This document shows positions 1-64,000 of a DNA stretch of 64,000 nucleotides, piece by piece. The notes beneath the pieces are model-generated. The model saw only the letters and a list, made by a program, of their open reading frames with translations. It was not told the origin of the DNA and searched no databases. The DNA is taken from positions 1-64,000 of IMG/VR virus record IMGVR_UViG_3300022226_000003; one strand, given 5' to 3'. This DNA is from a virus. The stretch's first letter is position 1, and each line of letters starts with the position of its first letter. A program made the position numbers and the translations under genes.

Positions 1-35
1 ATATCTGGGAGGTCAGCTCTATTTTTTTTTTTTTG
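1..35 (+). terminator. Possible 3' half of an intrinsic terminator cut by the window start
   Basis: A run of 13 T (22-34) directly follows a GC-containing 20-nt segment that could be the 3' arm of a hairpin whose 5' arm lies before the window. The left arm cannot be seen, so this is only suggested by the T tract. Confidence 0.3.
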
Positions 36-66
36 TTTTAATCAAATAACACAATCAGGAGAAATC

Positions 67-309
67 ATGCCCAAAAAAGGTACTTCAATATACCCAGGGG
101 TTCATTGGTGTAATAACAGAAAGGCTTGGATAGCATACGGTTGGCATCAGAAGAAATGTGTTTACTTAGGACAATATACTACAGAAGACGCTGCGGGTGC
201 CGCCAGAAAAGAGTTTCAAGAGAATCCAATTGATAGGAAAGTCCCTAAGATAGACGTAAATAATATGCAAACATGTAAAGCATTCACACGCTCCGAAGCT
301 GATTACTAA
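67..309 (+). CDS. Small AP2-domain DNA-binding protein
   Basis: An 80-residue protein. Residues about 8-50 read as an AP2/ERF-like fold: YPGVHW near the start, then W.AY, a YLG.Y strand end and an alanine-rich helix (EDAAGAARKEF). In phages this domain usually sits in HNH homing endonucleases, where it binds DNA; here no nuclease motif is present and the domain stands alone. The ATG has a good ribosome site (caggag, seven bases upstream). It precedes the control region of the late operon, so a regulatory role is possible, but it could also be a homing-endonuclease remnant. The family call rests on pattern only. Confidence 0.65.
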   Translation: MPKKGTSIYPGVHWCNNRKAWIAYGWHQKKCVYLGQYTTEDAAGAARKEFQENPIDRKVPKIDVNNMQTCKAFTRSEADY

Positions 310-328
310 ATACCACAACGTTAAGGCG

Positions 329-347
329 ACCCCGTTAAATTAACCCA
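329..347 (+). repeat. Control element copy 1 (accccgttaWattaaccc)
   Basis: The 19 bp accccgttaaattaaccca recurs exactly at 28300-28318, and its first 18 bp recur with one change at 48137-48154. All three copies lie in intergenic control regions in the same orientation. The core GTTA-AAT-TAAC is an inverted repeat. In this copy a small perfect hairpin (CCAGA-tgtc-TCTGG, 345-358) overlaps its end. It could be a phage polymerase promoter part or an operator. Confidence 0.6.
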
Positions 348-358
348 GATGTCTCTGG

Positions 359-577
359 AGGGAGCCTCAAGAGAACCCTAAAAGATATTTTAAATGACTA
401 TTTAATGATAATCAAAACGTTATCTAGGAGTTACCTAGGAGTTTTAAAAAAAGTCATTAAGAATTAAAAAAATGTTTGTTGTTAAAACAAATTTCAACAT
501 TCAAATGCTACTTAAATGTCATTTTAATTATAATTAAATTAACATTTAATTGAATATCAAATGCTCCTTATAATATA
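359..577. other. AT-rich intergenic control region without genes
   Basis: I find no credible coding sequence here. It holds a direct repeat (ctaggagtt at about 424 and 435), a second short pair around tcaaatgctMctta (about 501 and 558), a 16-bp palindrome tttaattataattaaa (523-538) and a partial match to the core of the repeated control element (ttaaattaac, about 533-543). Such a stretch could be a regulatory region or an origin, but nothing decides between these. Confidence 0.5.
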
Positions 578-600
578 TTATATAATATACTATAGGGAGC
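578..600 (+). promoter_or_regulatory. T7-class phage promoter-like sequence
   Basis: The segment ends in ATACTATAGGGAGC, almost identical to the T7 promoter core CACTATAGGGAGA, with the expected AT-rich upstream half. Predicted start G at 595. It lies upstream of the terminase operon, and the phage encodes a T7-like RNA polymerase. The upstream half is part of a 16-bp palindrome (574-589). The same ATACTATA octamer occurs after the second control element at 28318. Confidence 0.55.
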
Positions 601-641
601 TAAAAATTGTGATCATTCAGGCGATGTGTCCGGAATGCCAT

Positions 642-703
642 CCTCGACAGCACCCAGGAGTGTTCGAGGGGTTACTAAGTGGTTGTCAAATTTTCCACTT
701 GGT
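642..703 (+). other. Structured 5' leader with two hairpins
   Basis: Downstream of the T7-like start are two hairpins. The first pairs 642-649 with 661-669 (eight pairs, one bulged T, loop of 11). The second pairs 674-682 with 695-703 (nine pairs with one G-U, loop of 12). They fill the space before the ATG at 725 and argue that 600-724 is untranslated leader. They may stabilise or regulate the late mRNA. Confidence 0.45.
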
Positions 704-724
704 CCATTTAAAATTGAGATCATT

Positions 725-1207
725 ATGAATTTTTCTTCATTATTTACTATTGTTTTTTGTGTACTTATCAGTCTTGTGTCTGTGTATCCCACGACTGTGT
801 TAGCAGGTGGCTACAGTATTTTCAAAATACATGAACATCATAATAATACCTATGTAACTGAAAATTATTATGATGGTGATTTGATTCAAAATATAACTGA
901 AGAGTATTATCCTGAAAGCTTAACAATAGAAGAGTATTATGTAAGTAAGGGTGTAACCGAAAACTACCTGATGGATGCATTTGCTGCGTCTTCAGCTATG
1001 GCCGGTTTAGACTTCACCAATACTACCACTAAATTGCAGATAGGTGCAGCTATAGGTGGTTTCGGTGACGTCAAGAAATTAGGTGTTGGTGTGGGTAAAG
1101 TCCTAGACTCTGATGTAGTGGGTGATCTTATGTGGTCATTCAAAGTAACTGAGAGAGTTAATGGGCACACCCCTTGGGTCACCGGTATTATTTGGAAAGT
1201 GCCTTAA
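725..1207 (+). CDS. Secreted protein of unknown function
   Basis: About 160 residues from the chosen ATG. The reading frame is open back to a GTG at 626, but the ATG at 725 begins a classic signal peptide: a short start, a hydrophobic run over residues about 4-24 (LFTIVFCVLISLVSV) and an alanine-type cleavage site near TVLA-GG. The leader hairpins also lie before it. The mature part has YY-rich segments and glycine-rich stretches with no family I recognise. It overlaps the next gene by one base (TAATGA), so the two are probably translated together. An envelope or superinfection role is conceivable but unproven. Confidence 0.6.
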   Translation: MNFSSLFTIVFCVLISLVSVYPTTVLAGGYSIFKIHEHHNNTYVTENYYDGDLIQNITEEYYPESLTIEEYYVSKGVTENYLMDAFAASSAMAGLDFTNTTTKLQIGAAIGGFGDVKKLGVGVGKVLDSDVVGDLMWSFKVTERVNGHTPWVTGIIWKVP

Positions 1208-1773
1208 TGAACAATGATCAATACACCGTATCGGATGGAAATGGTTACCATTACAATATTCCTATTACGCCTCCTGAAGAGAACGTCGAGGAAGTTGTTC
1301 TAAGTCGTTGGGAGAAATTTAAGAAATGGTTTGAAATAGCCATGGCCACAAAGAAAGTCATGATGTTTTTATGGGCTTTAGTCTTCGGTGTTGGTGGTAC
1401 TGCCATGTACGGAACTATAACCGAAACAAACCCTTTAAGGGATGCCGCCATTAAACTAGGTATCGTGGACCCCAGTATTAAAGATAGGGTGACCGAATCA
1501 ATGGATAATATCTACACGATTATTGATGTTGAAATTAAATCACTACATAATGAAATAAATACTTTAGAGAAAGACCTTAGCAATCTTCAAAAGACATTGG
1601 ATGATCATAAACATGATTATCTGCAAATCCCTAAACAAGTGTCTAAGGCAGAGTTAAAAGAGATAAAAGAATTGAAAACATTGGTGGAAAGCCATACTCA
1701 CACTCTAGCAGATACTCCCGCAATTGGAGGTTTAGATGAAGCCTTCAGTCGTCATATTAAAGACGACCATTAA
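1207..1773 (+). CDS. Membrane-anchored coiled-coil protein of unknown function
   Basis: About 188 residues. The ATG overlaps the previous stop in TAATGA, preferred over an upstream TTG at 1174. One membrane span lies at about residues 54-74 (MMFLWALVFGVGGTAMYG). The C-terminal half is rich in Glu, Lys and Leu, with heptad-like spacing (IKSLHNEINTLEKDLSNLQ) typical of a coiled coil, and two His-rich spots (DDHKHD, SHTHT). The layout resembles an inner-membrane spanin or a late membrane protein. I do not recognise a family. Confidence 0.55.
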   Translation: MNNDQYTVSDGNGYHYNIPITPPEENVEEVVLSRWEKFKKWFEIAMATKKVMMFLWALVFGVGGTAMYGTITETNPLRDAAIKLGIVDPSIKDRVTESMDNIYTIIDVEIKSLHNEINTLEKDLSNLQKTLDDHKHDYLQIPKQVSKAELKEIKELKTLVESHTHTLADTPAIGGLDEAFSRHIKDDH

Positions 1774-1793
1774 TTTACAATCTGAGATTAAAT

Positions 1794-2300
1794 ATGAGCG
1801 AATTCGAAGACCAAGATCCTACGAATGAAGAACCTGTAGATAAATTGCCACCGAGGCCTTTTGGTGCTTTTAGTGGTAAGAAATTTATAGCTGGTTCTAA
1901 ACGCTCTCAACGTAGATTGGCAACATTAAACTTTGATCCCATTCAAAAGCTAGTTAAGCTATATGAACGATTAGAACAAGAAGATGAGTATTACTGTAAT
2001 CTGAGACAAGTAGGTAAAGTTACTGAACTCGACAAGAAAGGTGACGTTAAGAAAAGCCATAAGTATTCAGGAGTGGCTCATGCAACTGTATTTGCTAATA
2101 TGAGTAAGATAGGTAATGATCTATTACGATATGCTTATGGTCGTGTCCCTGAGACATTGAATTTAAATACACAACCCACTCGTCCTATGGTTATAAAACT
2201 AACTGATACTAAATCGCTTGAGCATAAAAAATCTAGTACTTTGATTATTAATGGCCGTTCAGAGGAAGTTGAAGATGTTGATCTTGAAGACTACGGATGA
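1794..2300 (+). CDS. Probable terminase small subunit
   Basis: A 168-residue acidic/basic protein. It has an unstructured acidic N-terminus, then a helical region (FDPIQKLVKLYERLEQEDEYY) and a second helical segment (ATVFANMSKIGNDLLRYAYGRVPE), as in small-terminase-like proteins that bind the packaging site. It lies two genes ahead of the large terminase, the usual order. Small terminases diverge strongly, so the call rests on position and helical character. It overlaps the next small gene. Confidence 0.55.
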   Translation: MSEFEDQDPTNEEPVDKLPPRPFGAFSGKKFIAGSKRSQRRLATLNFDPIQKLVKLYERLEQEDEYYCNLRQVGKVTELDKKGDVKKSHKYSGVAHATVFANMSKIGNDLLRYAYGRVPETLNLNTQPTRPMVIKLTDTKSLEHKKSSTLIINGRSEEVEDVDLEDYG

Positions 2301-2481
2301 ACTTAAACCTTGGAATGATTTAAAAATTTACGAAATGTATTGTCCCATCTGTCAAGCAATCTTGACGGCCACGAATATTGAAGAAGTAGACAGTGGATAC
2401 CATGATGGATATATTTTCCCACATAGGGCTATTCCTCATTATCAAGAGGATTTATTTGCTCTGAGATTAGGAATTCAATGA
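2275..2481 (+). CDS. Small putative zinc-binding protein
   Basis: A protein of 68 residues. The frame is open from an ATG at 2251, but the ATG at 2275 has the better ribosome site (agagga, eight bases upstream). It contains a CPIC knuckle at about residues 22-25 and several histidines further on (GYHDGYIFPHRAIPHY), which could complete a metal site. It sits between the small and large terminase genes and overlaps both (the next gene starts at 2478 in an ATGA). Function unknown; an HNH or packaging accessory role is possible. Confidence 0.5.
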   Translation: MLILKTTDELKPWNDLKIYEMYCPICQAILTATNIEEVDSGYHDGYIFPHRAIPHYQEDLFALRLGIQ

Positions 2482-3836
2482 GTGATGAAATCGAGTTACA
2501 CCCAGGACAGTCTGAGGTGTTCAGAGATATATTTGTGGACGCAATTGCAAGATTCTTTTGTGTTTGTGCTTCACGTGGTTGGGGTAAATCCTTCTTCGGT
2601 GCCCTAGCCGGATTAACAGCTGTATTCGAGCTATTGGAATTGGATGAAAGTGTCCCCAATAAGAATGTATATATTATTGCTCCCACATATGATCAAGTTA
2701 GGGAAATATATTATCCAATCCTAGCATATGAGTTAGGGGCTGAGTCCAGTGCCATACACAGTAGTAGAGATCGTGGTAGATTTGTATTTCAAAAGAATGT
2801 GGAATTGCGATTAGTTTCCTTTGAAGCTGTCGAACGGTTACGTGGTAAAGGTTCCTACTTCACTGTGGGCGACGAGATATCCTCTTGGAAGAAAGGGATA
2901 GGCCCTAAGAGTGCGTGGGAAGGCGTTATCCAACCGGGTATAATTACTAGATGGTCCCCGGCTAGAGCCAGACACTTCGGAGCTAAATCAGCAGGTCGTG
3001 GATTGAGTATATCAACTCCTAAAGGTTATAATTTCTTTTATGACATGTATAACTTTCAGGAGTTGGACCCTTTATGGCACTCCTATCATTATGATTACAC
3101 AACATCTCCTTATATCGACCCTGAGGAGGTGGAAAGGATAAGACACACGATAGACCCGATAGAATATGCTTCGGAATATCTAGCGTCTTTCGAAGAGTCA
3201 GGCTCTAATGTGTTTTATTGCTTCGACAGAAAGACACACGTTGATGGTACATTAGAAGACTTTAAAGAGAAGGATGAAGAAGGTCCAGCTGAAGATGTTC
3301 ATGTTTGGATTGACTTCAATGTCGGTATCATGGCCTCCTCGATGTTCGCTCTTAGAGCTCATCAAATACAAGTTCTTAATGAGAAAATGGGGCATCCAGA
3401 TACAGAGACACTGGCCATTTCCATTAAGACTGATTATATTGACAAAGGTCATCGGGTGTATGCTTACCCTGACCCCACCGGCAATAGTAAAAAGACATCT
3501 GCTCCTGTGGGTATAACTGATTACAAGATATTGGCGAAACATGGTATTAAAGTGTTAGCTCGCAGTAAGAGTCCTCCTATTATAGATAGTGTGGCGGCCG
3601 TTAACGCTAAATTCAAAACAGCAGCGGGAGATATAGGCATGTTAATTCACCCAAGATGTGTGAATACTATTAAGTCTTTTGAAAGAACTAAATGGGTTGA
3701 TAATAACCCCAATACAGCAACTATTGATAAGTCAGAAGGCGTTGAGCATTTTTCTGACGGTGGACGCTACGCTGTGGAGTATCTTTATCCAGTTAGAGTT
3801 GGTGGTAAGATCGTCAAGAGAGGCTTTAACTTCTGA
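2478..3836 (+). CDS. terL: Terminase large subunit
   Basis: A 452-residue DNA packaging motor. The ATPase domain shows a Walker A at residues 31-38 (ASRGWGKS) and a Walker B ending in the catalytic pair D132-E133 (FTVGDE). The C-terminal RNase H-like nuclease is marked by a conserved Asp in HVWIDFNVG, a second in YAYPDP and a C-terminal HFSDGGRYAVEY segment. It pumps DNA into the prohead through the portal and cuts concatemers. It overlaps both neighbours by a few bases. Confidence 0.92.
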   Translation: MSDEIELHPGQSEVFRDIFVDAIARFFCVCASRGWGKSFFGALAGLTAVFELLELDESVPNKNVYIIAPTYDQVREIYYPILAYELGAESSAIHSSRDRGRFVFQKNVELRLVSFEAVERLRGKGSYFTVGDEISSWKKGIGPKSAWEGVIQPGIITRWSPARARHFGAKSAGRGLSISTPKGYNFFYDMYNFQELDPLWHSYHYDYTTSPYIDPEEVERIRHTIDPIEYASEYLASFEESGSNVFYCFDRKTHVDGTLEDFKEKDEEGPAEDVHVWIDFNVGIMASSMFALRAHQIQVLNEKMGHPDTETLAISIKTDYIDKGHRVYAYPDPTGNSKKTSAPVGITDYKILAKHGIKVLARSKSPPIIDSVAAVNAKFKTAAGDIGMLIHPRCVNTIKSFERTKWVDNNPNTATIDKSEGVEHFSDGGRYAVEYLYPVRVGGKIVKRGFNF

Positions 3837-4315
3837 TGGCTACTTTAGGTATTGCAATTGAAACCAATAAGGCCCATAAATTAAAGCCTAAGGTAGCTAT
3901 GTTAGGTATTGCTGTTGAGACAAATAAAGCTCACAGTCTTAGAACGCCTATGTTGCGAATGGCCATAGAGAATAACTATGCCAAGCCTCTGAAACCCGTT
4001 GGCATTATATATCCCGTACTTAAACAAGCAAAAAGTACTGAGGTAGTTGGCTCACTTATACCTGTTTCTCTGCATACACCGGGATTGGTTAACACAACTG
4101 AAAGTTCAGAAGCTGTTTATAAGAGAGTCTTAAAAATAATTCAAAATGATATTTCCGTAGCAGAAGATCTTAATGCGGTCGGCGGTAGTACTCCTGGTCC
4201 GGACGTTATTGCAGATACTCCTAAAGCTAGTGAGACTATCGATATTTATGTCCAAGACTATTTTTCAGAAAATTATGTTGAGCCTGGTTACTCAGGTCAA
4301 AAATACACCATTTAG
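3836..4315 (+). CDS. Repeat-containing virion-type protein
   Basis: A 159-residue protein. The first 55 residues contain three copies of a repeat (LGIAIETNKAHKLKP, LGIAVETNKAHSLRT, LRMAIENNYAKPLKP). This is the same kind of unit as the LGQAVETDTA repeats in the 430-residue protein at 20179. The remainder is unrecognised. The start codon overlaps the terL stop (TGATGG). The shared motif suggests a structural role, perhaps on the tail or head surface. Confidence 0.55.
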   Translation: MATLGIAIETNKAHKLKPKVAMLGIAVETNKAHSLRTPMLRMAIENNYAKPLKPVGIIYPVLKQAKSTEVVGSLIPVSLHTPGLVNTTESSEAVYKRVLKIIQNDISVAEDLNAVGGSTPGPDVIADTPKASETIDIYVQDYFSENYVEPGYSGQKYTI

Positions 4316-4323
4316 GAGTGAAG

Positions 4324-4785
4324 ATGCTATTGGATTTAGTTGTTCCCACAGGCTCAGTTAGACTCACATTATTCAGAGATAACCAGATAATACAAGAGTT
4401 TGTGAATCACAATTTAGTTGTTGATTCGGGATTGGCCTTAATTACCAGCCGTCTAGAAGGTGTTGCCGATAATGTTGTATCTCACATGGCCATCGGTAAC
4501 GGCACAACGGCACCGGTCGGCACCAATATAGATTTGGAATCTATGTTAGGTAGCAGGGTTGTATTGGATGGCACCAATAGAGTCACAACTACGACACCTA
4601 ATGACACGATTCAATACACTTGTACATTCGAGCAGGGTATTTCCAGTGGTGTTATAACGGAAGCAGGTATTTTCAATGCTATTAGTGGAGGTACTATGAT
4701 GGCCAGAGTTATTTTCTCTGCCATAAATAAAGGTGCATTGGACACGTTAGTGATTACTTGGCAATTGAGATTCGCGGGTATCTAG
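4324..4785 (+). CDS. Virion structural protein, tail-fibre-associated family
   Basis: About 153 residues. An in-frame GTG at 4318 exists, but the ATG at 4324 sits six bases after a taggag ribosome site. The middle reads FVNHNLVVDSGLALITSRL then VSHMAIGNGTTAP, a pattern I know from small phage structural proteins close to tail fibre genes. No enzymatic motif is visible. It ends one base before the next gene, a fibre-like protein, and the two are likely co-translated. Confidence 0.55.
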   Translation: MLLDLVVPTGSVRLTLFRDNQIIQEFVNHNLVVDSGLALITSRLEGVADNVVSHMAIGNGTTAPVGTNIDLESMLGSRVVLDGTNRVTTTTPNDTIQYTCTFEQGISSGVITEAGIFNAISGGTMMARVIFSAINKGALDTLVITWQLRFAGI

Positions 4786-4786
4786 C

Positions 4787-6637
4787 ATGGTTGCTATTAC
4801 TGGAGTTTCCGCCACAGCCGCCGCAGGTACCGTAGGTGCCAGTATAGCCGTAAGATTAACGGGTGTTTCAGCGCAGGTGGCCATCAGCAATGCGGTAATG
4901 GGAAGTGTGTTCGCCACAGCTGAAGTGGGAAATGTTGGTTTTCAGAAAGGCGCAACAATACCATTAACTGGTGTTCAGGCTTCCGCCGCTGCGGGCAGTT
5001 TTGATGCCACGTTGGATACTCTCAACACAATTACCACAAGAGAGATAGGACCTTCACCTAAAGGCGCTCCTTTGACGAATGTGGAGGTGGACAGTAACTT
5101 TCTCTCTTTGCAAAACAATAAATTAAATAAAGTAATCAATCTGAACAGAGTACTTTACTCTGACAATAATGGTGTTCTTAAAGAGCTACCTATAGGTCCT
5201 TTAGATTCAATACTTTATTCCGCTGGACCCACGGCCAGCCCTTATTGGGCTCCTAATCCAGGGGATGGTGCGGGTATACCTATCGCTTTATCTGTGGAAG
5301 GTGTTCCTCAAAGCACATCAATATCTAGCTTAAATTTCGAAGGCCCCGGTGTTGTAATAACTGAAACAGCTCCGGGTCAATTCACTATAACTATTGCGGG
5401 AAGTGGTGTGGCTGAATCTGAATCTGAATACTACCCAGGCTATACCTTCAATTATATTGATAATGATACTTTCTCAATTGTGGGATTAGATGCCTCTGCT
5501 TTGTTTGCCCAAGGAAGAAGACTAGTATTTAAGTATTCAGGTCTTACTATTTATGGTGTAATAAGTAGCAGTGACTATAACATAACTACTGCAGGTGACA
5601 CCACGATTAACATGGCCATGGAAGAAGGCAATGTGCTCCCTTCAGGAATTTCAGTTGAATTCGGCTTAACGACTTCGGGTGTATCTTGGAGCCCCATAGC
5701 CAATCCTCCGTTCACAGGAGAGAGTATTAATGATATTATTTCTGGAAAAGTCGGTGCGACAAACTTCATAATAGCTGTTGCGGATAATGGCCAATTAGCC
5801 TATTCCATCAATTCTGGCTTAACTTGGACTGAAGTAGCCACGGGAACCACGGAAAATATCAGAACAATAGCTTATGACTCCAGTAATCAAAGATTTCTCG
5901 CGGGTGGTAATGCCGGTGTTCTTTTGAAATCAAGTACGGGAAGTTCATGGGCATTAGATACCACGACGGTTCCTGCTCTTGCCGGAACTACCGGAACTTC
6001 AGATATCTGGGATATGGAGTATCATGCTGTAGATGATAGATTTTTGATGTCATTTAACTTAGTCGCCGGCGCTAATGCCGTAACCTATGTCTCAGCAGAT
6101 TTCGGAGTGACTTGGCCGACAAGCTTAGGCAGTGCCGCAGGGCCATATGGTAAGATAGCTGTCACAGACGCCATTATAGATGACATTTTCAGGACAAGTG
6201 GAACGGTTGTTAGCCAGAATGTGAGTATTATTGATAGCACCCCCGCCACATTTATTAATGCAGGTTATATAATTTCAGCAGTCTTCATGAAACCTGACGC
6301 AACTACCCCGGACATATTTATCGGTGGTGAAGGTGGCCAACTAGCCCATTACTTGAATATAACTATTCAAAGTCTTGATGACACGCATCCTGCATTCGCA
6401 ATTAACGATATAGCTTATTCTTCAGAACATCAACGCTATGTAGCTGTGGGGGATAATGCGACTATCTATTTCTTAGATGAAGTAGATGATACTACAGATG
6501 ATGCTTGGACATCAGTCCCTAATGGATTTAATCCAACAGCAGACATTAATGCTGTCCATTATGACTACATTAGTAATTTGTTTTATGCTTGTAATTCAGC
6601 TGGACAAATTTGCAGATCAAGTAACGGAGTTAATTAA
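4787..6637 (+). CDS. Tail fibre-like protein with beta-propeller type repeats
   Basis: A 616-residue protein. The N-terminus has repeated alanine/valine-rich units (TGVSATAAAGTVGA, TGVQASAAAGSFDA). It is followed by the motif KGAPLTNVEVDSNFLSLQNN, which commonly begins phage tail fibres. The C-terminal half contains BNR-type repeats (SINSGLTWTEV, SSTGSSWALD, YVSADFGVTWP), which suggest a beta-propeller for glycan binding. It overlaps the next start by one base. A receptor-binding or side-fibre role is likely. Confidence 0.65.
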   Translation: MVAITGVSATAAAGTVGASIAVRLTGVSAQVAISNAVMGSVFATAEVGNVGFQKGATIPLTGVQASAAAGSFDATLDTLNTITTREIGPSPKGAPLTNVEVDSNFLSLQNNKLNKVINLNRVLYSDNNGVLKELPIGPLDSILYSAGPTASPYWAPNPGDGAGIPIALSVEGVPQSTSISSLNFEGPGVVITETAPGQFTITIAGSGVAESESEYYPGYTFNYIDNDTFSIVGLDASALFAQGRRLVFKYSGLTIYGVISSSDYNITTAGDTTINMAMEEGNVLPSGISVEFGLTTSGVSWSPIANPPFTGESINDIISGKVGATNFIIAVADNGQLAYSINSGLTWTEVATGTTENIRTIAYDSSNQRFLAGGNAGVLLKSSTGSSWALDTTTVPALAGTTGTSDIWDMEYHAVDDRFLMSFNLVAGANAVTYVSADFGVTWPTSLGSAAGPYGKIAVTDAIIDDIFRTSGTVVSQNVSIIDSTPATFINAGYIISAVFMKPDATTPDIFIGGEGGQLAHYLNITIQSLDDTHPAFAINDIAYSSEHQRYVAVGDNATIYFLDEVDDTTDDAWTSVPNGFNPTADINAVHYDYISNLFYACNSAGQICRSSNGVN

Positions 6638-6834
6638 TGAAGACTATCAATACAACATTAGGCCCTATCGAGGAACAAGAATTACTTCGAATGGGTAGAA
6701 AAGTTGAAGAGGTTATTGACAATGAAAATGAAACCACTAAAGCCACTGAATATTGGGTTGAAGGTGTTCTTGTTCATAGGTCAGTACACGTACACTTAAA
6801 GAAAGGCCTCTTTGCTGGCCTTGAACTCGGCTAA
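6637..6834 (+). CDS. Small hypothetical protein
   Basis: A 65-residue charged protein starting in the TAATGA overlap with the upstream fibre gene. It has an acidic middle (EEVIDNENETTKATEYW) and a His-containing strand-like end (VHRSVHVHLKKGLF). No family recognised. Tight coupling to the fibre gene hints at an accessory or chaperone role, but this is a guess. Confidence 0.5.
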   Translation: MKTINTTLGPIEEQELLRMGRKVEEVIDNENETTKATEYWVEGVLVHRSVHVHLKKGLFAGLELG

Positions 6835-6845
6835 GAGGAAATTTA

Positions 6846-7307
6846 ATGGCAAATTCACAGGCATTTTGTAATCAAGCTAAAGTAGATTTAATGAATGGAA
6901 AACATGCATTTGGAACTACATTAGTAAGGGGTTCTACAGCTGCAGATTCATATAAATGTGCTCTTTTTGAGCAAACTGCAGGTGATAAAGGCGCGGCCAC
7001 CACTGTTTACAATACTACCGGGGAAGTTAACGGTACCAATTATTTACCAGGTGGTGTGGCGGTAACTACAAACCAAGCTCCGCAATTAACGAGCGGTGTT
7101 GCTCATTTCACGCCTTCTGCAAATATTACTTTTACAAATGTTACCTTAGCAACACTTTTTGACGCAGCATTGCTTTATAATGACAGTCATGCCACGAAAT
7201 ATGCATTGAGTGTTCATACTTTTGCGGCACAAACAGTGACTGCCGGTGATTTTGTTTTAACCATGCCCGTAGATGACAATTTAACGGGCCTTATTAGGAT
7301 AAACTAA
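6846..7307 (+). CDS. Conserved virion protein
   Basis: A 153-residue protein beginning MANSQAFCNQAKVDLMNG, with THR/SER/GLY-rich beta strands and a VHTFAAQTVTAGDFVLTMP segment near the end. I recognise this as a small structural protein found in many marine and gammaproteobacterial phages, usually in tail or fibre gene clusters. No enzymatic motif. Its gag-gaa ribosome site lies just upstream. It abuts the lipoprotein gene that follows. Confidence 0.6.
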   Translation: MANSQAFCNQAKVDLMNGKHAFGTTLVRGSTAADSYKCALFEQTAGDKGAATTVYNTTGEVNGTNYLPGGVAVTTNQAPQLTSGVAHFTPSANITFTNVTLATLFDAALLYNDSHATKYALSVHTFAAQTVTAGDFVLTMPVDDNLTGLIRIN

Positions 7308-7613
7308 ATGAAAAAAGTTATGTTAGTTGTTGTTGCGGTATTCTTGACTGCCTGTTTAGATGGTAATGGTGATGTGCAACTTTCCGGTGCGGCAGATATA
7401 AATGTTCAGGATAATTTCACTGAATGCCAAATCAGGCAAAACGGTACTACATTGTTCGTGAGGCAGAATGGTGGCCTCAATCCTTATAACTTTGCTTTTG
7501 ATCCTTCAATTGTGTATGAAGATGTTTGGACCGAATTAACTGTAGCAAATGCATTGCGTATTACACCTTTGACGCTCGTTGAACAAAACATCATTGATGG
7601 TGTAACTCCTTAA
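7308..7613 (+). CDS. Small lipoprotein
   Basis: 101 residues with a type II signal peptide: MKK, a hydrophobic run (VMLVVVAVFL) and a lipobox LTAC with the acylated cysteine at residue 16. The mature part is Asp/Asn-rich and has no family I know. It starts immediately after the stop of the virion gene. In this position it could be an outer-membrane spanin part or a superinfection-exclusion lipoprotein. The lipobox is clear; the role is not. Confidence 0.6.
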   Translation: MKKVMLVVVAVFLTACLDGNGDVQLSGAADINVQDNFTECQIRQNGTTLFVRQNGGLNPYNFAFDPSIVYEDVWTELTVANALRITPLTLVEQNIIDGVTP

Positions 7614-7615
7614 CA

Positions 7616-8041
7616 ATGCTTACCGCATACCTGATAAGACGTTTCTACAGAACACATACTTATGGGTATTTAGTGGTACCGCAAACAAACGGTAATTCAG
7701 TATTTCGCACATTGGAACTCCCCTGGTTGGAGAATGCTTCAAATATCTCCTGTATCCCAAATGGAGAGTACCGTGTGAAATATTTACCTAAAAGTAATTC
7801 CGGAAAATATAAGCAAGTATACCATATACAAGATGTAGAAAATCGAATAGGAATATTAATTCACAAAGGAAATTTACCATCTCACACCAGAGGCTGTATT
7901 TTAATAGGTACTAAGATAGGAATCTTGGGTAATCAACCCGCAGTTTTGAACAGTGCCACTGGACTAAGACAATTTAGAGATATAATCCAAACTGATGATT
8001 TTATCTTAAAAATACTGGAGGCACATAGTGTCAATAATTGA
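7616..8041 (+). CDS. DUF5675-family protein, possible peptidoglycan-acting enzyme
   Basis: A 141-residue protein with the DUF5675 pattern: LELPWLEN, IPNGEYRVKYL, GILIHKGN and TRGCILIG. The pair H83 and H90...C94 (IHKGNLPSHTRGC) resembles the His/Cys core of L,D-transpeptidase-like enzymes; that comparison is my inference. It begins a run of membrane proteins that look like a lysis cassette, and no standard lysozyme or amidase is visible elsewhere in the window. It could therefore supply the endolysin function. The next gene overlaps it by 14 bases. Confidence 0.6.
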   Translation: MLTAYLIRRFYRTHTYGYLVVPQTNGNSVFRTLELPWLENASNISCIPNGEYRVKYLPKSNSGKYKQVYHIQDVENRIGILIHKGNLPSHTRGCILIGTKIGILGNQPAVLNSATGLRQFRDIIQTDDFILKILEAHSVNN

Positions 8042-8357
8042 ATCGCTTGTTAAAATGTTTTTTATTGCGGCCTTATCAATACCTGTTTTATTGATCTGGT
8101 TTGAATTAATTTTCAAATTGGCTAAACAAAAGAAGGTTAGATGGTTAGCTAAACTGATGGTGCCCCTATTCATAATTTCGGATGCTGCCGCTAATATATA
8201 TTCAATAACGATCTTATACCAAGAACTACCTAGAGAGTGGTTAGTGACTGATCGTCTAAAGCGTTGGAAGAGAATTCCCGATCGGAATGATCGCAGGAGT
8301 AAATTCGCTTGGCGTATGTGTAAACGTTTGAATCGTTCAGATCCCGGACACTGTTGA
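8028..8357 (+). CDS. Conserved phage membrane protein
   Basis: 109 residues from a GTG start preceded by a strong ggagg site, overlapping the DUF5675 gene. It has a hydrophobic span at about residues 8-30 (MFFIAALSIPVLLIWFELIF) and a second at about 44-64. The motif LPREWLVTDRLKRW is one I know from many phage genomes near lysis and fibre genes. The C-terminus is basic. Probably inserted in the inner membrane. Role in lysis or host modification unproven. Confidence 0.6.
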   Translation: MSIIESLVKMFFIAALSIPVLLIWFELIFKLAKQKKVRWLAKLMVPLFIISDAAANIYSITILYQELPREWLVTDRLKRWKRIPDRNDRRSKFAWRMCKRLNRSDPGHC

Positions 8358-8367
8358 GGATATTGTA

Positions 8368-8904
8368 ATGTTAGAAGGTATATTAAATATTTTTACTGGT
8401 GGTGCCGCAGGTGGTATCATTGGTTTAGCAGGTTCATGGCTAACCAAGAGAGAAAACCGAAAGAATTTAGAAATTCAGCTTAAAAGAGATGTTCTCTTAG
8501 GTAGGCTGGAAGCGGAAGCCGATGCTAGACAATTAAAGTATAGTGTCATTATGGCTGAGAAGAAGATAGAACAAGCTCAAGCGGAAGGTGAAATCGCGAC
8601 TGACATTGCTGAGACCGGTGCTTTTACTGAGAGCTTGAAGACACAATTAAAACCAATTGGAATTCCTTTTGTTGACGGATTTCGCGCTATGATGCGACCC
8701 GTGATTACTTTATATTTACTTATTATTGCAACATATTTTGCTATCAACATTCATAGATTAGTTAGCGGTTTAGAAACTTTACCGCAAACTGAAATCGTAT
8801 CGCTATACACAACGATCATATCGCAATTGTTCTTTTTAACTAACTTAGCTATTTCTTGGTGGTTTGGATCAAGAGGAGACAAGAGTGATTTCAAAACAAA
8901 ATAA
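8368..8904 (+). CDS. Holin-like membrane protein (3-TM holin type)
   Basis: 178 residues. It has a glycine-rich hydrophobic N-terminus (GGAAGGIIGLAGSWL), a long helical charged middle (residues about 28-75), then two membrane spans at about 108-130 and 143-168. It ends in WWFGSRGDKS, as in the 3TM holin/GTA-release family. Holins permeabilise the inner membrane at lysis. It overlaps the next gene by one base (TAATG). The family assignment is from the RPVIT...WWFGSR pattern. Confidence 0.6.
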   Translation: MLEGILNIFTGGAAGGIIGLAGSWLTKRENRKNLEIQLKRDVLLGRLEAEADARQLKYSVIMAEKKIEQAQAEGEIATDIAETGAFTESLKTQLKPIGIPFVDGFRAMMRPVITLYLLIIATYFAINIHRLVSGLETLPQTEIVSLYTTIISQLFFLTNLAISWWFGSRGDKSDFKTK

Positions 8905-9254
8905 TGTTGTTTATGCACATGGATGGTGAGCACGTGTGCGATTGCGACGAAATTCAAGAAACACTCACAGAACTTAATTTAAAAATAAGCACTGTGGATG
9001 AGAAAGTTCAACATAATTCCGCGAGGATTAACGATTTAACGAAAACTTTGTTTAAAATTGAGAACTTGATTTTAGAAAGTACTCAAACTTTATCAGAAGA
9101 ATTAGCACCTTTATCAAGGGCTTATAAAAGTTTTGACAATACTGCTCGATTGGGAAAAAATTTTGGCAAATTTTCAATTTTCACTGGAAGTGCCATCACC
9201 GGAGCAGCTGCTGTATATTATTTCATAATCGAAGTTTTTAAACATGGTCATTGA
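8904..9254 (+). CDS. Coiled-coil protein with one membrane span
   Basis: 116 residues with an early cysteine/aspartate patch (HVCDCDE), a long predicted coiled coil (residues about 15-75) and a C-terminal membrane segment (FSIFTGSAITGAAAVYYFIIEV). The topology resembles tail-anchored lysis accessory or phage gp17.5/haemolysin XhlA-like proteins. The last 11 bases overlap the next gene. No firm family. Confidence 0.5.
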   Translation: MLFMHMDGEHVCDCDEIQETLTELNLKISTVDEKVQHNSARINDLTKTLFKIENLILESTQTLSEELAPLSRAYKSFDNTARLGKNFGKFSIFTGSAITGAAAVYYFIIEVFKHGH

Positions 9255-9477
9255 CAAAGCAGATGTTTTAAACAGGTATCGATTTTTTCCTAGACTTTTT
9301 GCGTTAATGTTCATGTATTTACAAGTAGAAGTTGCCTTTTGGTTTATGACTTTGGTTGATCCGAGTACGGCACAATCTAATTTCGCGATGGCCACCGGAG
9401 CAGCAAGTGCCGCTTATTTTCATTTTTATGTAAATAGTGGGCCAATATTTGGGAAACACCCAGAGAGGAGAGATTGA
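9244..9477 (+). CDS. Holin-like small membrane protein
   Basis: 77 residues with two hydrophobic segments, about 18-38 (RLFALMFMYLQVEVAFWFM) and 48-64. The pattern NRYRFFPRLF...WFM.L.DP..AQ....GA.AA...FYVNSGP is a conserved phage membrane family often labelled holin. It is embedded in the likely lysis cluster, overlapping the genes on both sides. It may work with the 178-residue holin-like protein upstream. Family recognition good, function inferred. Confidence 0.6.
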   Translation: MVIDKADVLNRYRFFPRLFALMFMYLQVEVAFWFMTLVDPSTAQSNFAMATGAASAAYFHFYVNSGPIFGKHPERRD

Positions 9478-9788
9478 TGACAGTAGGTACGTGGTCTGCT
9501 TTGATCAGTGCTATGGCATTGGTAATTGCGGGTCTTAGCTATGTTGGCAAAGTAGGAGGTGATCAATTCTGGTTAAGCAAGGATCAGCTTAAGCCTAGAG
9601 TTATGGAAATAGGGAATGCACAATGGGTTACCCAAGACTCATACCTTAAATCTGAACTATATAAAGTTCAAAAAGAGAAGCGACTTCTTGAATGGGAAAA
9701 TGGCAATGGCGGGTTAACTCCCAGACAGCAATTTGAACTTCAAGAATTAAAAGACCTCGAAGAGCAATATAAATTGGAGTTACAATAA
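9474..9788 (+). CDS. Possible inner-membrane spanin-like protein
   Basis: 104 residues with an N-terminal membrane anchor (WSALISAMALVIAGLSYVG, residues about 6-24). The rest is a charged, helical periplasmic-type domain that ends in a strongly acidic coiled coil (QQFELQELKDLEEQYKLELQ). This is the architecture of an i-spanin. No separate outer lipoprotein is nested inside it; the lipoprotein at 7308 could be the partner. It starts in an ATGATGA overlap and its stop overlaps the next ATG. Confidence 0.5.
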   Translation: MMTVGTWSALISAMALVIAGLSYVGKVGGDQFWLSKDQLKPRVMEIGNAQWVTQDSYLKSELYKVQKEKRLLEWENGNGGLTPRQQFELQELKDLEEQYKLELQ

Positions 9789-9925
9789 TGTTTCCTGAAG
9801 CCTTTTGTAAATTTCTCAGAACATTACCTCAAGATCGAATTTTTTGGAAGATTGTAATATCGCTCGTTGCCGGTATTATTCTTATGATTCTCTCAATAAT
9901 AGTTGAACTACAGGGCGTTAAATGA
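9788..9925 (+). CDS. 45-residue membrane peptide
   Basis: A short gene whose ATG overlaps the previous stop (TAATG). It encodes a basic/aromatic start (MFPEAFCKFLRTLPQDRIFW) and one membrane span (IVISLVAGIILMILSIIV), ending ELQGVK. Coupling to the lysis-like cluster supports a real gene despite its size. Function unknown; a small holin or antiholin is possible. Confidence 0.5.
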   Translation: MFPEAFCKFLRTLPQDRIFWKIVISLVAGIILMILSIIVELQGVK

Positions 9926-9946
9926 AAATGAGAAAGGTATTCTGAG

Positions 9947-11941
9947 ATGGCACTTTCATTCAGCACAGGAATGACAAAAGATAATAGTGCTGAAGCAGTA
10001 GGAAGTATATGGCATGCGCCCAGGTTTGCCGGTGGGGGTCAAGCACCTGCAGCAGCCCTTGACACTACGGTATTCCGTGAAGGTGGAGGCTCCATTGGTG
10101 CTAAATTGGCCGGTAATAACTGGAATGCCGCCATTACATATAGCTATTTTGCTGATAAAGGTTCTGCCTTAAATCTCAGTACTGCAGGTAATGAAGTAAT
10201 TGCATTATGGGTGCAAATGACCACTCCCGGTACTGCATTACCTTTAGCTTCTGATGGAGCTTATATCTTGGTGTCTTCTTCCACCGAAGCTTACAATTCT
10301 AATCCCACAATATATTCTGAGTGGACTGTCGCCGGTTCAGATAAAGGTACTGACGGTTGGAGACTCTTCCTGCTTGATACTCGCAAAACACCCACTCAAA
10401 CAGTTGGCGGTGGCGCGAATTTAGCTTCCATCAGGAAGATCGGTTTTGGTATACGTTCGACTGCGAGTGTGGGTAACGTAAGAGCTGATAACTGCTATGT
10501 AGATGCTATATATCACGGCAGGCCTCTCTACACTCTAAATGGAGATGGTACAATTGTTGCTGATTGGGATGATTTCTTACAGCATTCCATAACTGACGAA
10601 AACGGCCTTATCGAGAAAGTTGACGGCGGTATTGCTTTCTCTGCTGGGATAGCGATAGGAACAGATGGACAAACAGCCACTACATCTTTCAGTGACGCTA
10701 CCGGTAAAAGTATCGTATTTAAACGCCATACTTATGAGAATGGTACTTCTGAAGTCGATGCTCTGAATTATGCTGATTACTATCAATTTAAAGCTAATGG
10801 TGCTGCGAGTTTCAATACCAGTATAAGTCTAGGTACTGTTGTGGGATCAGGAGATGACCGGCAAGGTGTACTGGGCGGTTCTATTAAGGTTGATGATGTT
10901 GCCAATATGACTTTTGCGGTGGATATGGCCACAGATATTGCGCATCTCTCTTCTGTCCATTTATATGGTGTGACTTTTGCCGGTGCGCATGGCGGAATCC
11001 TGATGGATGGTAAGACCACTGCAGCGGACAGTAATGCTATTTCTTGTACAATGGTCAATTGCGGTGAATTTAATCCGGGATCGGCTAATAATGGTGCAGA
11101 AGTCCTGAATACTTTTGTAATTGATCCGGAGGATAGTGGCGCGGGTGACAATAGAGGTATCAGGTTTCCGGCAGCTACGACACGTACTAAAAATATTTCC
11201 TGTATCACATCAGGAACTCCTACAACTCAGCATATGTTACATTTCACGAATACTGGAACGTATTCTTTAAATTTAACGAATATTGTATTATTTGGCGATT
11301 ATGCTTCAGCAAGCTTATGGCACGCAGAAAATAGTGCCGCCAGTTCCGTTGCAACCATAAATAACCTAGGTACTACAAACCTGGTTGAAGCAGAAGTTGA
11401 TGACAGCGGAGCGGGAGCTTCCACAACTGTTATTGCCGGTCAGGTAACACTGCTGATTACTGTTAGGGACCAACAAACAAAAGCTGCACAGCCAGATGTG
11501 GCAATAACTGTTGAAGCTGACGACACAGGCCCTTTACCATATAGAGACTCTGTGACAATATCTGAATCTGCAGGTACTGCCACGGTTACACATACGGCAC
11601 ATGGATTTTCAACCGGACAAAAAGTTTCAATTAGAGGTGCCTCTCCGAACTCTTTTAACAGAATTAAAACCATAACTGTCACAGGTGCAAATGGTTATAC
11701 TTATCCCGCCACTGAATCTGGTCCAGTAACGGGTACTATAACCTCCACGGCAGTAATAATTGACGGACTGACAGATGCGAACGGTCAAATAAGTGATACC
11801 AGAACATATTCTTCAAATCAAGATATTATAGGCTTTGCTGCAAAAGGAACTTCGCAGCCCGTATATAAACGAGCACCTATTGATGATGTAGTCGATAGCA
11901 CAAATGGAACTTCTATAACTTTACTTTTAATTGGAGATTAG
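9947..11941 (+). CDS. Large virion-associated beta-rich protein
   Basis: 664 residues, Gly/Thr/Ala-rich with alternating hydrophobic residues and no signal peptide. The segment NCYVDAIYHGRPLYTLNGDG followed by WDDFLQ matches a family seen in large phage virion proteins, often with right-handed beta-helix regions. The later third contains an Ig-like or carboxypeptidase-regulatory-like segment (LLITVRDQQTKAAQPDVAITVEA). Likely an adhesin or decoration component. It opens a row of large structural genes. The next gene begins two bases after its stop. Confidence 0.6.
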   Translation: MALSFSTGMTKDNSAEAVGSIWHAPRFAGGGQAPAAALDTTVFREGGGSIGAKLAGNNWNAAITYSYFADKGSALNLSTAGNEVIALWVQMTTPGTALPLASDGAYILVSSSTEAYNSNPTIYSEWTVAGSDKGTDGWRLFLLDTRKTPTQTVGGGANLASIRKIGFGIRSTASVGNVRADNCYVDAIYHGRPLYTLNGDGTIVADWDDFLQHSITDENGLIEKVDGGIAFSAGIAIGTDGQTATTSFSDATGKSIVFKRHTYENGTSEVDALNYADYYQFKANGAASFNTSISLGTVVGSGDDRQGVLGGSIKVDDVANMTFAVDMATDIAHLSSVHLYGVTFAGAHGGILMDGKTTAADSNAISCTMVNCGEFNPGSANNGAEVLNTFVIDPEDSGAGDNRGIRFPAATTRTKNISCITSGTPTTQHMLHFTNTGTYSLNLTNIVLFGDYASASLWHAENSAASSVATINNLGTTNLVEAEVDDSGAGASTTVIAGQVTLLITVRDQQTKAAQPDVAITVEADDTGPLPYRDSVTISESAGTATVTHTAHGFSTGQKVSIRGASPNSFNRIKTITVTGANGYTYPATESGPVTGTITSTAVIIDGLTDANGQISDTRTYSSNQDIIGFAAKGTSQPVYKRAPIDDVVDSTNGTSITLLLIGD

Positions 11942-11942
11942 A

Positions 11943-14348
11943 ATGCCAACATATTTTGTTGTTGAATATGATAATGAAGCATCTGGTCCATTTGTAGCGG
12001 AAGGCGCTGATCTCACATGGGATGCCGCCGCTAGCTCTGGAACCATTATCACAGTAATAGATCGAGGAACTACGGGTAAGCTATATTGTGCATTATTGAC
12101 CGGGACAATTCCCAATGATAATGATGCAATGACGCAAGGAACTACCACTGCTGATGCATTTAAAGATGGTCAAGCAATTTTATATCCTGCTTACTTTAGA
12201 GAAGATCTTGCAGTACCTTCCACTGGTATTACCTCATGGACAGGCCCAGCTTTAGGCACTACCCACTCTTTCTTTTTTAGTGGACAAACAGTCAATGTTG
12301 TGGCCGGTGAAATCTTAACATTCTCAGGCGGTCAAACCTGTGAAGTAATTACAGTGGAAAGTGATGCAGGAGCTACCGGTGAACTTTCGGTTAGATTTAT
12401 CTCTAACCTTGATGCGGGATTACCTGTAGATGGCGATACTTTCACAGGTGATATTGCTGGTGATGGTACCGTGGACGGTGTTGTACATGACAGGGCGTAT
12501 TCGCCTCTCCATATCCACCGTTTATTAGCTGACTTAAACGACGATGATGATATTGCGGGAAATGATGATCTTTCTCGTTTGGACCCAACACCGTCAAGTA
12601 AAGATACGGCGGAGATCGTTAATCTTTTATCTAATTTAGTTATCAATGACACCATTGCACAACATATGTATGGTGGCTCTATATCCCAGTTAGGCGGTAA
12701 TACGCTATATTCTGGTCTAGATGTGCAAGTAACATCACCCAATACTGATACCCAACCAGTAATTATTCAAGATGATGCTATCATTACTGACTACTGGAAG
12801 AATGCATTCATGCCCGATTCCATTGCCGGTAAAGTTCGTATCTTGATTAAAACTCGCGAAGACGGTGTTGATATTGACGGTAAGCGTGTTCGAGGCGCTC
12901 TACTTGAGAATAATTATAGCTACTTCTTCGGTGGTACCACTCTGGGAACAGCTACCACGGCACTTGCATTATTCGCAAGTCCTGACGGTAACAACCAGAC
13001 TGCATTAGCTACCTTGGCCGGTGCACCTTACAATACCGTAACTCAAACTGAAGGTCTGCAATTAATTGACTTCAATAACGGTAATGGTGCTACTCAGTAC
13101 GGCTACGAATATGGTTATGGAACTGCAACCAGTTTACAAGCCTATGAACGGTCTAAATACATTCAAGCCAGAGGTACAGCTGAAACATTATTTGGCAGGA
13201 ATGCGCAATTGTTCATAGGTTTTAATATGAACTTTGCCTATGATGCTGAAAGTGCTAATTTAACCCAGTCTGAAGTTATGTACTGGGGTATGACCGCAAC
13301 TTACACAGGGCAAGTTACGAGCTTTACTGTGGGTGAAGTCATCACCTTCAGTGGCGGCGGTAGAGGTCGTCTTCTGTATCAAAATGATGCAGGCGCAACA
13401 GGTACCTTGGTCTTAGCAATGGAACCCGGAATTACCCCGGCTGGTGCTGAAACCATGACAGGCGTATCTTCTGGAGGTGACGGTACTGTCGGTGTAGTGA
13501 CTGGTACAGCTTCCACACCTGCAGGTAGCTTCCTGGCAATGGCCATCGATGACGCCGGAACTACGGGCTTTCTGTATGGACAATTGCTAACCGGCCTCAC
13601 ACCCACAAATAACCAAACACTTTATGGTGGAACTTCAAACTCTACCGTGGATGTAAATGGCGCAGTATCCGTTCGTACGATCAACAACCAATACATGGGT
13701 GTTTATACTGGAACAAACTTCCAGACTAACTTCGGTATTGCAATTGATCCGTTGAATGCTATCCTGGGAGATCTGAACAGGAACTTAGCTGATACTCAAC
13801 AAGGTGTTCCGGACAACCAACAAGGTGTTGTCGGCAACTTACAAGAGGGTGATGTCGTTACTGTATATCCTTGGGATGGTTCTACTCTTGATGCAAATGG
13901 AGACAGAGCACCTTTTTATGCAGAGACCACTATTACGGCCACAGTTACGGGTGGTGTTTCAACCACAATAGCAGCGGCTGCAATTCCCGATAATACTCCT
14001 TCAGCTGGTTTCTTGAGACTTGAAAGAGATTCTGATGGTAATTTCGATTTAATTGAATATGTTTCTTATTCAGGCTTAACTTATACTCTCGGTGGAAGTA
14101 CTCCAACTGTACCCAACACAGCCACTTCAGGTAATAACCTGATGAGGGCGTTTATTGATGCAGTGGTTGCGGTGGCAGGACCTACCCAGCTATCCTACAC
14201 AGCTGTAAAGGGTGCTGGTAATACGAATGTAGCAATCAAGGTCAGGAATGGTGGAACTCTCAACGGTCCCATTAAACCTAACCCGATCAACGCAACATTC
14301 GGTGCGACCGGCTTTAACGTAAACGCGACTAGAATCAGTGATGCCTAA
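11943..14348 (+). CDS. Large virion-associated protein
   Basis: About 801 residues from an ATG with a ggag site six bases upstream (an in-frame TTG at 11931 is less likely). It is Thr/Gly/Asp-rich and contains two related modules: FSGQTVNVVAGEILTFSGG...ESDAGATGELSV near residue 120-160 and TSFTVGEVITFSGG...NDAGATGTLVL near 460-490. The repeat suggests internal duplication. No catalytic motif is visible. It has the look of a surface or neck structural protein of marine phages. Function beyond virion assembly is not determinable here. Confidence 0.55.
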   Translation: MPTYFVVEYDNEASGPFVAEGADLTWDAAASSGTIITVIDRGTTGKLYCALLTGTIPNDNDAMTQGTTTADAFKDGQAILYPAYFREDLAVPSTGITSWTGPALGTTHSFFFSGQTVNVVAGEILTFSGGQTCEVITVESDAGATGELSVRFISNLDAGLPVDGDTFTGDIAGDGTVDGVVHDRAYSPLHIHRLLADLNDDDDIAGNDDLSRLDPTPSSKDTAEIVNLLSNLVINDTIAQHMYGGSISQLGGNTLYSGLDVQVTSPNTDTQPVIIQDDAIITDYWKNAFMPDSIAGKVRILIKTREDGVDIDGKRVRGALLENNYSYFFGGTTLGTATTALALFASPDGNNQTALATLAGAPYNTVTQTEGLQLIDFNNGNGATQYGYEYGYGTATSLQAYERSKYIQARGTAETLFGRNAQLFIGFNMNFAYDAESANLTQSEVMYWGMTATYTGQVTSFTVGEVITFSGGGRGRLLYQNDAGATGTLVLAMEPGITPAGAETMTGVSSGGDGTVGVVTGTASTPAGSFLAMAIDDAGTTGFLYGQLLTGLTPTNNQTLYGGTSNSTVDVNGAVSVRTINNQYMGVYTGTNFQTNFGIAIDPLNAILGDLNRNLADTQQGVPDNQQGVVGNLQEGDVVTVYPWDGSTLDANGDRAPFYAETTITATVTGGVSTTIAAAAIPDNTPSAGFLRLERDSDGNFDLIEYVSYSGLTYTLGGSTPTVPNTATSGNNLMRAFIDAVVAVAGPTQLSYTAVKGAGNTNVAIKVRNGGTLNGPIKPNPINATFGATGFNVNATRISDA

Positions 14349-14350
14349 TA

Positions 14351-15625
14351 ATGGCCACACAGATAAATCGTGTAACCGGGGTTATATTTGTTCCTAGAGC
14401 AGATATGACTCTTGTTCAATCTAATCCTACTGAGATACGAGAGTTAGATCTTAATCAGTGGAGATTGATATTACGTGATTTAGATGACGATGTTGATGGT
14501 CGTTTATGGCCGGACACTCATTCACATAATGAAGATGTTATTGTGGGTGGTGTTAGCTTGGCGGACGTATTGATAATTTCTGATTATTATACTGTTACTT
14601 TTGAGGATGGCCAATATGCAGTAAATTTGAGGGGCCTCAATTCAAATGTAGGTGACAGGGTAAATGTCAATCAGGTATCAGTACGTTCAGCTAATTCCGC
14701 AGGATTGGTGAATTCCAGAGCAATAGAGTCCATTGAATACGACAGAAGAGTGACTTTGGATCAGAACAATGTGACAGGTAATTCTAGGCCAGGTTCGGTG
14801 GCACCCACAGGGACATTGAGACAGCCCTCGGATAATGTTGGAGACACCTTGATAATTGCGGCATTTAACGGTTTCGACACTATTCACTTAATTGGTGATG
14901 TACTGTTTACTACAGGTGATACCATAAATGACTTAACGATACACGGACAAAATCCTACAAGAAGTCTTGTTACCATCGATGCTGCAGCTAATTGTCTGAA
15001 TTGTGAATTTGAGAATTCGGCTTTAACTGGTGTTCTTGACGGCGGTTCCATAATCAAAGATTGCGTGATAATCGGGTTAAATTACATAAATGGTACTGTT
15101 AAAAACTGTCGATTAGATCCCACTTTCAATCATGTATTGGGCGGAACTTCAGCGGATTATGCTTTCTTTAACAATTGCACAAGTGGGCAACCGGGTCCGA
15201 CAACACCTGTTATAGATTGTGGCGGAGATGGTCCAAATTTATTTATGAGTGGATATTCAGGTGGATTAAAGCTAATAAATAAGACCGGTACAGCAGCATT
15301 TACGATAGGTCTCGGTGAAGGTTCCATCATCATAGATCTTGACACTGTCACTAATGGAACAATCATCATACGTGGTGATGGTCACGTAACAGATCAATTA
15401 GGCAATCATCTTGATAGTGGTACTTATGGTACTTTAACTTTGATAAATCAAACAGTAGATGGTGCAGAGATACATGAGAAAGTGTCTGAGATGTGGTCAA
15501 GATCTGATTTGAATCCAGACACTCCAAATACATATGCAAATGATGCATCTAGTATTTCAAATGATAAATTTACTATAACTCGTACCGATAATGGGAATGG
15601 TACTTTCACAACACAGAGGTCTTAA
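14351..15625 (+). CDS. Virion protein with probable beta-helix
   Basis: 424 residues. The N-terminal third has a conserved block (LDLNQWRLILRDLDDDVDGRLWPDTHSHNEDVIVGG), which I associate with phage structural proteins. The centre has short alternating strands with regular Gly/Asn turns (NCLNCEFENSALTGVLDGGS), as in parallel beta-helices. The C-terminus has EKVSEMWSRSDLNPDTPN. Three bases separate it from the upstream gene. Likely part of a fibre or spike. Confidence 0.55.
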   Translation: MATQINRVTGVIFVPRADMTLVQSNPTEIRELDLNQWRLILRDLDDDVDGRLWPDTHSHNEDVIVGGVSLADVLIISDYYTVTFEDGQYAVNLRGLNSNVGDRVNVNQVSVRSANSAGLVNSRAIESIEYDRRVTLDQNNVTGNSRPGSVAPTGTLRQPSDNVGDTLIIAAFNGFDTIHLIGDVLFTTGDTINDLTIHGQNPTRSLVTIDAAANCLNCEFENSALTGVLDGGSIIKDCVIIGLNYINGTVKNCRLDPTFNHVLGGTSADYAFFNNCTSGQPGPTTPVIDCGGDGPNLFMSGYSGGLKLINKTGTAAFTIGLGEGSIIIDLDTVTNGTIIIRGDGHVTDQLGNHLDSGTYGTLTLINQTVDGAEIHEKVSEMWSRSDLNPDTPNTYANDASSISNDKFTITRTDNGNGTFTTQRS

Positions 15626-15628
15626 ATA

Positions 15629-16114
15629 ATGGCAAATGAAGTTTTTAACATCGCAAAAGGCGAAGTTAATGGGTACGTAAATAGGGTAATCAATAATGAT
15701 CCCACCAATGCAGGTCTTTATGTTATTTTATTACAGACCGCTGAGGCTGACGCCACTTTACGTGATCACGATACACTGGCAGCAATTTTAGCAGGTGCTA
15801 ATACAGAAGCAACTTTTACTAACTACACTCGTGCGGCTGTTACTATTACTGATGTTACAAATACACCAACTGTTACCGTAGATGATACTAATGATCGACG
15901 TGAAGCTGACTTCCCTGACATCACAATTTCAAGTGCAGGTGGAGCTACCAATAATACTCTCGCTAAAGGTATTGTTTGTTATGTGCCTGATGTAATAACA
16001 CCCAGTGCTGATAATTTGATTATTCCTTTAACTCATCACGATTTCGTAGTTACCACTAATGGTAATGATCTTATTATTCAGGTAGATCCTCTCGGATTCC
16101 ATCGTGCTGCTTAG
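15629..16114 (+). CDS. Small virion structural protein
   Basis: 161 residues, starting MANEVFNIAKGEVNGYVNRV, followed by AGLYVILLQTAEADATLRDHDTL and a strand-rich remainder. It resembles small structural proteins encoded near phage fibre clusters. No catalytic motif. It lies in a tightly packed series of small virion genes (15629-16992). Function beyond structure unknown. Confidence 0.5.
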   Translation: MANEVFNIAKGEVNGYVNRVINNDPTNAGLYVILLQTAEADATLRDHDTLAAILAGANTEATFTNYTRAAVTITDVTNTPTVTVDDTNDRREADFPDITISSAGGATNNTLAKGIVCYVPDVITPSADNLIIPLTHHDFVVTTNGNDLIIQVDPLGFHRAA

Positions 16115-16126
16115 GAGGTATAAATA

Positions 16127-16528
16127 ATGGTAGACTATGTGGCTTTAAAAGCCGAACTTGACGCAGGGCATCCTGATACAGGTCTTTATAATGTAGATGA
16201 TGCTATTGCACTTTCTCAAATTAATTTAGCTAATCGTACAAGAATTAAGCCTACAGTATCAGGTGCTGAGATTGCCGATGCAACCGATACTACTGAATTC
16301 GCTGCATTAACACCCACAGATCAAAATAGATGGCTTGCAATGTGTGCTATCAATACTTTAGATACTACAGGTGGTATTGCAGGAGCATTAGAAGCAGCCC
16401 TTTTCGGTGTTGCTACTGCAACCAGAGCTAACCTAGTTGCTCTTAGAGAAGAAACTGTAAGTCGTGCAGTAGAGTTATTCGGCTCAGATCTTATTATTGG
16501 TGATATTCAAAATGCGAGGGCCTTGTAA
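16127..16528 (+). CDS. Conserved small phage virion protein
   Basis: 133 residues, largely helical, with the pattern VDYVALKAELDAGHPDTGLYNVDDAIALSQIN, NRTRIKPTVSGAEI and TEFAALTPTDQNRWLAM. I recognise this from many siphophage genomes next to tail or fibre genes. The ribosome site aggagg lies just upstream. The stop overlaps the next start (TAATGG). No known enzymatic role. Confidence 0.6.
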   Translation: MVDYVALKAELDAGHPDTGLYNVDDAIALSQINLANRTRIKPTVSGAEIADATDTTEFAALTPTDQNRWLAMCAINTLDTTGGIAGALEAALFGVATATRANLVALREETVSRAVELFGSDLIIGDIQNARAL

Positions 16529-16992
16529 TGGTTGATGCAGTACTCAGTGGGTATAAAGAAGAAGCCCAGTCCGTTGTTTTCAGCGGCACACAGCAAATTA
16601 ATTCCTTATTGGACAATGAATGGACAGATCCTTCAGATGTAATTGATAACAGTAGTTTAAAATATTTATTTGCAGATATTGAATTAGTTTTAGGTAGTGC
16701 TGCTTTTACAGGCACTGATTCTTCAATTGAATTGTATTTAATACCTTCAGTTGACGGCACAAACTATCCAGACTGGGTTGGTAATGTCACTACCGACGAA
16801 CAGGAAAACAATAAACACTTTATTGGCTCTATGGTTACGAGTGGATCGACTGCTGCGCAAAGAATGACGTTACGTGCTGTTGCGATGCCTCCTGGTAAAT
16901 TTAAGTTTGGTATTCGTAGTCGTGCTAATGTGACACTTGCCGCTTCAGGTAATACACTTAAATTTCGTCGTTGGAATTATTCGAGTCAGTAA
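16528..16992 (+). CDS. Conserved small phage virion protein
   Basis: 154 residues with PSVDGTNYPDW in the middle and PPGKFKFGIRSRANVTLAASGNTLKFRRWN near the end. This arrangement is typical of a beta-sandwich structural protein that follows the preceding gene in several phages. It starts inside the TAATGG overlap with that gene, so the pair is probably one functional unit of the virion. Function unknown. Confidence 0.6.
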   Translation: MVDAVLSGYKEEAQSVVFSGTQQINSLLDNEWTDPSDVIDNSSLKYLFADIELVLGSAAFTGTDSSIELYLIPSVDGTNYPDWVGNVTTDEQENNKHFIGSMVTSGSTAAQRMTLRAVAMPPGKFKFGIRSRANVTLAASGNTLKFRRWNYSSQ

Positions 16993-16994
16993 AA

Positions 16995-17783
16995 GTGTCA
17001 AAAAACAAAACACTTAATTTCCCAATACTGAGCTCGCCCGAGTTACAAATTCCCGGACGAAAACCAGTTGGTCTAGTGGAGATTGATTGGCAAAACTCGA
17101 TAACTAATGATCTAAAATTTTGCGTCCCTTTTATCAATGGTTGGCATGAGTTAGTAAATAATCAACAGGCTGATACTTCGACGTTGGATGCCAATAATTT
17201 TATGAGCAGCCATCTAGGCGAAAAGGCTTTTCGATTTGGCGGTGATCATAATGAATATATCGAATATCCTAATGATCCCGGGTTCGCCTTCAATCAAACG
17301 AAGGGCTATACAATACTAGCAAGAATTTCCTTAGACTCTATAGCAGACTTTCGGTCGATTTGTTGTTATAAGCTGACTGATGATAGTGAGCCTTTTCTGA
17401 TGTTTTACTCTAATGATGCTTCGTATTCTTCGCTTTCTTGGGGAAATCTAACTATCTCTGAAAAAGGTATAAATACCGGGGATATCAATATAACACCCGG
17501 AGATGGTCAATTTCACACTATTATTATTACAATGGATGGCGTGAATCCTGTTAATATATCTTCTTGGAATTGTTGGATTGATGGTGTTCCTCTAACTATT
17601 AATACTCAAGGTAATTTTGGGTCGGTCGGAAATACTACTAAATTAGGCGCTTGGGATAATACTTTGCATGAGTGGCCCGGATTTGTATCTTTACAAGCTA
17701 GATGGGATAGGTCTTTAAATGACGTCGAAGTAATAAGCTTATTTAAAGACCCATATCAAATTTTCAGGCCGAGGATTCGCTAA
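16995..17783 (+). CDS. LamG/concanavalin-like receptor-binding module protein
   Basis: About 262 residues from a GTG three bases after the upstream stop (a TTG at 16971 inside that gene is less likely). It begins with a module header IPGRKPVGLVEIDWQN. A lectin-like jelly roll follows (YTILARISLDSIADFRSI...DGQFHTIIITMDGV...WIDGVPLTI), and it ends VISLFKDPYQIFRP. The same header and ender recur in the next protein. Base composition, with more CGN and TCG codons, appears to differ from the flanking genes, which suggests recent acquisition. A carbohydrate-binding adhesin is likely. Confidence 0.6.
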   Translation: MSKNKTLNFPILSSPELQIPGRKPVGLVEIDWQNSITNDLKFCVPFINGWHELVNNQQADTSTLDANNFMSSHLGEKAFRFGGDHNEYIEYPNDPGFAFNQTKGYTILARISLDSIADFRSICCYKLTDDSEPFLMFYSNDASYSSLSWGNLTISEKGINTGDINITPGDGQFHTIIITMDGVNPVNISSWNCWIDGVPLTINTQGNFGSVGNTTKLGAWDNTLHEWPGFVSLQARWDRSLNDVEVISLFKDPYQIFRPRIR

Positions 17784-20179
17784 TGTTGATCACGATACCC
17801 GAAGACGAAACGAAGCCGCATGTCATACCTGAACTGCCGTTTAAAACTTATGACTCGATGTTGTTCAATGCGAGCCTCGCAACATATGCTACGCAAAATA
17901 TTAATATACTCGTTAATCCTGCTGGTGCTTATACATTCGCTTGTTGGTTTCATATGACTACTGCCTCGAATCTCGAAGAATATATGCTTATGAATATAAG
18001 TGATGAAAATTTGAGTGATTTTATTAATATGCGAGTCAGTGATTTAACGCCGGGCCCACCAGCTTTTGAGTTCAATGTAAGAGCCCAGGGCACGGCAACT
18101 CAATCGGCCAATGCAAGTCCAGTCGTGCCATTTCAACAAGGGTGGCACCACGGTGTCGCAGTACAGTATGCAACAAATGACAGACACGCAATTTTAGATG
18201 GTCATATTGAGGGAATCAATACCGTTGACTTAACTCCGGTGGGCCTAGTGCATGTTAATGTCGGTGCACACGTATACAACAACCGTAATAATCGCATCGA
18301 TCATCATGACGGGTATATATGCTTGCCAGCAATATGGAATGTCGGTTTAACAAAGGGCGAAATCAAGCAACTGTCAGAGGGCGTGCATCCGACAAAAATC
18401 AGGCCGGGCAACTTGGTCGCTTTATATAATAGTCGCGGAATAGATTTGATAAGCGGTAGAAATTTAACATTCTTTAACGGCGTTCAATCTAGTCAATTTT
18501 CACCGCCTTTTAAAAACGATTCCTACATATTCCCGTCAATAGATGATGAAAAATCTGTTATGCCGACTAAAACGCCCGAATTATATATTCACGAGCGTAA
18601 GCCAATTATCGGGCCGGTTGAAATAAATTTCACTAATTACCCAAAAATTAAATCGGCGTATTTATTCAATAGTCAGTCTGGTGCTAAGGATATTCTGGAC
18701 CCGTCGACAGAATCAACACCTCAAGGCACTGCAATCGTTGGGCCGTTTGGTTTAAAAACCTTTAACAATGCCAACGACTCGATGTATATCGGTACGAATA
18801 AATTAAATAGTATTTGTAACGGCGCGCAAGTCGTTATTTTTCACATCGGCTTTCGGGCAAGCTTTGACAGAGCTTCGAATGTAATTTTAGACGCTTATAT
18901 TAACGGAGCTACGACGAACAGTTTTTATATATATTTAACAGCTGCGGGCAACCTTACGGTTGGCGGCCGTAGCCAAGCTGGCGAAGTATTTGAAGACGGG
19001 GTATCTACTGGCGAAGAGTTTAAATCAGGCGAGGATCATTTTGTAGAAATTATTTACGATTACGTCGGCGACAAAATCGTCGCCTATAAAGATGATCGCA
19101 CAGTACTAAATCAGACAGTTACGTGGGATAGTGATACTCTTGTGGCAGGCGTCTCTACCGTTCAGGATGGTTTAGGCGGCACGGCCCACAGAAGCCGAAA
19201 CTCGGCAATGACGATATATTATTTTGCTGTCGAGACATACGATGAAAGACCAATCACGCTTAATAAAAGAAGCTCGACAAGAAACCCTTATGGGCTTCTA
19301 AAACAAAGCCGCCCTGACGTTTTAATAGGTGAAACGCAACCAGCTAATGGCTTTAATATTCCTGATGCAAAAGTTGAAATGCCTTCTTTATTTATTCCGG
19401 GTCGTAAACCAATAGGTGAAATGGAAATCGATTGGCAAAACCCGATAACATATAATTTAGAGCTATATCTACCTTTTTCAAATGCGCAGCCTCTTGCTGA
19501 TTTGACTGGTAAAAATGGTGATCGTGAGTTTGTCACTCCTTATGGTTCTCCTTCTAGGCATGTAGTAAGTGGTAGAGAATGTTGGGGTTTTAATCTAGCG
19601 GGTGGCGCAACGCAACATATATCAGTTGGTGAAGGGGCTTGCCGTCCCGGTTCTGATAATTTTAGCTATGGTTGTTGGGTTTGGATGGATGGCGGTATAT
19701 CAACTGAATCTATAAATGTATTTATGTCTGCATCAGCGCCAATTGATGACGGCGATAGGTACGGATTTTGGGGAAATGATTCAAACACAACCTTTACCGC
19801 CCAATATCATGAGGGTGGCCCCGGTAATGTAGTTGAGCTTGTCAACTCAGGCGAAACTCCAGCGGATTACGAAAACAAATGGGTTTTCCTTCTCCACGTA
19901 CTAGATCGCAATGCCGCAACGCCTACAATGTATTTATACCGCGATGGTATTTTGGTTGGCTCATCAACTGATCCGAAAATTAGTAACACGGCATTTGAAG
20001 ATCCGGGTTTTGATTTAAAAATCGCCGCTTATGGAGACGCTATTCCAACGGTCGAGAGTGATAATCGCTTTGAATTACGCGGTTATATTTCTGATGCTTA
20101 TTGGTGGCGTCGAGCTTTAACTCAATCAGAAGTTATAGAACTTTCTAAAAATCCTTATCAATTCTTGGTACCTAAATAA
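17783..20179 (+). CDS. Multi-module LamG-like receptor-binding protein
   Basis: 798 residues made of three lectin-like modules. Module 1 covers about residues 1-255 (YTFACWFHMTTAS...GWHHGVAVQYATNDRHAILDG). Module 2 covers about 260-520 and starts with the variant header IHERKPIIGPVEINF. Module 3 covers about 530-798, starts IPGRKPIGEMEIDWQN and ends VIELSKNPYQFLVPK, nearly repeating the single-module protein upstream. LamG/concanavalin folds bind sugars, so this is a candidate receptor-binding protein. Composition resembles its upstream neighbour rather than the rest of the phage. Confidence 0.6.
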   Translation: MLITIPEDETKPHVIPELPFKTYDSMLFNASLATYATQNINILVNPAGAYTFACWFHMTTASNLEEYMLMNISDENLSDFINMRVSDLTPGPPAFEFNVRAQGTATQSANASPVVPFQQGWHHGVAVQYATNDRHAILDGHIEGINTVDLTPVGLVHVNVGAHVYNNRNNRIDHHDGYICLPAIWNVGLTKGEIKQLSEGVHPTKIRPGNLVALYNSRGIDLISGRNLTFFNGVQSSQFSPPFKNDSYIFPSIDDEKSVMPTKTPELYIHERKPIIGPVEINFTNYPKIKSAYLFNSQSGAKDILDPSTESTPQGTAIVGPFGLKTFNNANDSMYIGTNKLNSICNGAQVVIFHIGFRASFDRASNVILDAYINGATTNSFYIYLTAAGNLTVGGRSQAGEVFEDGVSTGEEFKSGEDHFVEIIYDYVGDKIVAYKDDRTVLNQTVTWDSDTLVAGVSTVQDGLGGTAHRSRNSAMTIYYFAVETYDERPITLNKRSSTRNPYGLLKQSRPDVLIGETQPANGFNIPDAKVEMPSLFIPGRKPIGEMEIDWQNPITYNLELYLPFSNAQPLADLTGKNGDREFVTPYGSPSRHVVSGRECWGFNLAGGATQHISVGEGACRPGSDNFSYGCWVWMDGGISTESINVFMSASAPIDDGDRYGFWGNDSNTTFTAQYHEGGPGNVVELVNSGETPADYENKWVFLLHVLDRNAATPTMYLYRDGILVGSSTDPKISNTAFEDPGFDLKIAAYGDAIPTVESDNRFELRGYISDAYWWRRALTQSEVIELSKNPYQFLVPK

Positions 20180-21471
20180 TGGCTAGAGCGTCCAGAATAT
20201 TTGTAGGTAAAGTTCCTGCGGTAACAGTACAAGAAATACTGACACCCGTAAGTGCTACTTTAGGACAAGCGGTAGAAACTGATACTGCATTTGAGTTAGC
20301 TCCTATAAGTGATATCATAGGTACCTTAGGACAAGCGGTAGAAACTGACACTTCTAATCAGTTGTATAGTCCTGAAACTATAGGGCAGGCAGTAGAAACT
20401 GATACCGCATTCGAATTGGCCCCTATAAGTGATGTAATAGGAACTTTGGGGCAAGCCATTGAAACAGATACTTCTTTTGATTTCACCCCGGTTACCAATG
20501 TTACAGGTACTCTAGGACAGGCTGTAGAAACTGATACTGCGCAAGAAGTATCAGGTATTACGAACGTCACAGGATTGCTCTCACAGGCTCAAGAGGTGGG
20601 CACTGCGGGAGAACTTTACGTTCCTAATACCATCATAAGGGCCACGGAAACGGATCAGGCTGGCGTACTCTCGGGCACTCTGGACGTCACTGGGATGCTG
20701 AATCAGGCCGTCGAAACCGATACCGCTAATGAATTATACAGTCCTGAAACAATAGCGCAAGCGATAGAAGCCGATACTGCTAACACTATTACTCCTATAA
20801 CAAACGTTACAGGAACATTAGGACAGGCCGCCGAGACCGATACTGCACAGGCATTTACAGGATTAGTTGTTGTAGCTGGTTTATTAGGACAGGCTACTGA
20901 AACTGATACCGCGCAGACTATTACAGCTATTACGCCTGTAGTAGGTACATTATCCCAAGTTATTGAAGTTGATACTGCAGGTAATATAACACCTAGGACA
21001 GCTACAACAATTGTTCTTGGGCAGGCTGTTGAAACTGATACTGCACAGGTATTAAGTGGTATAATAGCAGTCTCAGGTGTACTTATTCAAGCTACTGAGA
21101 CCAATACTGCTAACAATATAATACCTATAAATGCCACAGTAGGTACATTAGGGCAAGCTACTGAGACTGATACTGCTCAAATATTTACTCCTGCAACATT
21201 AACAAGTAATGCTACTGTTGATATTATAGGTGGTGAAAACTTATCTAATTTGACATATATTGTATTTGACTCTTATGATCTTTCAACTGCAAATGTTATA
21301 AAACAAGGTGTTGGAGAAAGCACTGATGTAAATGGTAACTTAGTTGTGGATTTGGGTGGCACAGGAGTGGCTAATAATGATCCTATAACGATAGTAGTAA
21401 CTAATTATACAACTACACCTACTGTAAATAGCAGAGCGGCTGTTTGTTATACTAATGCTGTGGTAGCCTAA
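20179..21471 (+). CDS. ETDTA-repeat virion protein
   Basis: 430 residues. About residues 20-340 consist of 15 tandem units of roughly 18-24 residues around LGQAVETDTA, many separated by a short P(I/V)(S/T)(D/N)V(I/T)G-type linker. A non-repetitive C-terminal domain of about 90 residues follows (from VDIIGGENLSNLTYIVFDSYD). The same unit appears three times in the protein at 3836. Tandem beta-type repeats of this sort suggest an elongated fibre or a decoration protein. Start overlaps the previous stop. Confidence 0.6.
   Translation: MARASRIFVGKVPAVTVQEILTPVSATLGQAVETDTAFELAPISDIIGTLGQAVETDTSNQLYSPETIGQAVETDTAFELAPISDVIGTLGQAIETDTSFDFTPVTNVTGTLGQAVETDTAQEVSGITNVTGLLSQAQEVGTAGELYVPNTIIRATETDQAGVLSGTLDVTGMLNQAVETDTANELYSPETIAQAIEADTANTITPITNVTGTLGQAAETDTAQAFTGLVVVAGLLGQATETDTAQTITAITPVVGTLSQVIEVDTAGNITPRTATTIVLGQAVETDTAQVLSGIIAVSGVLIQATETNTANNIIPINATVGTLGQATETDTAQIFTPATLTSNATVDIIGGENLSNLTYIVFDSYDLSTANVIKQGVGESTDVNGNLVVDLGGTGVANNDPITIVVTNYTTTPTVNSRAAVCYTNAVVA
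20245..21200 (+). repeat. Tandem coding repeats (LGQAVETDTA units)
   Basis: About 15 imperfect coding repeats of 54-72 bp, each centred on a ggacaagcggtagaaactga-like core. Codon choice varies between units (for instance gaaactgat, gaaaccgat, gagaccgat), so the protein repeat is better kept than the DNA repeat, which argues for selection on the protein. Confidence 0.75.
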
Positions 21472-21767
21472 TGAAGCTTAATGTTTGGGAAGACCTTAAT
21501 ACTTGGATAAAAACTTCTCCAAATTCTCCTTTACTTTGTGTATGGAAACCTTTAAATACCTGGATTGAACAATTACCAGGACTAGGTATCTATTGGGGAG
21601 TAAATACAGGTTGGGCAAATAGTTGTGGTGATGAATTATTCACACTTGGATGGATTCAATGTGATCAAGAACCTACTGGCGTCTTTAATAGAACCAGAAA
21701 GGTAACTAGAATGGTGAATTTTGGAAAAATTAAACCTTTCTTAAAACATCCTAGATTTAAAGTATGA
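21471..21767 (+). CDS. Hypothetical protein with internal repeat
   Basis: 98 residues, Trp- and Asn-rich. It contains two related units, VWEDLNTWIKTSPN and VWKPLNTWIEQLPG, then a segment ending in basic residues (KIKPFLKHPRFKV). It starts in a TAATG overlap with the repeat protein and overlaps the next reading frame only slightly. No family recognised. Being in the virion gene series, it is probably structural. Confidence 0.5.
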   Translation: MKLNVWEDLNTWIKTSPNSPLLCVWKPLNTWIEQLPGLGIYWGVNTGWANSCGDELFTLGWIQCDQEPTGVFNRTRKVTRMVNFGKIKPFLKHPRFKV

Positions 21768-21775
21768 GGAACACC

Positions 21776-22096
21776 ATGTCTGATGAAAAAGAAGTAAATG
21801 ATGGCGAGTTGACAGAATTGGAAAAACGTGCAGATGAAGAAGCGCAAGCTTCTCGGGAAAAACTGAAAGCAGTACCTCAAGTTACAACACCTGATACATC
21901 TCCGGCACCCGCAACTGCACCGCCCACACCACCTCCTGCACCTGTAGCTTCCGGCAAAGGTTTCGAAGGTAATGATAGACGTCCTTGTTACTGGAATATT
22001 ACTAAAACTGAAACAGGGATTGACGCTCGAAATAGTCTTACCGGTAATATATTCAAAGGTACCGTTGAAGAATTTAACGCGAAACTCAGAGGCTAA
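21776..22096 (+). CDS. Proline-rich small protein upstream of portal
   Basis: About 106 residues. The ATG at 21776 follows a gagga site; an in-frame ATG at 21764 is possible. It has an acidic helical N-terminus, a proline/alanine/threonine linker (residues about 45-70, TSPAPATAPPTPPPAPV) and a C-terminal globular part (DRRPCYWNITKTETGIDARNSLTGNIF). It ends four bases before the portal gene. A capsid accessory role is plausible; no family recognised. Confidence 0.5.
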   Translation: MSDEKEVNDGELTELEKRADEEAQASREKLKAVPQVTTPDTSPAPATAPPTPPPAPVASGKGFEGNDRRPCYWNITKTETGIDARNSLTGNIFKGTVEEFNAKLRG

Positions 22097-22100
22097 TTAA

Positions 22101-23669
22101 ATGGCTGTTGCGAACGCTGCTGATAGTACAAAGAAAGTTGGCGATCCTAATGCAGAATATGAATCCATGCGGGATATTTGGCAAAAATGCAGAGCTATTT
22201 GTAGCGGCGAAAGATTCGCAAAAGCCTTGGATACATATTTAGATATACATGGATACAGTAATCTTTTAATCCCATTTTCACCCTCAATGACTGATGCACA
22301 ATACAAATTCTATAAAGCAGAAGCAGAACTACCCGGTATTACTGCACAGTTTGCGAGGATGTTAGTGGGAGGTCTTCTCAGAAAAGAGCCCATGTTGGAA
22401 CTCCCGGATGGTATGAATGAAGATATTCAAAATTGGATGATGAATAATTTCACTCAAGATAATTCTACGATAACTTCATTCTTAGACGATATTCTTTGGG
22501 AAGAGATACAAACAGGCAGAGCGTGGATTTATGTGGATTATCCAGTAATACCTGATGTAGAAAATGCTACCCAGGAAGAAATCTTCGATTTAGCGCCATT
22601 TCCTGTTATGTGGAAAGCTGAAAATATTATAAATTGGCGGGTTAGTCCTGACGAGGTAGGGAATGCCATTTTAAGACAGGTTATCATAAAGGGTTCTGTC
22701 GCTAGGTATACTGATAATGAATTTCATCCTGAATTTATTGAAACTGTGTATGTGCATGAGTTAGATGATACGGGACATTACCAGATAAGAGTTTTTGAAA
22801 AGCAATCCATCGAGGCGAAAGTACCTGTTGTGGCCGGACAAAAATTTGTGGATAATCGAAAAACCACAGATAATTTTGTTTTGGTGAAGACAATTCAAGA
22901 TATTAAAGCTGCTGGTGAAAGATTGAAATTGATTCCCGCTTGGCCTTTAAATGGAACTATCTCAGTCTCTGAACCAATATTGTCGCCAATTGTAGATAAA
23001 GAAGTTAGCCTATATAATAAGGTTAGCCGCAGGAACCATCTGTTATATGGTGCCTCTACATATACACCTATTATCAAATCAGATATGTTAGATGAAGATT
23101 TTGACAAGATAGTGGATAGTGGATTAGGCACATGGATAAAACTTGGAAGAGATGATGATGCTTCTGTTTTAGAAACACCCACAGCTGCATTAAAAGATAT
23201 GGACAGGGCCATCGCTGCCGCAATTGAGGAAATGGCCAAATTAGGTATCAGAATGTTGTCTCCTGAAACAGCACAATCTGGTGTTGCTTTGGAACTGAGA
23301 AATGCCGCGCAGAATGCTCAATTAGGTTCTTTAAATAATAAAGTTAGTGTGACTATCTCGAAAGTCATAGCTTTTATGATTTTTTGGAAGACAGGCGATG
23401 AAATTAAAGATTCTGATATTGGTTTTCAACTATCTGCGGATTTCAACCCAATACCTCTTGGTGCGGATTGGTTAAGACTCGCGACAGAATGGTATGAAAA
23501 TGGCTTAATACCGCGAAGCATTTGGTTACAAATACTTAAACAGAATGATATAATGCCTCCGGATTATGATGATGACGACGGTTTGAAAGAAATAAATAAT
23601 GATGAAATATTATTAAAGAAAGAGAAACAAAATGAAGAGTTCTTTGATGATGTGAATACCGAGGCTTAA
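22101..23669 (+). CDS. Portal protein (DUF4055 family)
   Basis: 522 residues with the DUF4055 portal pattern: YESMRDIWQKCRAICSGE, LIPFSPSMTDAQYKFYKAEAELPG, an arginine-rich turn (LVGGLLRKEP), and a helical C-terminal part with EMAKLGIRMLSPETAQSGVALELRNAAQNAQL. The portal forms the dodecameric ring at one capsid vertex through which DNA passes. The gene lies just before the MuF head protein, the usual order. Its length is near the family's usual size. Confidence 0.85.
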   Translation: MAVANAADSTKKVGDPNAEYESMRDIWQKCRAICSGERFAKALDTYLDIHGYSNLLIPFSPSMTDAQYKFYKAEAELPGITAQFARMLVGGLLRKEPMLELPDGMNEDIQNWMMNNFTQDNSTITSFLDDILWEEIQTGRAWIYVDYPVIPDVENATQEEIFDLAPFPVMWKAENIINWRVSPDEVGNAILRQVIIKGSVARYTDNEFHPEFIETVYVHELDDTGHYQIRVFEKQSIEAKVPVVAGQKFVDNRKTTDNFVLVKTIQDIKAAGERLKLIPAWPLNGTISVSEPILSPIVDKEVSLYNKVSRRNHLLYGASTYTPIIKSDMLDEDFDKIVDSGLGTWIKLGRDDDASVLETPTAALKDMDRAIAAAIEEMAKLGIRMLSPETAQSGVALELRNAAQNAQLGSLNNKVSVTISKVIAFMIFWKTGDEIKDSDIGFQLSADFNPIPLGADWLRLATEWYENGLIPRSIWLQILKQNDIMPPDYDDDDGLKEINNDEILLKKEKQNEEFFDDVNTEA

Positions 23670-23677
23670 GTAAAATA

Positions 23678-26600
23678 ATGGTAGACAATGTAAATACACA
23701 AATATATGACGGTCGTCTTAATAGGGCCGCATTATTGAGATTGTATGAAAATAATACCATCAGTAAAGTAGATATTGTGATGGATGGACATGTATTCAGA
23801 CTTGATAAGCTGATTAAGAATTCAAAGATGACTTCGACTAGCTTCAAGAGTTTTGAAATAAATTTGAATAGGGAACTGAAACGAACTTATAGAGAAGTTT
23901 TCTCGGTTTCTAAAAGATCACTTTTGGACTTAGCTAGCGACCAAGTCTCTTATACGTATCAGAATTTAGAAGCAGGTGTTAGTAAAGTTTGGCGCACAAA
24001 AAGACCTCAAAGAAGAATTGCTGAGGAAATTGTCTTGAAACAACCCTTGCATTCCAATAAGACTCTGGAACAGGGCTGGGTAGGTATAAGCGCGGGTGAG
24101 AGAAAACGATTATCGTCAGTTATTCGTAAAGGAATTGCTGAAGGAGATACTCCGGAAGTTATTGCCAGGAATGTACGTAAAGGTAACATTCATAAGATAA
24201 CCAGGAACCAATCTAGAGCTCTTGTAACTACTTCCATAACAAGTGTTGCAGCACAAGCTGATCATGAAGTCTATGCTGCAAACGGAGACGCCCTGAAAGG
24301 TTGGCAGTATGTGGCCGTCTTGGACTCCAGGACCACGCCTGTGTGCTCGCATCGTGATGGCCATATTTACCCCATAGGGGACACGAAGCATCTGCCTCCG
24401 GCCCACTACCGCTGCAGGTCGACAACGACACCTGTAGTAAAAAGTTGGGATGATTTAAGTAAATTAGAAGGTGTAAATCAAGTAAGAAAAAGAAATCTTA
24501 AAAAATTGAACCCTGCGCAAGTGGCATTTTACGATGGATTGACACCTTTAAAAGAATCATATAATTCATGGTTATTAAGACAGCCCACAAATATCCAAGT
24601 GAAACATCTAGGTAGTTACCAGAAAGTAGATCTATTCAATAACGGTAAGTTATCTGTAGATAAATTCACCGCACCTTCGGGTGCTGAATTGGGAATACGG
24701 CAATTGAGACAATTAACTGATTCCGAATATACAGCTCCCAGTGACACTAAAAGATTTGCACTTGCTAAAGAAAGATTAGATGCAATGCACTTGGGCGCAA
24801 GTCGCCCTGAAGATTTTATTGATGATATCAAATTGACCAATACCCTGAGGGATTATTATGTCTTACAATCTGCTGAATTAGACGGGACATTATCTTTAAC
24901 AAATTATAGAGGTAATTTAATAGGTACTAAGAGACGAACTAAAAATTTGGTCTTAAACAAATTACCACGAGAAGATCAGCTATTGTTCAATCCTATAACT
25001 GGTAGATACGAAGATTCTAGATTATTCCAACCTGCCCCGGCTGTCTTGGAAAATAATTTAAAACTTGTTAATGAAAGTCTTGTATTGAAACAGGCTGATA
25101 AGGATTATATCATTAAATTTATAGCCAGTCTAGAAAGCCGAATGAGTGTTAATGAGAGAGCTGTTGTAGCAGATAACTTAAGAATACTATTTACAAGATA
25201 CCGCAAAAACCCTGAAGTATGGACTAACTTTAAAGCAGTTTCTCAAGCTCAAATCAAATTTGATGTAATGAATGTTTCAGACTCTATCGAAACACAATTG
25301 AGAAAAGACGCCAATTTGCTTAAGAAATTGAAACAAGACAATTACATAGACCCTGTATTAGGTGCTGTGCAATTAGATGATTTATCGAATAATTTTATAA
25401 ATAATATTTCTAAAAGAAATCGATGGGAAGATAAAGTAGCACCTAAGTTAGCTAGACAACTAAGAGATATCTTTGACAGAAATATCCCAATAAGATTGCA
25501 GAGAAGAATTCCCGATGATAAATTACAACAATTTTATTTAAGATTTGCACATAGACTTAGCTTAGCAGATAGTCCTGATGTTGATAATTTAGCTGTCTCT
25601 TTAGGGCGCGATCTATATAATATGGCTGAACTCAATGGTACTAAGCAACAATGGCATACTCTGGGTAAAAAGATAATTGAATCTAACAATAAGTTTTTTA
25701 AATTAGAAACATTCGGTGTCCAAAAACGCAGGATGAAAAGTAGATTAAGTGGTCAATATTTTGGACCTTACTATGATACTTTTTCGTATAATATAAGAAT
25801 CACTGATCCCAGGATTCAGGAGTACTCAAGACTTAATAGAAGTATTGATGTAGGTCTCCGTATAGGTGTCACTGATCCAAAGAATAGATTACTTTTTAGA
25901 GAAGGCTATAAAACTTATTTTTATAAAGATAAATTAGGTGGCTATGTAGATACCCGAATTCCAATCACTTCTTCATCTGCATTCAGAGATTTTCCTGAAG
26001 AATTTATTGATAAAGATATGGTGAGTGCTTTAAATTGGGCCGCTAAGTCTGAATTTAAGGTTGATGAAGATTACTATGATTTTGTAAATAAATTATTAAA
26101 TTTTGCTGATGACCGTGGTCGTGCTCAATACTTCGATGACTTGAATCAGTATCGACGTTACATAATTTCTCGTGGAGATTCCTATGAAAGATTCAAATCC
26201 ATGCAATGGTTTAGGGATCGTAATATTGCTTTCTCTAATCACCCTTTCATTGATTCTAGAGCACGGATCTATGATCGTGGATTTATTAGCCCTCAGTCTG
26301 GAGAAACTTTTAGGCCTTTCCTCAATACTTCGTATGAGAGAGCTTTAGGCGAAATTGGTTTTAAAAATTTTAATGACCAAATAGGGTCTTTCTTAGGAGG
26401 ATTGGATGACTTCTTTGAGGGTCGTTTCAACTCGCTAAGTATCACAGGTAGGCAAAAGATTGCAAATAAGTGGCGTCCAGAGTTAGTTAAAATTGGCAAT
26501 CACATGATTCGTGGAAAGCCTAATGATATTAGAGCAATATTGCAATCAGATATTGTGGCTAAGATTGAAGGTGAAGAACTAGGGAAGTTTCTAAGATTTG

Positions 26601-28297
26601 CAATAGAGACGGCTAAGATTGATAACTTTATGAAAGGTGATTATAAAAATCTTTCTAAACTTAATAGTTATAAAACAGCATTAGCGCTAGAGCAAGATGC
26701 CTCTTCATCAGGTGCGCAAATAATTGCTTTAACAACTAGAAACAAACAATTAGCTGAATTGAGCAATGTTATTCCAACTAACCAGAAGAAAAGATTATAC
26801 GATGAGATAGCAGCAGCTACCTTCAATGATTCTAGATTTAGACAGTTAAATTTAAGGTTGGGAATAAATGAGAAAGATTTACGAAAAGCTGCAAAAGCAC
26901 AAAATATGGTTACATTCTATGGTGCTGGCGATCGCACAGGTATTCTGAATGTTGAACGAAAACTGGCTTCAGCTTTGGAAAGACAGCCTGGAACATTGGT
27001 GGTCAAGGCTTCCCAGAGAGATGAAATCTTGGGTGAAATTTCCGCCAGAATAGCTAGGTTTGAAAAGTTCGATCCAGAAACTGCAGCTGAGCTTGCAGTA
27101 TTAAGGACAAATGTTAGAGATATCTTTAATAAGGGTCTAAATCCTGGCCAAGATATCATGGATGATCTATATTTCTTGTCACCACAAACTAAAGATTTCT
27201 TAGAAAAGATGTCTTTGAGTTATGATAAAGTTATCACACCGAACGATTTTAAAGAAATTGCTTCAATTATGAGTGAATACCTAGCAGAACAGACTCCTGT
27301 ACTTAAAACATTCACGAAGTTTTTAGGTCGTCTTGCGGAAGATTTCCTTGAAAACGCCAGACCATCTAAGAGTGATTTTGATTGGAAAAGTATTTTTAAA
27401 GTAAAGCTATTAGGTACACGTAAGGATGGATATAAATTACCTGACAGAATAGGTGAAATATTGGGAGTAAATACTTCAAAATCTGTGAGTGAATCTTTTC
27501 TAAGTAAATTTGGTTTCTGGAAGCCCAATGGGTTTCTTGATGAATTAATATACGGCACCAGAGATCCTTTAAATAGACGGATCGGTGCCAAGTACTTTAA
27601 AATTGATATTGCAAAAATTAAGAAAATTTATGAATTAGAAATTTTCAGAGCAAATAAATTACCCAAACGTTGGACAAATGTACCTTGGGTTAATTTTGAT
27701 AAAAAGACACTAGAACAAAACTTTACATCAACAATAGAAACACGGTTATTTTACAGAGATAAAGATGGAAATCCTATTACAAATATTATTCAAATAGATA
27801 ATAAGAGTGAAGCTACATGGTGGGAACAATTCATAAATAATTCTGGCAATATAAATGACATTGCAGATACAGCTAAGGCTAGAACAGCTTATGCTGTAAA
27901 TGGAACTCATTCTAATGACGCAGTACTCGTCAAGAGATTTCATATCTGGGGTAGAGAAAATAATGTAAATACAGCGACTGTTCATGATGCTTTCTTCACT
28001 AATATTGGTGAGATGTTGGAAGCTAAACAAGCATTACGGAATATCTACGCTAAGGCAGCCGAATCGAATGTAATCAAACAAACATTAGATGAAATGCGCG
28101 CTAGGGGTTTTCCGAAGGAATTATATGATAAGTATTTAAATGAAGCAATTGAGATAGGGCTGATACCGATACCCGGTAAATCTAGGATTGGTGGAAGGCT
28201 TCTAACTGATACGGATATATTAACACGCGAGGATATTTTAAGAGATATAGATGAGGTTTTTGAAGACGACCTTAGCTGGTATGGTGTTGGCGGGTAG
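23678..28297 (+). CDS. MuF head protein fused to a single-subunit RNA polymerase (putative virion RNA polymerase)
   Basis: 1539 residues. About residues 85-260 form a MuF/SPP1 gp7-type head-morphogenesis domain: LDSRTTPVCSHRDG (D216, C223) and LPPAHYRCRS (H243, C246). A long helical middle follows. From about residue 600 the protein reads as a single-subunit RNA polymerase: IDSRARIYD (D859-R863, the D/TxxGR motif with Gly to Ala), motif A EQDASSSGAQ (D1007), motif B KAQNMVTFYG (K1073 and Y1081, exactly eight apart as in T7 K631/Y639), and motif C TVHDAFF (H1436-D1437). MuF proteins sit in the capsid at the portal and can be ejected. I infer a packaged polymerase that transcribes early DNA, as the N4 virion enzyme does. 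The A-C distance (430 residues) exceeds T7's (275) and is closer to N4's. The core of the MuF domain is abnormally GC-rich. Confidence 0.85.
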   Translation: MVDNVNTQIYDGRLNRAALLRLYENNTISKVDIVMDGHVFRLDKLIKNSKMTSTSFKSFEINLNRELKRTYREVFSVSKRSLLDLASDQVSYTYQNLEAGVSKVWRTKRPQRRIAEEIVLKQPLHSNKTLEQGWVGISAGERKRLSSVIRKGIAEGDTPEVIARNVRKGNIHKITRNQSRALVTTSITSVAAQADHEVYAANGDALKGWQYVAVLDSRTTPVCSHRDGHIYPIGDTKHLPPAHYRCRSTTTPVVKSWDDLSKLEGVNQVRKRNLKKLNPAQVAFYDGLTPLKESYNSWLLRQPTNIQVKHLGSYQKVDLFNNGKLSVDKFTAPSGAELGIRQLRQLTDSEYTAPSDTKRFALAKERLDAMHLGASRPEDFIDDIKLTNTLRDYYVLQSAELDGTLSLTNYRGNLIGTKRRTKNLVLNKLPREDQLLFNPITGRYEDSRLFQPAPAVLENNLKLVNESLVLKQADKDYIIKFIASLESRMSVNERAVVADNLRILFTRYRKNPEVWTNFKAVSQAQIKFDVMNVSDSIETQLRKDANLLKKLKQDNYIDPVLGAVQLDDLSNNFINNISKRNRWEDKVAPKLARQLRDIFDRNIPIRLQRRIPDDKLQQFYLRFAHRLSLADSPDVDNLAVSLGRDLYNMAELNGTKQQWHTLGKKIIESNNKFFKLETFGVQKRRMKSRLSGQYFGPYYDTFSYNIRITDPRIQEYSRLNRSIDVGLRIGVTDPKNRLLFREGYKTYFYKDKLGGYVDTRIPITSSSAFRDFPEEFIDKDMVSALNWAAKSEFKVDEDYYDFVNKLLNFADDRGRAQYFDDLNQYRRYIISRGDSYERFKSMQWFRDRNIAFSNHPFIDSRARIYDRGFISPQSGETFRPFLNTSYERALGEIGFKNFNDQIGSFLGGLDDFFEGRFNSLSITGRQKIANKWRPELVKIGNHMIRGKPNDIRAILQSDIVAKIEGEELGKFLRFAIETAKIDNFMKGDYKNLSKLNSYKTALALEQDASSSGAQIIALTTRNKQLAELSNVIPTNQKKRLYDEIAAATFNDSRFRQLNLRLGINEKDLRKAAKAQNMVTFYGAGDRTGILNVERKLASALERQPGTLVVKASQRDEILGEISARIARFEKFDPETAAELAVLRTNVRDIFNKGLNPGQDIMDDLYFLSPQTKDFLEKMSLSYDKVITPNDFKEIASIMSEYLAEQTPVLKTFTKFLGRLAEDFLENARPSKSDFDWKSIFKVKLLGTRKDGYKLPDRIGEILGVNTSKSVSESFLSKFGFWKPNGFLDELIYGTRDPLNRRIGAKYFKIDIAKIKKIYELEIFRANKLPKRWTNVPWVNFDKKTLEQNFTSTIETRLFYRDKDGNPITNIIQIDNKSEATWWEQFINNSGNINDIADTAKARTAYAVNGTHSNDAVLVKRFHIWGRENNVNTATVHDAFFTNIGEMLEAKQALRNIYAKAAESNVIKQTLDEMRARGFPKELYDKYLNEAIEIGLIPIPGKSRIGGRLLTDTDILTREDILRDIDEVFEDDLSWYGVGG

Positions 28298-28299
28298 AT

Positions 28300-28318
28300 A
28301 CCCCGTTAAATTAACCCA
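28300..28318 (+). repeat. Control element copy 2 (accccgttaWattaaccc)
   Basis: A 19-bp exact match to the copy at 329-347, starting three bases after the stop of the MuF-polymerase gene. The core GTTA-AAT-TAAC can form a 4-bp stem with a 3-base loop. It precedes the scaffold and capsid genes. Confidence 0.6.
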
Positions 28319-28330
28319 TACTATATTTTT
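28309..28330 (+). promoter_or_regulatory. T7/T3-class promoter-like sequence before scaffold and capsid genes
   Basis: AATTAACCCATACTATA (28309-28325) matches 14 of 17 bases of the T3 promoter from -17 to -1 and carries the ATACTATA octamer of the candidate at 578-600. The predicted +1 is T, not the usual GGG, which is unusual. It lies upstream of the most highly expressed virion genes. Confidence 0.4.
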
Positions 28331-28338
28331 TATAGTAT
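28318..28338 (+). other. Perfect 8-bp hairpin with T5 loop
   Basis: ATACTATA (28318-28325), loop TTTTT, TATAGTAT (28331-28338), followed by a T-rich run. It could be a weak terminator after the MuF-polymerase gene or a polymerase recognition structure. The stem is AT-only, so a terminator role is uncertain. Confidence 0.5.
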
Positions 28339-28353
28339 CTATTTTTCTAAAAT

Positions 28354-28372
28354 CATAATACTGTGTATTATG
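28354..28372 (+). promoter_or_regulatory. Perfect 8-bp hairpin with 3-base loop, N4-type promoter candidate
   Basis: CATAATAC-TGT-GTATTATG (28354-28372). The N4 virion RNA polymerase recognises hairpins with a short stem, a three-base loop and a central purine; this hairpin has loop TGT with central G. It sits 29 bases before the scaffold ATG. The link to the MuF-polymerase is inference. Confidence 0.4.
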
Positions 28373-28400
28373 TCTTAAGTTGTACTTGAGGAATAAATTT

Positions 28401-29117
28401 ATGCCCGGCACTGATGAAACAAACACTGGCGATAGCACTGATGGTAATGGTAGCACCGAAAATGCTGCATCCACCATTACAGTTAAACCTAGTGAATCCA
28501 AATCTCCTAATGCGTCTGAAACTTCTGGTGATAGTGAGTTATCTATCCAAGAACAGATTCAAAAAGGGATTGATGAAGCTTTAAAACCGCTAAAAGAGAA
28601 AGTTGATAAAGCCTATTCTGAAAGGGATGAGGCTCTGGTTAAAATTAAGGAACATGAAGAAAGGTTAAGAAAAGAAGAGTTAGAAAGACTTGAAGCGGAA
28701 GGAAAGCATAAAGAAGCCTATGAAGCTAGACTCAGAGATGAGGAAGCTAAAAGACAAGCTCTTGAAAAACAAAATATTGAACTCACGAGAGATATTGAAG
28801 TTAAGAATGAGCTTTCTAAATATGAATTCAGGAATCAAAATGCCCGAAATATGGCGTTTCGAGATATCTCTGGAGATCTAGTTAGAAATGATAAAGGCGT
28901 TTGGGTTCACAAAGATGGTGACAGTGTAGAAAATATAGTTAAAGCTTACGTGGAAAGTGCAGAAAATTCTTTCTTACTTAAGCCGAAGGTTTCATCAGGT
29001 TCAGGCACCGAGATTATCGAAACTAATAACTCCTCAGGTGGCAACAAATCACTTTTCGACTTACCGCAATCTGAGGTACTTAACATGGCTGCGAAGGGAA
29101 ATCTTCGCAAAAGATAG
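28401..29117 (+). CDS. Capsid scaffolding protein
   Basis: About 238 residues from an ATG nine bases after a gagga site (an in-frame start at 28380 is less likely). It has a low-complexity Ser/Thr/Asp N-terminus, a long charged coiled coil over residues about 50-150 (KIKEHEERLRKEELERLEAEGKHKEAYEARL) and a C-terminal part with DLPQSEVLNMAAKGN. This composition and the position directly before the major capsid gene are typical of scaffolds that shape the prohead and are then removed. No protease motif is evident. Confidence 0.8.
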   Translation: MPGTDETNTGDSTDGNGSTENAASTITVKPSESKSPNASETSGDSELSIQEQIQKGIDEALKPLKEKVDKAYSERDEALVKIKEHEERLRKEELERLEAEGKHKEAYEARLRDEEAKRQALEKQNIELTRDIEVKNELSKYEFRNQNARNMAFRDISGDLVRNDKGVWVHKDGDSVENIVKAYVESAENSFLLKPKVSSGSGTEIIETNNSSGGNKSLFDLPQSEVLNMAAKGNLRKR

Positions 29118-29129
29118 AGGAAATATTAA

Positions 29130-30332
29130 ATGCCATTACGTATTAATGTTGCAGGTGCTACTGAATTTGCGCTACAAGAAGCAATTGGTGCTTATTCAGA
29201 TGAAGCCTACACCAATGCCAAAAAACTTTCAAGTACAGGTATTGTAGGCGGAAACCCACAAATCGATACCAGCTCAGAGACCTATATTGGTCAAATGCGT
29301 TGGTTTAAACCCTTAAACCCTACTATCAATACAGCTTCTCTGACAGTAGCTACTGATGGTGCTTTCACCACTTACGGTTCGGAATACCTGAACTACGTCA
29401 AAACTGCTCGTACCCACGGTGCGCAGAAAGTTAACCTGCAAACCCTGGTCACTCAGCAAGATGGTCTTGCTAAGATCAGCCGTGATTTCGGTGAAACCAA
29501 GGCTCAAGATGAGCACAATGCTATCCTTGCTGTTCTGAAAGGTGTTGCTATTGCTGAACTTCTGCATGGTACCGGTGATGCCGGTGGTGGTGCTGGTCTT
29601 GGTGGACAAGGCTGGGATAATGACCCTACTGATCCGCTGTATGGCTTCTACGTGGATCTTGGCGCAAATCCGATTGTCACAGCCCCGGCTGCTGCTAATA
29701 TTGGCGCTCAACGTGCTGCAGGCTTCCTTGATGCTATCGGTATGGCTTACAAAGATTACGAGCCGGAATTCTTCTACCTGATTACTAGCCCTGAAGTTAT
29801 GGCTTCTCTGCGTTCTGCTAATCTTGTAGATGAAACCAAAGTTGTTGACGGTAATATTGTTTTTGACACTATTTTCCAAGGTAAATTCCGTTTAATTCAA
29901 ACTCGTGCAACTCAAAGTTTGACTGCTGCAGAAATTGACAAATTTGATGCCACGAACGTATCTAATCTGGGTGTTGATTTAGTTGGTCAGAAGACCACTT
30001 ATCTTGTACAACCCGGTGCATTGGCGATGGAAGCTCTGCAGATTGCAGAAGATGTTGAATTTGATCGTGATGCTTCTGCTTATGCTGGTGGCGGTACCAC
30101 TGAAATTTGGTATCGTTGGGGCTACGTCGTTCATCCGGGCGGTTACAACTGGACTGGTTCGCAAGATGCTTTCCCGAGTGATGCTCAGTATAAAGAAGTC
30201 ACGAATGATGGCGGTGCGACTACCGCAACTGTTGTGGCAATGCCCGCAGCAACTACGGGTTACACTGGTGTTTGGACAAGGAAGGCTAATTCTGTACTCT
30301 CACTAGGAATTTTACCTGTATTCCACGCTTAA
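29130..30332 (+). CDS. Major capsid protein
   Basis: 400 residues directly downstream of the scaffold. The N-terminus (MPLRINVAGATEFALQEAIGAYSDEAY) and the long helix with EYLNYVKTARTHGAQKVNLQTLVTQQDGLAKISRDFGETKAQDEHNA sub-segments fit a phage capsid protein. Codons are noticeably more C/G-ended (for example cgt, ctg, ggt, acc) than in neighbouring genes, as expected for a very highly expressed gene. The fold (HK97-like) is assumed from family knowledge. An aggaaa site lies ahead of the ATG. Confidence 0.82.
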   Translation: MPLRINVAGATEFALQEAIGAYSDEAYTNAKKLSSTGIVGGNPQIDTSSETYIGQMRWFKPLNPTINTASLTVATDGAFTTYGSEYLNYVKTARTHGAQKVNLQTLVTQQDGLAKISRDFGETKAQDEHNAILAVLKGVAIAELLHGTGDAGGGAGLGGQGWDNDPTDPLYGFYVDLGANPIVTAPAAANIGAQRAAGFLDAIGMAYKDYEPEFFYLITSPEVMASLRSANLVDETKVVDGNIVFDTIFQGKFRLIQTRATQSLTAAEIDKFDATNVSNLGVDLVGQKTTYLVQPGALAMEALQIAEDVEFDRDASAYAGGGTTEIWYRWGYVVHPGGYNWTGSQDAFPSDAQYKEVTNDGGATTATVVAMPAATTGYTGVWTRKANSVLSLGILPVFHA

Positions 30333-30347
30333 TTTTGGAGTTCACTT

Positions 30348-30830
30348 ATGGCCCTTGTAAAAGGAACAAATTCATATGTAACAGTAGCGGAAGCTGACAG
30401 TTATTTTGCAGATCGTTTGGATGCAACAGCTTGGACAGCTGCCACTGCAGACCAAAAGAGTCAAGCATTGATTACTGCTACTGCTATGTTAGATAATTTG
30501 GACTGGATAGGAGTGGCTGTAAGTGATCTTCAACCTCTAGCGTTTCCTCGAATTGGCATATATTTTGACCCTCGTGTTGGGGCTGATGTAATGTTTGAAG
30601 ACACTGTTGTCCCGATTAGGATCGAGATAGCTGCTTTCGAGTTGGCTCTCCATCTATTAAATAATAGTGGATTGCTGGATGATACAGGGCGTGTTGACTC
30701 TATTGTGGTGGGTTCCATAGAACTCAAAGACATAAAGCCTGCTCAAAAATTACCTCCATTTGTGTTACAGCAGATCAAACCTTTAAGGGTTAGGCCTTCA
30801 GTAACTAATTCATGGTGGAGAGCTAATTAA
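30348..30830 (+). CDS. Head-tail connector / adaptor (DnaT-like fold family)
   Basis: 160 residues. VKGTNSYVTVAEADSYFADRLDATAWTAATADQKSQALITATAMLD is the signature of the phage DnaT-like or gp6/gp15-type head completion family that follows the capsid gene. Such adaptors bind the portal and begin the neck. It overlaps the next gene by one base (TAATGAG). Position and motif agree well. Confidence 0.75.
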   Translation: MALVKGTNSYVTVAEADSYFADRLDATAWTAATADQKSQALITATAMLDNLDWIGVAVSDLQPLAFPRIGIYFDPRVGADVMFEDTVVPIRIEIAAFELALHLLNNSGLLDDTGRVDSIVVGSIELKDIKPAQKLPPFVLQQIKPLRVRPSVTNSWWRAN

Positions 30831-31189
30831 TGAGTTATGTAAATCTGGTTAATAAAAGTTTGACTGTTGCATTTAATTCAGTCAAAGATTTAGCGACAGA
30901 TATTACTTTCACGAAAAAGGCTGTTACTGGTTATGATTTTTCAACAAAACTTAATACTGCAAATGCACCCACTGCTTTAAATATTAAGGGAGTGGTACTG
31001 GATTCTAAAAAAGGTAAATTAAATAGTGATCGAAATTCACAATTAAAAGAGATAATGTTAAAGCGTCAAGATATTGGTGATATTACTTTTTATGATTCAG
31101 TCAGTATTGCAGGACAAGATTGGCGACTAGGCTCAACTATTGCAGATAATGGTTATATTGTGATGGTTGAGGCTTATAGAGAAATATAA
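30830..31189 (+). CDS. Head-tail joining protein (stopper-like)
   Basis: 119 residues, strand-rich, with KGVVLDSKKGKLNSDRN in the middle and DSVSIAGQDWRLGSTIADNGYIVMVEAYREI at the end. The position between adaptor and tail-completion genes and the size fit a neck stopper protein. Single-base overlaps with genes on each side suggest coupled translation. Family call by context. Confidence 0.6.
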   Translation: MSYVNLVNKSLTVAFNSVKDLATDITFTKKAVTGYDFSTKLNTANAPTALNIKGVVLDSKKGKLNSDRNSQLKEIMLKRQDIGDITFYDSVSIAGQDWRLGSTIADNGYIVMVEAYREI

Positions 31190-31596
31190 TGGGTAAATAT
31201 ATTGATATTCAAAATGATATATTTTCAGTATTTGCTTCCGCTGGTTGGTTAGCCGAAGCGATCCCCACATATCCTCAAAATCATATTCCTATAAATCCGG
31301 GAACGGAATTTATAAGAGTTTCTATAGTACCCTCAAGCTTTTTGTCAACATTGGATTCCTTATCAGGTCAATTAATTATAGATATATTTACTGTCGCTGG
31401 AGAAGGCCCTTCGAGACCTTTCGAGATCGCTGACATTCTAGACCAGTACCTAACAGGCAAATATTTAGAAACTAGTGGCAATGGTGCTACTCAATTTTTA
31501 AATAGCGCTATGGGTAGTGGTTCCTTAGATGCGGATAACCCAGGGTTATACCGATCTATGTACACAATTTCTTTTAATTATACTGGAGTACAATAA
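31189..31596 (+). CDS. Tail completion / terminator protein
   Basis: 135 residues, beginning MGKYIDIQNDIFSVFASAGW and containing EFIRVSIVPSSFLSTLDSLSGQLIIDIFT and a later EIADILDQYL. This is the layout of the DUF4128/lambda gpU-like tail terminator group, which caps the tail tube. It overlaps the tail tube gene by one base. Call by pattern and gene order. Confidence 0.65.
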   Translation: MGKYIDIQNDIFSVFASAGWLAEAIPTYPQNHIPINPGTEFIRVSIVPSSFLSTLDSLSGQLIIDIFTVAGEGPSRPFEIADILDQYLTGKYLETSGNGATQFLNSAMGSGSLDADNPGLYRSMYTISFNYTGVQ

Positions 31597-32177
31597 TGGC
31601 TCAAATTTCTTCAATTGGTGCAGGTCTATTTTCCGATCTGTCTGTTTGTGTAGATGCTACTGATAATGGGGTCGCTATTGCGACACCCAATGAAGCTAAC
31701 TTTAAATTATGTTTTGCTAATGAGTTAGCTAACGGTGCAGCTCCTACAGTTGCTACTGGTGAATTTATTCGTATCACTAATATTCGCGAATTTCCGGCAA
31801 TCGGAACTCCGCCTAATATCGTAAACGTGCCTGTATATGGTCAGTTGACTTCGCAGCAAATTCAAGGTCAAGCTGACGCACCTTCTCTAGAATTATCTAT
31901 TAACTATGTTGGTGATGCATGGCAAGATACTGCTAACTATCTTGGTAGCTTTGTGGGTGATGGTATTCAACGTGTATTCCGCTTCGCTCTGTTGAACTCT
32001 GAACCTACTGGTGGTTATGCTTCGGTTGTAGGTCAGATCGGTACTGTTGAGAACAGTCAGTATTTCTGGTTCGGAAAAATTGAGGCTTTTCAGGTTACCC
32101 CTCAGTTAACTGATGCCAACACTGCGACCGTAACAATGACAATCCAGTCGAATATTTACGGTGCTTTCACTGATTAA
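31596..32177 (+). CDS. Major tail tube protein
   Basis: 193 residues, beta-rich, with IRITNIREFPAIGTPPNIVNVPVYGQLTSQQIQGQADAP sub-segments and a C-terminus TVTMTIQSNIYGAFTD. These are usual for the tube subunits of long-tailed phages. A clear terminator hairpin follows immediately, as often seen after abundant tail tube genes. It is located between tail completion and chaperone genes. Confidence 0.8.
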   Translation: MAQISSIGAGLFSDLSVCVDATDNGVAIATPNEANFKLCFANELANGAAPTVATGEFIRITNIREFPAIGTPPNIVNVPVYGQLTSQQIQGQADAPSLELSINYVGDAWQDTANYLGSFVGDGIQRVFRFALLNSEPTGGYASVVGQIGTVENSQYFWFGKIEAFQVTPQLTDANTATVTMTIQSNIYGAFTD

Positions 32178-32184
32178 TTTATAT

Positions 32185-32208
32185 GGGGCTTCTTAATGAA
32201 GCCCCTTT
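32185..32208 (+). terminator. Intrinsic terminator after tail tube gene
   Basis: A perfect 8-bp stem GGGGCTTC-ttaat-GAAGCCCC (32185-32205) followed by TTT. It would reduce transcription into the downstream tail genes after the abundant tube protein. It also contains an ATG (32196) that is therefore unlikely to be a real start. Confidence 0.75.
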
Positions 32209-32225
32209 CCATCAAAGAAGATACA

Positions 32226-32462
32226 ATGAATGAAGAAGATTCGAAACCTTTCAGTATGGGGTATGTCCTTCGAACTACTGCAAAACATATGCGCAAAAGT
32301 ATTGACATCAGTATTCGCAAAACATTTGACAGAGTTCAGGAGTTTGCGGAGGATCGTTCCAAATCTGAAGAGGTATTTAAAACCCTGTCTCATTTACATC
32401 AAATGAGGAAACAATTAGATGAATTCCAATATCAATATTCCGACGATTTCAAAGGAGAATAG
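32226..32462 (+). CDS. Small hypothetical protein before tail chaperone
   Basis: 78 residues from the ATG at 32226; the upstream ATG at 32196 lies in the terminator hairpin and is disfavoured. It is charged and helical (TAKHMRKSIDISIRKTFDRVQEFAEDRSKSEEVF). No family recognised. It ends just before the chaperone start, whose ribosome site lies in its last codons. Confidence 0.5.
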   Translation: MNEEDSKPFSMGYVLRTTAKHMRKSIDISIRKTFDRVQEFAEDRSKSEEVFKTLSHLHQMRKQLDEFQYQYSDDFKGE

Positions 32463-32463
32463 T

Positions 32464-32784
32464 ATGTCCGAAGTTAGTGGACTTAAAAGTGTTGTAGGTA
32501 CTAAGCAAACTAAAGAATATAAATTTATGGGAACTAAGTTAATTCTCACTAAATTGACAGTTTCTCAAGTACTGGAGATACAAGAGTTAAGTAAGATTTC
32601 TGAGAAAGAAGATCTCAAAGAAAGAGATGCTTTTGATTCGATTAAGACTGTTATTAGAATGTCAGTTCAAGATTCAGATGATATGGAAGATGATGACTTC
32701 AATGAACTACCGTTAGATGAGTTGATTAAACTCTCTCAGGAAATTATGAGGTTCTCAGGTATTGCTGATACTGAGGGAAAGTAG
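32464..32784 (+). CDS. Tail assembly chaperone, short form (gpG-like)
   Basis: 106 residues. The ATG at 32464 follows an aaggag site; an in-frame ATG at 32419 inside the upstream gene is less likely. It is acidic and helical (residues about 60-106) with TKEYKFMGTKLILTKLTVSQVLEIQELS at the start. It precedes the tape measure gene by two genes and carries the slippery heptamer near its end, as gpG-type chaperones do. These proteins coat the tape measure during tail assembly. Confidence 0.78.
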   Translation: MSEVSGLKSVVGTKQTKEYKFMGTKLILTKLTVSQVLEIQELSKISEKEDLKERDAFDSIKTVIRMSVQDSDDMEDDDFNELPLDELIKLSQEIMRFSGIADTEGK

Positions 32785-33140
32785 TACTCTCTGATCAAGA
32801 ATTAGTTATCTACGAAGTAGCTTTTTGTTTAAATAAATTTGCTTATGAAGTATATGAGATACCTTATGAGGAGCTTTTGAAATGGATAGATTTCTTTGAA
32901 AAGCGGCCCCTTGGTTGGAGAGACGATGACAGAGCATATAAGTTACTATCAGCTTGGGGTGTTAAAGCTGATCCTTGGGAGGTATTCGAAAGTCTCGGTA
33001 AGTTAAAAAGATCTAGTGAAAATGATAAGAGCCTAAATGATAGGAATAATAGTGAGTTATATATTACAACAGATTCTTTTAAAAATTCTATACTTTTCCA
33101 AAAACTAAAGAAAGCAAAAGGAGGTTCGAAAATTGCGTAA
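32464..33140 (+). CDS. Tail assembly chaperone, frameshifted long form (gpGT-like)
   Basis: A -1 frameshift at 32775-32781 joins the first 106 residues to about 119 more residues in the -1 frame, giving about 225 residues. The T part runs VVLSDQELVIYEVAFCLNK...WIDFFEKRPLGWRDDDRAYKLLSAWGVK, which reads as a continuous protein without stops from the heptamer to 33140. An internal TTG at 32877 is thus probably not a start. The G/GT scheme is the lambda strategy for coating the tape measure and recruiting the tube. Confidence 0.8.
32775..32781 (+). other. Slippery site for -1 frameshifting (GGGAAAG)
   Basis: G GGA AAG lies exactly in the zero frame (codons gag-gga-aag) one codon before the TAG stop. 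It is the same heptamer used by phage lambda for gpGT. After slipping, the frame continues gta-gta-ctc without stops to 33140. Confidence 0.82.
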
Positions 33141-33441
33141 AGTTACAGGTGTAAAGCAGACACTCAATGCTATGAACCTTCAGTATCAAAAAGAATCTGC
33201 TCTTGGTCAAAGACGTGTAAAAGATAAATTGTTAGAGAATATTAAAAACTTGACACCAGTTGATACTGGTAAAGCCAGAGATGGTTGGTATCAAACGAAA
33301 AATTCTATAGAAAATGATGTAGAGTATGTTAATACATTGAATAGTGGCTCTAGCAAAAGAGAGCCATTACATTTTATAGAAGAAGCCGTGCTTAGTACTC
33401 GTGGTATAAAAGTAAGAGGTACTATTGTTTTCCCAAAATAA
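33133..33441 (+). CDS. HK97 gp10-like tail component
   Basis: 102 residues from a TTG start with a very strong aaggagg site eight bases upstream, overlapping the end of the chaperone. It contains LKNLTPVDTGKARDGWY (written LENIKNLTPVDTGKARDGW in the protein), the signature of the HK97 gp10-like tail completion family, and an HFIEEAV segment at the end. Gene order differs from lambda, where the equivalent lies ahead of the tube gene. Confidence 0.7.
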   Translation: MRKVTGVKQTLNAMNLQYQKESALGQRRVKDKLLENIKNLTPVDTGKARDGWYQTKNSIENDVEYVNTLNSGSSKREPLHFIEEAVLSTRGIKVRGTIVFPK

Positions 33442-33457
33442 CAGAGGTTTTAGCTAA

Positions 33458-36400
33458 ATGACGGTAAGAATACCTGTTGAAGCCGAAACCCGAAGAGCTG
33501 AACAAAATTTAGCTAAAGTCACAAACTCTGTGAAGAGTTTAGAAACTACAGCTAACAATACTGCAAGAAATATACGAAGAGCTTTTATCGGTATTGGTGC
33601 TGTAATAACTGCAAATTTCTCAATTAGTTCTATTGGTAGGATTTCTACCGAATTTACTAATTTACAAAATAGGATTGCAATAGTTACAGGTAGGACAAAA
33701 GAGCTAGGTAAAGCGCAAAGAGAGCTACTTCGTATATCTGAAAGAACACGTTTAAATCTTAATAGTACCACTGAAACTTTCGGAATACTAGGTAGATCAG
33801 GTAGACAGTTTGGTGCTCAAACTAAAGATGTTCTTACTGTAACTGAAAATATAGCGAAAGCTATTGCTGTCTCTGGGCAATCTGCTGAGTCTGCACGTTC
33901 AGCTATTATCCAATTAGGCCAGGGCTTAGGTGCTGGGACATTAAGGGGCCAAGAGCTTCTGGCTGTTCTGGAACAAGCAACACCTGTCGCTGAAGCTATT
34001 GCACGTGGGCTTGATGTTCCACTTGGTAAATTAAAAGAGCTTGGTGAACAGGGTCAGCTGACTTCTGAGCAAGTATTTGAAGCATTGCTTAGCCAAACCA
34101 AACAAATTGATAGAGAATTCCAGAACGTAAACCCCACAATTGAACAGTCTAAAAACCTGTTGATTGATGGGGTTAAAATTTACGTAGACCAGCTAGACAA
34201 AGGGTTGGGATTATCTGCTAGAGTGGGCCAAAATCTATTAGAATGGTCTAAATCTGTACGTGCTGCTTCTGAAAATGCATTCGAATTAGGCACAAGAATT
34301 GCATTCTCTTTTAATATAATCAAGCGTGATGTAAAGAATGTAATAAGTCCTTTTGTAAGAATAATAAAAGATTTAGGGATCCAATTCTTAAATATTATAC
34401 CTAAAGGCTTTTTAACAATTACTTTAGAAGGTCAAATAAATGAGTCTATACGAGCATTCGATAGATTATTAGGTGGCCCGATTGCTGCATTTAAACGATT
34501 TAAATTTATAGATGTTATTCGCATTGAAAGTGATGTTGAACTTGCCATACGTAATTTAAGAAGATTAAGTCCAAAGTATTGGGCAGCTGCGGGCTTTGAT
34601 GTTCCGACAATTAGGCAGCTATTTAGTAGGGATAACTTTGAACTATATATTAATGGTTTTAGAAGATTAGCTGATGCTGTTGAGAGCAATACTAAATCCA
34701 TTGCAAGCACAATTCGTCAATTCGTTATTGATGTAAGATTTGGTACACTTGCTGCATTGAGATTTTTAGGCTTACTGCCTGATACTCTGCTAGTATTTAA
34801 AGTAGGAAATTTAAAGAGTTTTTCTAAAACAATTATTGAAATTCTAAGAGGAGTTAGTAATACCTCGTTAGAATTTTTCAGAATTGGGCGGATCATCGAT
34901 GAGGTATTGTTTCCTAATCTATTAGATGTATTTGATGTCCTCGCTGATATAATTCGTAAATTTTATAACTCTTTGAATGAATCCTCAATTCTGAGTTCAG
35001 TCAAAGGGCTTTTTGCTAGTTTCGGTCAATTTATTATAAATATATTTAAAAATATTTATGATAAAATTATTGGAAATTCATATTGGACAGATACGGTAGA
35101 AGGATTACCTAAATTAGCTAAAGAAAATATAGATAAAGCTCTTAAGGCATTCAATAATTTTGGCAAGCGGCTCACAGCACTTTTCAAAAATATTGCAAGA
35201 GCAGTCTCCGAGAATTGGAAAAATGTTGTTGTTTTATTCTTAGTAAGTGCTGTTGCTATAGGGCCGTTAATATTAGATGCTATTGGCTATTGGGTAAATT
35301 TTGTAAGTAGGGCTGTTGCCTTGGGCCTTGAATCACTAGCTGTGGTAATCCTTTCAGGATTGATTAAACTGCCTGATGATTTGCCAGATGTTGTAACTAA
35401 TGTAATAGAGAAATTAGGCGGGAGTATTGCAACAGCCTTAATAGTTACAGCTCAAGGTTTTAGGGCATATGGTTTTATTATAAAGAAAGTATTCAATATA
35501 CTGTCTAATATTTTGTTATTTATAGAAATTCGTATAATTCTTGTCCTTAATAAAATAGCGAAGAAGATAGCTTCTTTTATAAAGAGTATCTCATTAGATG
35601 ATATTAAGGATCTTTTCAAAGAATTACCTGAATTGGTATCAAATGGTTTATCTAAAGCTACTGATAGTATCAAAAGTTTTGGATTGAAAACAATAGATGT
35701 TTTTAGAAATATTTACGACAAAGTTATTGGTAACTCATATTGGACAGATACAATAGAGAGTATTGTGAATTCTTCCAATACATTGTGGAATAGAGTTAGT
35801 AAGGGCTTACTCATATTTAAAGAAAATGTAACAAATATTTTTAGAGATATCTTTAATACCCGCAAAGAAGATCGCCTTAGTAAGATTCTAGATACTGGTC
35901 GTGATCTTATTCCAGGGCTTCAGCCGAAAGGTTTTGCTTCAGGTTTTATTGAAGAAATACAAGAAGTTTTTGCTTATATACAAGAGAAATTTCCTTTTGT
36001 TGTTACTGGTGCTTTCATCGGTATAGGTGGGCTTATCGCATCTCTGTTATTCCCTGCAGGCAGCATAAAAACAGCAATACTTACAGGTGTAACACTTTCT
36101 TTAATAAAAGTTGGAACTATACTAACTGAAAAATTGTCAAATAGTGTCTTAGATGCGAGTATTGTCAATCAATTGGCATTAAATGCTGGTGAGGCTGTCG
36201 GTGTCTTCTTCGCTTCCATCATAAGAGATTTGCCTAGCACATTGAGTATAGTATTTGGTGCAATTTCGAATTTCTTTAGAGGTGTCATTGAACAAATACC
36301 CTTGCTGGGAACTGCATTAAAAGGCGTATTTAATATTGCAGATGTTGCAGGCCTTGCCGGAGCTTTAGGTTTATTTGGAGTATTCTTATTTGGGAAATAC

Positions 36401-39400
36401 ACGATAGGTACAATCAGCAAAATAGCCAAGGCTCCTCTAGCCACAATTACCCGTCTATTTGTTGCTTCAAAAGCTGCCATCCTGGGGCAAAGCAGCGGTA
36501 TCCTTTCTCAGTATGTATTTGGACCGCTAGGCCCCACACGCTCATTGGCATTAATAGGAATTGCTTTAGATCAATTAGGATTGTTTGAATCACTCTTCAG
36601 AGACTCAGCGCTAACTCAGACTGTTATTGAGGGAGGTCTGCTGTATTTACTGGTCACTGGCGGTAAGGGTGTTTCCACAATCGCAGATTTCATTGGCAAG
36701 AAAGTAATATTTCCATTAGGCAGTAAGCTAGCAATTCTAGCTGCTAAAACAAAGGTAGGTACAACGCTGTTTGATATCTTCTTTGGTGTCACCGGTAATT
36801 TTGGAGATAGAGCAGTTTCTGCAGTCAGGAAAGTTATTGGTAGCGTAAGCGACAAGATCACCACACTGGGTGCTAAAGGTGTTCAATTTGCCGTGCCTTT
36901 CATAAGTAGATTTTTATTTGGCAGAGAACCCGGAGCTACGAAAGACCGTGCAAAGAATGAGTTAGGATTAGTATTTGATGTAATTAGAGATAGCCTTGCA
37001 GGTTTCATTAGACGAGTTCGCCAAACGAATATTGCAGAGGCGATTTTTAGTTTTGGAAATCCTGCACAAATCTTTGACCCGATTAAAAGAGGTTTAATAA
37101 GTTTCTCTACTTTCTTTACAAATACGCTAGGTAAAATGCGTAAGGCCTCGTTACTTTTTGCAGGTCCTGATGGTATTGTAGGTAAGGCCATCTTCGGCAA
37201 AGCCGGTAAAGCTGCGTTAATTACTGGCATCATAGCTACTCTTGCAATATTCAGTTCGAGTGTAAAAGCTGCAAGTGATGAAGTTCCTTCGGATGGAGAG
37301 AAAGGAGGTTTCTTTTCTGGAATCTTTGACAGTCTCGCAAAGTTGGCAAATGAGAACCCTCTGACAGCAACACTCATACCTGCAACAATTATTGCATTAA
37401 TTGCTTTTAGACGACAAGTTTTGAGACTTATACTGAGCGCATTCCCCTCTAATGCATTAAAAGGTTTTGAAACATCTTCTTTGAAAAGTATTAAGAATGT
37501 TGGTAAAATCTTTAGGAGTGTTATTGGTGGATTAGTTGGCACATTCGTCGGTGCTGAGTTAGGTAGAAGAATTGGACCTGAGTTTGAAATTATTGGCGCA
37601 ATTGCTGGAGCTGCTCTCGGTGAAGGTATCTTTAGAGGCTTAGGGAGAGCACTGGCCAGCAGTTTTGTTGTCAGAATCGGTGGCGCAATTTTAGCGGCAA
37701 TTCTGTCAGTAAAAGCTGCAATAGTAGCTGCAATAGCCTCGCTTGTTGCTGTCACTGGAGGACTTTTATATGTATTGTTCTTTGGGGAGACTGGTAATTT
37801 TTCCAAAGACTTAGATTCAGCAATAAATAAAATCAAGAACTTCTTTGGTTTCGGCAAAGATGCTTCCAAGGAAATTTCAACAGGAATCTCAGAAGCTGCT
37901 GAAGCTTTTGCAAATTTTGAAAGAATACGATTTAATTTTTCATTGGAAGGTATTGATCCCGAGCAAATAAGTGAAAGAGAGCAAGGTAAGCTAGATTCCC
38001 GAATTGCTGAATTAAACGAAACTATCTTACGAGCAAGGGATGAGCAAGAAGAGACCGGTAAAATATCAACTGAGACATTAAATGCAATTAATGCTCTAGA
38101 TAGAGGCTTGACAAGATTTACAGACAAACTTAAAGAACGTAGTGAAATTGATTTTGAAGGTACTACCAATCTCTTTAAAAAGTTCGAAGAATTCGAGCCA
38201 GTAAAATTTGGTGAGAAAATTGTAGTTGGTCTGAGGCAAAGTTTCCTAGATTTCTCTTTCTTCTTGAAAGAGATTTCTTTAAAGATAAAAGGATTCTTTG
38301 GCTCTGAAACTGCTGACAGTGAGTTAGAAGATCTAACCAAATTAAAGGATACACTTTTCAGTGCTACATTTAGAAATATCAGTCCCGGTGTTAAAGAAAT
38401 AATAAAATTGCGAGAAGACCTGAACAACACGAAAGGTCTAGACGCAGATATTGTAGAAAGAATAAATAACGGTACAAAAGACTTATTAAATGTTCTTGAG
38501 ATAATTCAAAGAGAGTCTAATTTTCTAGGATTTGAAACACCATTAGAAGAAGATAATAAGTTTCTGGTATTAAGAGAGGTTCTTGTAAAGAGACTCAAAA
38601 AGACTTTAGAGGAAGCTCTTGTTGCTCAACAAAGATTAGTTGATGTTAAAGAGTTTAGAAACACTCTAACGCAAATCTCTCGTGGATTAAACGAAGTAGG
38701 TGTCAGTTTTGATGCGTCAAAATTATTCTTAGATGAAACTGATTTTAATACACTCATAGATTTAGCTGGCAATGCAGCGACAATTGCTGCAGAGAGACTC
38801 AAAGGTGTTGCAAACACTGACGAATTAACACAGTTAAATTTAAGATCATTAGATATTCAAAGAGAAGCTGAGAAACTTATACAAAGAGGTGAAACAGCAA
38901 GTTTAAAGGTTCAAGCCGCAGCTGCAGTGCTTCTATCAAAAATAGGTGAAGATACTTTCTCAGAAAATACAATTGAAAAATTAAGCAAAGACACCGCGAA
39001 TAAAATAGTTGATTTAGTAGAAAAGATTCAAGGTAAAGAGCAGCAAATTAAACTAGAGGTAGAATTAGATACTGATCTTGCTAAATTCCAGATACGAAGA
39101 TTAACCAATGAGGTTGCAAATCTTAGAACCCAGATCAGTAACATTGTCTTAGAAGAAGGCGGATTTGATGCTCTAAATGAATTTGCTGATAAATTCGGTA
39201 TAGATTTTAATAATGCACTAAGGCAATTTGACTTAAGTTTCATATTATCTGAATTTGATAGATTGCAAAATATTCTGAAAAGAATTAGAGTTGTAAAAGA
39301 TAAAGATCCTAAGCAGGCAGCTTTACTTAGGAAAGAATTTGATCTTCTTGTTGCTAATCTAAATATAGCCGATAAAACAATTAATGAAATTCTCTCAGAT

Positions 39401-41083
39401 GTTTCTTCGTTAGGTGTATCTTTTAATTTAGATGATTTCGCAAACATCGATTCAAATACTTTAAATAAATTGAAAGAAGTGTCTGATGAACTTCGCGAAA
39501 TAAATTTAATACTCTCTCGTCAGGGTAAAGATATTAGCGATGATGAAGTCAGAGCAGCGGTTCAGCGTCGTGCCAAGCTGATTGGTACTGTAAATAAGAT
39601 TGAAATTGACCAGTTATTTAATACTGCAGATAAAGCTATTAAGAGTTTAGGCGCGGCCGGTGCAACTGTAGATATCATTCCATTCATCAACGATGCAGCT
39701 TTAGAAAGATTGTTGGAGAGTGAAAGAACAATTGCAAGAATAAATCAAAAATTAAAATCTACTGAAAATGCTTCAGTCTACAAACAACTTGCAGAAGACT
39801 TGAGTAAGGCCAAGAAAGAGGCAGATAGTCTTTCCCGAAAGCAGCTGTTTTCAGAGTCATTTGAAAGATTCCAATTAAGTGATTTAGAAAATTTCAGCAA
39901 GACAGAGACTGTCGATATAGTACTTAAAGCTTTCCCCTTATTGCAAGACTTCAAGAGTCTTATTGAAGAGCTACCTTTCCAAGATCTCAGAGCTTTGCTA
40001 GCAGATGCTATCAAATTTAATGCTAGGGTGGATCGAGCAGATCTTGGAGTTGAGACTTTTACTTTAGCTGACAGGACATCTTTCCAAAGAAGAGGTGGAG
40101 GTGCGGTTACAGAGCAATTATCCGAAGATATATTTGGAATTGATACAAGAGGTCTTGCAAATATAGCCCAGCGTAAGATAAAACAAGAAACAATTAATTT
40201 AGTATCTAGTGTAAATAAAGTATATATTGATTCTTTGCTGAGAGATATAATTGCTGAGCAGGATAGATTACGTATCCCCGGTTTGTCAGAAGAATCCAGG
40301 ATTGCTGCTCAAAACTTAATAAATCAAAAGTCCAGAGAATTAGATTTAGCAATACAACGAGCCTCACTTGATGTAGGAGAACTGGCATTTGAGGCAGGGC
40401 AATCTCTTGTAGATGCATTAGTTAACGGGCTTAATGGTGCCTTATACAGAGGCGTCATAGGTATAAAAGAAGAAGGCAAATCTACTTGGACAACTTTCAG
40501 AGATGTAATTGTGAACACATTCACTGAAGAATTAATTCGTCCTGTTGTAGATGGTATAACAGAAGCTATTAGGAATAGTGGTGCGCTAGATGCACTAGCT
40601 GATATTGGTTCTGAACTCTTCAGTACTTTCTTTGCTGCAATAGCAAGTGCTTTTTCTAAACAAGACAGCTTAGGCGGGACTGCTGGATTAGGTTCTCTGG
40701 TAGGATTTTTCTCCGCCGCCGATGGTGGCCCTGTAGTTGGCCCTGGAACAGGCACTTCTGATAGCATCCCCTCAATGCTATCCAATGGTGAATTTGTGAT
40801 AAATGCATCAGCTACGAAACGAAATAGAGCACTTTTAGAAGCGATTAACAATAATAGATTACCAAAATATGCCTCGGGAGGTATTGTTGGAATACCCTCT
40901 ACTTCTAGTATAAATCCCGCTAAATCTAATTCGCTAGTCTCTGATAATTCTAAATCGCAGCAGATTTTCAATATCAATGTGACCGGCGATATTAGTCGGC
41001 AAACTAAGTCAGAAATATTTAGAATGCTTCCTGAGATATCTAAAGGAGTTAATTCTTACAACTATGAAAAGAGGTTGGCGTAA
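33458..41083 (+). CDS. Tape measure protein
   Basis: 2541 residues, setting tail length. The N-terminal 200 residues are the tape-measure N-terminal domain (NTARNIRRAFIGIGAV, QLGQGLGAGTLRGQELLAVLEQ, LTSEQVFEALL). The motif YDK(I/V)IGNSYWTDT appears twice, from residues about 532 and 751, in a duplicated segment. Several hydrophobic stretches in the centre look like membrane spans used during ejection. The rest is helical. By the usual relation of about 1.5 angstrom per residue the tail would be very long; that is an estimate from family knowledge. Confidence 0.9.
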   Translation: MTVRIPVEAETRRAEQNLAKVTNSVKSLETTANNTARNIRRAFIGIGAVITANFSISSIGRISTEFTNLQNRIAIVTGRTKELGKAQRELLRISERTRLNLNSTTETFGILGRSGRQFGAQTKDVLTVTENIAKAIAVSGQSAESARSAIIQLGQGLGAGTLRGQELLAVLEQATPVAEAIARGLDVPLGKLKELGEQGQLTSEQVFEALLSQTKQIDREFQNVNPTIEQSKNLLIDGVKIYVDQLDKGLGLSARVGQNLLEWSKSVRAASENAFELGTRIAFSFNIIKRDVKNVISPFVRIIKDLGIQFLNIIPKGFLTITLEGQINESIRAFDRLLGGPIAAFKRFKFIDVIRIESDVELAIRNLRRLSPKYWAAAGFDVPTIRQLFSRDNFELYINGFRRLADAVESNTKSIASTIRQFVIDVRFGTLAALRFLGLLPDTLLVFKVGNLKSFSKTIIEILRGVSNTSLEFFRIGRIIDEVLFPNLLDVFDVLADIIRKFYNSLNESSILSSVKGLFASFGQFIINIFKNIYDKIIGNSYWTDTVEGLPKLAKENIDKALKAFNNFGKRLTALFKNIARAVSENWKNVVVLFLVSAVAIGPLILDAIGYWVNFVSRAVALGLESLAVVILSGLIKLPDDLPDVVTNVIEKLGGSIATALIVTAQGFRAYGFIIKKVFNILSNILLFIEIRIILVLNKIAKKIASFIKSISLDDIKDLFKELPELVSNGLSKATDSIKSFGLKTIDVFRNIYDKVIGNSYWTDTIESIVNSSNTLWNRVSKGLLIFKENVTNIFRDIFNTRKEDRLSKILDTGRDLIPGLQPKGFASGFIEEIQEVFAYIQEKFPFVVTGAFIGIGGLIASLLFPAGSIKTAILTGVTLSLIKVGTILTEKLSNSVLDASIVNQLALNAGEAVGVFFASIIRDLPSTLSIVFGAISNFFRGVIEQIPLLGTALKGVFNIADVAGLAGALGLFGVFLFGKYTIGTISKIAKAPLATITRLFVASKAAILGQSSGILSQYVFGPLGPTRSLALIGIALDQLGLFESLFRDSALTQTVIEGGLLYLLVTGGKGVSTIADFIGKKVIFPLGSKLAILAAKTKVGTTLFDIFFGVTGNFGDRAVSAVRKVIGSVSDKITTLGAKGVQFAVPFISRFLFGREPGATKDRAKNELGLVFDVIRDSLAGFIRRVRQTNIAEAIFSFGNPAQIFDPIKRGLISFSTFFTNTLGKMRKASLLFAGPDGIVGKAIFGKAGKAALITGIIATLAIFSSSVKAASDEVPSDGEKGGFFSGIFDSLAKLANENPLTATLIPATIIALIAFRRQVLRLILSAFPSNALKGFETSSLKSIKNVGKIFRSVIGGLVGTFVGAELGRRIGPEFEIIGAIAGAALGEGIFRGLGRALASSFVVRIGGAILAAILSVKAAIVAAIASLVAVTGGLLYVLFFGETGNFSKDLDSAINKIKNFFGFGKDASKEISTGISEAAEAFANFERIRFNFSLEGIDPEQISEREQGKLDSRIAELNETILRARDEQEETGKISTETLNAINALDRGLTRFTDKLKERSEIDFEGTTNLFKKFEEFEPVKFGEKIVVGLRQSFLDFSFFLKEISLKIKGFFGSETADSELEDLTKLKDTLFSATFRNISPGVKEIIKLREDLNNTKGLDADIVERINNGTKDLLNVLEIIQRESNFLGFETPLEEDNKFLVLREVLVKRLKKTLEEALVAQQRLVDVKEFRNTLTQISRGLNEVGVSFDASKLFLDETDFNTLIDLAGNAATIAAERLKGVANTDELTQLNLRSLDIQREAEKLIQRGETASLKVQAAAAVLLSKIGEDTFSENTIEKLSKDTANKIVDLVEKIQGKEQQIKLEVELDTDLAKFQIRRLTNEVANLRTQISNIVLEEGGFDALNEFADKFGIDFNNALRQFDLSFILSEFDRLQNILKRIRVVKDKDPKQAALLRKEFDLLVANLNIADKTINEILSDVSSLGVSFNLDDFANIDSNTLNKLKEVSDELREINLILSRQGKDISDDEVRAAVQRRAKLIGTVNKIEIDQLFNTADKAIKSLGAAGATVDIIPFINDAALERLLESERTIARINQKLKSTENASVYKQLAEDLSKAKKEADSLSRKQLFSESFERFQLSDLENFSKTETVDIVLKAFPLLQDFKSLIEELPFQDLRALLADAIKFNARVDRADLGVETFTLADRTSFQRRGGGAVTEQLSEDIFGIDTRGLANIAQRKIKQETINLVSSVNKVYIDSLLRDIIAEQDRLRIPGLSEESRIAAQNLINQKSRELDLAIQRASLDVGELAFEAGQSLVDALVNGLNGALYRGVIGIKEEGKSTWTTFRDVIVNTFTEELIRPVVDGITEAIRNSGALDALADIGSELFSTFFAAIASAFSKQDSLGGTAGLGSLVGFFSAADGGPVVGPGTGTSDSIPSMLSNGEFVINASATKRNRALLEAINNNRLPKYASGGIVGIPSTSSINPAKSNSLVSDNSKSQQIFNINVTGDISRQTKSEIFRMLPEISKGVNSYNYEKRLA

Positions 41084-41793
41084 TGTATGGTATCTTGGAT
41101 ATCTCAACAATAAATGCTGATACAGGCTCTGATTCGCTACTTTTGTGCACATTTGTCGCTCCAACAAAAGTTACATCAAAATCTATTATCAAAGGGAGTG
41201 ATACACTATCTTTGAGACGTATTAGGTACCGAACTTCCGCACAACGTTGGGAAATTGAAACTGATAGCGCAATCTTAAATAGAAGTACGGACTTATTTGT
41301 GCATCAAATTGAGAATGACTCGATTAATGCTATCTTTGTCAGACCTCCATTACCTGTTAAAAACAACAGTGTGGCTCTAGGCCATTCAAGACCTGCTGCT
41401 GGTGATGATACTGTGTACCCTATAGCAACTCAAGGACTTGCAGAATCAAATGGCACAGCCACGGCAGGTGCCGGATTTTCTGCGGGCGCTGTATCCGTTT
41501 CAATAATTTTAGATATTAACTCTGAAATATATAAATCTGATTTTATAAGATTTAATGGTCATGATAAAGTATATATGGTCACGGATATTCAGGCGATCAC
41601 ACCTGCAGCACATACTTCAACTTTATCTATATTCCCGCCGTTGTCCGCTGATATTCTCGGTACAGAAGTTATATATTTAGGTAAAAGAGCTACCATGAAA
41701 ATGACTTATGATTTAGGCTCTGTCCTAGGAATAAGTTACATAGATGGCGTATTAGCCAATCCCGGAATATTAACACTAATAGAAGATTTATGA
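41083..41793 (+). CDS. Minor tail protein
   Basis: 236 residues following the tape measure with a one-base overlap. Beta-rich, with SLRRIRYRTSAQRWEIETD and a C-terminal KMTYDLGSVLGISYIDGVLANPGI. The place between tape measure and tip hub fits a distal tail or minor tail protein. No catalytic motif. Confidence 0.65.
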   Translation: MYGILDISTINADTGSDSLLLCTFVAPTKVTSKSIIKGSDTLSLRRIRYRTSAQRWEIETDSAILNRSTDLFVHQIENDSINAIFVRPPLPVKNNSVALGHSRPAAGDDTVYPIATQGLAESNGTATAGAGFSAGAVSVSIILDINSEIYKSDFIRFNGHDKVYMVTDIQAITPAAHTSTLSIFPPLSADILGTEVIYLGKRATMKMTYDLGSVLGISYIDGVLANPGILTLIEDL

Positions 41794-42389
41794 AAACTAT
41801 ATCAGATAATTTAAAAGCTTTACTGGCAAGAGATGATATCCAACCTTTTCTTTTGATTGAGATAGGTCCCAGCGGTGTTCAGTACTTTAGATACACAACA
41901 TTGCCTTACAATTTGACTTTTGAAGCTGAAGTTTACACTAGTCAAAATAATCTGGCCAACATGGATCCTCCCCGTTTATCTAAAATACTTGATAAAGAAG
42001 CATATGTAATAACATTTGTAGATCCCCTGTATACCTTGAGACCTTTTTTCGAGGGCGGCACTGGACAACTTATCGGTATTGACATGAGAGTTATAGGTGG
42101 GTTCATCAACTCCACAGCATCACCGATTTTCGGTACAAATCCCGGACAAGATTTTGGTGAATACTTTTCATTATATAAAGGTTTTGTGGATAGCGCAAAT
42201 TATAGTGTAACTGAAGATACCGTAATTCTATCCGTTGAAGGAGCTTCGCCTATGGGACCTCTTGATTTACGGAGGACAATTGTGACTTCTAAAGAATATA
42301 TCCAAAGAGAATTCCCAACAGAAACAGGCTATGACCAGGTGTATGAGGGTTCTCAAGAAGTTGTTTTGAATTGGGGTAAAGCGCAATGA
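41790..42389 (+). CDS. Minor tail / tail-tip protein
   Basis: 199 residues with a beta-rich pattern (PFLLIEIGPSGVQYFRYTTLPYNLTFEAEVYTS). It contains DPPRLSKILDKEAYVITFVDPLY and EYFSLYKGFVDSANYSV, resembling DUF2163-type or lambda gpL-like tip proteins. The start overlaps the upstream stop (TTATGA) and the stop overlaps the tip hub gene. Probably bridges tube and tip. Confidence 0.62.
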   Translation: MKTISDNLKALLARDDIQPFLLIEIGPSGVQYFRYTTLPYNLTFEAEVYTSQNNLANMDPPRLSKILDKEAYVITFVDPLYTLRPFFEGGTGQLIGIDMRVIGGFINSTASPIFGTNPGQDFGEYFSLYKGFVDSANYSVTEDTVILSVEGASPMGPLDLRRTIVTSKEYIQREFPTETGYDQVYEGSQEVVLNWGKAQ

Positions 42390-45300
42390 GTGTCATAGCG
42401 GCCATTGTTGTAGGTGCTGCAATAGTTACAAACGTAGGTATTGTTGCTGCATTACTAACCGCAGCTTCAATAAAATACCAACAAAGACAGCAAGAAAAGT
42501 TAAGAGATAAGCTAGCAAAAGCCGCAGATGAAGCTAAGGGTTTTCAATTAGCCACAGAAGGTGAAGTAGTAAATCTTCCGTTGGTTTACGGGAGAGCTCG
42601 GATAGGCGGTAATCGTGTATATCATAAGGTTAGCAGCTCTTATAACTATGCAGCCGCAGCCGCAGGTGGTGTTGAACTCCTGAGTAGCGGTGACACAAAT
42701 GAGTTGAATACCATAAGTAATTCAGAAACTGTAAACTCTTTTAATATTTTACTATATTACTATGCGACTAACTATAATCGACAAACAAAGGCTTTCGAAT
42801 GGAATGTCAGTGCTGGGTATTACGTAGATAATCCATTAGCGTCCCAATCTAATAGTGCATACTCGGGTGGTGGTGAGCATCGTTTAACAGCTTTTCCTTT
42901 TACACCTGTAGGGCCTTTGACAAGAAGTGGTCCTGACTCGAATATTTATAACATAACACTTGCAGCCGGGTTAAATACTTTTGCGAAAGTTGGTGCGAGA
43001 GTTAAGATCAATCATGCCCCAATGCTCACTTACACTGCTTGGTTGCTGCAACAGGATAATGAAGCTATAGCAACCAGTCCCGCAACTTTTAATTACAAAA
43101 TTCAATCTTATGATAATGTTACAGGTGCAACTGTATTAACAGCAGATGTTGATGGAGCTTCAGGGACAGGCGCGCCATCTCTGAATGCGAATGTTGCCGG
43201 AACAAAAAATGAATTTTTGTATGTGGCACAGACGATCTGTCTAGCTGGAATTGAAAGGATATATAGTGCATTTGTTAATGACAAAGATCATAGACACCCG
43301 GACTTCGGAAGATCTATGCGAATCCATGCTTATAGAGATGGTAATATTGCAGATCCCCTCTTCGTGGCCAATGATACGCTAGGAAATACCTCGCTATTCC
43401 CGGAAGCGGCTTACTCTTTTCAAGCTTTTAGATTAAATCGAGACGATCCCCAATACGGTGGCGCGGTCCCTAATGTTGAATTTATAATTGAAGGGATGCG
43501 AGTATTCACCATAAACAATGTCTCGGAAGTTTACTCGCTATCTGGTTCCAAGACTTATACAAATAATCCTGCGTATTGTTTATTAGACTATCTCTTGAGT
43601 TCCAAATATGGTTTAGGACTCTCCGTTGCAGATATTAATTTAAAGAGTTTCTGGCAAGCCGCTCAAGCCTACGAAGTTATTGTTGAAGTTAATGGAAATA
43701 CCAATATTCCTCTAAATGGTAAACTGTGGGAAGCCAAAGGTTCCCCGAGAAACTTGAAACGATATGAATGTAATTTAATCATTGATACTTCAAAAACAGT
43801 TAGAGAGAATATTGTAGAGATACTTAACACAATTCCTAATTCATCATTTATATGGTCTGACGGACAATACAAATTAATCGATAGATATCCTATTGAATGG
43901 GTTGCTGGAACTTATAATCCAGGGACTATTGTTCAATATGATACAGGTACGAATATTGATTTATGGCGGTGTTTAACCACTACCACAGATGTCCCTACAG
44001 ATGCCAGTCCGAATTGGGAACGCGGTCCTGATGAAAATTTAGTTGCGGCTTATATAACAGACGATGATATAATTCTTCAAGGCGACATCGGCACGGCCTG
44101 GCCTTCACTGGCATCTAGATACAATCATTGTGAAATCTCATATATAAATGAAAGTGATGATTTCGAACAAGGTACGGTGGATTGGCCACCAATCTACTCG
44201 GGTACTGTGTACTCCACTTATCTCGCAGAAGATAACGGTATTGAATTACACACTACACAAGATGCTGTAGGAGCCACAACCGAGTTCCATGCGAGAGCAT
44301 TTGCGGAAGAAATAGTTAGAAAGTCCAGACACAGAAACACTCTCAGATTCACTGTTGGCAAAGCATTACTGTATTTAGAGCCAGGAGATTTAATTCACAT
44401 TTCAAGTGCTGAATTGCAAATACCTTACGAGTTATATAAAATTGAAGAATTAGAAGTTACGGATGACAATAATATCCAGCTTGTGTTGGAGAAATACGAT
44501 GCCAGGATTCTTGCATGGAATGCACCCGATGATGAAGTCGTAGTTCCCCGAAATGTATACATAGGTCCAATTCAACAAATAACTGGCCTGACTTATACAC
44601 CGGCTTCTATCTTTGAAAGATTAGGTTCAGCCGGGACACTGACTTGGGATCCCATTCTTCTAAATAATTTGCAAGCTTATGATGTGTATTACTATCCTGG
44701 CAGTATAAATGAGGCCTCCACGGAAACGGCTTGGATTTATGCAGGATCCACTACCGAAAACAAGTTCAGATTACCACCTTTAGCTTATGTGGAGAGTGGC
44801 TCCACCTATATTGCCACAGTCGTCCCCAGAACTGTCGGCGGAAGAATAGCCCCTAGAGAAGATTGGGCAATGGGCTCTTTCTGGCCAGTAATTGAATTCG
44901 GCGTAACTGCGATACCCTCATTAGAAAATGCTGTAATTAAATTACAAATATATGTATACGCAAAAACAGATAGAGTAGGGGAAGTTATTAATGACAGCGG
45001 TTCCTATGATTTTTCAATAGCTTCCTTCACACCTCCCGTTGGTTTTTACGCCTCTCCAGCGGAAGCTTTGCTAGGTAGCGGTGATGTGGACAACCCAGGA
45101 GATCTGTATTTTGCGGAATCCCTAACCATCCTAGACGGCGGACTCACACTGGCAGAGCCTCTCAGTTGGTCCAATTTAGAATTATTTGCCCCTGAAAGAA
45201 ATACAATTGATATTACTGTATATCATCGAAGATTGTCAGCTGGAGCTGTGCCGACGGTTCCCACAGGCGGTAGTTATAATTTCACTACACGGGCGATAGT

Positions 45301-47470
45301 GGTACCAACAGGAAATGTGACTTGGTATACCAAAGAGAATCTCCCTGACGGCATAGGCGCTGTTTATGAGACATCGGCCACGCTATCTAGAATGGGTAAT
45401 TATGGACTCAATACTAACATACCTTCTTGGGCAACTCCTAAACTGTCTAATGCAACGGGTGCTCAAAGAATAACTTTAAGATTATATCAATGGTCCAGTA
45501 CCGCTCCACCCATAGCTGCCGGTGCTGAGTCTGTATATAATTGGCTAGATGGTAGTCACGGCACCCCCAGTAATTTAGGTAGTTGGTCGTTTATTTTATT
45601 GACCAACCCCGGAACTGCCGGCGTCAAATTGTGGGTAGCTGAAAGAACTTTGGAAGCAGAAGCCACAGCATCAACCTCCTTAGTTGATTGGGGTGATGGT
45701 AATACTGATGTTTATACAACTGATGCAGGTAGTGTCCCCGGTGGTAAAAGTAAGACAGTTGATATTTACCACTGGGCACTGACCATCCCTTCAGCACCTG
45801 TTCAAAATAGTACGTATACTTGGGAAACAGACTTATTAAGCAATATTCCTAACAGCCCTCAGGTATGGTTCGATGAACCTTCGGTTGCTCCGACTCCCGG
45901 ATTTACCTTATGGAAAATTGAAGCTAGATTGCAAGAAGAAATATCCGTTGCCACAACAACTGTCTTTTGGAGTAATTATAGTATACAGGCAGTGGGCTTT
46001 GCCGGTGACTCAGGTACGGCAGGTGGTGCGGGCAGTTCAGGAGCTAGCGCCAGGAGAGCTTATGGTGTTCAGTTGGCTAGCTATACCCCTATCAATGTTG
46101 GTGTGAACTTCATCGCTACAGGTGATGCATTACCTGACAGCGATTTGAATCAAACAGGTTCTCCTGACTTTGAATGGGGCGGTACATGGGCATGGCAACA
46201 AACAGCCAATTTCACGCTCTTGAATGGCGAAGCAATATTTCAATCAGATGGTCTATTTGATGCTACCGCCAATCAAACTGTCTGGCAAGCACCTTACCTA
46301 TCTACTTTGAAAGTCGGCAGTCTCTCGGCTATTTCCACTAACACAGGTTCATTATCTGTTACGGGGGATATCTTGGTCGGTTCAGGAGGTACCATAACTT
46401 CTCAGAATGTAGCATTCCCGATAGGTGCAGGGGATGACGGATTTGGCTTGAATGAGAATGGTGAATTCTTTGTAGGTGATTTTACTGATAATAAATTCAT
46501 ATATTTCGACGGTGCTGATTTAACTATTAAGACACCTACTCTAGAAATTTTGACCGGCAGTGCTTTATTCTCAGGTGATGTCGGAATTACTAGTCAAACT
46601 TTTGGTCAATCAGGTATACAGCTGCAAGATAACGGCGGTGCTCCCAGAGCATATATTGGTGACGGTGTAAATAACTTCTTTAAATATACCAGCACCGATG
46701 GCATTCAATTAGGTCCTGATACGCAAATTGAGGGTGCCAATACAATAAGTCGTAAGTCTCCTTGGTATTTCTCCACAGACTGTACTAACTTTGATGGTTG
46801 GACGAATAACTTATCAGGTACCCAAGGGCTACTTGTGGAATATGCCACGAGAGCTATTGTAAACAATTCTTGGCAATATCGCTTGAGAACGGGTTTTACG
46901 GGGCAGTATGCCTTCAGAAGAGATGTCTACCAAAAAGGCTTTTTCACAGGTGGTATCGGTATTGGAGAATATAACGACTGGAATCTACCCAGAAAATTTT
47001 ATTGTGGTATAATCATGGGTAGAGGTTGGCGTAACACTAATGCAACTATATTCTTGGAAATTGGGTTCGGTAATTTATATTGCGGTCCCTTCTCAAGTCC
47101 TGGAATAGTGGATGGCGTTAGTTTCGTAATAAACTTTAATGTTGATAATACAACAACACAGCAAATCGGAAAAATAGTCAGGTCGGGTGTTTCCACTACA
47201 ACAGCGCAAATATTCCCCGGCGGTCTCTTCAATCTTACAGAATATTCATTAGTAGATTTATTTATAGACTATGACCCTGTTCAAGGTTTCTGTGACTTTT
47301 ATGTCAATGACCAAGTTGAAAGAATTTTATTAACAGGTGCCAATATACCTAATCAAGATGACAGTCAGTTTAAAATGGGAAGTATCAGCATGTATGCTAC
47401 TGATGATGTGCTTGTTTCTGACCTTGTGTCTGTCTATGTCCACAAAGTTGGAATGTGGATAAAACGATGA
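42386..47470 (+). CDS. Central tail-tip (J-like) protein with fibre domains
   Basis: 1694 residues. It has a hydrophobic helix at the N-terminus (residues about 2-28, IAAIVVGAAIVTNVGIVAALL), then the tail-tip hub signature LPLVYGRARIGGNRVYH and SYINESDDFEQGTVDWPPIY. Fibronectin-III-like segments follow in the middle (residues about 720-1200, repeated TV-YHW/W-type beta strands such as TVDIYHWALTIPSAPVQNSTYTW) and a fibre-like C-terminus. The lambda J-like protein sits at the tail tip and binds the receptor. Two related segments (SNLELFAPERNTIDITVYHRR, GKSKTVDIYHWAL) hint at internal repeats. Confidence 0.78.
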   Translation: MSVIAAIVVGAAIVTNVGIVAALLTAASIKYQQRQQEKLRDKLAKAADEAKGFQLATEGEVVNLPLVYGRARIGGNRVYHKVSSSYNYAAAAAGGVELLSSGDTNELNTISNSETVNSFNILLYYYATNYNRQTKAFEWNVSAGYYVDNPLASQSNSAYSGGGEHRLTAFPFTPVGPLTRSGPDSNIYNITLAAGLNTFAKVGARVKINHAPMLTYTAWLLQQDNEAIATSPATFNYKIQSYDNVTGATVLTADVDGASGTGAPSLNANVAGTKNEFLYVAQTICLAGIERIYSAFVNDKDHRHPDFGRSMRIHAYRDGNIADPLFVANDTLGNTSLFPEAAYSFQAFRLNRDDPQYGGAVPNVEFIIEGMRVFTINNVSEVYSLSGSKTYTNNPAYCLLDYLLSSKYGLGLSVADINLKSFWQAAQAYEVIVEVNGNTNIPLNGKLWEAKGSPRNLKRYECNLIIDTSKTVRENIVEILNTIPNSSFIWSDGQYKLIDRYPIEWVAGTYNPGTIVQYDTGTNIDLWRCLTTTTDVPTDASPNWERGPDENLVAAYITDDDIILQGDIGTAWPSLASRYNHCEISYINESDDFEQGTVDWPPIYSGTVYSTYLAEDNGIELHTTQDAVGATTEFHARAFAEEIVRKSRHRNTLRFTVGKALLYLEPGDLIHISSAELQIPYELYKIEELEVTDDNNIQLVLEKYDARILAWNAPDDEVVVPRNVYIGPIQQITGLTYTPASIFERLGSAGTLTWDPILLNNLQAYDVYYYPGSINEASTETAWIYAGSTTENKFRLPPLAYVESGSTYIATVVPRTVGGRIAPREDWAMGSFWPVIEFGVTAIPSLENAVIKLQIYVYAKTDRVGEVINDSGSYDFSIASFTPPVGFYASPAEALLGSGDVDNPGDLYFAESLTILDGGLTLAEPLSWSNLELFAPERNTIDITVYHRRLSAGAVPTVPTGGSYNFTTRAIVVPTGNVTWYTKENLPDGIGAVYETSATLSRMGNYGLNTNIPSWATPKLSNATGAQRITLRLYQWSSTAPPIAAGAESVYNWLDGSHGTPSNLGSWSFILLTNPGTAGVKLWVAERTLEAEATASTSLVDWGDGNTDVYTTDAGSVPGGKSKTVDIYHWALTIPSAPVQNSTYTWETDLLSNIPNSPQVWFDEPSVAPTPGFTLWKIEARLQEEISVATTTVFWSNYSIQAVGFAGDSGTAGGAGSSGASARRAYGVQLASYTPINVGVNFIATGDALPDSDLNQTGSPDFEWGGTWAWQQTANFTLLNGEAIFQSDGLFDATANQTVWQAPYLSTLKVGSLSAISTNTGSLSVTGDILVGSGGTITSQNVAFPIGAGDDGFGLNENGEFFVGDFTDNKFIYFDGADLTIKTPTLEILTGSALFSGDVGITSQTFGQSGIQLQDNGGAPRAYIGDGVNNFFKYTSTDGIQLGPDTQIEGANTISRKSPWYFSTDCTNFDGWTNNLSGTQGLLVEYATRAIVNNSWQYRLRTGFTGQYAFRRDVYQKGFFTGGIGIGEYNDWNLPRKFYCGIIMGRGWRNTNATIFLEIGFGNLYCGPFSSPGIVDGVSFVINFNVDNTTTQQIGKIVRSGVSTTTAQIFPGGLFNLTEYSLVDLFIDYDPVQGFCDFYVNDQVERILLTGANIPNQDDSQFKMGSISMYATDDVLVSDLVSVYVHKVGMWIKR

Positions 47471-48009
47471 AACTGAGCGAACGAAAAAGACATTGCGATA
47501 ATAATTTAATTCTAAGAAAATTAAATAATATACAGTTGTCCATGAAAGAGCGAATAGAAAAATTGGAAGAGTACCTGAAGACTTTCCCTCAAGTGGAAGT
47601 TCCTCTGGAAGAGTCTTTCGGCTATAATCTTTATGTAAGAGAAATCATGATGCCTGCGGGTTCATTCGTGATAGGAGCAATTCATAAATATAAGCATTTA
47701 AGTATAATGTTAGATGGTGAGTTGGTGATGTGGACAGAGTTTGACGGACTCATTCACTTAAAAGGATTTAATAAAGTCCTTGCAGAACCGGGAATTAAAA
47801 GAGTTGGGTACGTATTGCAAGATACGCGATGGCTCACTGCACATGGTATGGATGCATCAATGGAAATTGGAGATATGGTCCCTTGTTTGACCGTAACGAC
47901 ATATGCTGAGTATACCAAGTTTAAGAACGATGAAATGTCACTGATAGACCTAGACGATACTTTGAAGGTTCCCAAGTTCGCCCTGGCCCGAAGTGACCTC
48001 CAGATCTGA
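47467..48009 (+). CDS. Cupin-like protein
   Basis: About 180 residues; the ATG at 47467 overlaps the upstream stop (ATGA). A helical N-terminus (KLEEYLKTFPQVE) precedes a cupin-like beta barrel: IMMPAGSFVIGAIHKYKHLSIMLDGELVMWTEFD then RVGYVLQDTRWLTAHGMD. Histidines near HKYKH could bind a metal. Small cupins occur in many phage tail or late regions and have no assigned role. It is the last gene of the late block. Confidence 0.62.
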   Translation: MKLSERKRHCDNNLILRKLNNIQLSMKERIEKLEEYLKTFPQVEVPLEESFGYNLYVREIMMPAGSFVIGAIHKYKHLSIMLDGELVMWTEFDGLIHLKGFNKVLAEPGIKRVGYVLQDTRWLTAHGMDASMEIGDMVPCLTVTTYAEYTKFKNDEMSLIDLDDTLKVPKFALARSDLQI

Positions 48010-48074
48010 CGTCTCTGCAAAAATTTCGGGGTGAGCATTATGATGGTGTGCCCGAAAAAATCGCCCCGGAGACG
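48010..48074 (+). ncRNA. Two-tier stem structure after the late operon
   Basis: An outer stem pairs 48010-48017 with 48067-48074 (CGTCTCTG/CGGAGACG, one G-U). An inner stem pairs 48024-48030 with 48051-48057 (TTTCGGG/CCCGAAA) around a 20-base loop. It lies directly after the cupin stop and before a terminator. It could protect the 3' end of the late mRNA, be a processing site, or be an independent small RNA. Confidence 0.45.
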
Positions 48075-48095
48075 GCAAATGTGGAGCACTCTGTG

Positions 48096-48117
48096 AGGGG
48101 TCAAAAAAACCCCTTTT
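48096..48117 (+). terminator. Intrinsic terminator at end of late block
   Basis: A 6-bp stem AGGGGT-caaaaaa-ACCCCT (48096-48101 with 48109-48114) followed by TTT. It separates the late genes from the early promoter region. Confidence 0.65.
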
Positions 48118-48136
48118 AAATCAACCACTTACGGCA

Positions 48137-48154
48137 ACCCCGTTATATTAACCC
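48137..48154 (+). repeat. Control element copy 3 (accccgttatattaaccc)
   Basis: This matches the other two copies except for A to T in the first base of the predicted GTTA-NNT-TAAC loop, so the stem is preserved. The upstream ggcRa is shared with copy 1. It lies immediately before a sigma70-type promoter and the early genes. Confidence 0.6.
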
Positions 48155-48183
48155 TTGCATTTCTTTTCGAGATAGGTTATAAT
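48155..48183 (+). promoter_or_regulatory. Host sigma70-type promoter for the early region
   Basis: TTGCAT (48155-48160), a 17-base spacer, then TATAAT (48178-48183). The -10 is perfect and the spacing ideal. Transcription would begin near 48190, just ahead of the ATG at 48213. This offers an entry for host RNA polymerase in parallel with any virion polymerase. Confidence 0.7.
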
Positions 48184-48212
48184 AGATCTCATGATAAGAA
48201 TGTGAGAGACCA

Positions 48213-48557
48213 ATGAGGAAGCAGGTAATACACAACTATGAAATATATTTCATAGTAGCGGCCCTCGTTAATTCGGGGGCCTTAAAATTGAAAGGAAATA
48301 TTGTGAATTTTGCAAATGCTTCTGAAGTTGAAAAGTCTTTTAAACAGTTAGATAAGATTAACTATCTTATTATCAGGGTCATTAAGAGATTGACGAATCG
48401 GCACTATGTTCTTATTACAGACATTGAAAAGAATATTAAGATTGAAATTGATTCTTTTTCAAATTATAATCAAATAGCCAATCGATACAACTATTGCAAG
48501 GCTTACTTAAAATTATGTGAAGAAGACTTGATTCGGAGAGGAAAACGCAAGAAATAA
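48213..48557 (+). CDS. Early-region hypothetical protein
   Basis: 114 residues from the ATG after gagag, or 84 residues from a GTG at 48303 that has its own aaagga site. It is basic and helical with FKQLDKINYLIIRVIKRLTNRHYVLITDIEKNIKIEI. A GC-rich hairpin at 48260-48281 lies inside the longer version and could separate a leader from the shorter gene. As the first gene after the early promoter it may act in host takeover; unproven. Confidence 0.5.
   Translation: MRKQVIHNYEIYFIVAALVNSGALKLKGNIVNFANASEVEKSFKQLDKINYLIIRVIKRLTNRHYVLITDIEKNIKIEIDSFSNYNQIANRYNYCKAYLKLCEEDLIRRGKRKK
48260..48281 (+). other. GC-rich 8-bp hairpin inside the first early gene
   Basis: GGCCCTCG-ttaatt-CGGGGGCC (one G-U pair), followed by TTAAAATTG without a long T run. 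Unusually strong for this AT-rich genome. It could be an attenuator or mRNA-stability element ahead of the alternative GTG start at 48303. Confidence 0.45.
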
Positions 48558-48590
48558 ATTGCGGGAAAATAGGTATCTTATATGAAAGAA
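48551..48590 (+). repeat. 40-bp direct repeat copy 1
   Basis: A 40-bp segment that matches 49091-49130 at 35 positions, ending gtatcttatatgaaagaa in both. It begins at the end of one early gene and is followed by non-coding DNA. TTGCGG with TATATG sixteen bases later is a possible promoter. Confidence 0.6.
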
Positions 48591-48650
48591 ATGAAGATAT
48601 GATTATTTCTTTTTGCGAAATACACTATCAACCCAAAAGGGAAACTTGTT
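48591..48650. other. Short non-coding spacer
   Basis: Sixty bases between the repeat and the 25-residue gene with no recognisable signal apart from an aaaaggga ribosome site for that gene. Confidence 0.4.
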
Positions 48651-48728
48651 ATGATTATCGGAATTTACCAACTGAATAGTCGTACTTATGCCGTTTACGC
48701 AGACGGTACCGTGAAGTTTTTGAATTAA
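48651..48728 (+). CDS. 25-residue peptide (possible gene)
   Basis: ATG at 48651, preceded by aaaaggga with good spacing, encodes a 25-residue peptide ending in NGTVKFLN-like residues (DGTVKFLN). It lies between two early genes. A peptide this short cannot be confirmed by sequence alone. Confidence 0.35.
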   Translation: MIIGIYQLNSRTYAVYADGTVKFLN

Positions 48729-48745
48729 CCAGGCGGAGGAGCACG

Positions 48746-48774
48746 TTGACAAGGATGTCAATACCAATTTTACA
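48746..48774 (+). promoter_or_regulatory. Dyad TTGACA-agga-TGTCAA, possible operator or promoter
   Basis: A perfect 6-bp inverted repeat contains the consensus -35 hexamer TTGACA. A weak -10 (TTTACA) follows at 17 bases. It lies just upstream of the gene at 48786. It may be a promoter with an overlapping operator or a small RNA hairpin. Confidence 0.35.
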
Positions 48775-48785
48775 GGAGATTAAAA

Positions 48786-49091
48786 GTGAATATTTATGAG
48801 TGGTTAATTGAGTATATTAACCGGAACAGTAAAACACATATAGCACGCACTTGGTGGCATGGCGATAATACTTTTATCCAGATCAACCCCAAACCAGAAT
48901 CTGAAAATGCAGCAAAGCATTGTATACATAGAAATACTACTATGAAAGATATTGTATATATCTTTAGTGATATTGGCATTTCTGAGATGTCCCGCGAGGA
49001 TTTACGAAAGATAATGATCAACGAAGAGAACCATGATAAGTTTGAAGGAGATATTATGGACTCGATTGACCCCAGCTGGGGAGATTTCTAA
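48786..49091 (+). CDS. Early-region hypothetical protein
   Basis: 101 residues from a GTG with a caggag site. It starts MNIYEWLIEYINRN and contains ARTWWHGDNTFIQINPKP and an acidic C-terminus (DIMDSIDPSWGDF), a common feature of phage proteins that mimic DNA or bind host factors. No family recognised. The second 40-bp repeat begins at its stop codon. Confidence 0.55.
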   Translation: MNIYEWLIEYINRNSKTHIARTWWHGDNTFIQINPKPESENAAKHCIHRNTTMKDIVYIFSDIGISEMSREDLRKIMINEENHDKFEGDIMDSIDPSWGDF

Positions 49092-49130
49092 AAATAAATT
49101 GCGGAAAAAGCAGTATCTTATATGAAAGAA
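49091..49130 (+). repeat. 40-bp direct repeat copy 2
   Basis: Second copy, exactly 540 bp after the first and again starting at a stop codon. The conserved part gtatcttatatgaaagaa suggests a shared promoter or processing signal for the small-gene units downstream. Confidence 0.6.
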
Positions 49131-49168
49131 GTAATTAAACTTAATATTAACTCAACGGAGATTTTAAA

Positions 49169-49288
49169 ATGTTAAATACAATACTTACGGTAATCGCAGT
49201 AGTTTTCGCAATGCGGGTATTAGTTGTAGCAGTTGCGACAATTGTTTACTTTTCACGAAAAGTTTTTCTTAAGGTCAGTACGAAATGA
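49169..49288 (+). CDS. 39-residue membrane peptide
   Basis: An ATG after cggag encodes a mostly hydrophobic peptide (residues about 4-30, ILTVIAVVFAMRVLVVAVATI), ending in basic residues. Its stop overlaps the next ATG (ATGA), as do the following two small genes, which supports a real mini-operon. Function unknown. Confidence 0.5.
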   Translation: MLNTILTVIAVVFAMRVLVVAVATIVYFSRKVFLKVSTK

Positions 49289-49455
49289 TTATCAGCATTG
49301 TAGCCTTGATATTGGCGGTCATAAGTTTGATTTTTTCATTTGTGATCATTCCTGCAATTCTCGTGTCATTGCTAAAAATTCTTCTTACGTCAGCTATTGT
49401 AATAGTTATTATCGTAGCTGTGTTTAAAACTTTAAGAAGGAGGAACCTGGTATGA
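49285..49455 (+). CDS. 56-residue membrane protein
   Basis: Starts in an ATGA overlap. Almost entirely hydrophobic, with two likely spans (about 3-25 and 30-48) and a basic end (KTLRRRNLV). Overlaps the following small gene as well. No family recognised. Perhaps acts on the host inner membrane early in infection. Confidence 0.5.
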   Translation: MIISIVALILAVISLIFSFVIIPAILVSLLKILLTSAIVIVIIVAVFKTLRRRNLV

Positions 49456-49571
49456 AAAGTTTTCTGAAAAAAGCTGCTGTACTTATTATGGCGATAATTC
49501 TCTATTTCCCGTTAATTACTGTGAAGTATATCTTCAGTAAACCTGGCTTTCTCAAAGCTAACGGAGAGTAG
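49452..49571 (+). CDS. 39-residue membrane peptide
   Basis: Starts in an ATGA overlap, preceded by aaggagga in the end of the upstream gene. A basic start (MKSFLKKAA) is followed by one membrane span (VLIMAIILYFPLITVKYIF). Could be read as a signal anchor. Function unknown. Confidence 0.5.
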   Translation: MKSFLKKAAVLIMAIILYFPLITVKYIFSKPGFLKANGE

Positions 49572-49573
49572 AG

Positions 49574-49882
49574 ATGTCAACTAATTACATTAGTATTTCT
49601 GGGTACTTTTGTATTTCCAAAGAATATCCAGAATCCCTCGATAGAGCATTGCTTGACAGGGATATATTTAAAGAGAGTGTTAAAAGAGTCAATCCTGAAA
49701 ATTTAGAGATAATGGAGAATTTTACAAAACTCTATGGAAATTTCATTAATGCTATTGAAGTAGTAGGTGTAATAGATACATCTGAAGGGTCTCTAATCCC
49801 GTTCTTTATTGACAAAAAGAAACTGAAAAAACTGCAAGACATTATTGCTAAAACAAAACCTGCCGCTATAATGAACTTGTAG
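49574..49882 (+). CDS. Early-region hypothetical protein
   Basis: 102 residues with an acidic helical middle (RDIFKESVKRVNPENLEIMENFTKLYG) and strands (NAIEVVGVIDTSEGSLIPFFIDKKKLK). No family recognised. It is the last gene before a strong terminator and so closes the first early transcription unit. Confidence 0.55.
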   Translation: MSTNYISISGYFCISKEYPESLDRALLDRDIFKESVKRVNPENLEIMENFTKLYGNFINAIEVVGVIDTSEGSLIPFFIDKKKLKKLQDIIAKTKPAAIMNL

Positions 49883-49883
49883 C

Positions 49884-49939
49884 GGTCCCCCTCTGAGAGT
49901 CTCTTAATTGAGATTTTCAGAGGGGCCTACTCGTTTATT
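49884..49939 (+). terminator. Strong intrinsic terminator
   Basis: A 9-bp perfect stem CCCCTCTGA (49888-49896) with TCAGAGGGG (49917-49925) encloses a smaller stem TCTC-ttaatt-GAGA. It is followed by a T-rich run (gtttatttttt). It separates the early unknown genes from the polymerase operon. Confidence 0.8.
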
Positions 49940-49954
49940 TTTTGTGGAGAGGTT

Positions 49955-50083
49955 ATGCTTTTAGAAACAAAGATAGCTAATTTTTTAATTATATTGGCGG
50001 TAGTTGCCCTGTTTTCTAAGCTCACTTTTGATGCTATAATTTTAGGTGCTATTGCAATATATCTTTATCAGAGACAGCTATGA
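49955..50083 (+). CDS. 42-residue membrane peptide
   Basis: An ATG after ggagagg encodes one or two hydrophobic spans (FLIILAVVALFSKL and FDAIILGAIAIYLY). The stop overlaps the next ATG. First gene after the terminator. No family recognised. Confidence 0.45.
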   Translation: MLLETKIANFLIILAVVALFSKLTFDAIILGAIAIYLYQRQL

Positions 50084-50172
50084 TCAAACTATTAATAGGA
50101 CTGTATTTGCTTACTCTTATTCCCAAGATTTTTAAGAAATTAGAGAAAATAAATGAAAAGAAAATTAATTGA
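50080..50172 (+). CDS. 30-residue peptide overlapping the RNA polymerase start
   Basis: Starts in an ATGA overlap and encodes a short hydrophobic segment (LLIGLYLLTLIPKIF) with a basic tail. Its last 20 bases overlap the RNA polymerase gene, so its translation may couple to that gene. Short and uncertain. Confidence 0.4.
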   Translation: MIKLLIGLYLLTLIPKIFKKLEKINEKKIN

Positions 50173-52411
50173 GTCTTTGACACTAAGACTTAAAAAAGAA
50201 GTGGCTCCTCAGAACCCTATTAAGTATTTGAAGAATTACGACGTTGAGCAATATATTGATATTGTAATTTCTGTTATGTATTTATACACAAGACCAAAGA
50301 AAAACAATATTGTTCCTATTTTAGTTACTGAAGTAATAACTGCAATAGGGCATAGAGTTCGGAGTGAATTGAAACAAAAAAGAGATTCTGCCCTGGCTGC
50401 TAAGACCGGGGCCTTTATATTATACTCATTTGAACTGCTTGATATTACATATATTAAACTAGCACCGGGACGAAGAGGGCACGCAACTTACATACTAGAG
50501 GTAATAAATGATAACGTTATTTGCGAACTTTGGCAAAATCTAGGCGCTAAAGATATTGAAAAAGTGCCCTCATTGTATCCCTATTTACCCTGGAAAGGTA
50601 CCAGACATGCCACCGGATTGACTATGGTAAAAACGCAAAATAAAGAGGTTCTAGAAAAGATAAAACCAGAGACACACGGTATGCTATTCGATTGTTTAAA
50701 TAGAGCTCAACAAGTAGGTTGGAGAATAAATGATGAAATATATAAATTACATCTATGGGCTTTACGAAATAAAACAGACGCTTTTGCGGATATTTGGGAG
50801 CAACATGACCCAGAAGCTAAAGCCACAAAGCTCAGAGAGGCAAGAGCTGTTGGAGATATTGCTCGTAAATTTATTGGGAAAACCTTCTACCATCTCTATT
50901 ACTACGATTTCAGAGGTCGTAAGTACGCTGCAACAGCATATCTGCATGAGCAGGGGGCTGACTTGGCACGTGGACTTCTGTTACGAGACGATAAAAAAGC
51001 AATTGGTGTTAAAGGTTATTTCTGGCTCTTAGTGAGTATTGCTTCAAATTGGGCAGGAGAAGCCGGTAGAGAAGATAGTTTAAAGACTGATAAAATACCT
51101 TTACAAGAACGTTACCAGTGGTCTTTAGATAATGAAGAGATTTTATTATCATATGCAAAAGCTCCTAAAGTTAATCAAGGTTGGATGCAAGCGGATAAAC
51201 CATGGCAATTCCTCGCTGGCTGTTTTGAATTAGAAAAATTTAGAGATTATCAATTAAAATTAGAAGAAAAATTAAACGGTTTGCATTGCAGTGAGGAAAT
51301 GTGGTATGGATATGAATCTCATCTTGAGTGTTTTATTGACGGGAGTAATAATGGGAGTCAGCATCTTGCTGCGCTCACCCGAGACGAAATTACAGCGCCT
51401 CATGTTAATCTTGTACCTCTGGACTACCCCGGCGATTTATACAATTATGTGGCTGAGAATGTATGGGAAGCCCTAGGTAAGCAGGTTGAGATGTTTTCTA
51501 TTGATGAAATAAAAGACTGTGAAGAGTTTATTGACAATCTCGTCAAAATAAAGAAAAAGATAAACAAAGCACCCACAAGTGAAATCAAAGCAAAATACAT
51601 AAATGAAATTCAAGAATTAAAATACAATAACCTTGAACTGATGACAATGGCTGCACCAATATATTGGTTCAGAATTACGGATGCAAAAGAACGAAGGAAA
51701 ATAGTTAAAAGAAATACAATGACGTTGCCTTATGGAGGAACACCCTACGGGCTGGGCCAGCAGATAATCGATGATGCTAAAAAACATGGTATTGAGCAAT
51801 TGTTATATATGGAACATAAATGGGGTGCTTTCTTGGGTAGAGAAATATTTGAGAACTGTAAAATATCTCTTACGCGACTTATGAAGCTCTTACTCATATT
51901 TGAAGCTGCTGGAAGGCAAGCTGAATTGGAAGGTAGATTTCTGAGTTGGACGGTCCCTTTAACAAACTTCCCTGTTGTTCAACATTACACTGAAGGGATC
52001 GTAAAGCGGGTGTATGTCCAATATGGACCACCCTCTGGACAAAGGACTACTACGGGATATTTCAAAAATACTCTGCAACTACACGTATGTTTCCTTGAAG
52101 AAACGGTGCCTTCAAAAAGAAAGCAATCGCAAGGTGCTTCGCCTAATGCTATCCACAGCCTGGATGCGGCGCATTTGACATTAACGGTATGTAAAGCAAA
52201 TTTTCCTGTGACTACTGTCCATGATTCATTCGGATGCTTACTCGCGGATATGCCTGATTTATTCAGGATTGTTAGAGAAACCTTTGTGGAATTACACGAA
52301 GTAAATCCCCTAAATTCAATTATGAAGGATATACAAGGAGATATCTCAGAATTGGAAATGGGTAACTTAGATATTAATCTTATATTAGAATCGGAGTATT
52401 GTTTTTCATGA
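50153..52411 (+). CDS. T7-like single-subunit RNA polymerase
   Basis: 752 residues. It shows all core motifs: YYDFRGRKYA (D252-R256, the DxxGR motif), motif A FIDGSNNGSQH (D396), motif B KRNTMTLPYG (K519 and Y527, eight apart as in T7), and motif C TVHDSFG (H690-D691). The recognition and thumb regions are shorter than in T7 (883 residues). It would transcribe middle or late phage genes from T7-class promoters, and candidates exist at 578 and 28309. Flanked by tiny membrane genes upstream and a conserved acidic protein downstream. Confidence 0.93.
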   Translation: MKRKLIESLTLRLKKEVAPQNPIKYLKNYDVEQYIDIVISVMYLYTRPKKNNIVPILVTEVITAIGHRVRSELKQKRDSALAAKTGAFILYSFELLDITYIKLAPGRRGHATYILEVINDNVICELWQNLGAKDIEKVPSLYPYLPWKGTRHATGLTMVKTQNKEVLEKIKPETHGMLFDCLNRAQQVGWRINDEIYKLHLWALRNKTDAFADIWEQHDPEAKATKLREARAVGDIARKFIGKTFYHLYYYDFRGRKYAATAYLHEQGADLARGLLLRDDKKAIGVKGYFWLLVSIASNWAGEAGREDSLKTDKIPLQERYQWSLDNEEILLSYAKAPKVNQGWMQADKPWQFLAGCFELEKFRDYQLKLEEKLNGLHCSEEMWYGYESHLECFIDGSNNGSQHLAALTRDEITAPHVNLVPLDYPGDLYNYVAENVWEALGKQVEMFSIDEIKDCEEFIDNLVKIKKKINKAPTSEIKAKYINEIQELKYNNLELMTMAAPIYWFRITDAKERRKIVKRNTMTLPYGGTPYGLGQQIIDDAKKHGIEQLLYMEHKWGAFLGREIFENCKISLTRLMKLLLIFEAAGRQAELEGRFLSWTVPLTNFPVVQHYTEGIVKRVYVQYGPPSGQRTTTGYFKNTLQLHVCFLEETVPSKRKQSQGASPNAIHSLDAAHLTLTVCKANFPVTTVHDSFGCLLADMPDLFRIVRETFVELHEVNPLNSIMKDIQGDISELEMGNLDINLILESEYCFS

Positions 52412-52956
52412 AAAAATTATCAAATGTTGAAGATGTGGAATTGCTGGTCACAGATTCAAAACTGAAGAATTGGATCTATGGTATGAACGATCAACTTGCA
52501 GAGGATCTTGACGAAGATGATGCGCAAGAGTTTGTTGTGTACTTCGGAGGTGACATTTTCTTAGTTGAAAATGAGCAAGATCTTAAAGAAATCGATTTAC
52601 CGTATGATGGTTCGAATGTTGATAGGAATATAACTGAAGGGGCCGCAGTATTTGATATTGCTGAATGGATCCTAGGAGGTATGTATGCGCAGCTAATGCT
52701 GATCACAAATAATGGTGGTGGTAATACATATGTAATCCCGAGAGTAGTTGCCGGTAAATCAGAGAATGTCATTGAAAGTATGAAGATGACTCAAAAGAGC
52801 TATGAGAAGGAAACTGAGAATCTTTATGGCGATCCACAAAAAGAAAAGCTAGAAGAGGATGCAAAAGATATTGAACAAGAGATGAAATCAAGTTTAAAAG
52901 AGTATGATGACCCGATGTCAGATGAAATGGAATTGGGGCCAGAAGATAAACTTTAG
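52408..52956 (+). CDS. Conserved acidic phage protein
   Basis: About 182 residues; the ATG at 52408 overlaps the polymerase stop (ATGA). An acidic N-terminal half has VVYFGGDIFLVENEQDLKEIDLP, then ITEGAAVFDIAEWILGGMYAQLMLITNNGGGNTYVIPR. The C-terminus is very acidic and helical. Proteins of this shape sit near single-subunit polymerases and SSB in other phages, but I know no proven role. Confidence 0.55.
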   Translation: MKKLSNVEDVELLVTDSKLKNWIYGMNDQLAEDLDEDDAQEFVVYFGGDIFLVENEQDLKEIDLPYDGSNVDRNITEGAAVFDIAEWILGGMYAQLMLITNNGGGNTYVIPRVVAGKSENVIESMKMTQKSYEKETENLYGDPQKEKLEEDAKDIEQEMKSSLKEYDDPMSDEMELGPEDKL

Positions 52957-52965
52957 GGGATAAAA

Positions 52966-53169
52966 GTGATATTAATTACTAAAGTAGACCCGTTTACCGG
53001 AAAGACTAATCAGCGGTTGATAGATATAACCCGCGAACAGTTAGAACAATATGAAAAGGGTGGTAAGTGCATACAAGATGCGTTCCCGCATTTAACGCCC
53101 GATGAGCGCGAATTTATCATGACGGGTATTACACCCGATTCATGGAATGCAGCATTTAATAAAACTTAA
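52966..53169 (+). CDS. Small conserved phage protein
   Basis: 67 residues ending AFPHLTPDEREFIMTGITPDSWNAAF. The block ITREQLEQYEKGGKCIQDAFPHL is shared with small proteins in many phages. It lies between the acidic protein and SSB in the replication operon, so it may aid DNA replication. GTG start with an aggggat site. Confidence 0.6.
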   Translation: MILITKVDPFTGKTNQRLIDITREQLEQYEKGGKCIQDAFPHLTPDEREFIMTGITPDSWNAAFNKT

Positions 53170-53189
53170 TATTATAAGTAGGGGATAAA

Positions 53190-53792
53190 ATGATAATCAA
53201 AAATTGTGAAATCTGGTTCGCCAAAGTAGACCCCAAGAGGCCCAACCCGAAGTTTGATCCAAAGAATCCCACATGGGAAGTCCAGATGAGAACCAGTGAT
53301 AAAGCAGTTTTGAAATACTGGAAAGAATGTGATTTGAAAGAACCTAAGGCCGTGATACCAGATGAAGGTGAGCCTTATTTCCGTATAAATCTGAAAAAGA
53401 AATCTATTCGAAAGGATGGTGATCCAGCTGATCCAGTGCAAGTTGTGAATATGCAACGAGAACCGGTGGACCCTAATTCCATCGGAAATGGCTCTATCGC
53501 AAATATCCGAGTATTTCAATATCCGTATCCCGATAAAGCAACAGGTGAAGAAAGAATATCTTCTATCTTAATGGGAATACAACTTATCAAGCATATTGTT
53601 TGGATACCCAAGCCCGGTGAAGATTTCGAGGATGAGGGTGAAACTGAAGTCATTATGCCCGAAACTGATGAAGATGATGAAGCACCTTGGGAAGATGAGG
53701 AAGGTCCCGACGACGGCCCTAAAGAACCTAAGAAAACCCCGACACCCGCAATTAAAGTCGGTAGCAAGGATGACGTAGATCCTGAATTTTAA
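53190..53792 (+). CDS. Single-stranded DNA-binding protein (T7 gp2.5-like)
   Basis: 200 residues, slightly shorter than T7 gp2.5. It starts MIIKNCEIWFAKVDPKRPNPKF and has an OB-fold-like strand pattern (TWEVQMRTSD, PYFRINLKKKS, GSIANIRVFQYP). A strongly acidic tail follows (residues about 150-200, ETDEDDEAPWEDEEGPDD) and the terminal residue is aromatic (DVDPEF), the usual tail that contacts polymerase and helicase. Fits the T7-type replisome encoded here. Confidence 0.82.
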   Translation: MIIKNCEIWFAKVDPKRPNPKFDPKNPTWEVQMRTSDKAVLKYWKECDLKEPKAVIPDEGEPYFRINLKKKSIRKDGDPADPVQVVNMQREPVDPNSIGNGSIANIRVFQYPYPDKATGEERISSILMGIQLIKHIVWIPKPGEDFEDEGETEVIMPETDEDDEAPWEDEEGPDDGPKEPKKTPTPAIKVGSKDDVDPEF

Positions 53793-53804
53793 ATATTAAC
53801 CTAT

Positions 53805-53860
53805 GGGAGCAACGCTACACGTAGATGTACTGCCAGTTATAAAAGTCTGGCCGTTGCCCC
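53805..53860 (+). ncRNA. Three-way-junction RNA element
   Basis: A 56-base intergenic segment folds into an outer stem (53805-53814 with 53852-53860, nine pairs, one bulged A), a short inner hairpin (53815-53824) and a second inner hairpin GCCAG/CTGGC (53832-53836 with 53847-53851, loop of 10) that abuts the outer stem. It lies after SSB and before the DUF3310 gene. I do not recognise a known riboswitch or ribozyme. Confidence 0.5.
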
Positions 53861-53881
53861 GCCTTATAAGTAGGATAACCT

Positions 53882-54427
53882 ATGAAATACGAATATGTCT
53901 TATATCTGAGGCACGATACATCGAAAGATGAAATTATAGCAACAGCCTTCAATCCCCAAGAGATACTTAAACAATGGGGAGCCCGAGAGCAAGGAGCTTT
54001 TGCTCATAGCTGGTATCAGCTAGTTATCAACGACTATTGTACAGGTGAACAGTTAGCAGCATACCTGGATCTAGAGCGTTTTGCGTCAAGTGTTTGGTTT
54101 CATAATGATAAAGACCCTCACAAAGAAATGCTAAAAAATACACCCAGTAAAGATCCCGTAAACCCCAGTCACTATCAAAGATTTGTAATGGATCTTCAAT
54201 GGATTGAAACGAAGCAATATACTAGTATGAATTTCGAAGCAGCTATTCAATTACAAGTCGAAAAATATCTAGATCGCTTAGGTAAAAAGGACGAGGAAAT
54301 ACAAGAACTAAAGAAAGCTTTTTGGTATCTTGGTTTTTGGATAGCATATAAAATTAATGATAAAAAGCCAATTAAAGTTAAAGATATCCCTGAATTACTT
54401 GATATAAGCAATATCTGGAAAGGTTAA
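53882..54427 (+). CDS. DUF3310 protein (T7 gp1.7-like nucleotide kinase)
   Basis: 181 residues. The C-terminal half has the DUF3310 pattern: DPVNPSHYQRF, LQWIETKQY, FEAAIQLQVEKYLDRLGKKDEEIQELKKAFWYLGFW. In T7 gp1.7 the domain is linked to nucleotide kinase activity. The N-terminal half (MKYEYVLYLRHDTSKDEIIATAFNPQEIL) is unrecognised. It precedes DNA polymerase by two bases, so it shares its operon. Domain call firm, activity inferred. Confidence 0.75.
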   Translation: MKYEYVLYLRHDTSKDEIIATAFNPQEILKQWGAREQGAFAHSWYQLVINDYCTGEQLAAYLDLERFASSVWFHNDKDPHKEMLKNTPSKDPVNPSHYQRFVMDLQWIETKQYTSMNFEAAIQLQVEKYLDRLGKKDEEIQELKKAFWYLGFWIAYKINDKKPIKVKDIPELLDISNIWKG

Positions 54428-54429
54428 AA

Positions 54430-56424
54430 ATGCGATTAGTATTTGACATCGAGACCAATTCGCTATTACCTGCATTAAAGAGAATGTGGTTGTTAATAGC
54501 ACAAGATACTAAATTCAAAATTAAATATGAATATTTTGAAAATGATTTTGGCTGGAAGAAACTTTTCGAAAAAGCTCAAGTAGTAATAGGCCACAATATT
54601 TTAGGGTTTGACGTTCCTGCTTTGAAGAAACTATTTAATTATGAGTTTCCAAAAAGCGTAGTTTTTCATGATACAGCTCTGATGTCCAGAATTTTAGATT
54701 ACCGAAGATTCGGACACCGTAGCCATTCTCTGGAAGTTTGGGGTGAAATGCTGGGAGACCCTAAAGGTAAGTTTATTGAATACGGCGGTTGGGATCCCGA
54801 AAAATCTATCTATTCCAGTGAAGAAGAATGGTCTGAAGCAATGCACCTCTATTGCGCGCAAGATGTAAATGTCAATATTCAAATTTATGAAATACTGCTA
54901 GCAGAGTTTAGTGCTCTTGCTAAAAGAAATCCTTTCATAAAAACCTATATGACGGCAGAACACTATGCGGCAAGATGGCAAGCCACAGCACAATTACATG
55001 GTTGGCCTTTTAATGTGGAAGCTGCCAAAAAGCTATTTGAAGAAATTGACGAAAAGTTAAATGCAACCAGGGAACTATTGGAACCGAGGCTTGGAATAAA
55101 AGTAATTGCAAAAGATAAAGCAAATCGCAAAGTTGAAACAAAGAAACCTGCTTGGACAAAAGATGGTTACTATGCTAAACGTACAGCTGATTGGTTTAAT
55201 ATCCCTGTACAATGTGGTTTTGAGATGGACAGAGAGGAGGCTCTGGAAATACTGGAAATGGATCCTCAAGACCAGTCTGATGAACTCATTGTTCTTGCTG
55301 AAGAAATATTAGAGTATGGCTCAAGACCTATTATCGGGGAATATTGTCGTGTGGAATTTCAGCCCAGATCACTAACTTCACCTTCGGACGTCAAAGATTT
55401 TCTATTTGAACAGGGGTGGGAGCCGTCTGAGTGGAACACAAAGAGGGATGAAGAAACGGGCGAAATAATAAAAACTTCACCAAAGATATCTGATGACGAT
55501 CTCGAACTTCTAGGTGGAGACGGTGCTTTGTATAACGAATTCAAATCACTCGCTTCCAGGCACAGTATCATAGCTACTTGGATAGCGGAAGTTGATGAGA
55601 ATGGAATGCTACACGGTGAATCGCATCTAGTTGGAACACCGAGTATGCGAACTCGACATCAAATCATTGTAAATGTTCCTACAGCTGAAAAGCCTTATGG
55701 CAAAGAAATGAGATCATTGTTCCACGCATTACCCAATTGGAAATTGATTGGAGCGGACTCTTCAGGTAATCAAGCAAGGGGCCTGGCCTTTTACTTAGGC
55801 GATAAGGAATTTATTGATGTTATTTTGAATAAAGATATTCATGAGTACAATAAAGAAAAGCTTAATGATGTATTAGAAGAAATGGGTTACGGTCGGCCAG
55901 TTACTAGAGACCAAGCGAAAAGAGTTTTATATGCTTTTCTTTTCGGTGCATCAGGAATGAAGCTATGGAGCTATATCTTCGGTGTAGCAAAAATAAAAGA
56001 AGGGAATACTCTTAAAAGAGGCTTCGTGAAAGCCGTCCCCGGATTTAAAGACCTGATAGATAAATTGGAGAATATTTATGGCGCAACTTCTAAGGAAGGA
56101 TATGGCTATATTCCTTCTCTGGCAGGTAATAAGATATATGTGGACTCGTTCCATAAGTTACTTGTGTACTTGTTACAAAGCCTTGAGAAAATAACTTGCA
56201 GTACTTCTTTAATGCTGACAATGCAAAGGCTGGAAGCTGAAAACATACCTTATATTCCGTTGATGTATTATCATGATGAAATAGACTTTATGACACCTGA
56301 TGAATACGCAGAACGTGCTTCGGAAATAAGTGAACAAGCTTTTACTGATGGGCCTAAGCTATACGGTATTGATATTATGGCAGGTCAAGGAAAAATAGGA
56401 GATACATGGTATGAAATTCACTAA
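54430..56424 (+). CDS. Family A DNA polymerase (T7 gp5-like) with unusual motif A
   Basis: 664 residues with a 3'-5' exonuclease (FDIETN with D6 and E8, GHNILGFDVPALKKLF, HDTALMSRI) and a polymerase domain. Motif A is GADSSGNQARGLA (D443, Q448): the residue equivalent to the steric-gate Glu (T7 E480, E. coli E710) is Gln. Motif B RDQAKRVLYAFLFG has Y501 at the position of E. coli F762, as in T7. Motif C is YHDEI (H615-D616-E617). It uses host or phage factors to copy the genome. Confidence 0.93.
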   Translation: MRLVFDIETNSLLPALKRMWLLIAQDTKFKIKYEYFENDFGWKKLFEKAQVVIGHNILGFDVPALKKLFNYEFPKSVVFHDTALMSRILDYRRFGHRSHSLEVWGEMLGDPKGKFIEYGGWDPEKSIYSSEEEWSEAMHLYCAQDVNVNIQIYEILLAEFSALAKRNPFIKTYMTAEHYAARWQATAQLHGWPFNVEAAKKLFEEIDEKLNATRELLEPRLGIKVIAKDKANRKVETKKPAWTKDGYYAKRTADWFNIPVQCGFEMDREEALEILEMDPQDQSDELIVLAEEILEYGSRPIIGEYCRVEFQPRSLTSPSDVKDFLFEQGWEPSEWNTKRDEETGEIIKTSPKISDDDLELLGGDGALYNEFKSLASRHSIIATWIAEVDENGMLHGESHLVGTPSMRTRHQIIVNVPTAEKPYGKEMRSLFHALPNWKLIGADSSGNQARGLAFYLGDKEFIDVILNKDIHEYNKEKLNDVLEEMGYGRPVTRDQAKRVLYAFLFGASGMKLWSYIFGVAKIKEGNTLKRGFVKAVPGFKDLIDKLENIYGATSKEGYGYIPSLAGNKIYVDSFHKLLVYLLQSLEKITCSTSLMLTMQRLEAENIPYIPLMYYHDEIDFMTPDEYAERASEISEQAFTDGPKLYGIDIMAGQGKIGDTWYEIH

Positions 56425-56650
56425 TATTAAAAATGTTATTATAGTATTGCTATTGAGTGGTTGCGGTACTGATTTACCGTATGATGATGCAGAGCAAATC
56501 AATGATGGCAACAATACAAGACCTTTGACAATCGAAGAGAGGCAGCTCTGTGGTCTTTCTGATAAACGTATTATTGTCGAAATAGTTGAGAATGGAGTAA
56601 GTGTAGGGTTTTACACTATCTACTGTAAATACGGATATGTTAGGTATTAG
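56411..56650 (+). CDS. Small lipoprotein
   Basis: 79 residues; the start overlaps the polymerase end by 14 bases. Signal MKFTNIKNVIIVLLLSGC with a lipobox LLSGC. The mature part has an acidic start and CGLSDKRIIVEIVENGVSVG. In a replication operon it may be a superinfection-exclusion lipoprotein; unproven. The tRNA follows six bases later. Confidence 0.6.
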   Translation: MKFTNIKNVIIVLLLSGCGTDLPYDDAEQINDGNNTRPLTIEERQLCGLSDKRIIVEIVENGVSVGFYTIYCKYGYVRY

Positions 56651-56655
56651 CATTC

Positions 56656-56748
56656 GGATGCGAGGCGGATATTGGCTTAAGTCGCACCGGACTGTAAATC
56701 CGGATTCTGCTAGACAGGGTGATGGTTCGATTCCATCCGCATCCACCA
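56656..56748 (+). tRNA. tRNA-Tyr (GTA), with encoded CCA
   Basis: The acceptor GGATGCG (56656-56662) pairs with CGCATCC (56738-56744), then A and CCA. The anticodon stem CCGGA/TCCGG holds the loop CTGTAAA with anticodon GTA. A long variable arm, as in bacterial tRNA-Tyr, and a GGTTCGATTCC T-arm are present. It lies between the lipoprotein and the next gene of the operon. Confidence 0.85.
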
Positions 56749-56774
56749 CTTAACTTAAAATCAATGGAGACCAA

Positions 56775-57077
56775 ATGAATATTCATATAGTATATTGGAG
56801 AGGTTCTACAGAACTCGGTGGCATAGAGCTGAGTGATTTAAGAATAAATTACAATCTTGCCTCTGAAATGGATTTAATTATAGTCCATAATGACAAACAA
56901 TTTGTAACATTAAGAGATCGAATGGGAAATAGTAAAAAACAGCTCTTCCGAGAGGATATGCTCACGGAATTTGTAGCGCAGTGGATTGACGATTGGAGAA
57001 TGTCAAATCCCCCGGAACCTGATCAAGAGGATGACACCACAGATTGGGGCATTGAAAACCAAACAATTGGGGGTTAA
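56775..57077 (+). CDS. Hypothetical protein in replication operon
   Basis: 100 residues, with a strand-rich start (NIHIVYWRGSTELGGIELSDL), KKQLFREDMLTEFVAQWIDDW and an acidic C-terminal tail (PEPDQEDDTTDWG). An aatggaga site precedes the ATG. It ends one base before the next small gene. No family recognised. Confidence 0.5.
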   Translation: MNIHIVYWRGSTELGGIELSDLRINYNLASEMDLIIVHNDKQFVTLRDRMGNSKKQLFREDMLTEFVAQWIDDWRMSNPPEPDQEDDTTDWGIENQTIGG

Positions 57078-57078
57078 C

Positions 57079-57162
57079 ATGGATTTAATAGATACGATAA
57101 TTGTCTCTTCGGTTGTTTCTACTATGATGGTGATTATCGTCACATTAGCCTGGAACAAGTAA
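57079..57162 (+). CDS. 27-residue membrane peptide
   Basis: ATG one base after the upstream stop. Encodes an almost wholly hydrophobic peptide (TIIVSSVVSTMMVIIVTLAW) with a basic end. Similar in style to the early mini-membrane genes. Function unknown. Confidence 0.4.
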   Translation: MDLIDTIIVSSVVSTMMVIIVTLAWNK

Positions 57163-57203
57163 TTAAAACAAAATATTATTTCAGAAATATTAAGGAGAAA
57201 CCA

Positions 57204-57437
57204 ATGCAATTTGAAAGATTACAAGTTGAAAGACAGAAGTATGGTGAGAACAAGGGTAAAGCTACGGGAGCCATCAAATACTCAGACCCTGTAGGAGAGA
57301 TGACATTAGCTTTATCTGAAAGGCAATGTGATGAAATCTTGAGAATTATTTCAGATACAATGGTAAGAATGACAAACGATCTTGCTAATAATATGACATC
57401 TTCTATCATCACTCAAAAGAGTTTAGGAGTAGATTGA
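57204..57437 (+). CDS. Hypothetical protein
   Basis: 77 residues with an aaggag site. Contains ERLQVERQKYGENKGKATGAIKYS and a helical end (LSERQCDEILRIISDTMVRMTNDLAN). No family recognised. One base separates it from the next gene. Confidence 0.5.
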   Translation: MQFERLQVERQKYGENKGKATGAIKYSDPVGEMTLALSERQCDEILRIISDTMVRMTNDLANNMTSSIITQKSLGVD

Positions 57438-57438
57438 T

Positions 57439-57675
57439 ATGGGTATGTTTGATAGAGTAATTGCAGATTGTCCTAATTGTGAAGGTTTTGTGGAATTTCA
57501 AAGTAAATCCGGTGATTGCGAGTTGACAACATTTAATATTATGGCTGTACCTTTGGAAATAGCTCAGGATATCAATTTAGATGAATCAATTTGTGATCAT
57601 TGTAAATCAAGATTTATTATAAGTAAAATTATTGATATAGATACATTGCCGATGCAATTAACGGAGGTAGATTAA
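57439..57675 (+). CDS. Small zinc-ribbon-like protein
   Basis: 78 residues with two cysteine knuckles, CPNC (residues 11-14) and CDHC (about 53-56), with strands between. It likely binds zinc and may contact nucleic acid or protein. Start MGMFDRVIADCPNC. The stop overlaps the next start (TAATG). Family uncertain. Confidence 0.55.
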   Translation: MGMFDRVIADCPNCEGFVEFQSKSGDCELTTFNIMAVPLEIAQDINLDESICDHCKSRFIISKIIDIDTLPMQLTEVD

Positions 57676-57932
57676 TGCCAATACGAGAGAAAGATAATTA
57701 TCATTATTTCGCATCATCTGGAATTGGTTGGAATACCGGCTCTGATATTCGAAAGGTGCTGGAAATCCGGCGGCAAGAAGATCATCTAATAGCATCGGGC
57801 TTTCAAGTTTGGGAAGTTCCCGGTAAAGATAAAGATAGTGACTATAAAATAGAATGGTATGCACCACAAGTGGAAGGTGCTAAATCTATTATTGTGGAAG
57901 AATACGACTGGTCTAGGAGTAAGAAACGATGA
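57675..57932 (+). CDS. Hypothetical protein
   Basis: 85 residues, highly charged, with NYHYFASSGIGWNTGSDIRKVLEIRRQEDHLIASGFQVWEVPG. It overlaps both neighbours by a few bases. No family recognised. Operon position suggests a replication accessory. Confidence 0.5.
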   Translation: MPIREKDNYHYFASSGIGWNTGSDIRKVLEIRRQEDHLIASGFQVWEVPGKDKDSDYKIEWYAPQVEGAKSIIVEEYDWSRSKKR

Positions 57933-58126
57933 GTGAAGATTTAAAAGATGCCACCATTGAAGCTCTCAGAAGGCAGCTCGCCGTGAAAGAGATGGAATTA
58001 GAAACCAAGAATGAGCGAATTCATAATTTACTGAAACAACTCGAAAGCCTAGAATGCAGCAAACAGAATCCCACGTGGGGTGACAGCCCAGCTAAACCTC
58101 TCTTTCAACGAAAAGGTAAAACATAG
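57929..58126 (+). CDS. Small coiled-coil protein
   Basis: 65 residues starting in an ATGA overlap. Residues about 8-45 form a coiled coil (ATIEALRRQLAVKEMELETKNERIHNLLKQLESLE); the end is basic. It directly precedes the exonuclease gene. Function unknown. Confidence 0.5.
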   Translation: MSEDLKDATIEALRRQLAVKEMELETKNERIHNLLKQLESLECSKQNPTWGDSPAKPLFQRKGKT

Positions 58127-58963
58127 ATGACAACTCTGGTCATAGATGGCGATATATTAGTCCACTTGGCTTGTCGATACGATAGATGGCAAACTAAATG
58201 TAAAAAAGAAGGCAAATATTTATTAGTAAATCTAAATGAGGAGGGTACTAAAGAACATTTAGAATACACTAAAAGAGAAGATGAGAAGTACATGAGGGAG
58301 TCATGGGAGAATTTTGAAAAACTGGTAAATACTCTGGTGGATGAATTATGGGCAATAGGTTACTTCATGGCAGTAAAAGGTGAAGGAAATTTCCGACATG
58401 ATCTCTATAGTGAATATAAAGCCAATCGCGCCAGACAGAAAGAAAAAAGGCCCGACAACCGCAGTAAGTTCGTGAATGCCATAACTAAATTAGCCGTATT
58501 GAATGGCTATGCAACTCCAGCAGATGGCATGGAAGCTGATGACTTAGTGAGAATTAAGGCAGAAGAATTACGTGAATCTGGAGAAGATTTCACGATAGTC
58601 ACGATAGACAAAGATTTGCGATGTATTCCCGGTAAATTCTATGATCCAAAAAAGAAAGAACATTTTGAAATATCGGAAGAGGAAGCTACCAAGTTCTATT
58701 ATGAACAATTGCTGTCAGGGGACTCCTCTGATAATATTCCGGGTGTTCCGGGAGTGGGACCAATCAATGCCCAAAAAATGTTAGCTGGAATTAATTCAGA
58801 GGAAGAATATCAAGAGATTGTTGTGAGTAATTATCTGGCAGCATACGAAGATGATTGGGAAGTTATGCTGGAGCTCAATGGTAAATTACTCTATATTTTA
58901 AAAAGTATAGATGACTCTTTTTCAATGGCTGATTGGCCAATCGTTAAGGAATTAAAGGAGTAA
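58127..58963 (+). CDS. 5'-3' exonuclease (T7 gp6-like)
   Basis: 278 residues. FEN-family acidic residues are visible: LVIDGDIL (D7, D9), DGMEADDLV, TIVTIDKDLRCIPG, and the helix-hairpin-helix GDSSDNIPGVPGVGPINAQKML. This enzyme removes RNA primers and helps degrade host DNA. It lies in the replication operon upstream of the primase-helicase. Length near the family's usual size. Confidence 0.88.
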   Translation: MTTLVIDGDILVHLACRYDRWQTKCKKEGKYLLVNLNEEGTKEHLEYTKREDEKYMRESWENFEKLVNTLVDELWAIGYFMAVKGEGNFRHDLYSEYKANRARQKEKRPDNRSKFVNAITKLAVLNGYATPADGMEADDLVRIKAEELRESGEDFTIVTIDKDLRCIPGKFYDPKKKEHFEISEEEATKFYYEQLLSGDSSDNIPGVPGVGPINAQKMLAGINSEEEYQEIVVSNYLAAYEDDWEVMLELNGKLLYILKSIDDSFSMADWPIVKELKE

Positions 58964-58966
58964 TTT

Positions 58967-59302
58967 ATGTATAGTACGTTAACTGTTAAAGGAGTTCTTA
59001 GTATGAAAATGCCGTCTGCTAAATCAGGCTATAAGCCGAAATATAAGTATATGGTGGAGCATTGCAGAACCATCAATGGCAAGATGCTAATTAAGCATTG
59101 GATAATGGATAGCTATTCTCAAGCAAGAGACTATGCTCACAAGGAACTTCGAAGTGGACTGGGAGGTGATATTTTCAAAGCAAATTCTCTCATCTATACC
59201 ACAGCATCCTACCGAGAAGGGGTAAGAAAGACAAAATTCAGCCGTGTATTTGGAGGTCGTTTCGAGCATGTGCTGGTTTTTCGTGTTGAACTTTATCAAT
59301 GA
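58967..59302 (+). CDS. Hypothetical protein
   Basis: 111 residues from an ATG eight bases after ggag, or 99 residues from the ATG at 59003, which also has an aaggag site. It is basic (RTINGKMLIKHWIMDSYSQARDYAHKELRSG), which suggests nucleic-acid binding. Ends overlapping the next gene. No family recognised. Confidence 0.5.
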   Translation: MYSTLTVKGVLSMKMPSAKSGYKPKYKYMVEHCRTINGKMLIKHWIMDSYSQARDYAHKELRSGLGGDIFKANSLIYTTASYREGVRKTKFSRVFGGRFEHVLVFRVELYQ

Positions 59303-59766
59303 TAATTCCGAAAGTAGACAGTAAGCTACCTCGATATAATAACGGTAAATGGAAATTTTGCGAACAATTAGATCCCACGAAGTATGTGGGATTTCTATAT
59401 GTAATTCGAGACAATTACTTAGAACGTTTTTATTTTGGAAAAAAGAATTTTAAAGTAAAAAGAGGTAAGTTTAAAGGTAAGGAGAGTGATTGGCGTAAAT
59501 ACAACACTTCTTCACCACTCCTTAAAGAACTTTTTATTGAAAGAGGATTTGAAGAGTTTGAATTCATCGTACTTGAACAATATAAAACACAAGGCACGCT
59601 GTCTTATGCAGAAACATGGACTCTATGTGAAGTTGAAGCACCGACTAATGTTAAATGGTATAATACCAGAATTGAAAAAGTATCGTGGACCGTCAAGGAG
59701 CCTATTTCGTCTAGGCACAAAGAAAGACTCCTAAAAACAATAGCACTGGAGGAGTTTAATGAATAA
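59299..59766 (+). CDS. GIY-YIG-like nuclease (degenerate)
   Basis: 155 residues with the phage GIY-YIG nuclease layout: GFLYVI....RFYFGKKNF (standing for GIY...YIG), SDWRKYNTSSPLLKELF, EFEFIVLEQYKTQGTLSYAETW with the conserved Glu. The GIY is replaced by FLY and YIG by YFG. Such genes are often homing endonucleases or resolvases. It interrupts the replication genes between exonuclease and primase. Family call moderate. Confidence 0.6.
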   Translation: MIIPKVDSKLPRYNNGKWKFCEQLDPTKYVGFLYVIRDNYLERFYFGKKNFKVKRGKFKGKESDWRKYNTSSPLLKELFIERGFEEFEFIVLEQYKTQGTLSYAETWTLCEVEAPTNVKWYNTRIEKVSWTVKEPISSRHKERLLKTIALEEFNE

Positions 59767-59789
59767 ACCACACAAACCAGAGACATCTA

Positions 59790-61439
59790 ATGGGAAAGAT
59801 TAAAGATAAAAACAATCCTTGTTTGGATCCTGTTTGTGGATCTAGTGATGCAAGGCAAATATATGAAGATGGTACCTCATTCTGTTTTTCTTGTCAGAAA
59901 TTTTTTACTGCTAAAGATGAAGAAGATTTCGATAAAATAGAAGTAGCCCCAACTAAAATAAAAGTAAATCAAGAAAAAATTTTAGAAGATATTAAAGAAT
60001 ACCCAATAAGAGGTTTCAAAGAAAGGAATGTCACGAAACGAATTGCAGAATTTTATGATGTGCGTGTGTCTTATGGCACAGATGGTTTCATTGATTCACA
60101 CTACTATCCATATCCGAAAGGTTACAAAGTAAGGGGTTTGCCCAAGCACTTTAAATGGTTAGGCAAGTCCGGAGGAATTTTCGGAAAAGATAAATTCAAT
60201 GCAGGTGGTAGGAAACTAGTAATTTGTGAAGGTGAGATAGATACCCTGGTTGTTGCTCAAGCTAACTATGACAAGTATAAAAAATTTTATCCAGTGGTGG
60301 GGTTATCTTCCGCTTCTGCAACTGAAGAATTATTAAAAGAAAGAGACTGGTTAAGATCTTTTGAAGAGGTAATCTTGTGTTTTGATGAAGACGCCGCAGG
60401 AGAGGAAGCCAGAGAAAGAGCGATAAAAATAATTGGTATTGATAAGGTTCGATTCACAAAGTTACCTGAGCATGATGCCGATAGAGTATACGCAGAAAAA
60501 GGTTCAGACACTCTATTACAATGTATCTGGAATGCACAAAAGTATATACCTCCGGGCATAATTGGCAAAGAAGAGTTATGGGAATCGTTAGTTAAGTACA
60601 ATGATACACCCTCTTTTCCATACCCTGAATGTATACACGGATTAAATGAAAAATTAAAAGGAATGAGAGAAGGTGAAATTAGCTTATTTATTTCAGGGAC
60701 TGGTTCAGGTAAGAGTACACTATTACGAGAGATAATGCTACATGTTTTAGAAACAAGTGATGAGAAAATTGGAGTAATTTCATTAGAGGAATCCCCTGCC
60801 GAAACTGCTAGGAAGCTAGCGGGGATGGTATTGAAGAAGAACCCAGCATCTGAAGAAATTCCTTTAGATGAATTGAAAATTGGATTCGATAAAGTCTTTG
60901 GTGACGATCGTGTAATAGTGCTCAATCATGGATTAGAGCTAAATGATAATTCTATAATGGACCAACTTGAATATATGGCATTATCGGGTTGTAAAAAATT
61001 ATTTATAGATCATATTACAATACTTGTCTCTGAAGGTATAGACCACTACGAAGGTAATGAAGCGCAAGATCGCATTATGAATGAGTTTGTAAGATTAACA
61101 AAACGACACCCAGTATGGATTGGTTTAGTTTCACATTTAAGAAAAGTAATGCCAGGAAGAAAGTCTTTTGAAGAAGGTAAGATGCCGACATTGGATGATA
61201 TTCGAGGATCAGGTTCCATAAAACAGATTTCCTCAGATATCATAGCTTTTGCAAGAAACCTGACAGCAGAAGGCGAATTAGAGAGAAATACTATAAAGAT
61301 GAGTGTTCTCAAAAGTCGTTTCACAGGTCTTACAGGTCCTGTCCCTAGCTCAGTTTATAAGTTTGATACCGGAAGGTTATTAGCTACGGAACAAGAGTTT
61401 GAATTTATTCCTGAAACTCAATTCACAAAATTACCCTAG
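59790..61439 (+). CDS. Primase-helicase (T7 gp4-like)
   Basis: 549 residues. An N-terminal zinc ribbon uses C11, C16, C32 and C35. The TOPRIM domain shows VICEGEIDTL (E147) and CFDEDAAGEEA (D199, D201). The RecA-like helicase has Walker A SGTGSGKS (K308) and a Walker B LFIDHITI. This bifunctional enzyme unwinds DNA and makes primers with the gp5-like polymerase. Ends nine bases before RNR. Confidence 0.92.
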   Translation: MGKIKDKNNPCLDPVCGSSDARQIYEDGTSFCFSCQKFFTAKDEEDFDKIEVAPTKIKVNQEKILEDIKEYPIRGFKERNVTKRIAEFYDVRVSYGTDGFIDSHYYPYPKGYKVRGLPKHFKWLGKSGGIFGKDKFNAGGRKLVICEGEIDTLVVAQANYDKYKKFYPVVGLSSASATEELLKERDWLRSFEEVILCFDEDAAGEEARERAIKIIGIDKVRFTKLPEHDADRVYAEKGSDTLLQCIWNAQKYIPPGIIGKEELWESLVKYNDTPSFPYPECIHGLNEKLKGMREGEISLFISGTGSGKSTLLREIMLHVLETSDEKIGVISLEESPAETARKLAGMVLKKNPASEEIPLDELKIGFDKVFGDDRVIVLNHGLELNDNSIMDQLEYMALSGCKKLFIDHITILVSEGIDHYEGNEAQDRIMNEFVRLTKRHPVWIGLVSHLRKVMPGRKSFEEGKMPTLDDIRGSGSIKQISSDIIAFARNLTAEGELERNTIKMSVLKSRFTGLTGPVPSSVYKFDTGRLLATEQEFEFIPETQFTKLP

Positions 61440-61448
61440 GAGATATTA

Positions 61449-63389
61449 GTGCAATACGCTGACTTACCGAAAATAATAACACCATGGAGCACTGTTGGTT
61501 ATCTGACTTACAAACGGACCTACTCAAGAAAGTTTGAAGAAGAGGAAGACTTACTAGCTGCAGACGCTCCCACAGAAGAATTTGAAGATACTATATTAAG
61601 AATCATTAATGCATGTGATGAACAATTTAATTGCGGATTCACCAAACATGAAGAATATAGATTAGCTGAATATTTCTTAAAATTAAAAGGGTCAGTGGCC
61701 GGTAGATTTTTATGGCAAGCCGGGACAAAAACAGTAGATCGATTAGGCCTACCTTCTCTACAGAATTGTGCTTTTGTGGTAATTGATAGCCCGGTAAGAC
61801 CCTTCACTTGGGCTATGGATATGTTAGCTGTCGGTGCAGGTGTCGGGTATAATTTACAAAAACACCATATCGACAAACTACCCACAGTTAGACCGTGGTT
61901 CAAAGCGCCTACACGTTATAATGATGGCGGTGCTGACTTCATAGTACCTGATTCAAGGGAAGGTTGGGTAAAGTTATTAGGTAAGGTGCTAAAAGCTGCC
62001 TTTCTGTCGAGCAGCCCCGAAAATGGGACTTTTACATTTTCAACACAAATGATTAGGAGTAAGGGCGCACCCATTAAAGGATTTGGTGGCACAGCGAGTG
62101 GACCAGAAGACCTAGTTTGGGGGATCTCGCAAATCTCCGCCTTATTGGAAAAGCGTAGAAATAAAAAGATAAGACCGATAGATGCTCTAGATATTATGAA
62201 TATAATTGGTCATATTATTGTGGCCGGAAATGTTAGGCGTTCAGCCCAAATAGCAATTGGCGATCCTGACGATGTTGAATTCTTGCTAGCAAAAAGATGG
62301 GACATGGGCACGATACCTAAATGGCGAGCAATGTCAAATAACAGTGTAGCTTGTGAAGATATTAATGATTTGCATCCTTATTTTTGGCAAGGGTATGAAG
62401 GCAGGGGAGAACCTTATGGTTTAATAAATTTACCTTTGTCGAGATCTTGCGGAAGGTTAGGAGAAACTTGGTATAGCGACCCAGATGTAGAAGGCTATAA
62501 TCCTTGTGCGGAGCAATCGCTTGTCCCCTATGAGACTTGCTGTCTCTCCGAAGTATTCTTGCCTAATATAGAGTCAGAAGCGGAGTTGATGGATATCTGT
62601 GAGCTCCTTTATAGGATTAATAAGCATGCAATGACACTGGGATCACATTTAAAAGAAACAGAAAAAGTTGTTCATGAAAATTTTAGAATGGGGATAGGGA
62701 TGACGGGTATCCTTCAAGCCAGCGAAGAGCAAATTAGTTGGCTATCTGAAACGTATAGATACTTACGACGTTTCGATGTTAAGTATTCTCATAAACGCGA
62801 TTTACCGAGGTCAATTAAACTTACAACAGTTAAACCAAGTGGAACACTATCCCTACTTCCCGGCGTGACTGCCGGAATACACCCAGGATTCTCTCAGTAT
62901 ATGTACCGGCGAATCACCATAGCCACTGAACACCCTTTAACGGCGATGTGCAGAGAAAAAGGTTATCCTGTTGAATTTAAGAAAGAGTTTGATGGAAGTG
63001 AGAATTATGGGTCATGCATAGTCACATTTCCTTTTAAATACTCAGAGGGTACCATTCTAGCTGAAGAAATGACGGCAATAAAACAACTTGAGTGGATTCG
63101 TAAATTACAAACGGAATGGTCTGACAATAGTGTATCCTGTACTGTCTATTACAGTTCTGAAGAGATACCTGAAATAAAGAGATATTTAGAAAAATATTAC
63201 AAGAGTCATCACAAAAGTCTTTCCTTTATGTTGCATCAAGATCATGGCTTCGAACAAGCTCCTTTTGAGAGTATAACAAAAGAAGAGTATGATGCCCTTG
63301 TCGCAAAAGTGGAACCAATAACTGAAATTGATTCCGCAGATTTTGAGCTAAATGATGAATGTGTGGGCGGAATGTGTCCCGTGAGATAA
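61449..63389 (+). CDS. Adenosylcobalamin-dependent (class II) ribonucleotide reductase
   Basis: 646 residues, GTG start after aggag. Active-site motif NPCAEQSL (N351, C353, E355), reductant pair C107 (LQNCAFV) and C364, PSGTLSLLPGV, and a C-terminal redox tail CVGGMC (C638, C643) as in monomeric class II enzymes. Spacing C353-C364 equals that of the Lactobacillus C408-C419 pair. It converts ribonucleotides to deoxyribonucleotides using B12, so the host must supply cobalamin. Last gene before the G-rich tract. Confidence 0.88.
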   Translation: MQYADLPKIITPWSTVGYLTYKRTYSRKFEEEEDLLAADAPTEEFEDTILRIINACDEQFNCGFTKHEEYRLAEYFLKLKGSVAGRFLWQAGTKTVDRLGLPSLQNCAFVVIDSPVRPFTWAMDMLAVGAGVGYNLQKHHIDKLPTVRPWFKAPTRYNDGGADFIVPDSREGWVKLLGKVLKAAFLSSSPENGTFTFSTQMIRSKGAPIKGFGGTASGPEDLVWGISQISALLEKRRNKKIRPIDALDIMNIIGHIIVAGNVRRSAQIAIGDPDDVEFLLAKRWDMGTIPKWRAMSNNSVACEDINDLHPYFWQGYEGRGEPYGLINLPLSRSCGRLGETWYSDPDVEGYNPCAEQSLVPYETCCLSEVFLPNIESEAELMDICELLYRINKHAMTLGSHLKETEKVVHENFRMGIGMTGILQASEEQISWLSETYRYLRRFDVKYSHKRDLPRSIKLTTVKPSGTLSLLPGVTAGIHPGFSQYMYRRITIATEHPLTAMCREKGYPVEFKKEFDGSENYGSCIVTFPFKYSEGTILAEEMTAIKQLEWIRKLQTEWSDNSVSCTVYYSSEEIPEIKRYLEKYYKSHHKSLSFMLHQDHGFEQAPFESITKEEYDALVAKVEPITEIDSADFELNDECVGGMCPVR

Positions 63390-63460
63390 GCGAAGCTATC
63401 CATAAAAAGGACGCCAAGCAATCCTGGGATTTATGATAGAAAGCACAAGGACGTGCATTT
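63390..63460. other. Spacer after RNR with weak hairpins
   Basis: Holds a stem CATAA/TTATG near 63402-63435 and a weak terminator-like hairpin GCAC-aaggac-GTGC followed by ATTTTTATT (about 63439-63464). No gene seen. Confidence 0.35.
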
Positions 63461-63710
63461 TTATTAGTAGTGGCAGGCGGGGCTCGGTAGAACTGGGTTG
63501 ATCCCGTAGTGGCAGGAAATGGTGTGGCAGGCATGGAGGGTTGGCCTGGGCGAGTTATGGTGTGATCGGTCTGGAGCGGATTGGTTGGAAAGGGTGTGGC
63601 AGGCAAGGTTGGCTAGGTAAGGAGCCGCGAGACGCGAATTGGTTGGAAAGGGCATGGCAGGCGCGGCATGGTGTTGTCAGGGCAAGCTAAGACTAGGCAA
63701 GACAAGCCAT
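63461..63710 (+). repeat. G-rich repetitive non-coding tract
   Basis: In 63481-63660 I count 106 G+C in 180 bases (59 percent), of which G is 81 and C is 25, very unlike the AT-rich surroundings. Words such as ggcaggc, ggcatgg and tggttgg recur. A 25-bp unit attggttggaaaggg(tg/ca)tggcaggc occurs at 63580-63604 and 63638-63662. No credible gene is present on either strand. Confidence 0.7.
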
Positions 63711-63752
63711 GGATTATTTAAAATAAATTACTTAATATTATATATATCTATA

Positions 63753-63786
63753 AAGTCGGGGTATATATAATTTTCAATTACGACTT
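63753..63786 (+). promoter_or_regulatory. Inverted repeat AAGTCG/CGACTT ahead of the last gene
   Basis: AAGTCG (63753-63758) and CGACTT (63781-63786) flank an AT-rich 22-base segment. The right arm ends beside the agga ribosome site of the next gene, so the structure could regulate its translation or be an operator. Confidence 0.35.
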
Positions 63787-63800
63787 AGGAGAATGATAAA

Positions 63801-64000
63801 ATGGCGATTTCAATTAAACCAATTAAAAGGCAGAAAGTATCTTTTCATATTGTTGGGACTACTCCCATGATTCAACATAAATGGGCTGAAAAAGCTATCA
63901 TGCAAATGCGTGAAAAGCATGCAGGTAAGAAAACTCGAGCACGTGATATTAGAAAACCTGAAGAAGAATTTCAAAATGCGTGTTATCTTACTGATAGTGA
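63801..64000 (+). CDS. Conserved phage protein, cut by window end
   Basis: The first 66 residues are visible: the ATG at 63801 follows taggag. VSFHIVGTTPMIQHKWAEKAIMQMREKHAGKK matches a conserved phage family with a TPLIxHxWSEKAKxxM pattern that is often near recombination or replication genes. The function of the family is not known to me. The frame is open to the end of the window. Confidence 0.7.
   Translation, partial: MAISIKPIKRQKVSFHIVGTTPMIQHKWAEKAIMQMREKHAGKKTRARDIRKPEEEFQNACYLTDS

Follow-up and report, generated by a model that had tools for sequence, protein, structure and literature searches.

A MuF head protein fused to a T7-fold RNA polymerase, a candidate virion RNA polymerase of long-tailed phages

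The fusion gene and its neighborhood

The window, by which we mean the whole 64-kb stretch of DNA analyzed, belongs to a 77.5-kb metagenomic virus record. Positions 23678–28297 on the plus strand form a single stop-free reading frame of 1539 residues, for which full-length homologues exist. Its N-terminal part (residues ~49–351; 23822–24730, plus strand) is a MuF head-morphogenesis domain, matched by Pfam Phage_Mu_F (PF04233) at residues 146–250 (3e-12) and by the PHROG head morphogenesis family (phrog_241) at residues 49–351 (2.5e-66). The catalytic core of a single-subunit RNA polymerase (RNAP) occupies residues ~841–1480 (26198–28117, plus strand). It is recognized by Pfam RNA_pol (PF00940; residues 1379–1476, 7.2e-12), by the PHROG RNA polymerase family (phrog_414; residues 857–1092, 1.6e-19), by structural matches in the PDB, by alignment to T7 RNAP and by residue invariance. 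Both Pfam matches exceed their curated cut-offs. Between the two parts, with approximate boundaries, lie a linker and the N-terminal region of the polymerase (residues ~352–840; 24731–26197, plus strand), which are mostly helical in the AlphaFold model and match no known domain.

A first-pass annotation, made from the sequence, had proposed a MuF head domain and a single-subunit RNAP in one frame, and Pfam and PHROG agree on both domains. The residues D216, C223, H243, and C246 of the MuF part sit where that annotation placed them, and they are invariant in the 103–107 sequences that cover these positions. The model of the MuF half is of moderate confidence (pLDDT 66), so its structural matches, which are head morphogenesis and minor capsid proteins, are taken as supporting evidence only. 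By the features tested, the protein is a member of both the MuF and the single-subunit RNAP families. The agreement of the predicted residue positions, both domain matches, and the T7 alignment places this pattern far beyond chance.

The portal protein gene lies directly upstream of the fusion gene (22101–23669, plus strand; phrog_145, 5.8e-61; 43% to the DSS3_VP1 portal). Downstream, on the same strand, follow a probable scaffold protein (28380–29117; phrog_206, 9e-6; homologue in DSS3_VP1), the major capsid protein (29130–30332; phrog_247, 1.1e-16), an adaptor, a tail tube protein, and a tail tape measure protein of 2541 residues (33458–41083; phrog_3336, 1.3e-60), which marks a long-tailed phage. 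The fusion gene thus adjoins the portal and the scaffold and capsid genes, within the late structural block. A second, free T7-like RNAP of 752 residues (RNAP2) is encoded at 50153–52411 on the plus strand (PF00940, 9.7e-63; 34.5% to the DSS3_VP1 RNA polymerase). A free RNAP is found in 13 of 15 related records, and the fusion RNAP is only distantly related to the free enzyme of the same phage. The record also encodes a family-A DNA polymerase, a primase-helicase, and a B12-type ribonucleotide reductase. A coding region at window positions 20272–21032 contains short direct repeats, for example TAGAAACTGATAC, which are perhaps repeats of a tail or surface protein.

Fold and catalytic residues of the polymerase part

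The AlphaFold model of residues 346–1539, for which an alignment of 49 relatives served as input, has a mean pLDDT of 80.3 and a pTM of 0.76. In the Foldseek comparison, its best 50 PDB matches are exclusively T7 RNAP and the mitochondrial RNAPs of human or yeast (E 8e-19 to 7e-15, probability 1.00). The right-hand polymerase fold, which the first-pass annotation had named beforehand as the point at which its proposal could fail, therefore held in both structure prediction and PDB comparison. The comparison with T7 RNAP that it had called for places T7 among these 50 matches. The target-normalized TM-scores of 0.42–0.54 point to a divergent member of the single-subunit RNAPs with extra parts. 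Read from the predicted secondary-structure string and not from three-dimensional coordinates, D1007 comes after a strand, a single helix holds both K1073 and Y1081, and H1436-D1437 is found between two strands, a predicted arrangement compatible with the canonical palm and O-helix.

In the core, the motifs are DxxxR (859–863), motif A (D1007), motif B (K1073/Y1081), H1411, and motif C (H1436/D1437). In an unsupervised alignment, the T7 residues D421, R425, D537, R627, K631, Y639, G640, H784, H811, and D812 correspond to D859, R863, D1007, R1069, K1073, Y1081, G1082, H1411, H1436, and D1437, with identical residues in 10 of 10 pairs. The positions of D1007, K1073, Y1081, H1436, and D1437 are those given beforehand, and the claim that the T7 catalytic residues are retained, including K631 and Y639, is borne out: K1073 and Y1081 are eight residues apart, and D1007 and D1437 pair with their T7 counterparts.

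Nine of these residues (D859, R863, D1007, K1073, Y1081, G1082, H1411, H1436, and D1437) show no variation in the 151–155 sequences that cover them, at 30–77% identity. The tenth, R1069, is kept within the clade of this record; most members of the roseophage clade have Ala there. From K1073 to D1437 there are 364 residues, compared with 181 in T7, a doubling of the spacing between motifs B and C that is due to an insertion present in this clade. The median distance from Y1081 to D1437 is 356 residues in this clade and shorter, 242, in the roseophage clade. Since the catalytic residues are invariant in 155 sequences, 100 of which are full-length fusions, selection appears to maintain the fusion as well as catalysis.

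In the BFVD database of models, the MuF half has A0A7S6C6Y8 (633 residues) as its second-best structural match, and the RNAP half has A0A7S6C631 (762 residues). The two belong to the same accession series and may come from one phage with unfused MuF and RNAP.

Relatives and distribution

Among ~50,000 phage records, full-length matches are found only in EBPR siphovirus 1 (57%) and in the Naomviridae roseophages DSS3_VP1 and DSS3_PM1 (30%), whose homologues are annotated only as head protein, minor head protein-like or head morphogenesis. These phages share the gene order of this record, and DSS3_VP1, whose host is Ruegeria pomeroyi DSS-3, carries the fusion, 1463 residues long, in a complete genome. 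An exact-pattern scan of IMG/VR built from the single fusion protein gave no matches, and a pattern from its alignment with the roseophage sequence gave hundreds of relatives, at least 546 and at least 556 viral contigs in two scans. The MuF half is in the same frame as the polymerase in 100 of the 155 sequences examined, which form two clades ~32% identical to each other. Among the shorter sequences without the MuF half, only four start away from a contig edge. No separate polymerase ORF replaces the fusion in the relatives, barring cases at contig edges and a few short frames, for which frameshifts may be responsible. The identification of the fusion also sets right how hundreds of viral contigs are annotated.

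Candidate promoters and a hairpin ahead of the scaffold gene

An 18-bp element, ACCCCGTTAAATTAACCC, is located at 28300–28317 (plus strand), ahead of the scaffold and capsid genes. A second copy is found at 329–346 and a third, with one mismatch, at 48137–48154, ~2 kb upstream of the free RNAP gene, both on the plus strand. With a fourth copy at record position 69396, all those in the 77.5-kb record run in gene direction, and 0.02 copies are expected in the 64-kb window. The consensus of 111 non-redundant copies across loci is a sharp element, AMCCCGTTAAATTAACCCW, with flanks that lack strong conservation; only these flanks are informative, since the 16-bp core served as the search pattern. 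The element is mostly intergenic, with 9 of 122 distinct copies within a same-strand ORF of at least 100 residues vs 92% of random positions. In many loci it lies ~10 bp past the stop codon of the MuF-RNAP gene, and in near-complete relatives with both features located it precedes the free RNAP gene by ~2–7 kb.

DSS3_VP1 (NC_055826.1) has a different element, ATAGGKTRCGTTAAAGAGGGGG, with ~15 gene-strand copies from 2242 to 59196 and 1–3 hits in the control. Its copies fall into sub-types by site (GGTTA, GGGTG, and GGTGA). The elements ACCCCGTTAAATTAACCC/AMCCCGTTAAATTAACCCW and ATAGGKTRCGTTAAAGAGGGGG resemble promoters used by a phage single-subunit RNAP, and either of the two enzymes could be the reader. 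In this genome, the copy upstream of RNAP2 is followed by a perfect −10 TATAAT, so the host RNAP might start the RNAP2 operon. At loci L301–L305, where the element precedes the free RNAP, a C-rich run such as CTCCCCC stands a few bases after it.

The sequence CATAATAC-TGT-GTATTATG at window positions 28354–28372 forms a hairpin ahead of the scaffold gene. Most of the relatives checked have a hairpin with a TGT loop and a differing stem at the same pre-scaffold position, and such hairpins are rare in the rest of these genomes. A search for N4-type hairpin promoters gave no genome-wide enrichment of hairpins with 3-nt loops. Given this rarity, we did not adopt the TGT-loop hairpin as the promoter of the fusion RNAP; an operator, a site of RNA processing, and a promoter are all candidate roles.

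Comparison with known systems

The virion RNAP of N4 (vRNAP, Schitoviridae gp50) is likewise a T7-fold single-subunit enzyme inside a larger head protein, in a phage that makes a second RNAP early; the early genes it serves encode that second RNAP (PMC12633501). It differs in its 3,500 residues, its other flanking domains, and its lack of MuF, and N4 is a short-tailed phage. The first-pass annotation had drawn the parallel to N4 and suggested profile searches with the polymerase part. A profile of the fusion family scores 20.5 bits to T7 RNAP and −1.7 bits to the N4 mini-vRNAP, and we rejected kinship with the N4 enzyme. An N4-like PHROG matches the fusion protein at E 0.25 only, and the fold search places free phage RNAPs well ahead of N4-like models. 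The parallel therefore stands for the shared logic, a virion RNAP followed by a second RNAP, and falls for descent, as the polymerase part is not detectably near the N4 vRNAP.

Thermus phage P23-45 is closer in its body plan, being a long-tailed phage with a virion RNAP on a structural protein (gp96), a non-virion RNAP encoded by the early genes, and a two-step early program (PMC10770324). Its virion enzyme is a two-barrel, cellular-type RNAP on the tape measure protein, whereas here a T7-fold RNAP is joined to MuF. The T7 and mitochondrial RNAPs share the fold and catalytic residues of the fusion polymerase; they are free enzymes, and T7 has ~180 fewer residues between motifs B and C.

On the MuF side, SPP1 has the same gene order as this record, with portal, gp7 (MuF), and then scaffold and capsid genes. 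The SPP1 portal draws gp7 into the procapsid, and gp7 raises infectivity and helps to start infection (PMC6316719). As in the MuF polymorphic toxins, MuF lies by the portal and carries a C-terminal extra domain thought to be capsid-borne. The cargo of those proteins is a variable toxin, whereas here it is a complete RNAP that is constant across the family, and we therefore rejected membership in the MuF polymorphic toxins. In the literature found, ejection of MuF proteins themselves is at the stage of a proposal.

DSS3_VP1 has dU-DNA (PMC12697855), and we considered whether such DNA is the reason for owning RNAPs. The DSS3 phages carry dU-DNA genes, whereas a search of this genome record, which may be incomplete, gave no match to a dCMP/dCTP deaminase. 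As the deaminase was found in only one of the relatives searched, this explanation is not general and was rejected.

Proposed function

We consider it likely that the fusion protein is a virion RNAP loaded through MuF and outside the N4 family; its packaging, ejection, and activity we infer. By analogy with SPP1 gp7, the MuF part would bind the portal and bring one or a few copies of the fusion into the procapsid. On infection, the polymerase would leave with the DNA through the tail, refold in the cytoplasm, and, independently of host RNAP, transcribe the earliest phage genes, among them the operon of the free RNAP, which would then take over transcription. Transcription by the ejected polymerase may also help to draw the genome in. 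With somewhat less confidence, we favor the wider picture of an undescribed and widespread group of long-tailed phages in which a MuF-loaded, N4-independent T7-fold RNAP is ejected through the tail and a second RNAP takes over, so that host RNAP is not needed at the start.

Both domains above cut-offs in one frame, together with a fold that matches single-subunit RNAPs alone in the best 50 PDB matches, support the assignment as a virion RNAP. The gene order shared with SPP1 gp7, the conservation of the catalytic residues and of the fusion across both clades, the free RNAP in 13 of 15 related records, and the element ~2–7 kb upstream of its gene also support it. A head-bound RNAP would be redundant beside the free enzyme unless it were the first to act; the free RNAP would be made only after infection, a context that fits the virion-RNAP assignment. 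The logic would equal that of N4 and P23-45. Against it, a polymerase of ~1,200 residues would have to pass a siphovirus tail; yet exit of the vRNAP from the N4 virion is reported, and the P23-45 virion also contains an RNAP. The TATAAT by the RNAP2 element also counts against it, as the host RNAP might start that operon itself.

The main alternative is a polymerase that is made late and acts inside the infected cell, or one that is released from MuF by cleavage. The fusion would then serve only to couple where or when the enzyme is made to capsid assembly, for instance so that DNA at the portal is cleared or transcribed. The position of the gene within the late structural block agrees with this, as does the low number of MuF proteins per virion, one to two copies for SPP1 gp7 (PMC5576092), and ejection itself rests on inference. 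However, a free RNAP is already present for late transcription, no separate polymerase ORF replaces the fusion in the relatives (with the exceptions at contig edges and in short frames given above), and the other packaged RNAPs in the literature, those of N4 and P23-45, are early enzymes. We regard late action as unlikely.

We give much less weight to a catalytically dead polymerase part, or one that is merely a DNA-binding component of the head. The title of a reference in PMC5576092 does call SPP1 gp7 a DNA-binding protein targeted to the procapsid, but the eight catalytic residues (the nine invariant ones above apart from G1082) are retained throughout, which is not expected of a dead domain. 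No more credible is an anti-host effector, in which an injected polymerase-like domain would target host nucleic acids and not phage promoters: MuF proteins of temperate phages do bear C-terminal toxin domains (PMC5576092, PMC3482391), but toxin C-termini vary, whereas here a full polymerase is constant across two clades and hundreds of contigs, and the carrier phages have their own replication genes. Finally, the metagenomic origin of the window could raise the suspicion that assembly or a frame error has joined two adjacent genes, which is refuted by the complete DSS3_VP1 genome and by the 100 sequences that keep the two halves in frame; we assign it almost no probability.

Literature text searches, whose coverage did not extend to the 2021 roseophage paper, gave no description of a MuF-RNAP fusion. 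A 2017 survey whose queries included the N4 vRNAP and MuF found N4-like vRNAPs in N4-like phages only (PMC5512222). If the proposal is true, the fusion would be another, independent way for a virus particle to carry a polymerase. It would bring together two established ideas, the virion RNAP and MuF cargo, that are unconnected in the literature found. It would also offer a natural way to test whether ejection of MuF cargo truly occurs, since a polymerase gives an easy read-out in rifampicin-resistant early RNA. The idea is testable now, as the carrier DSS3_VP1 infects a lab-grown host.

Introns in motif B

In EBPR siphovirus 1 (JF412302), the fusion gene is annotated as three genes, gp47, gp48 (HNH), and gp49. 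A group I intron (RF00028) is detected within it at E 1.6e-8, under the gathering score. The intron begins inside motif B, between KAQNMV and TFYG (23176–24036 of that locus, L002), and gp47 and gp49 are probably joined by splicing into a single protein. The free RNAP gene is split in motif B (KRNxMTxP|YGG) in two relatives, G005 (locus L295, 1742–1938) and G008 (locus L296). A search for a group I intron in the free RNAP gene of G008 gave nothing above threshold, and the interruption in G005 is a group I intron (E 8.8e-15). Introns interrupt this catalytic motif in both phage RNAPs, the fusion and the free enzyme.
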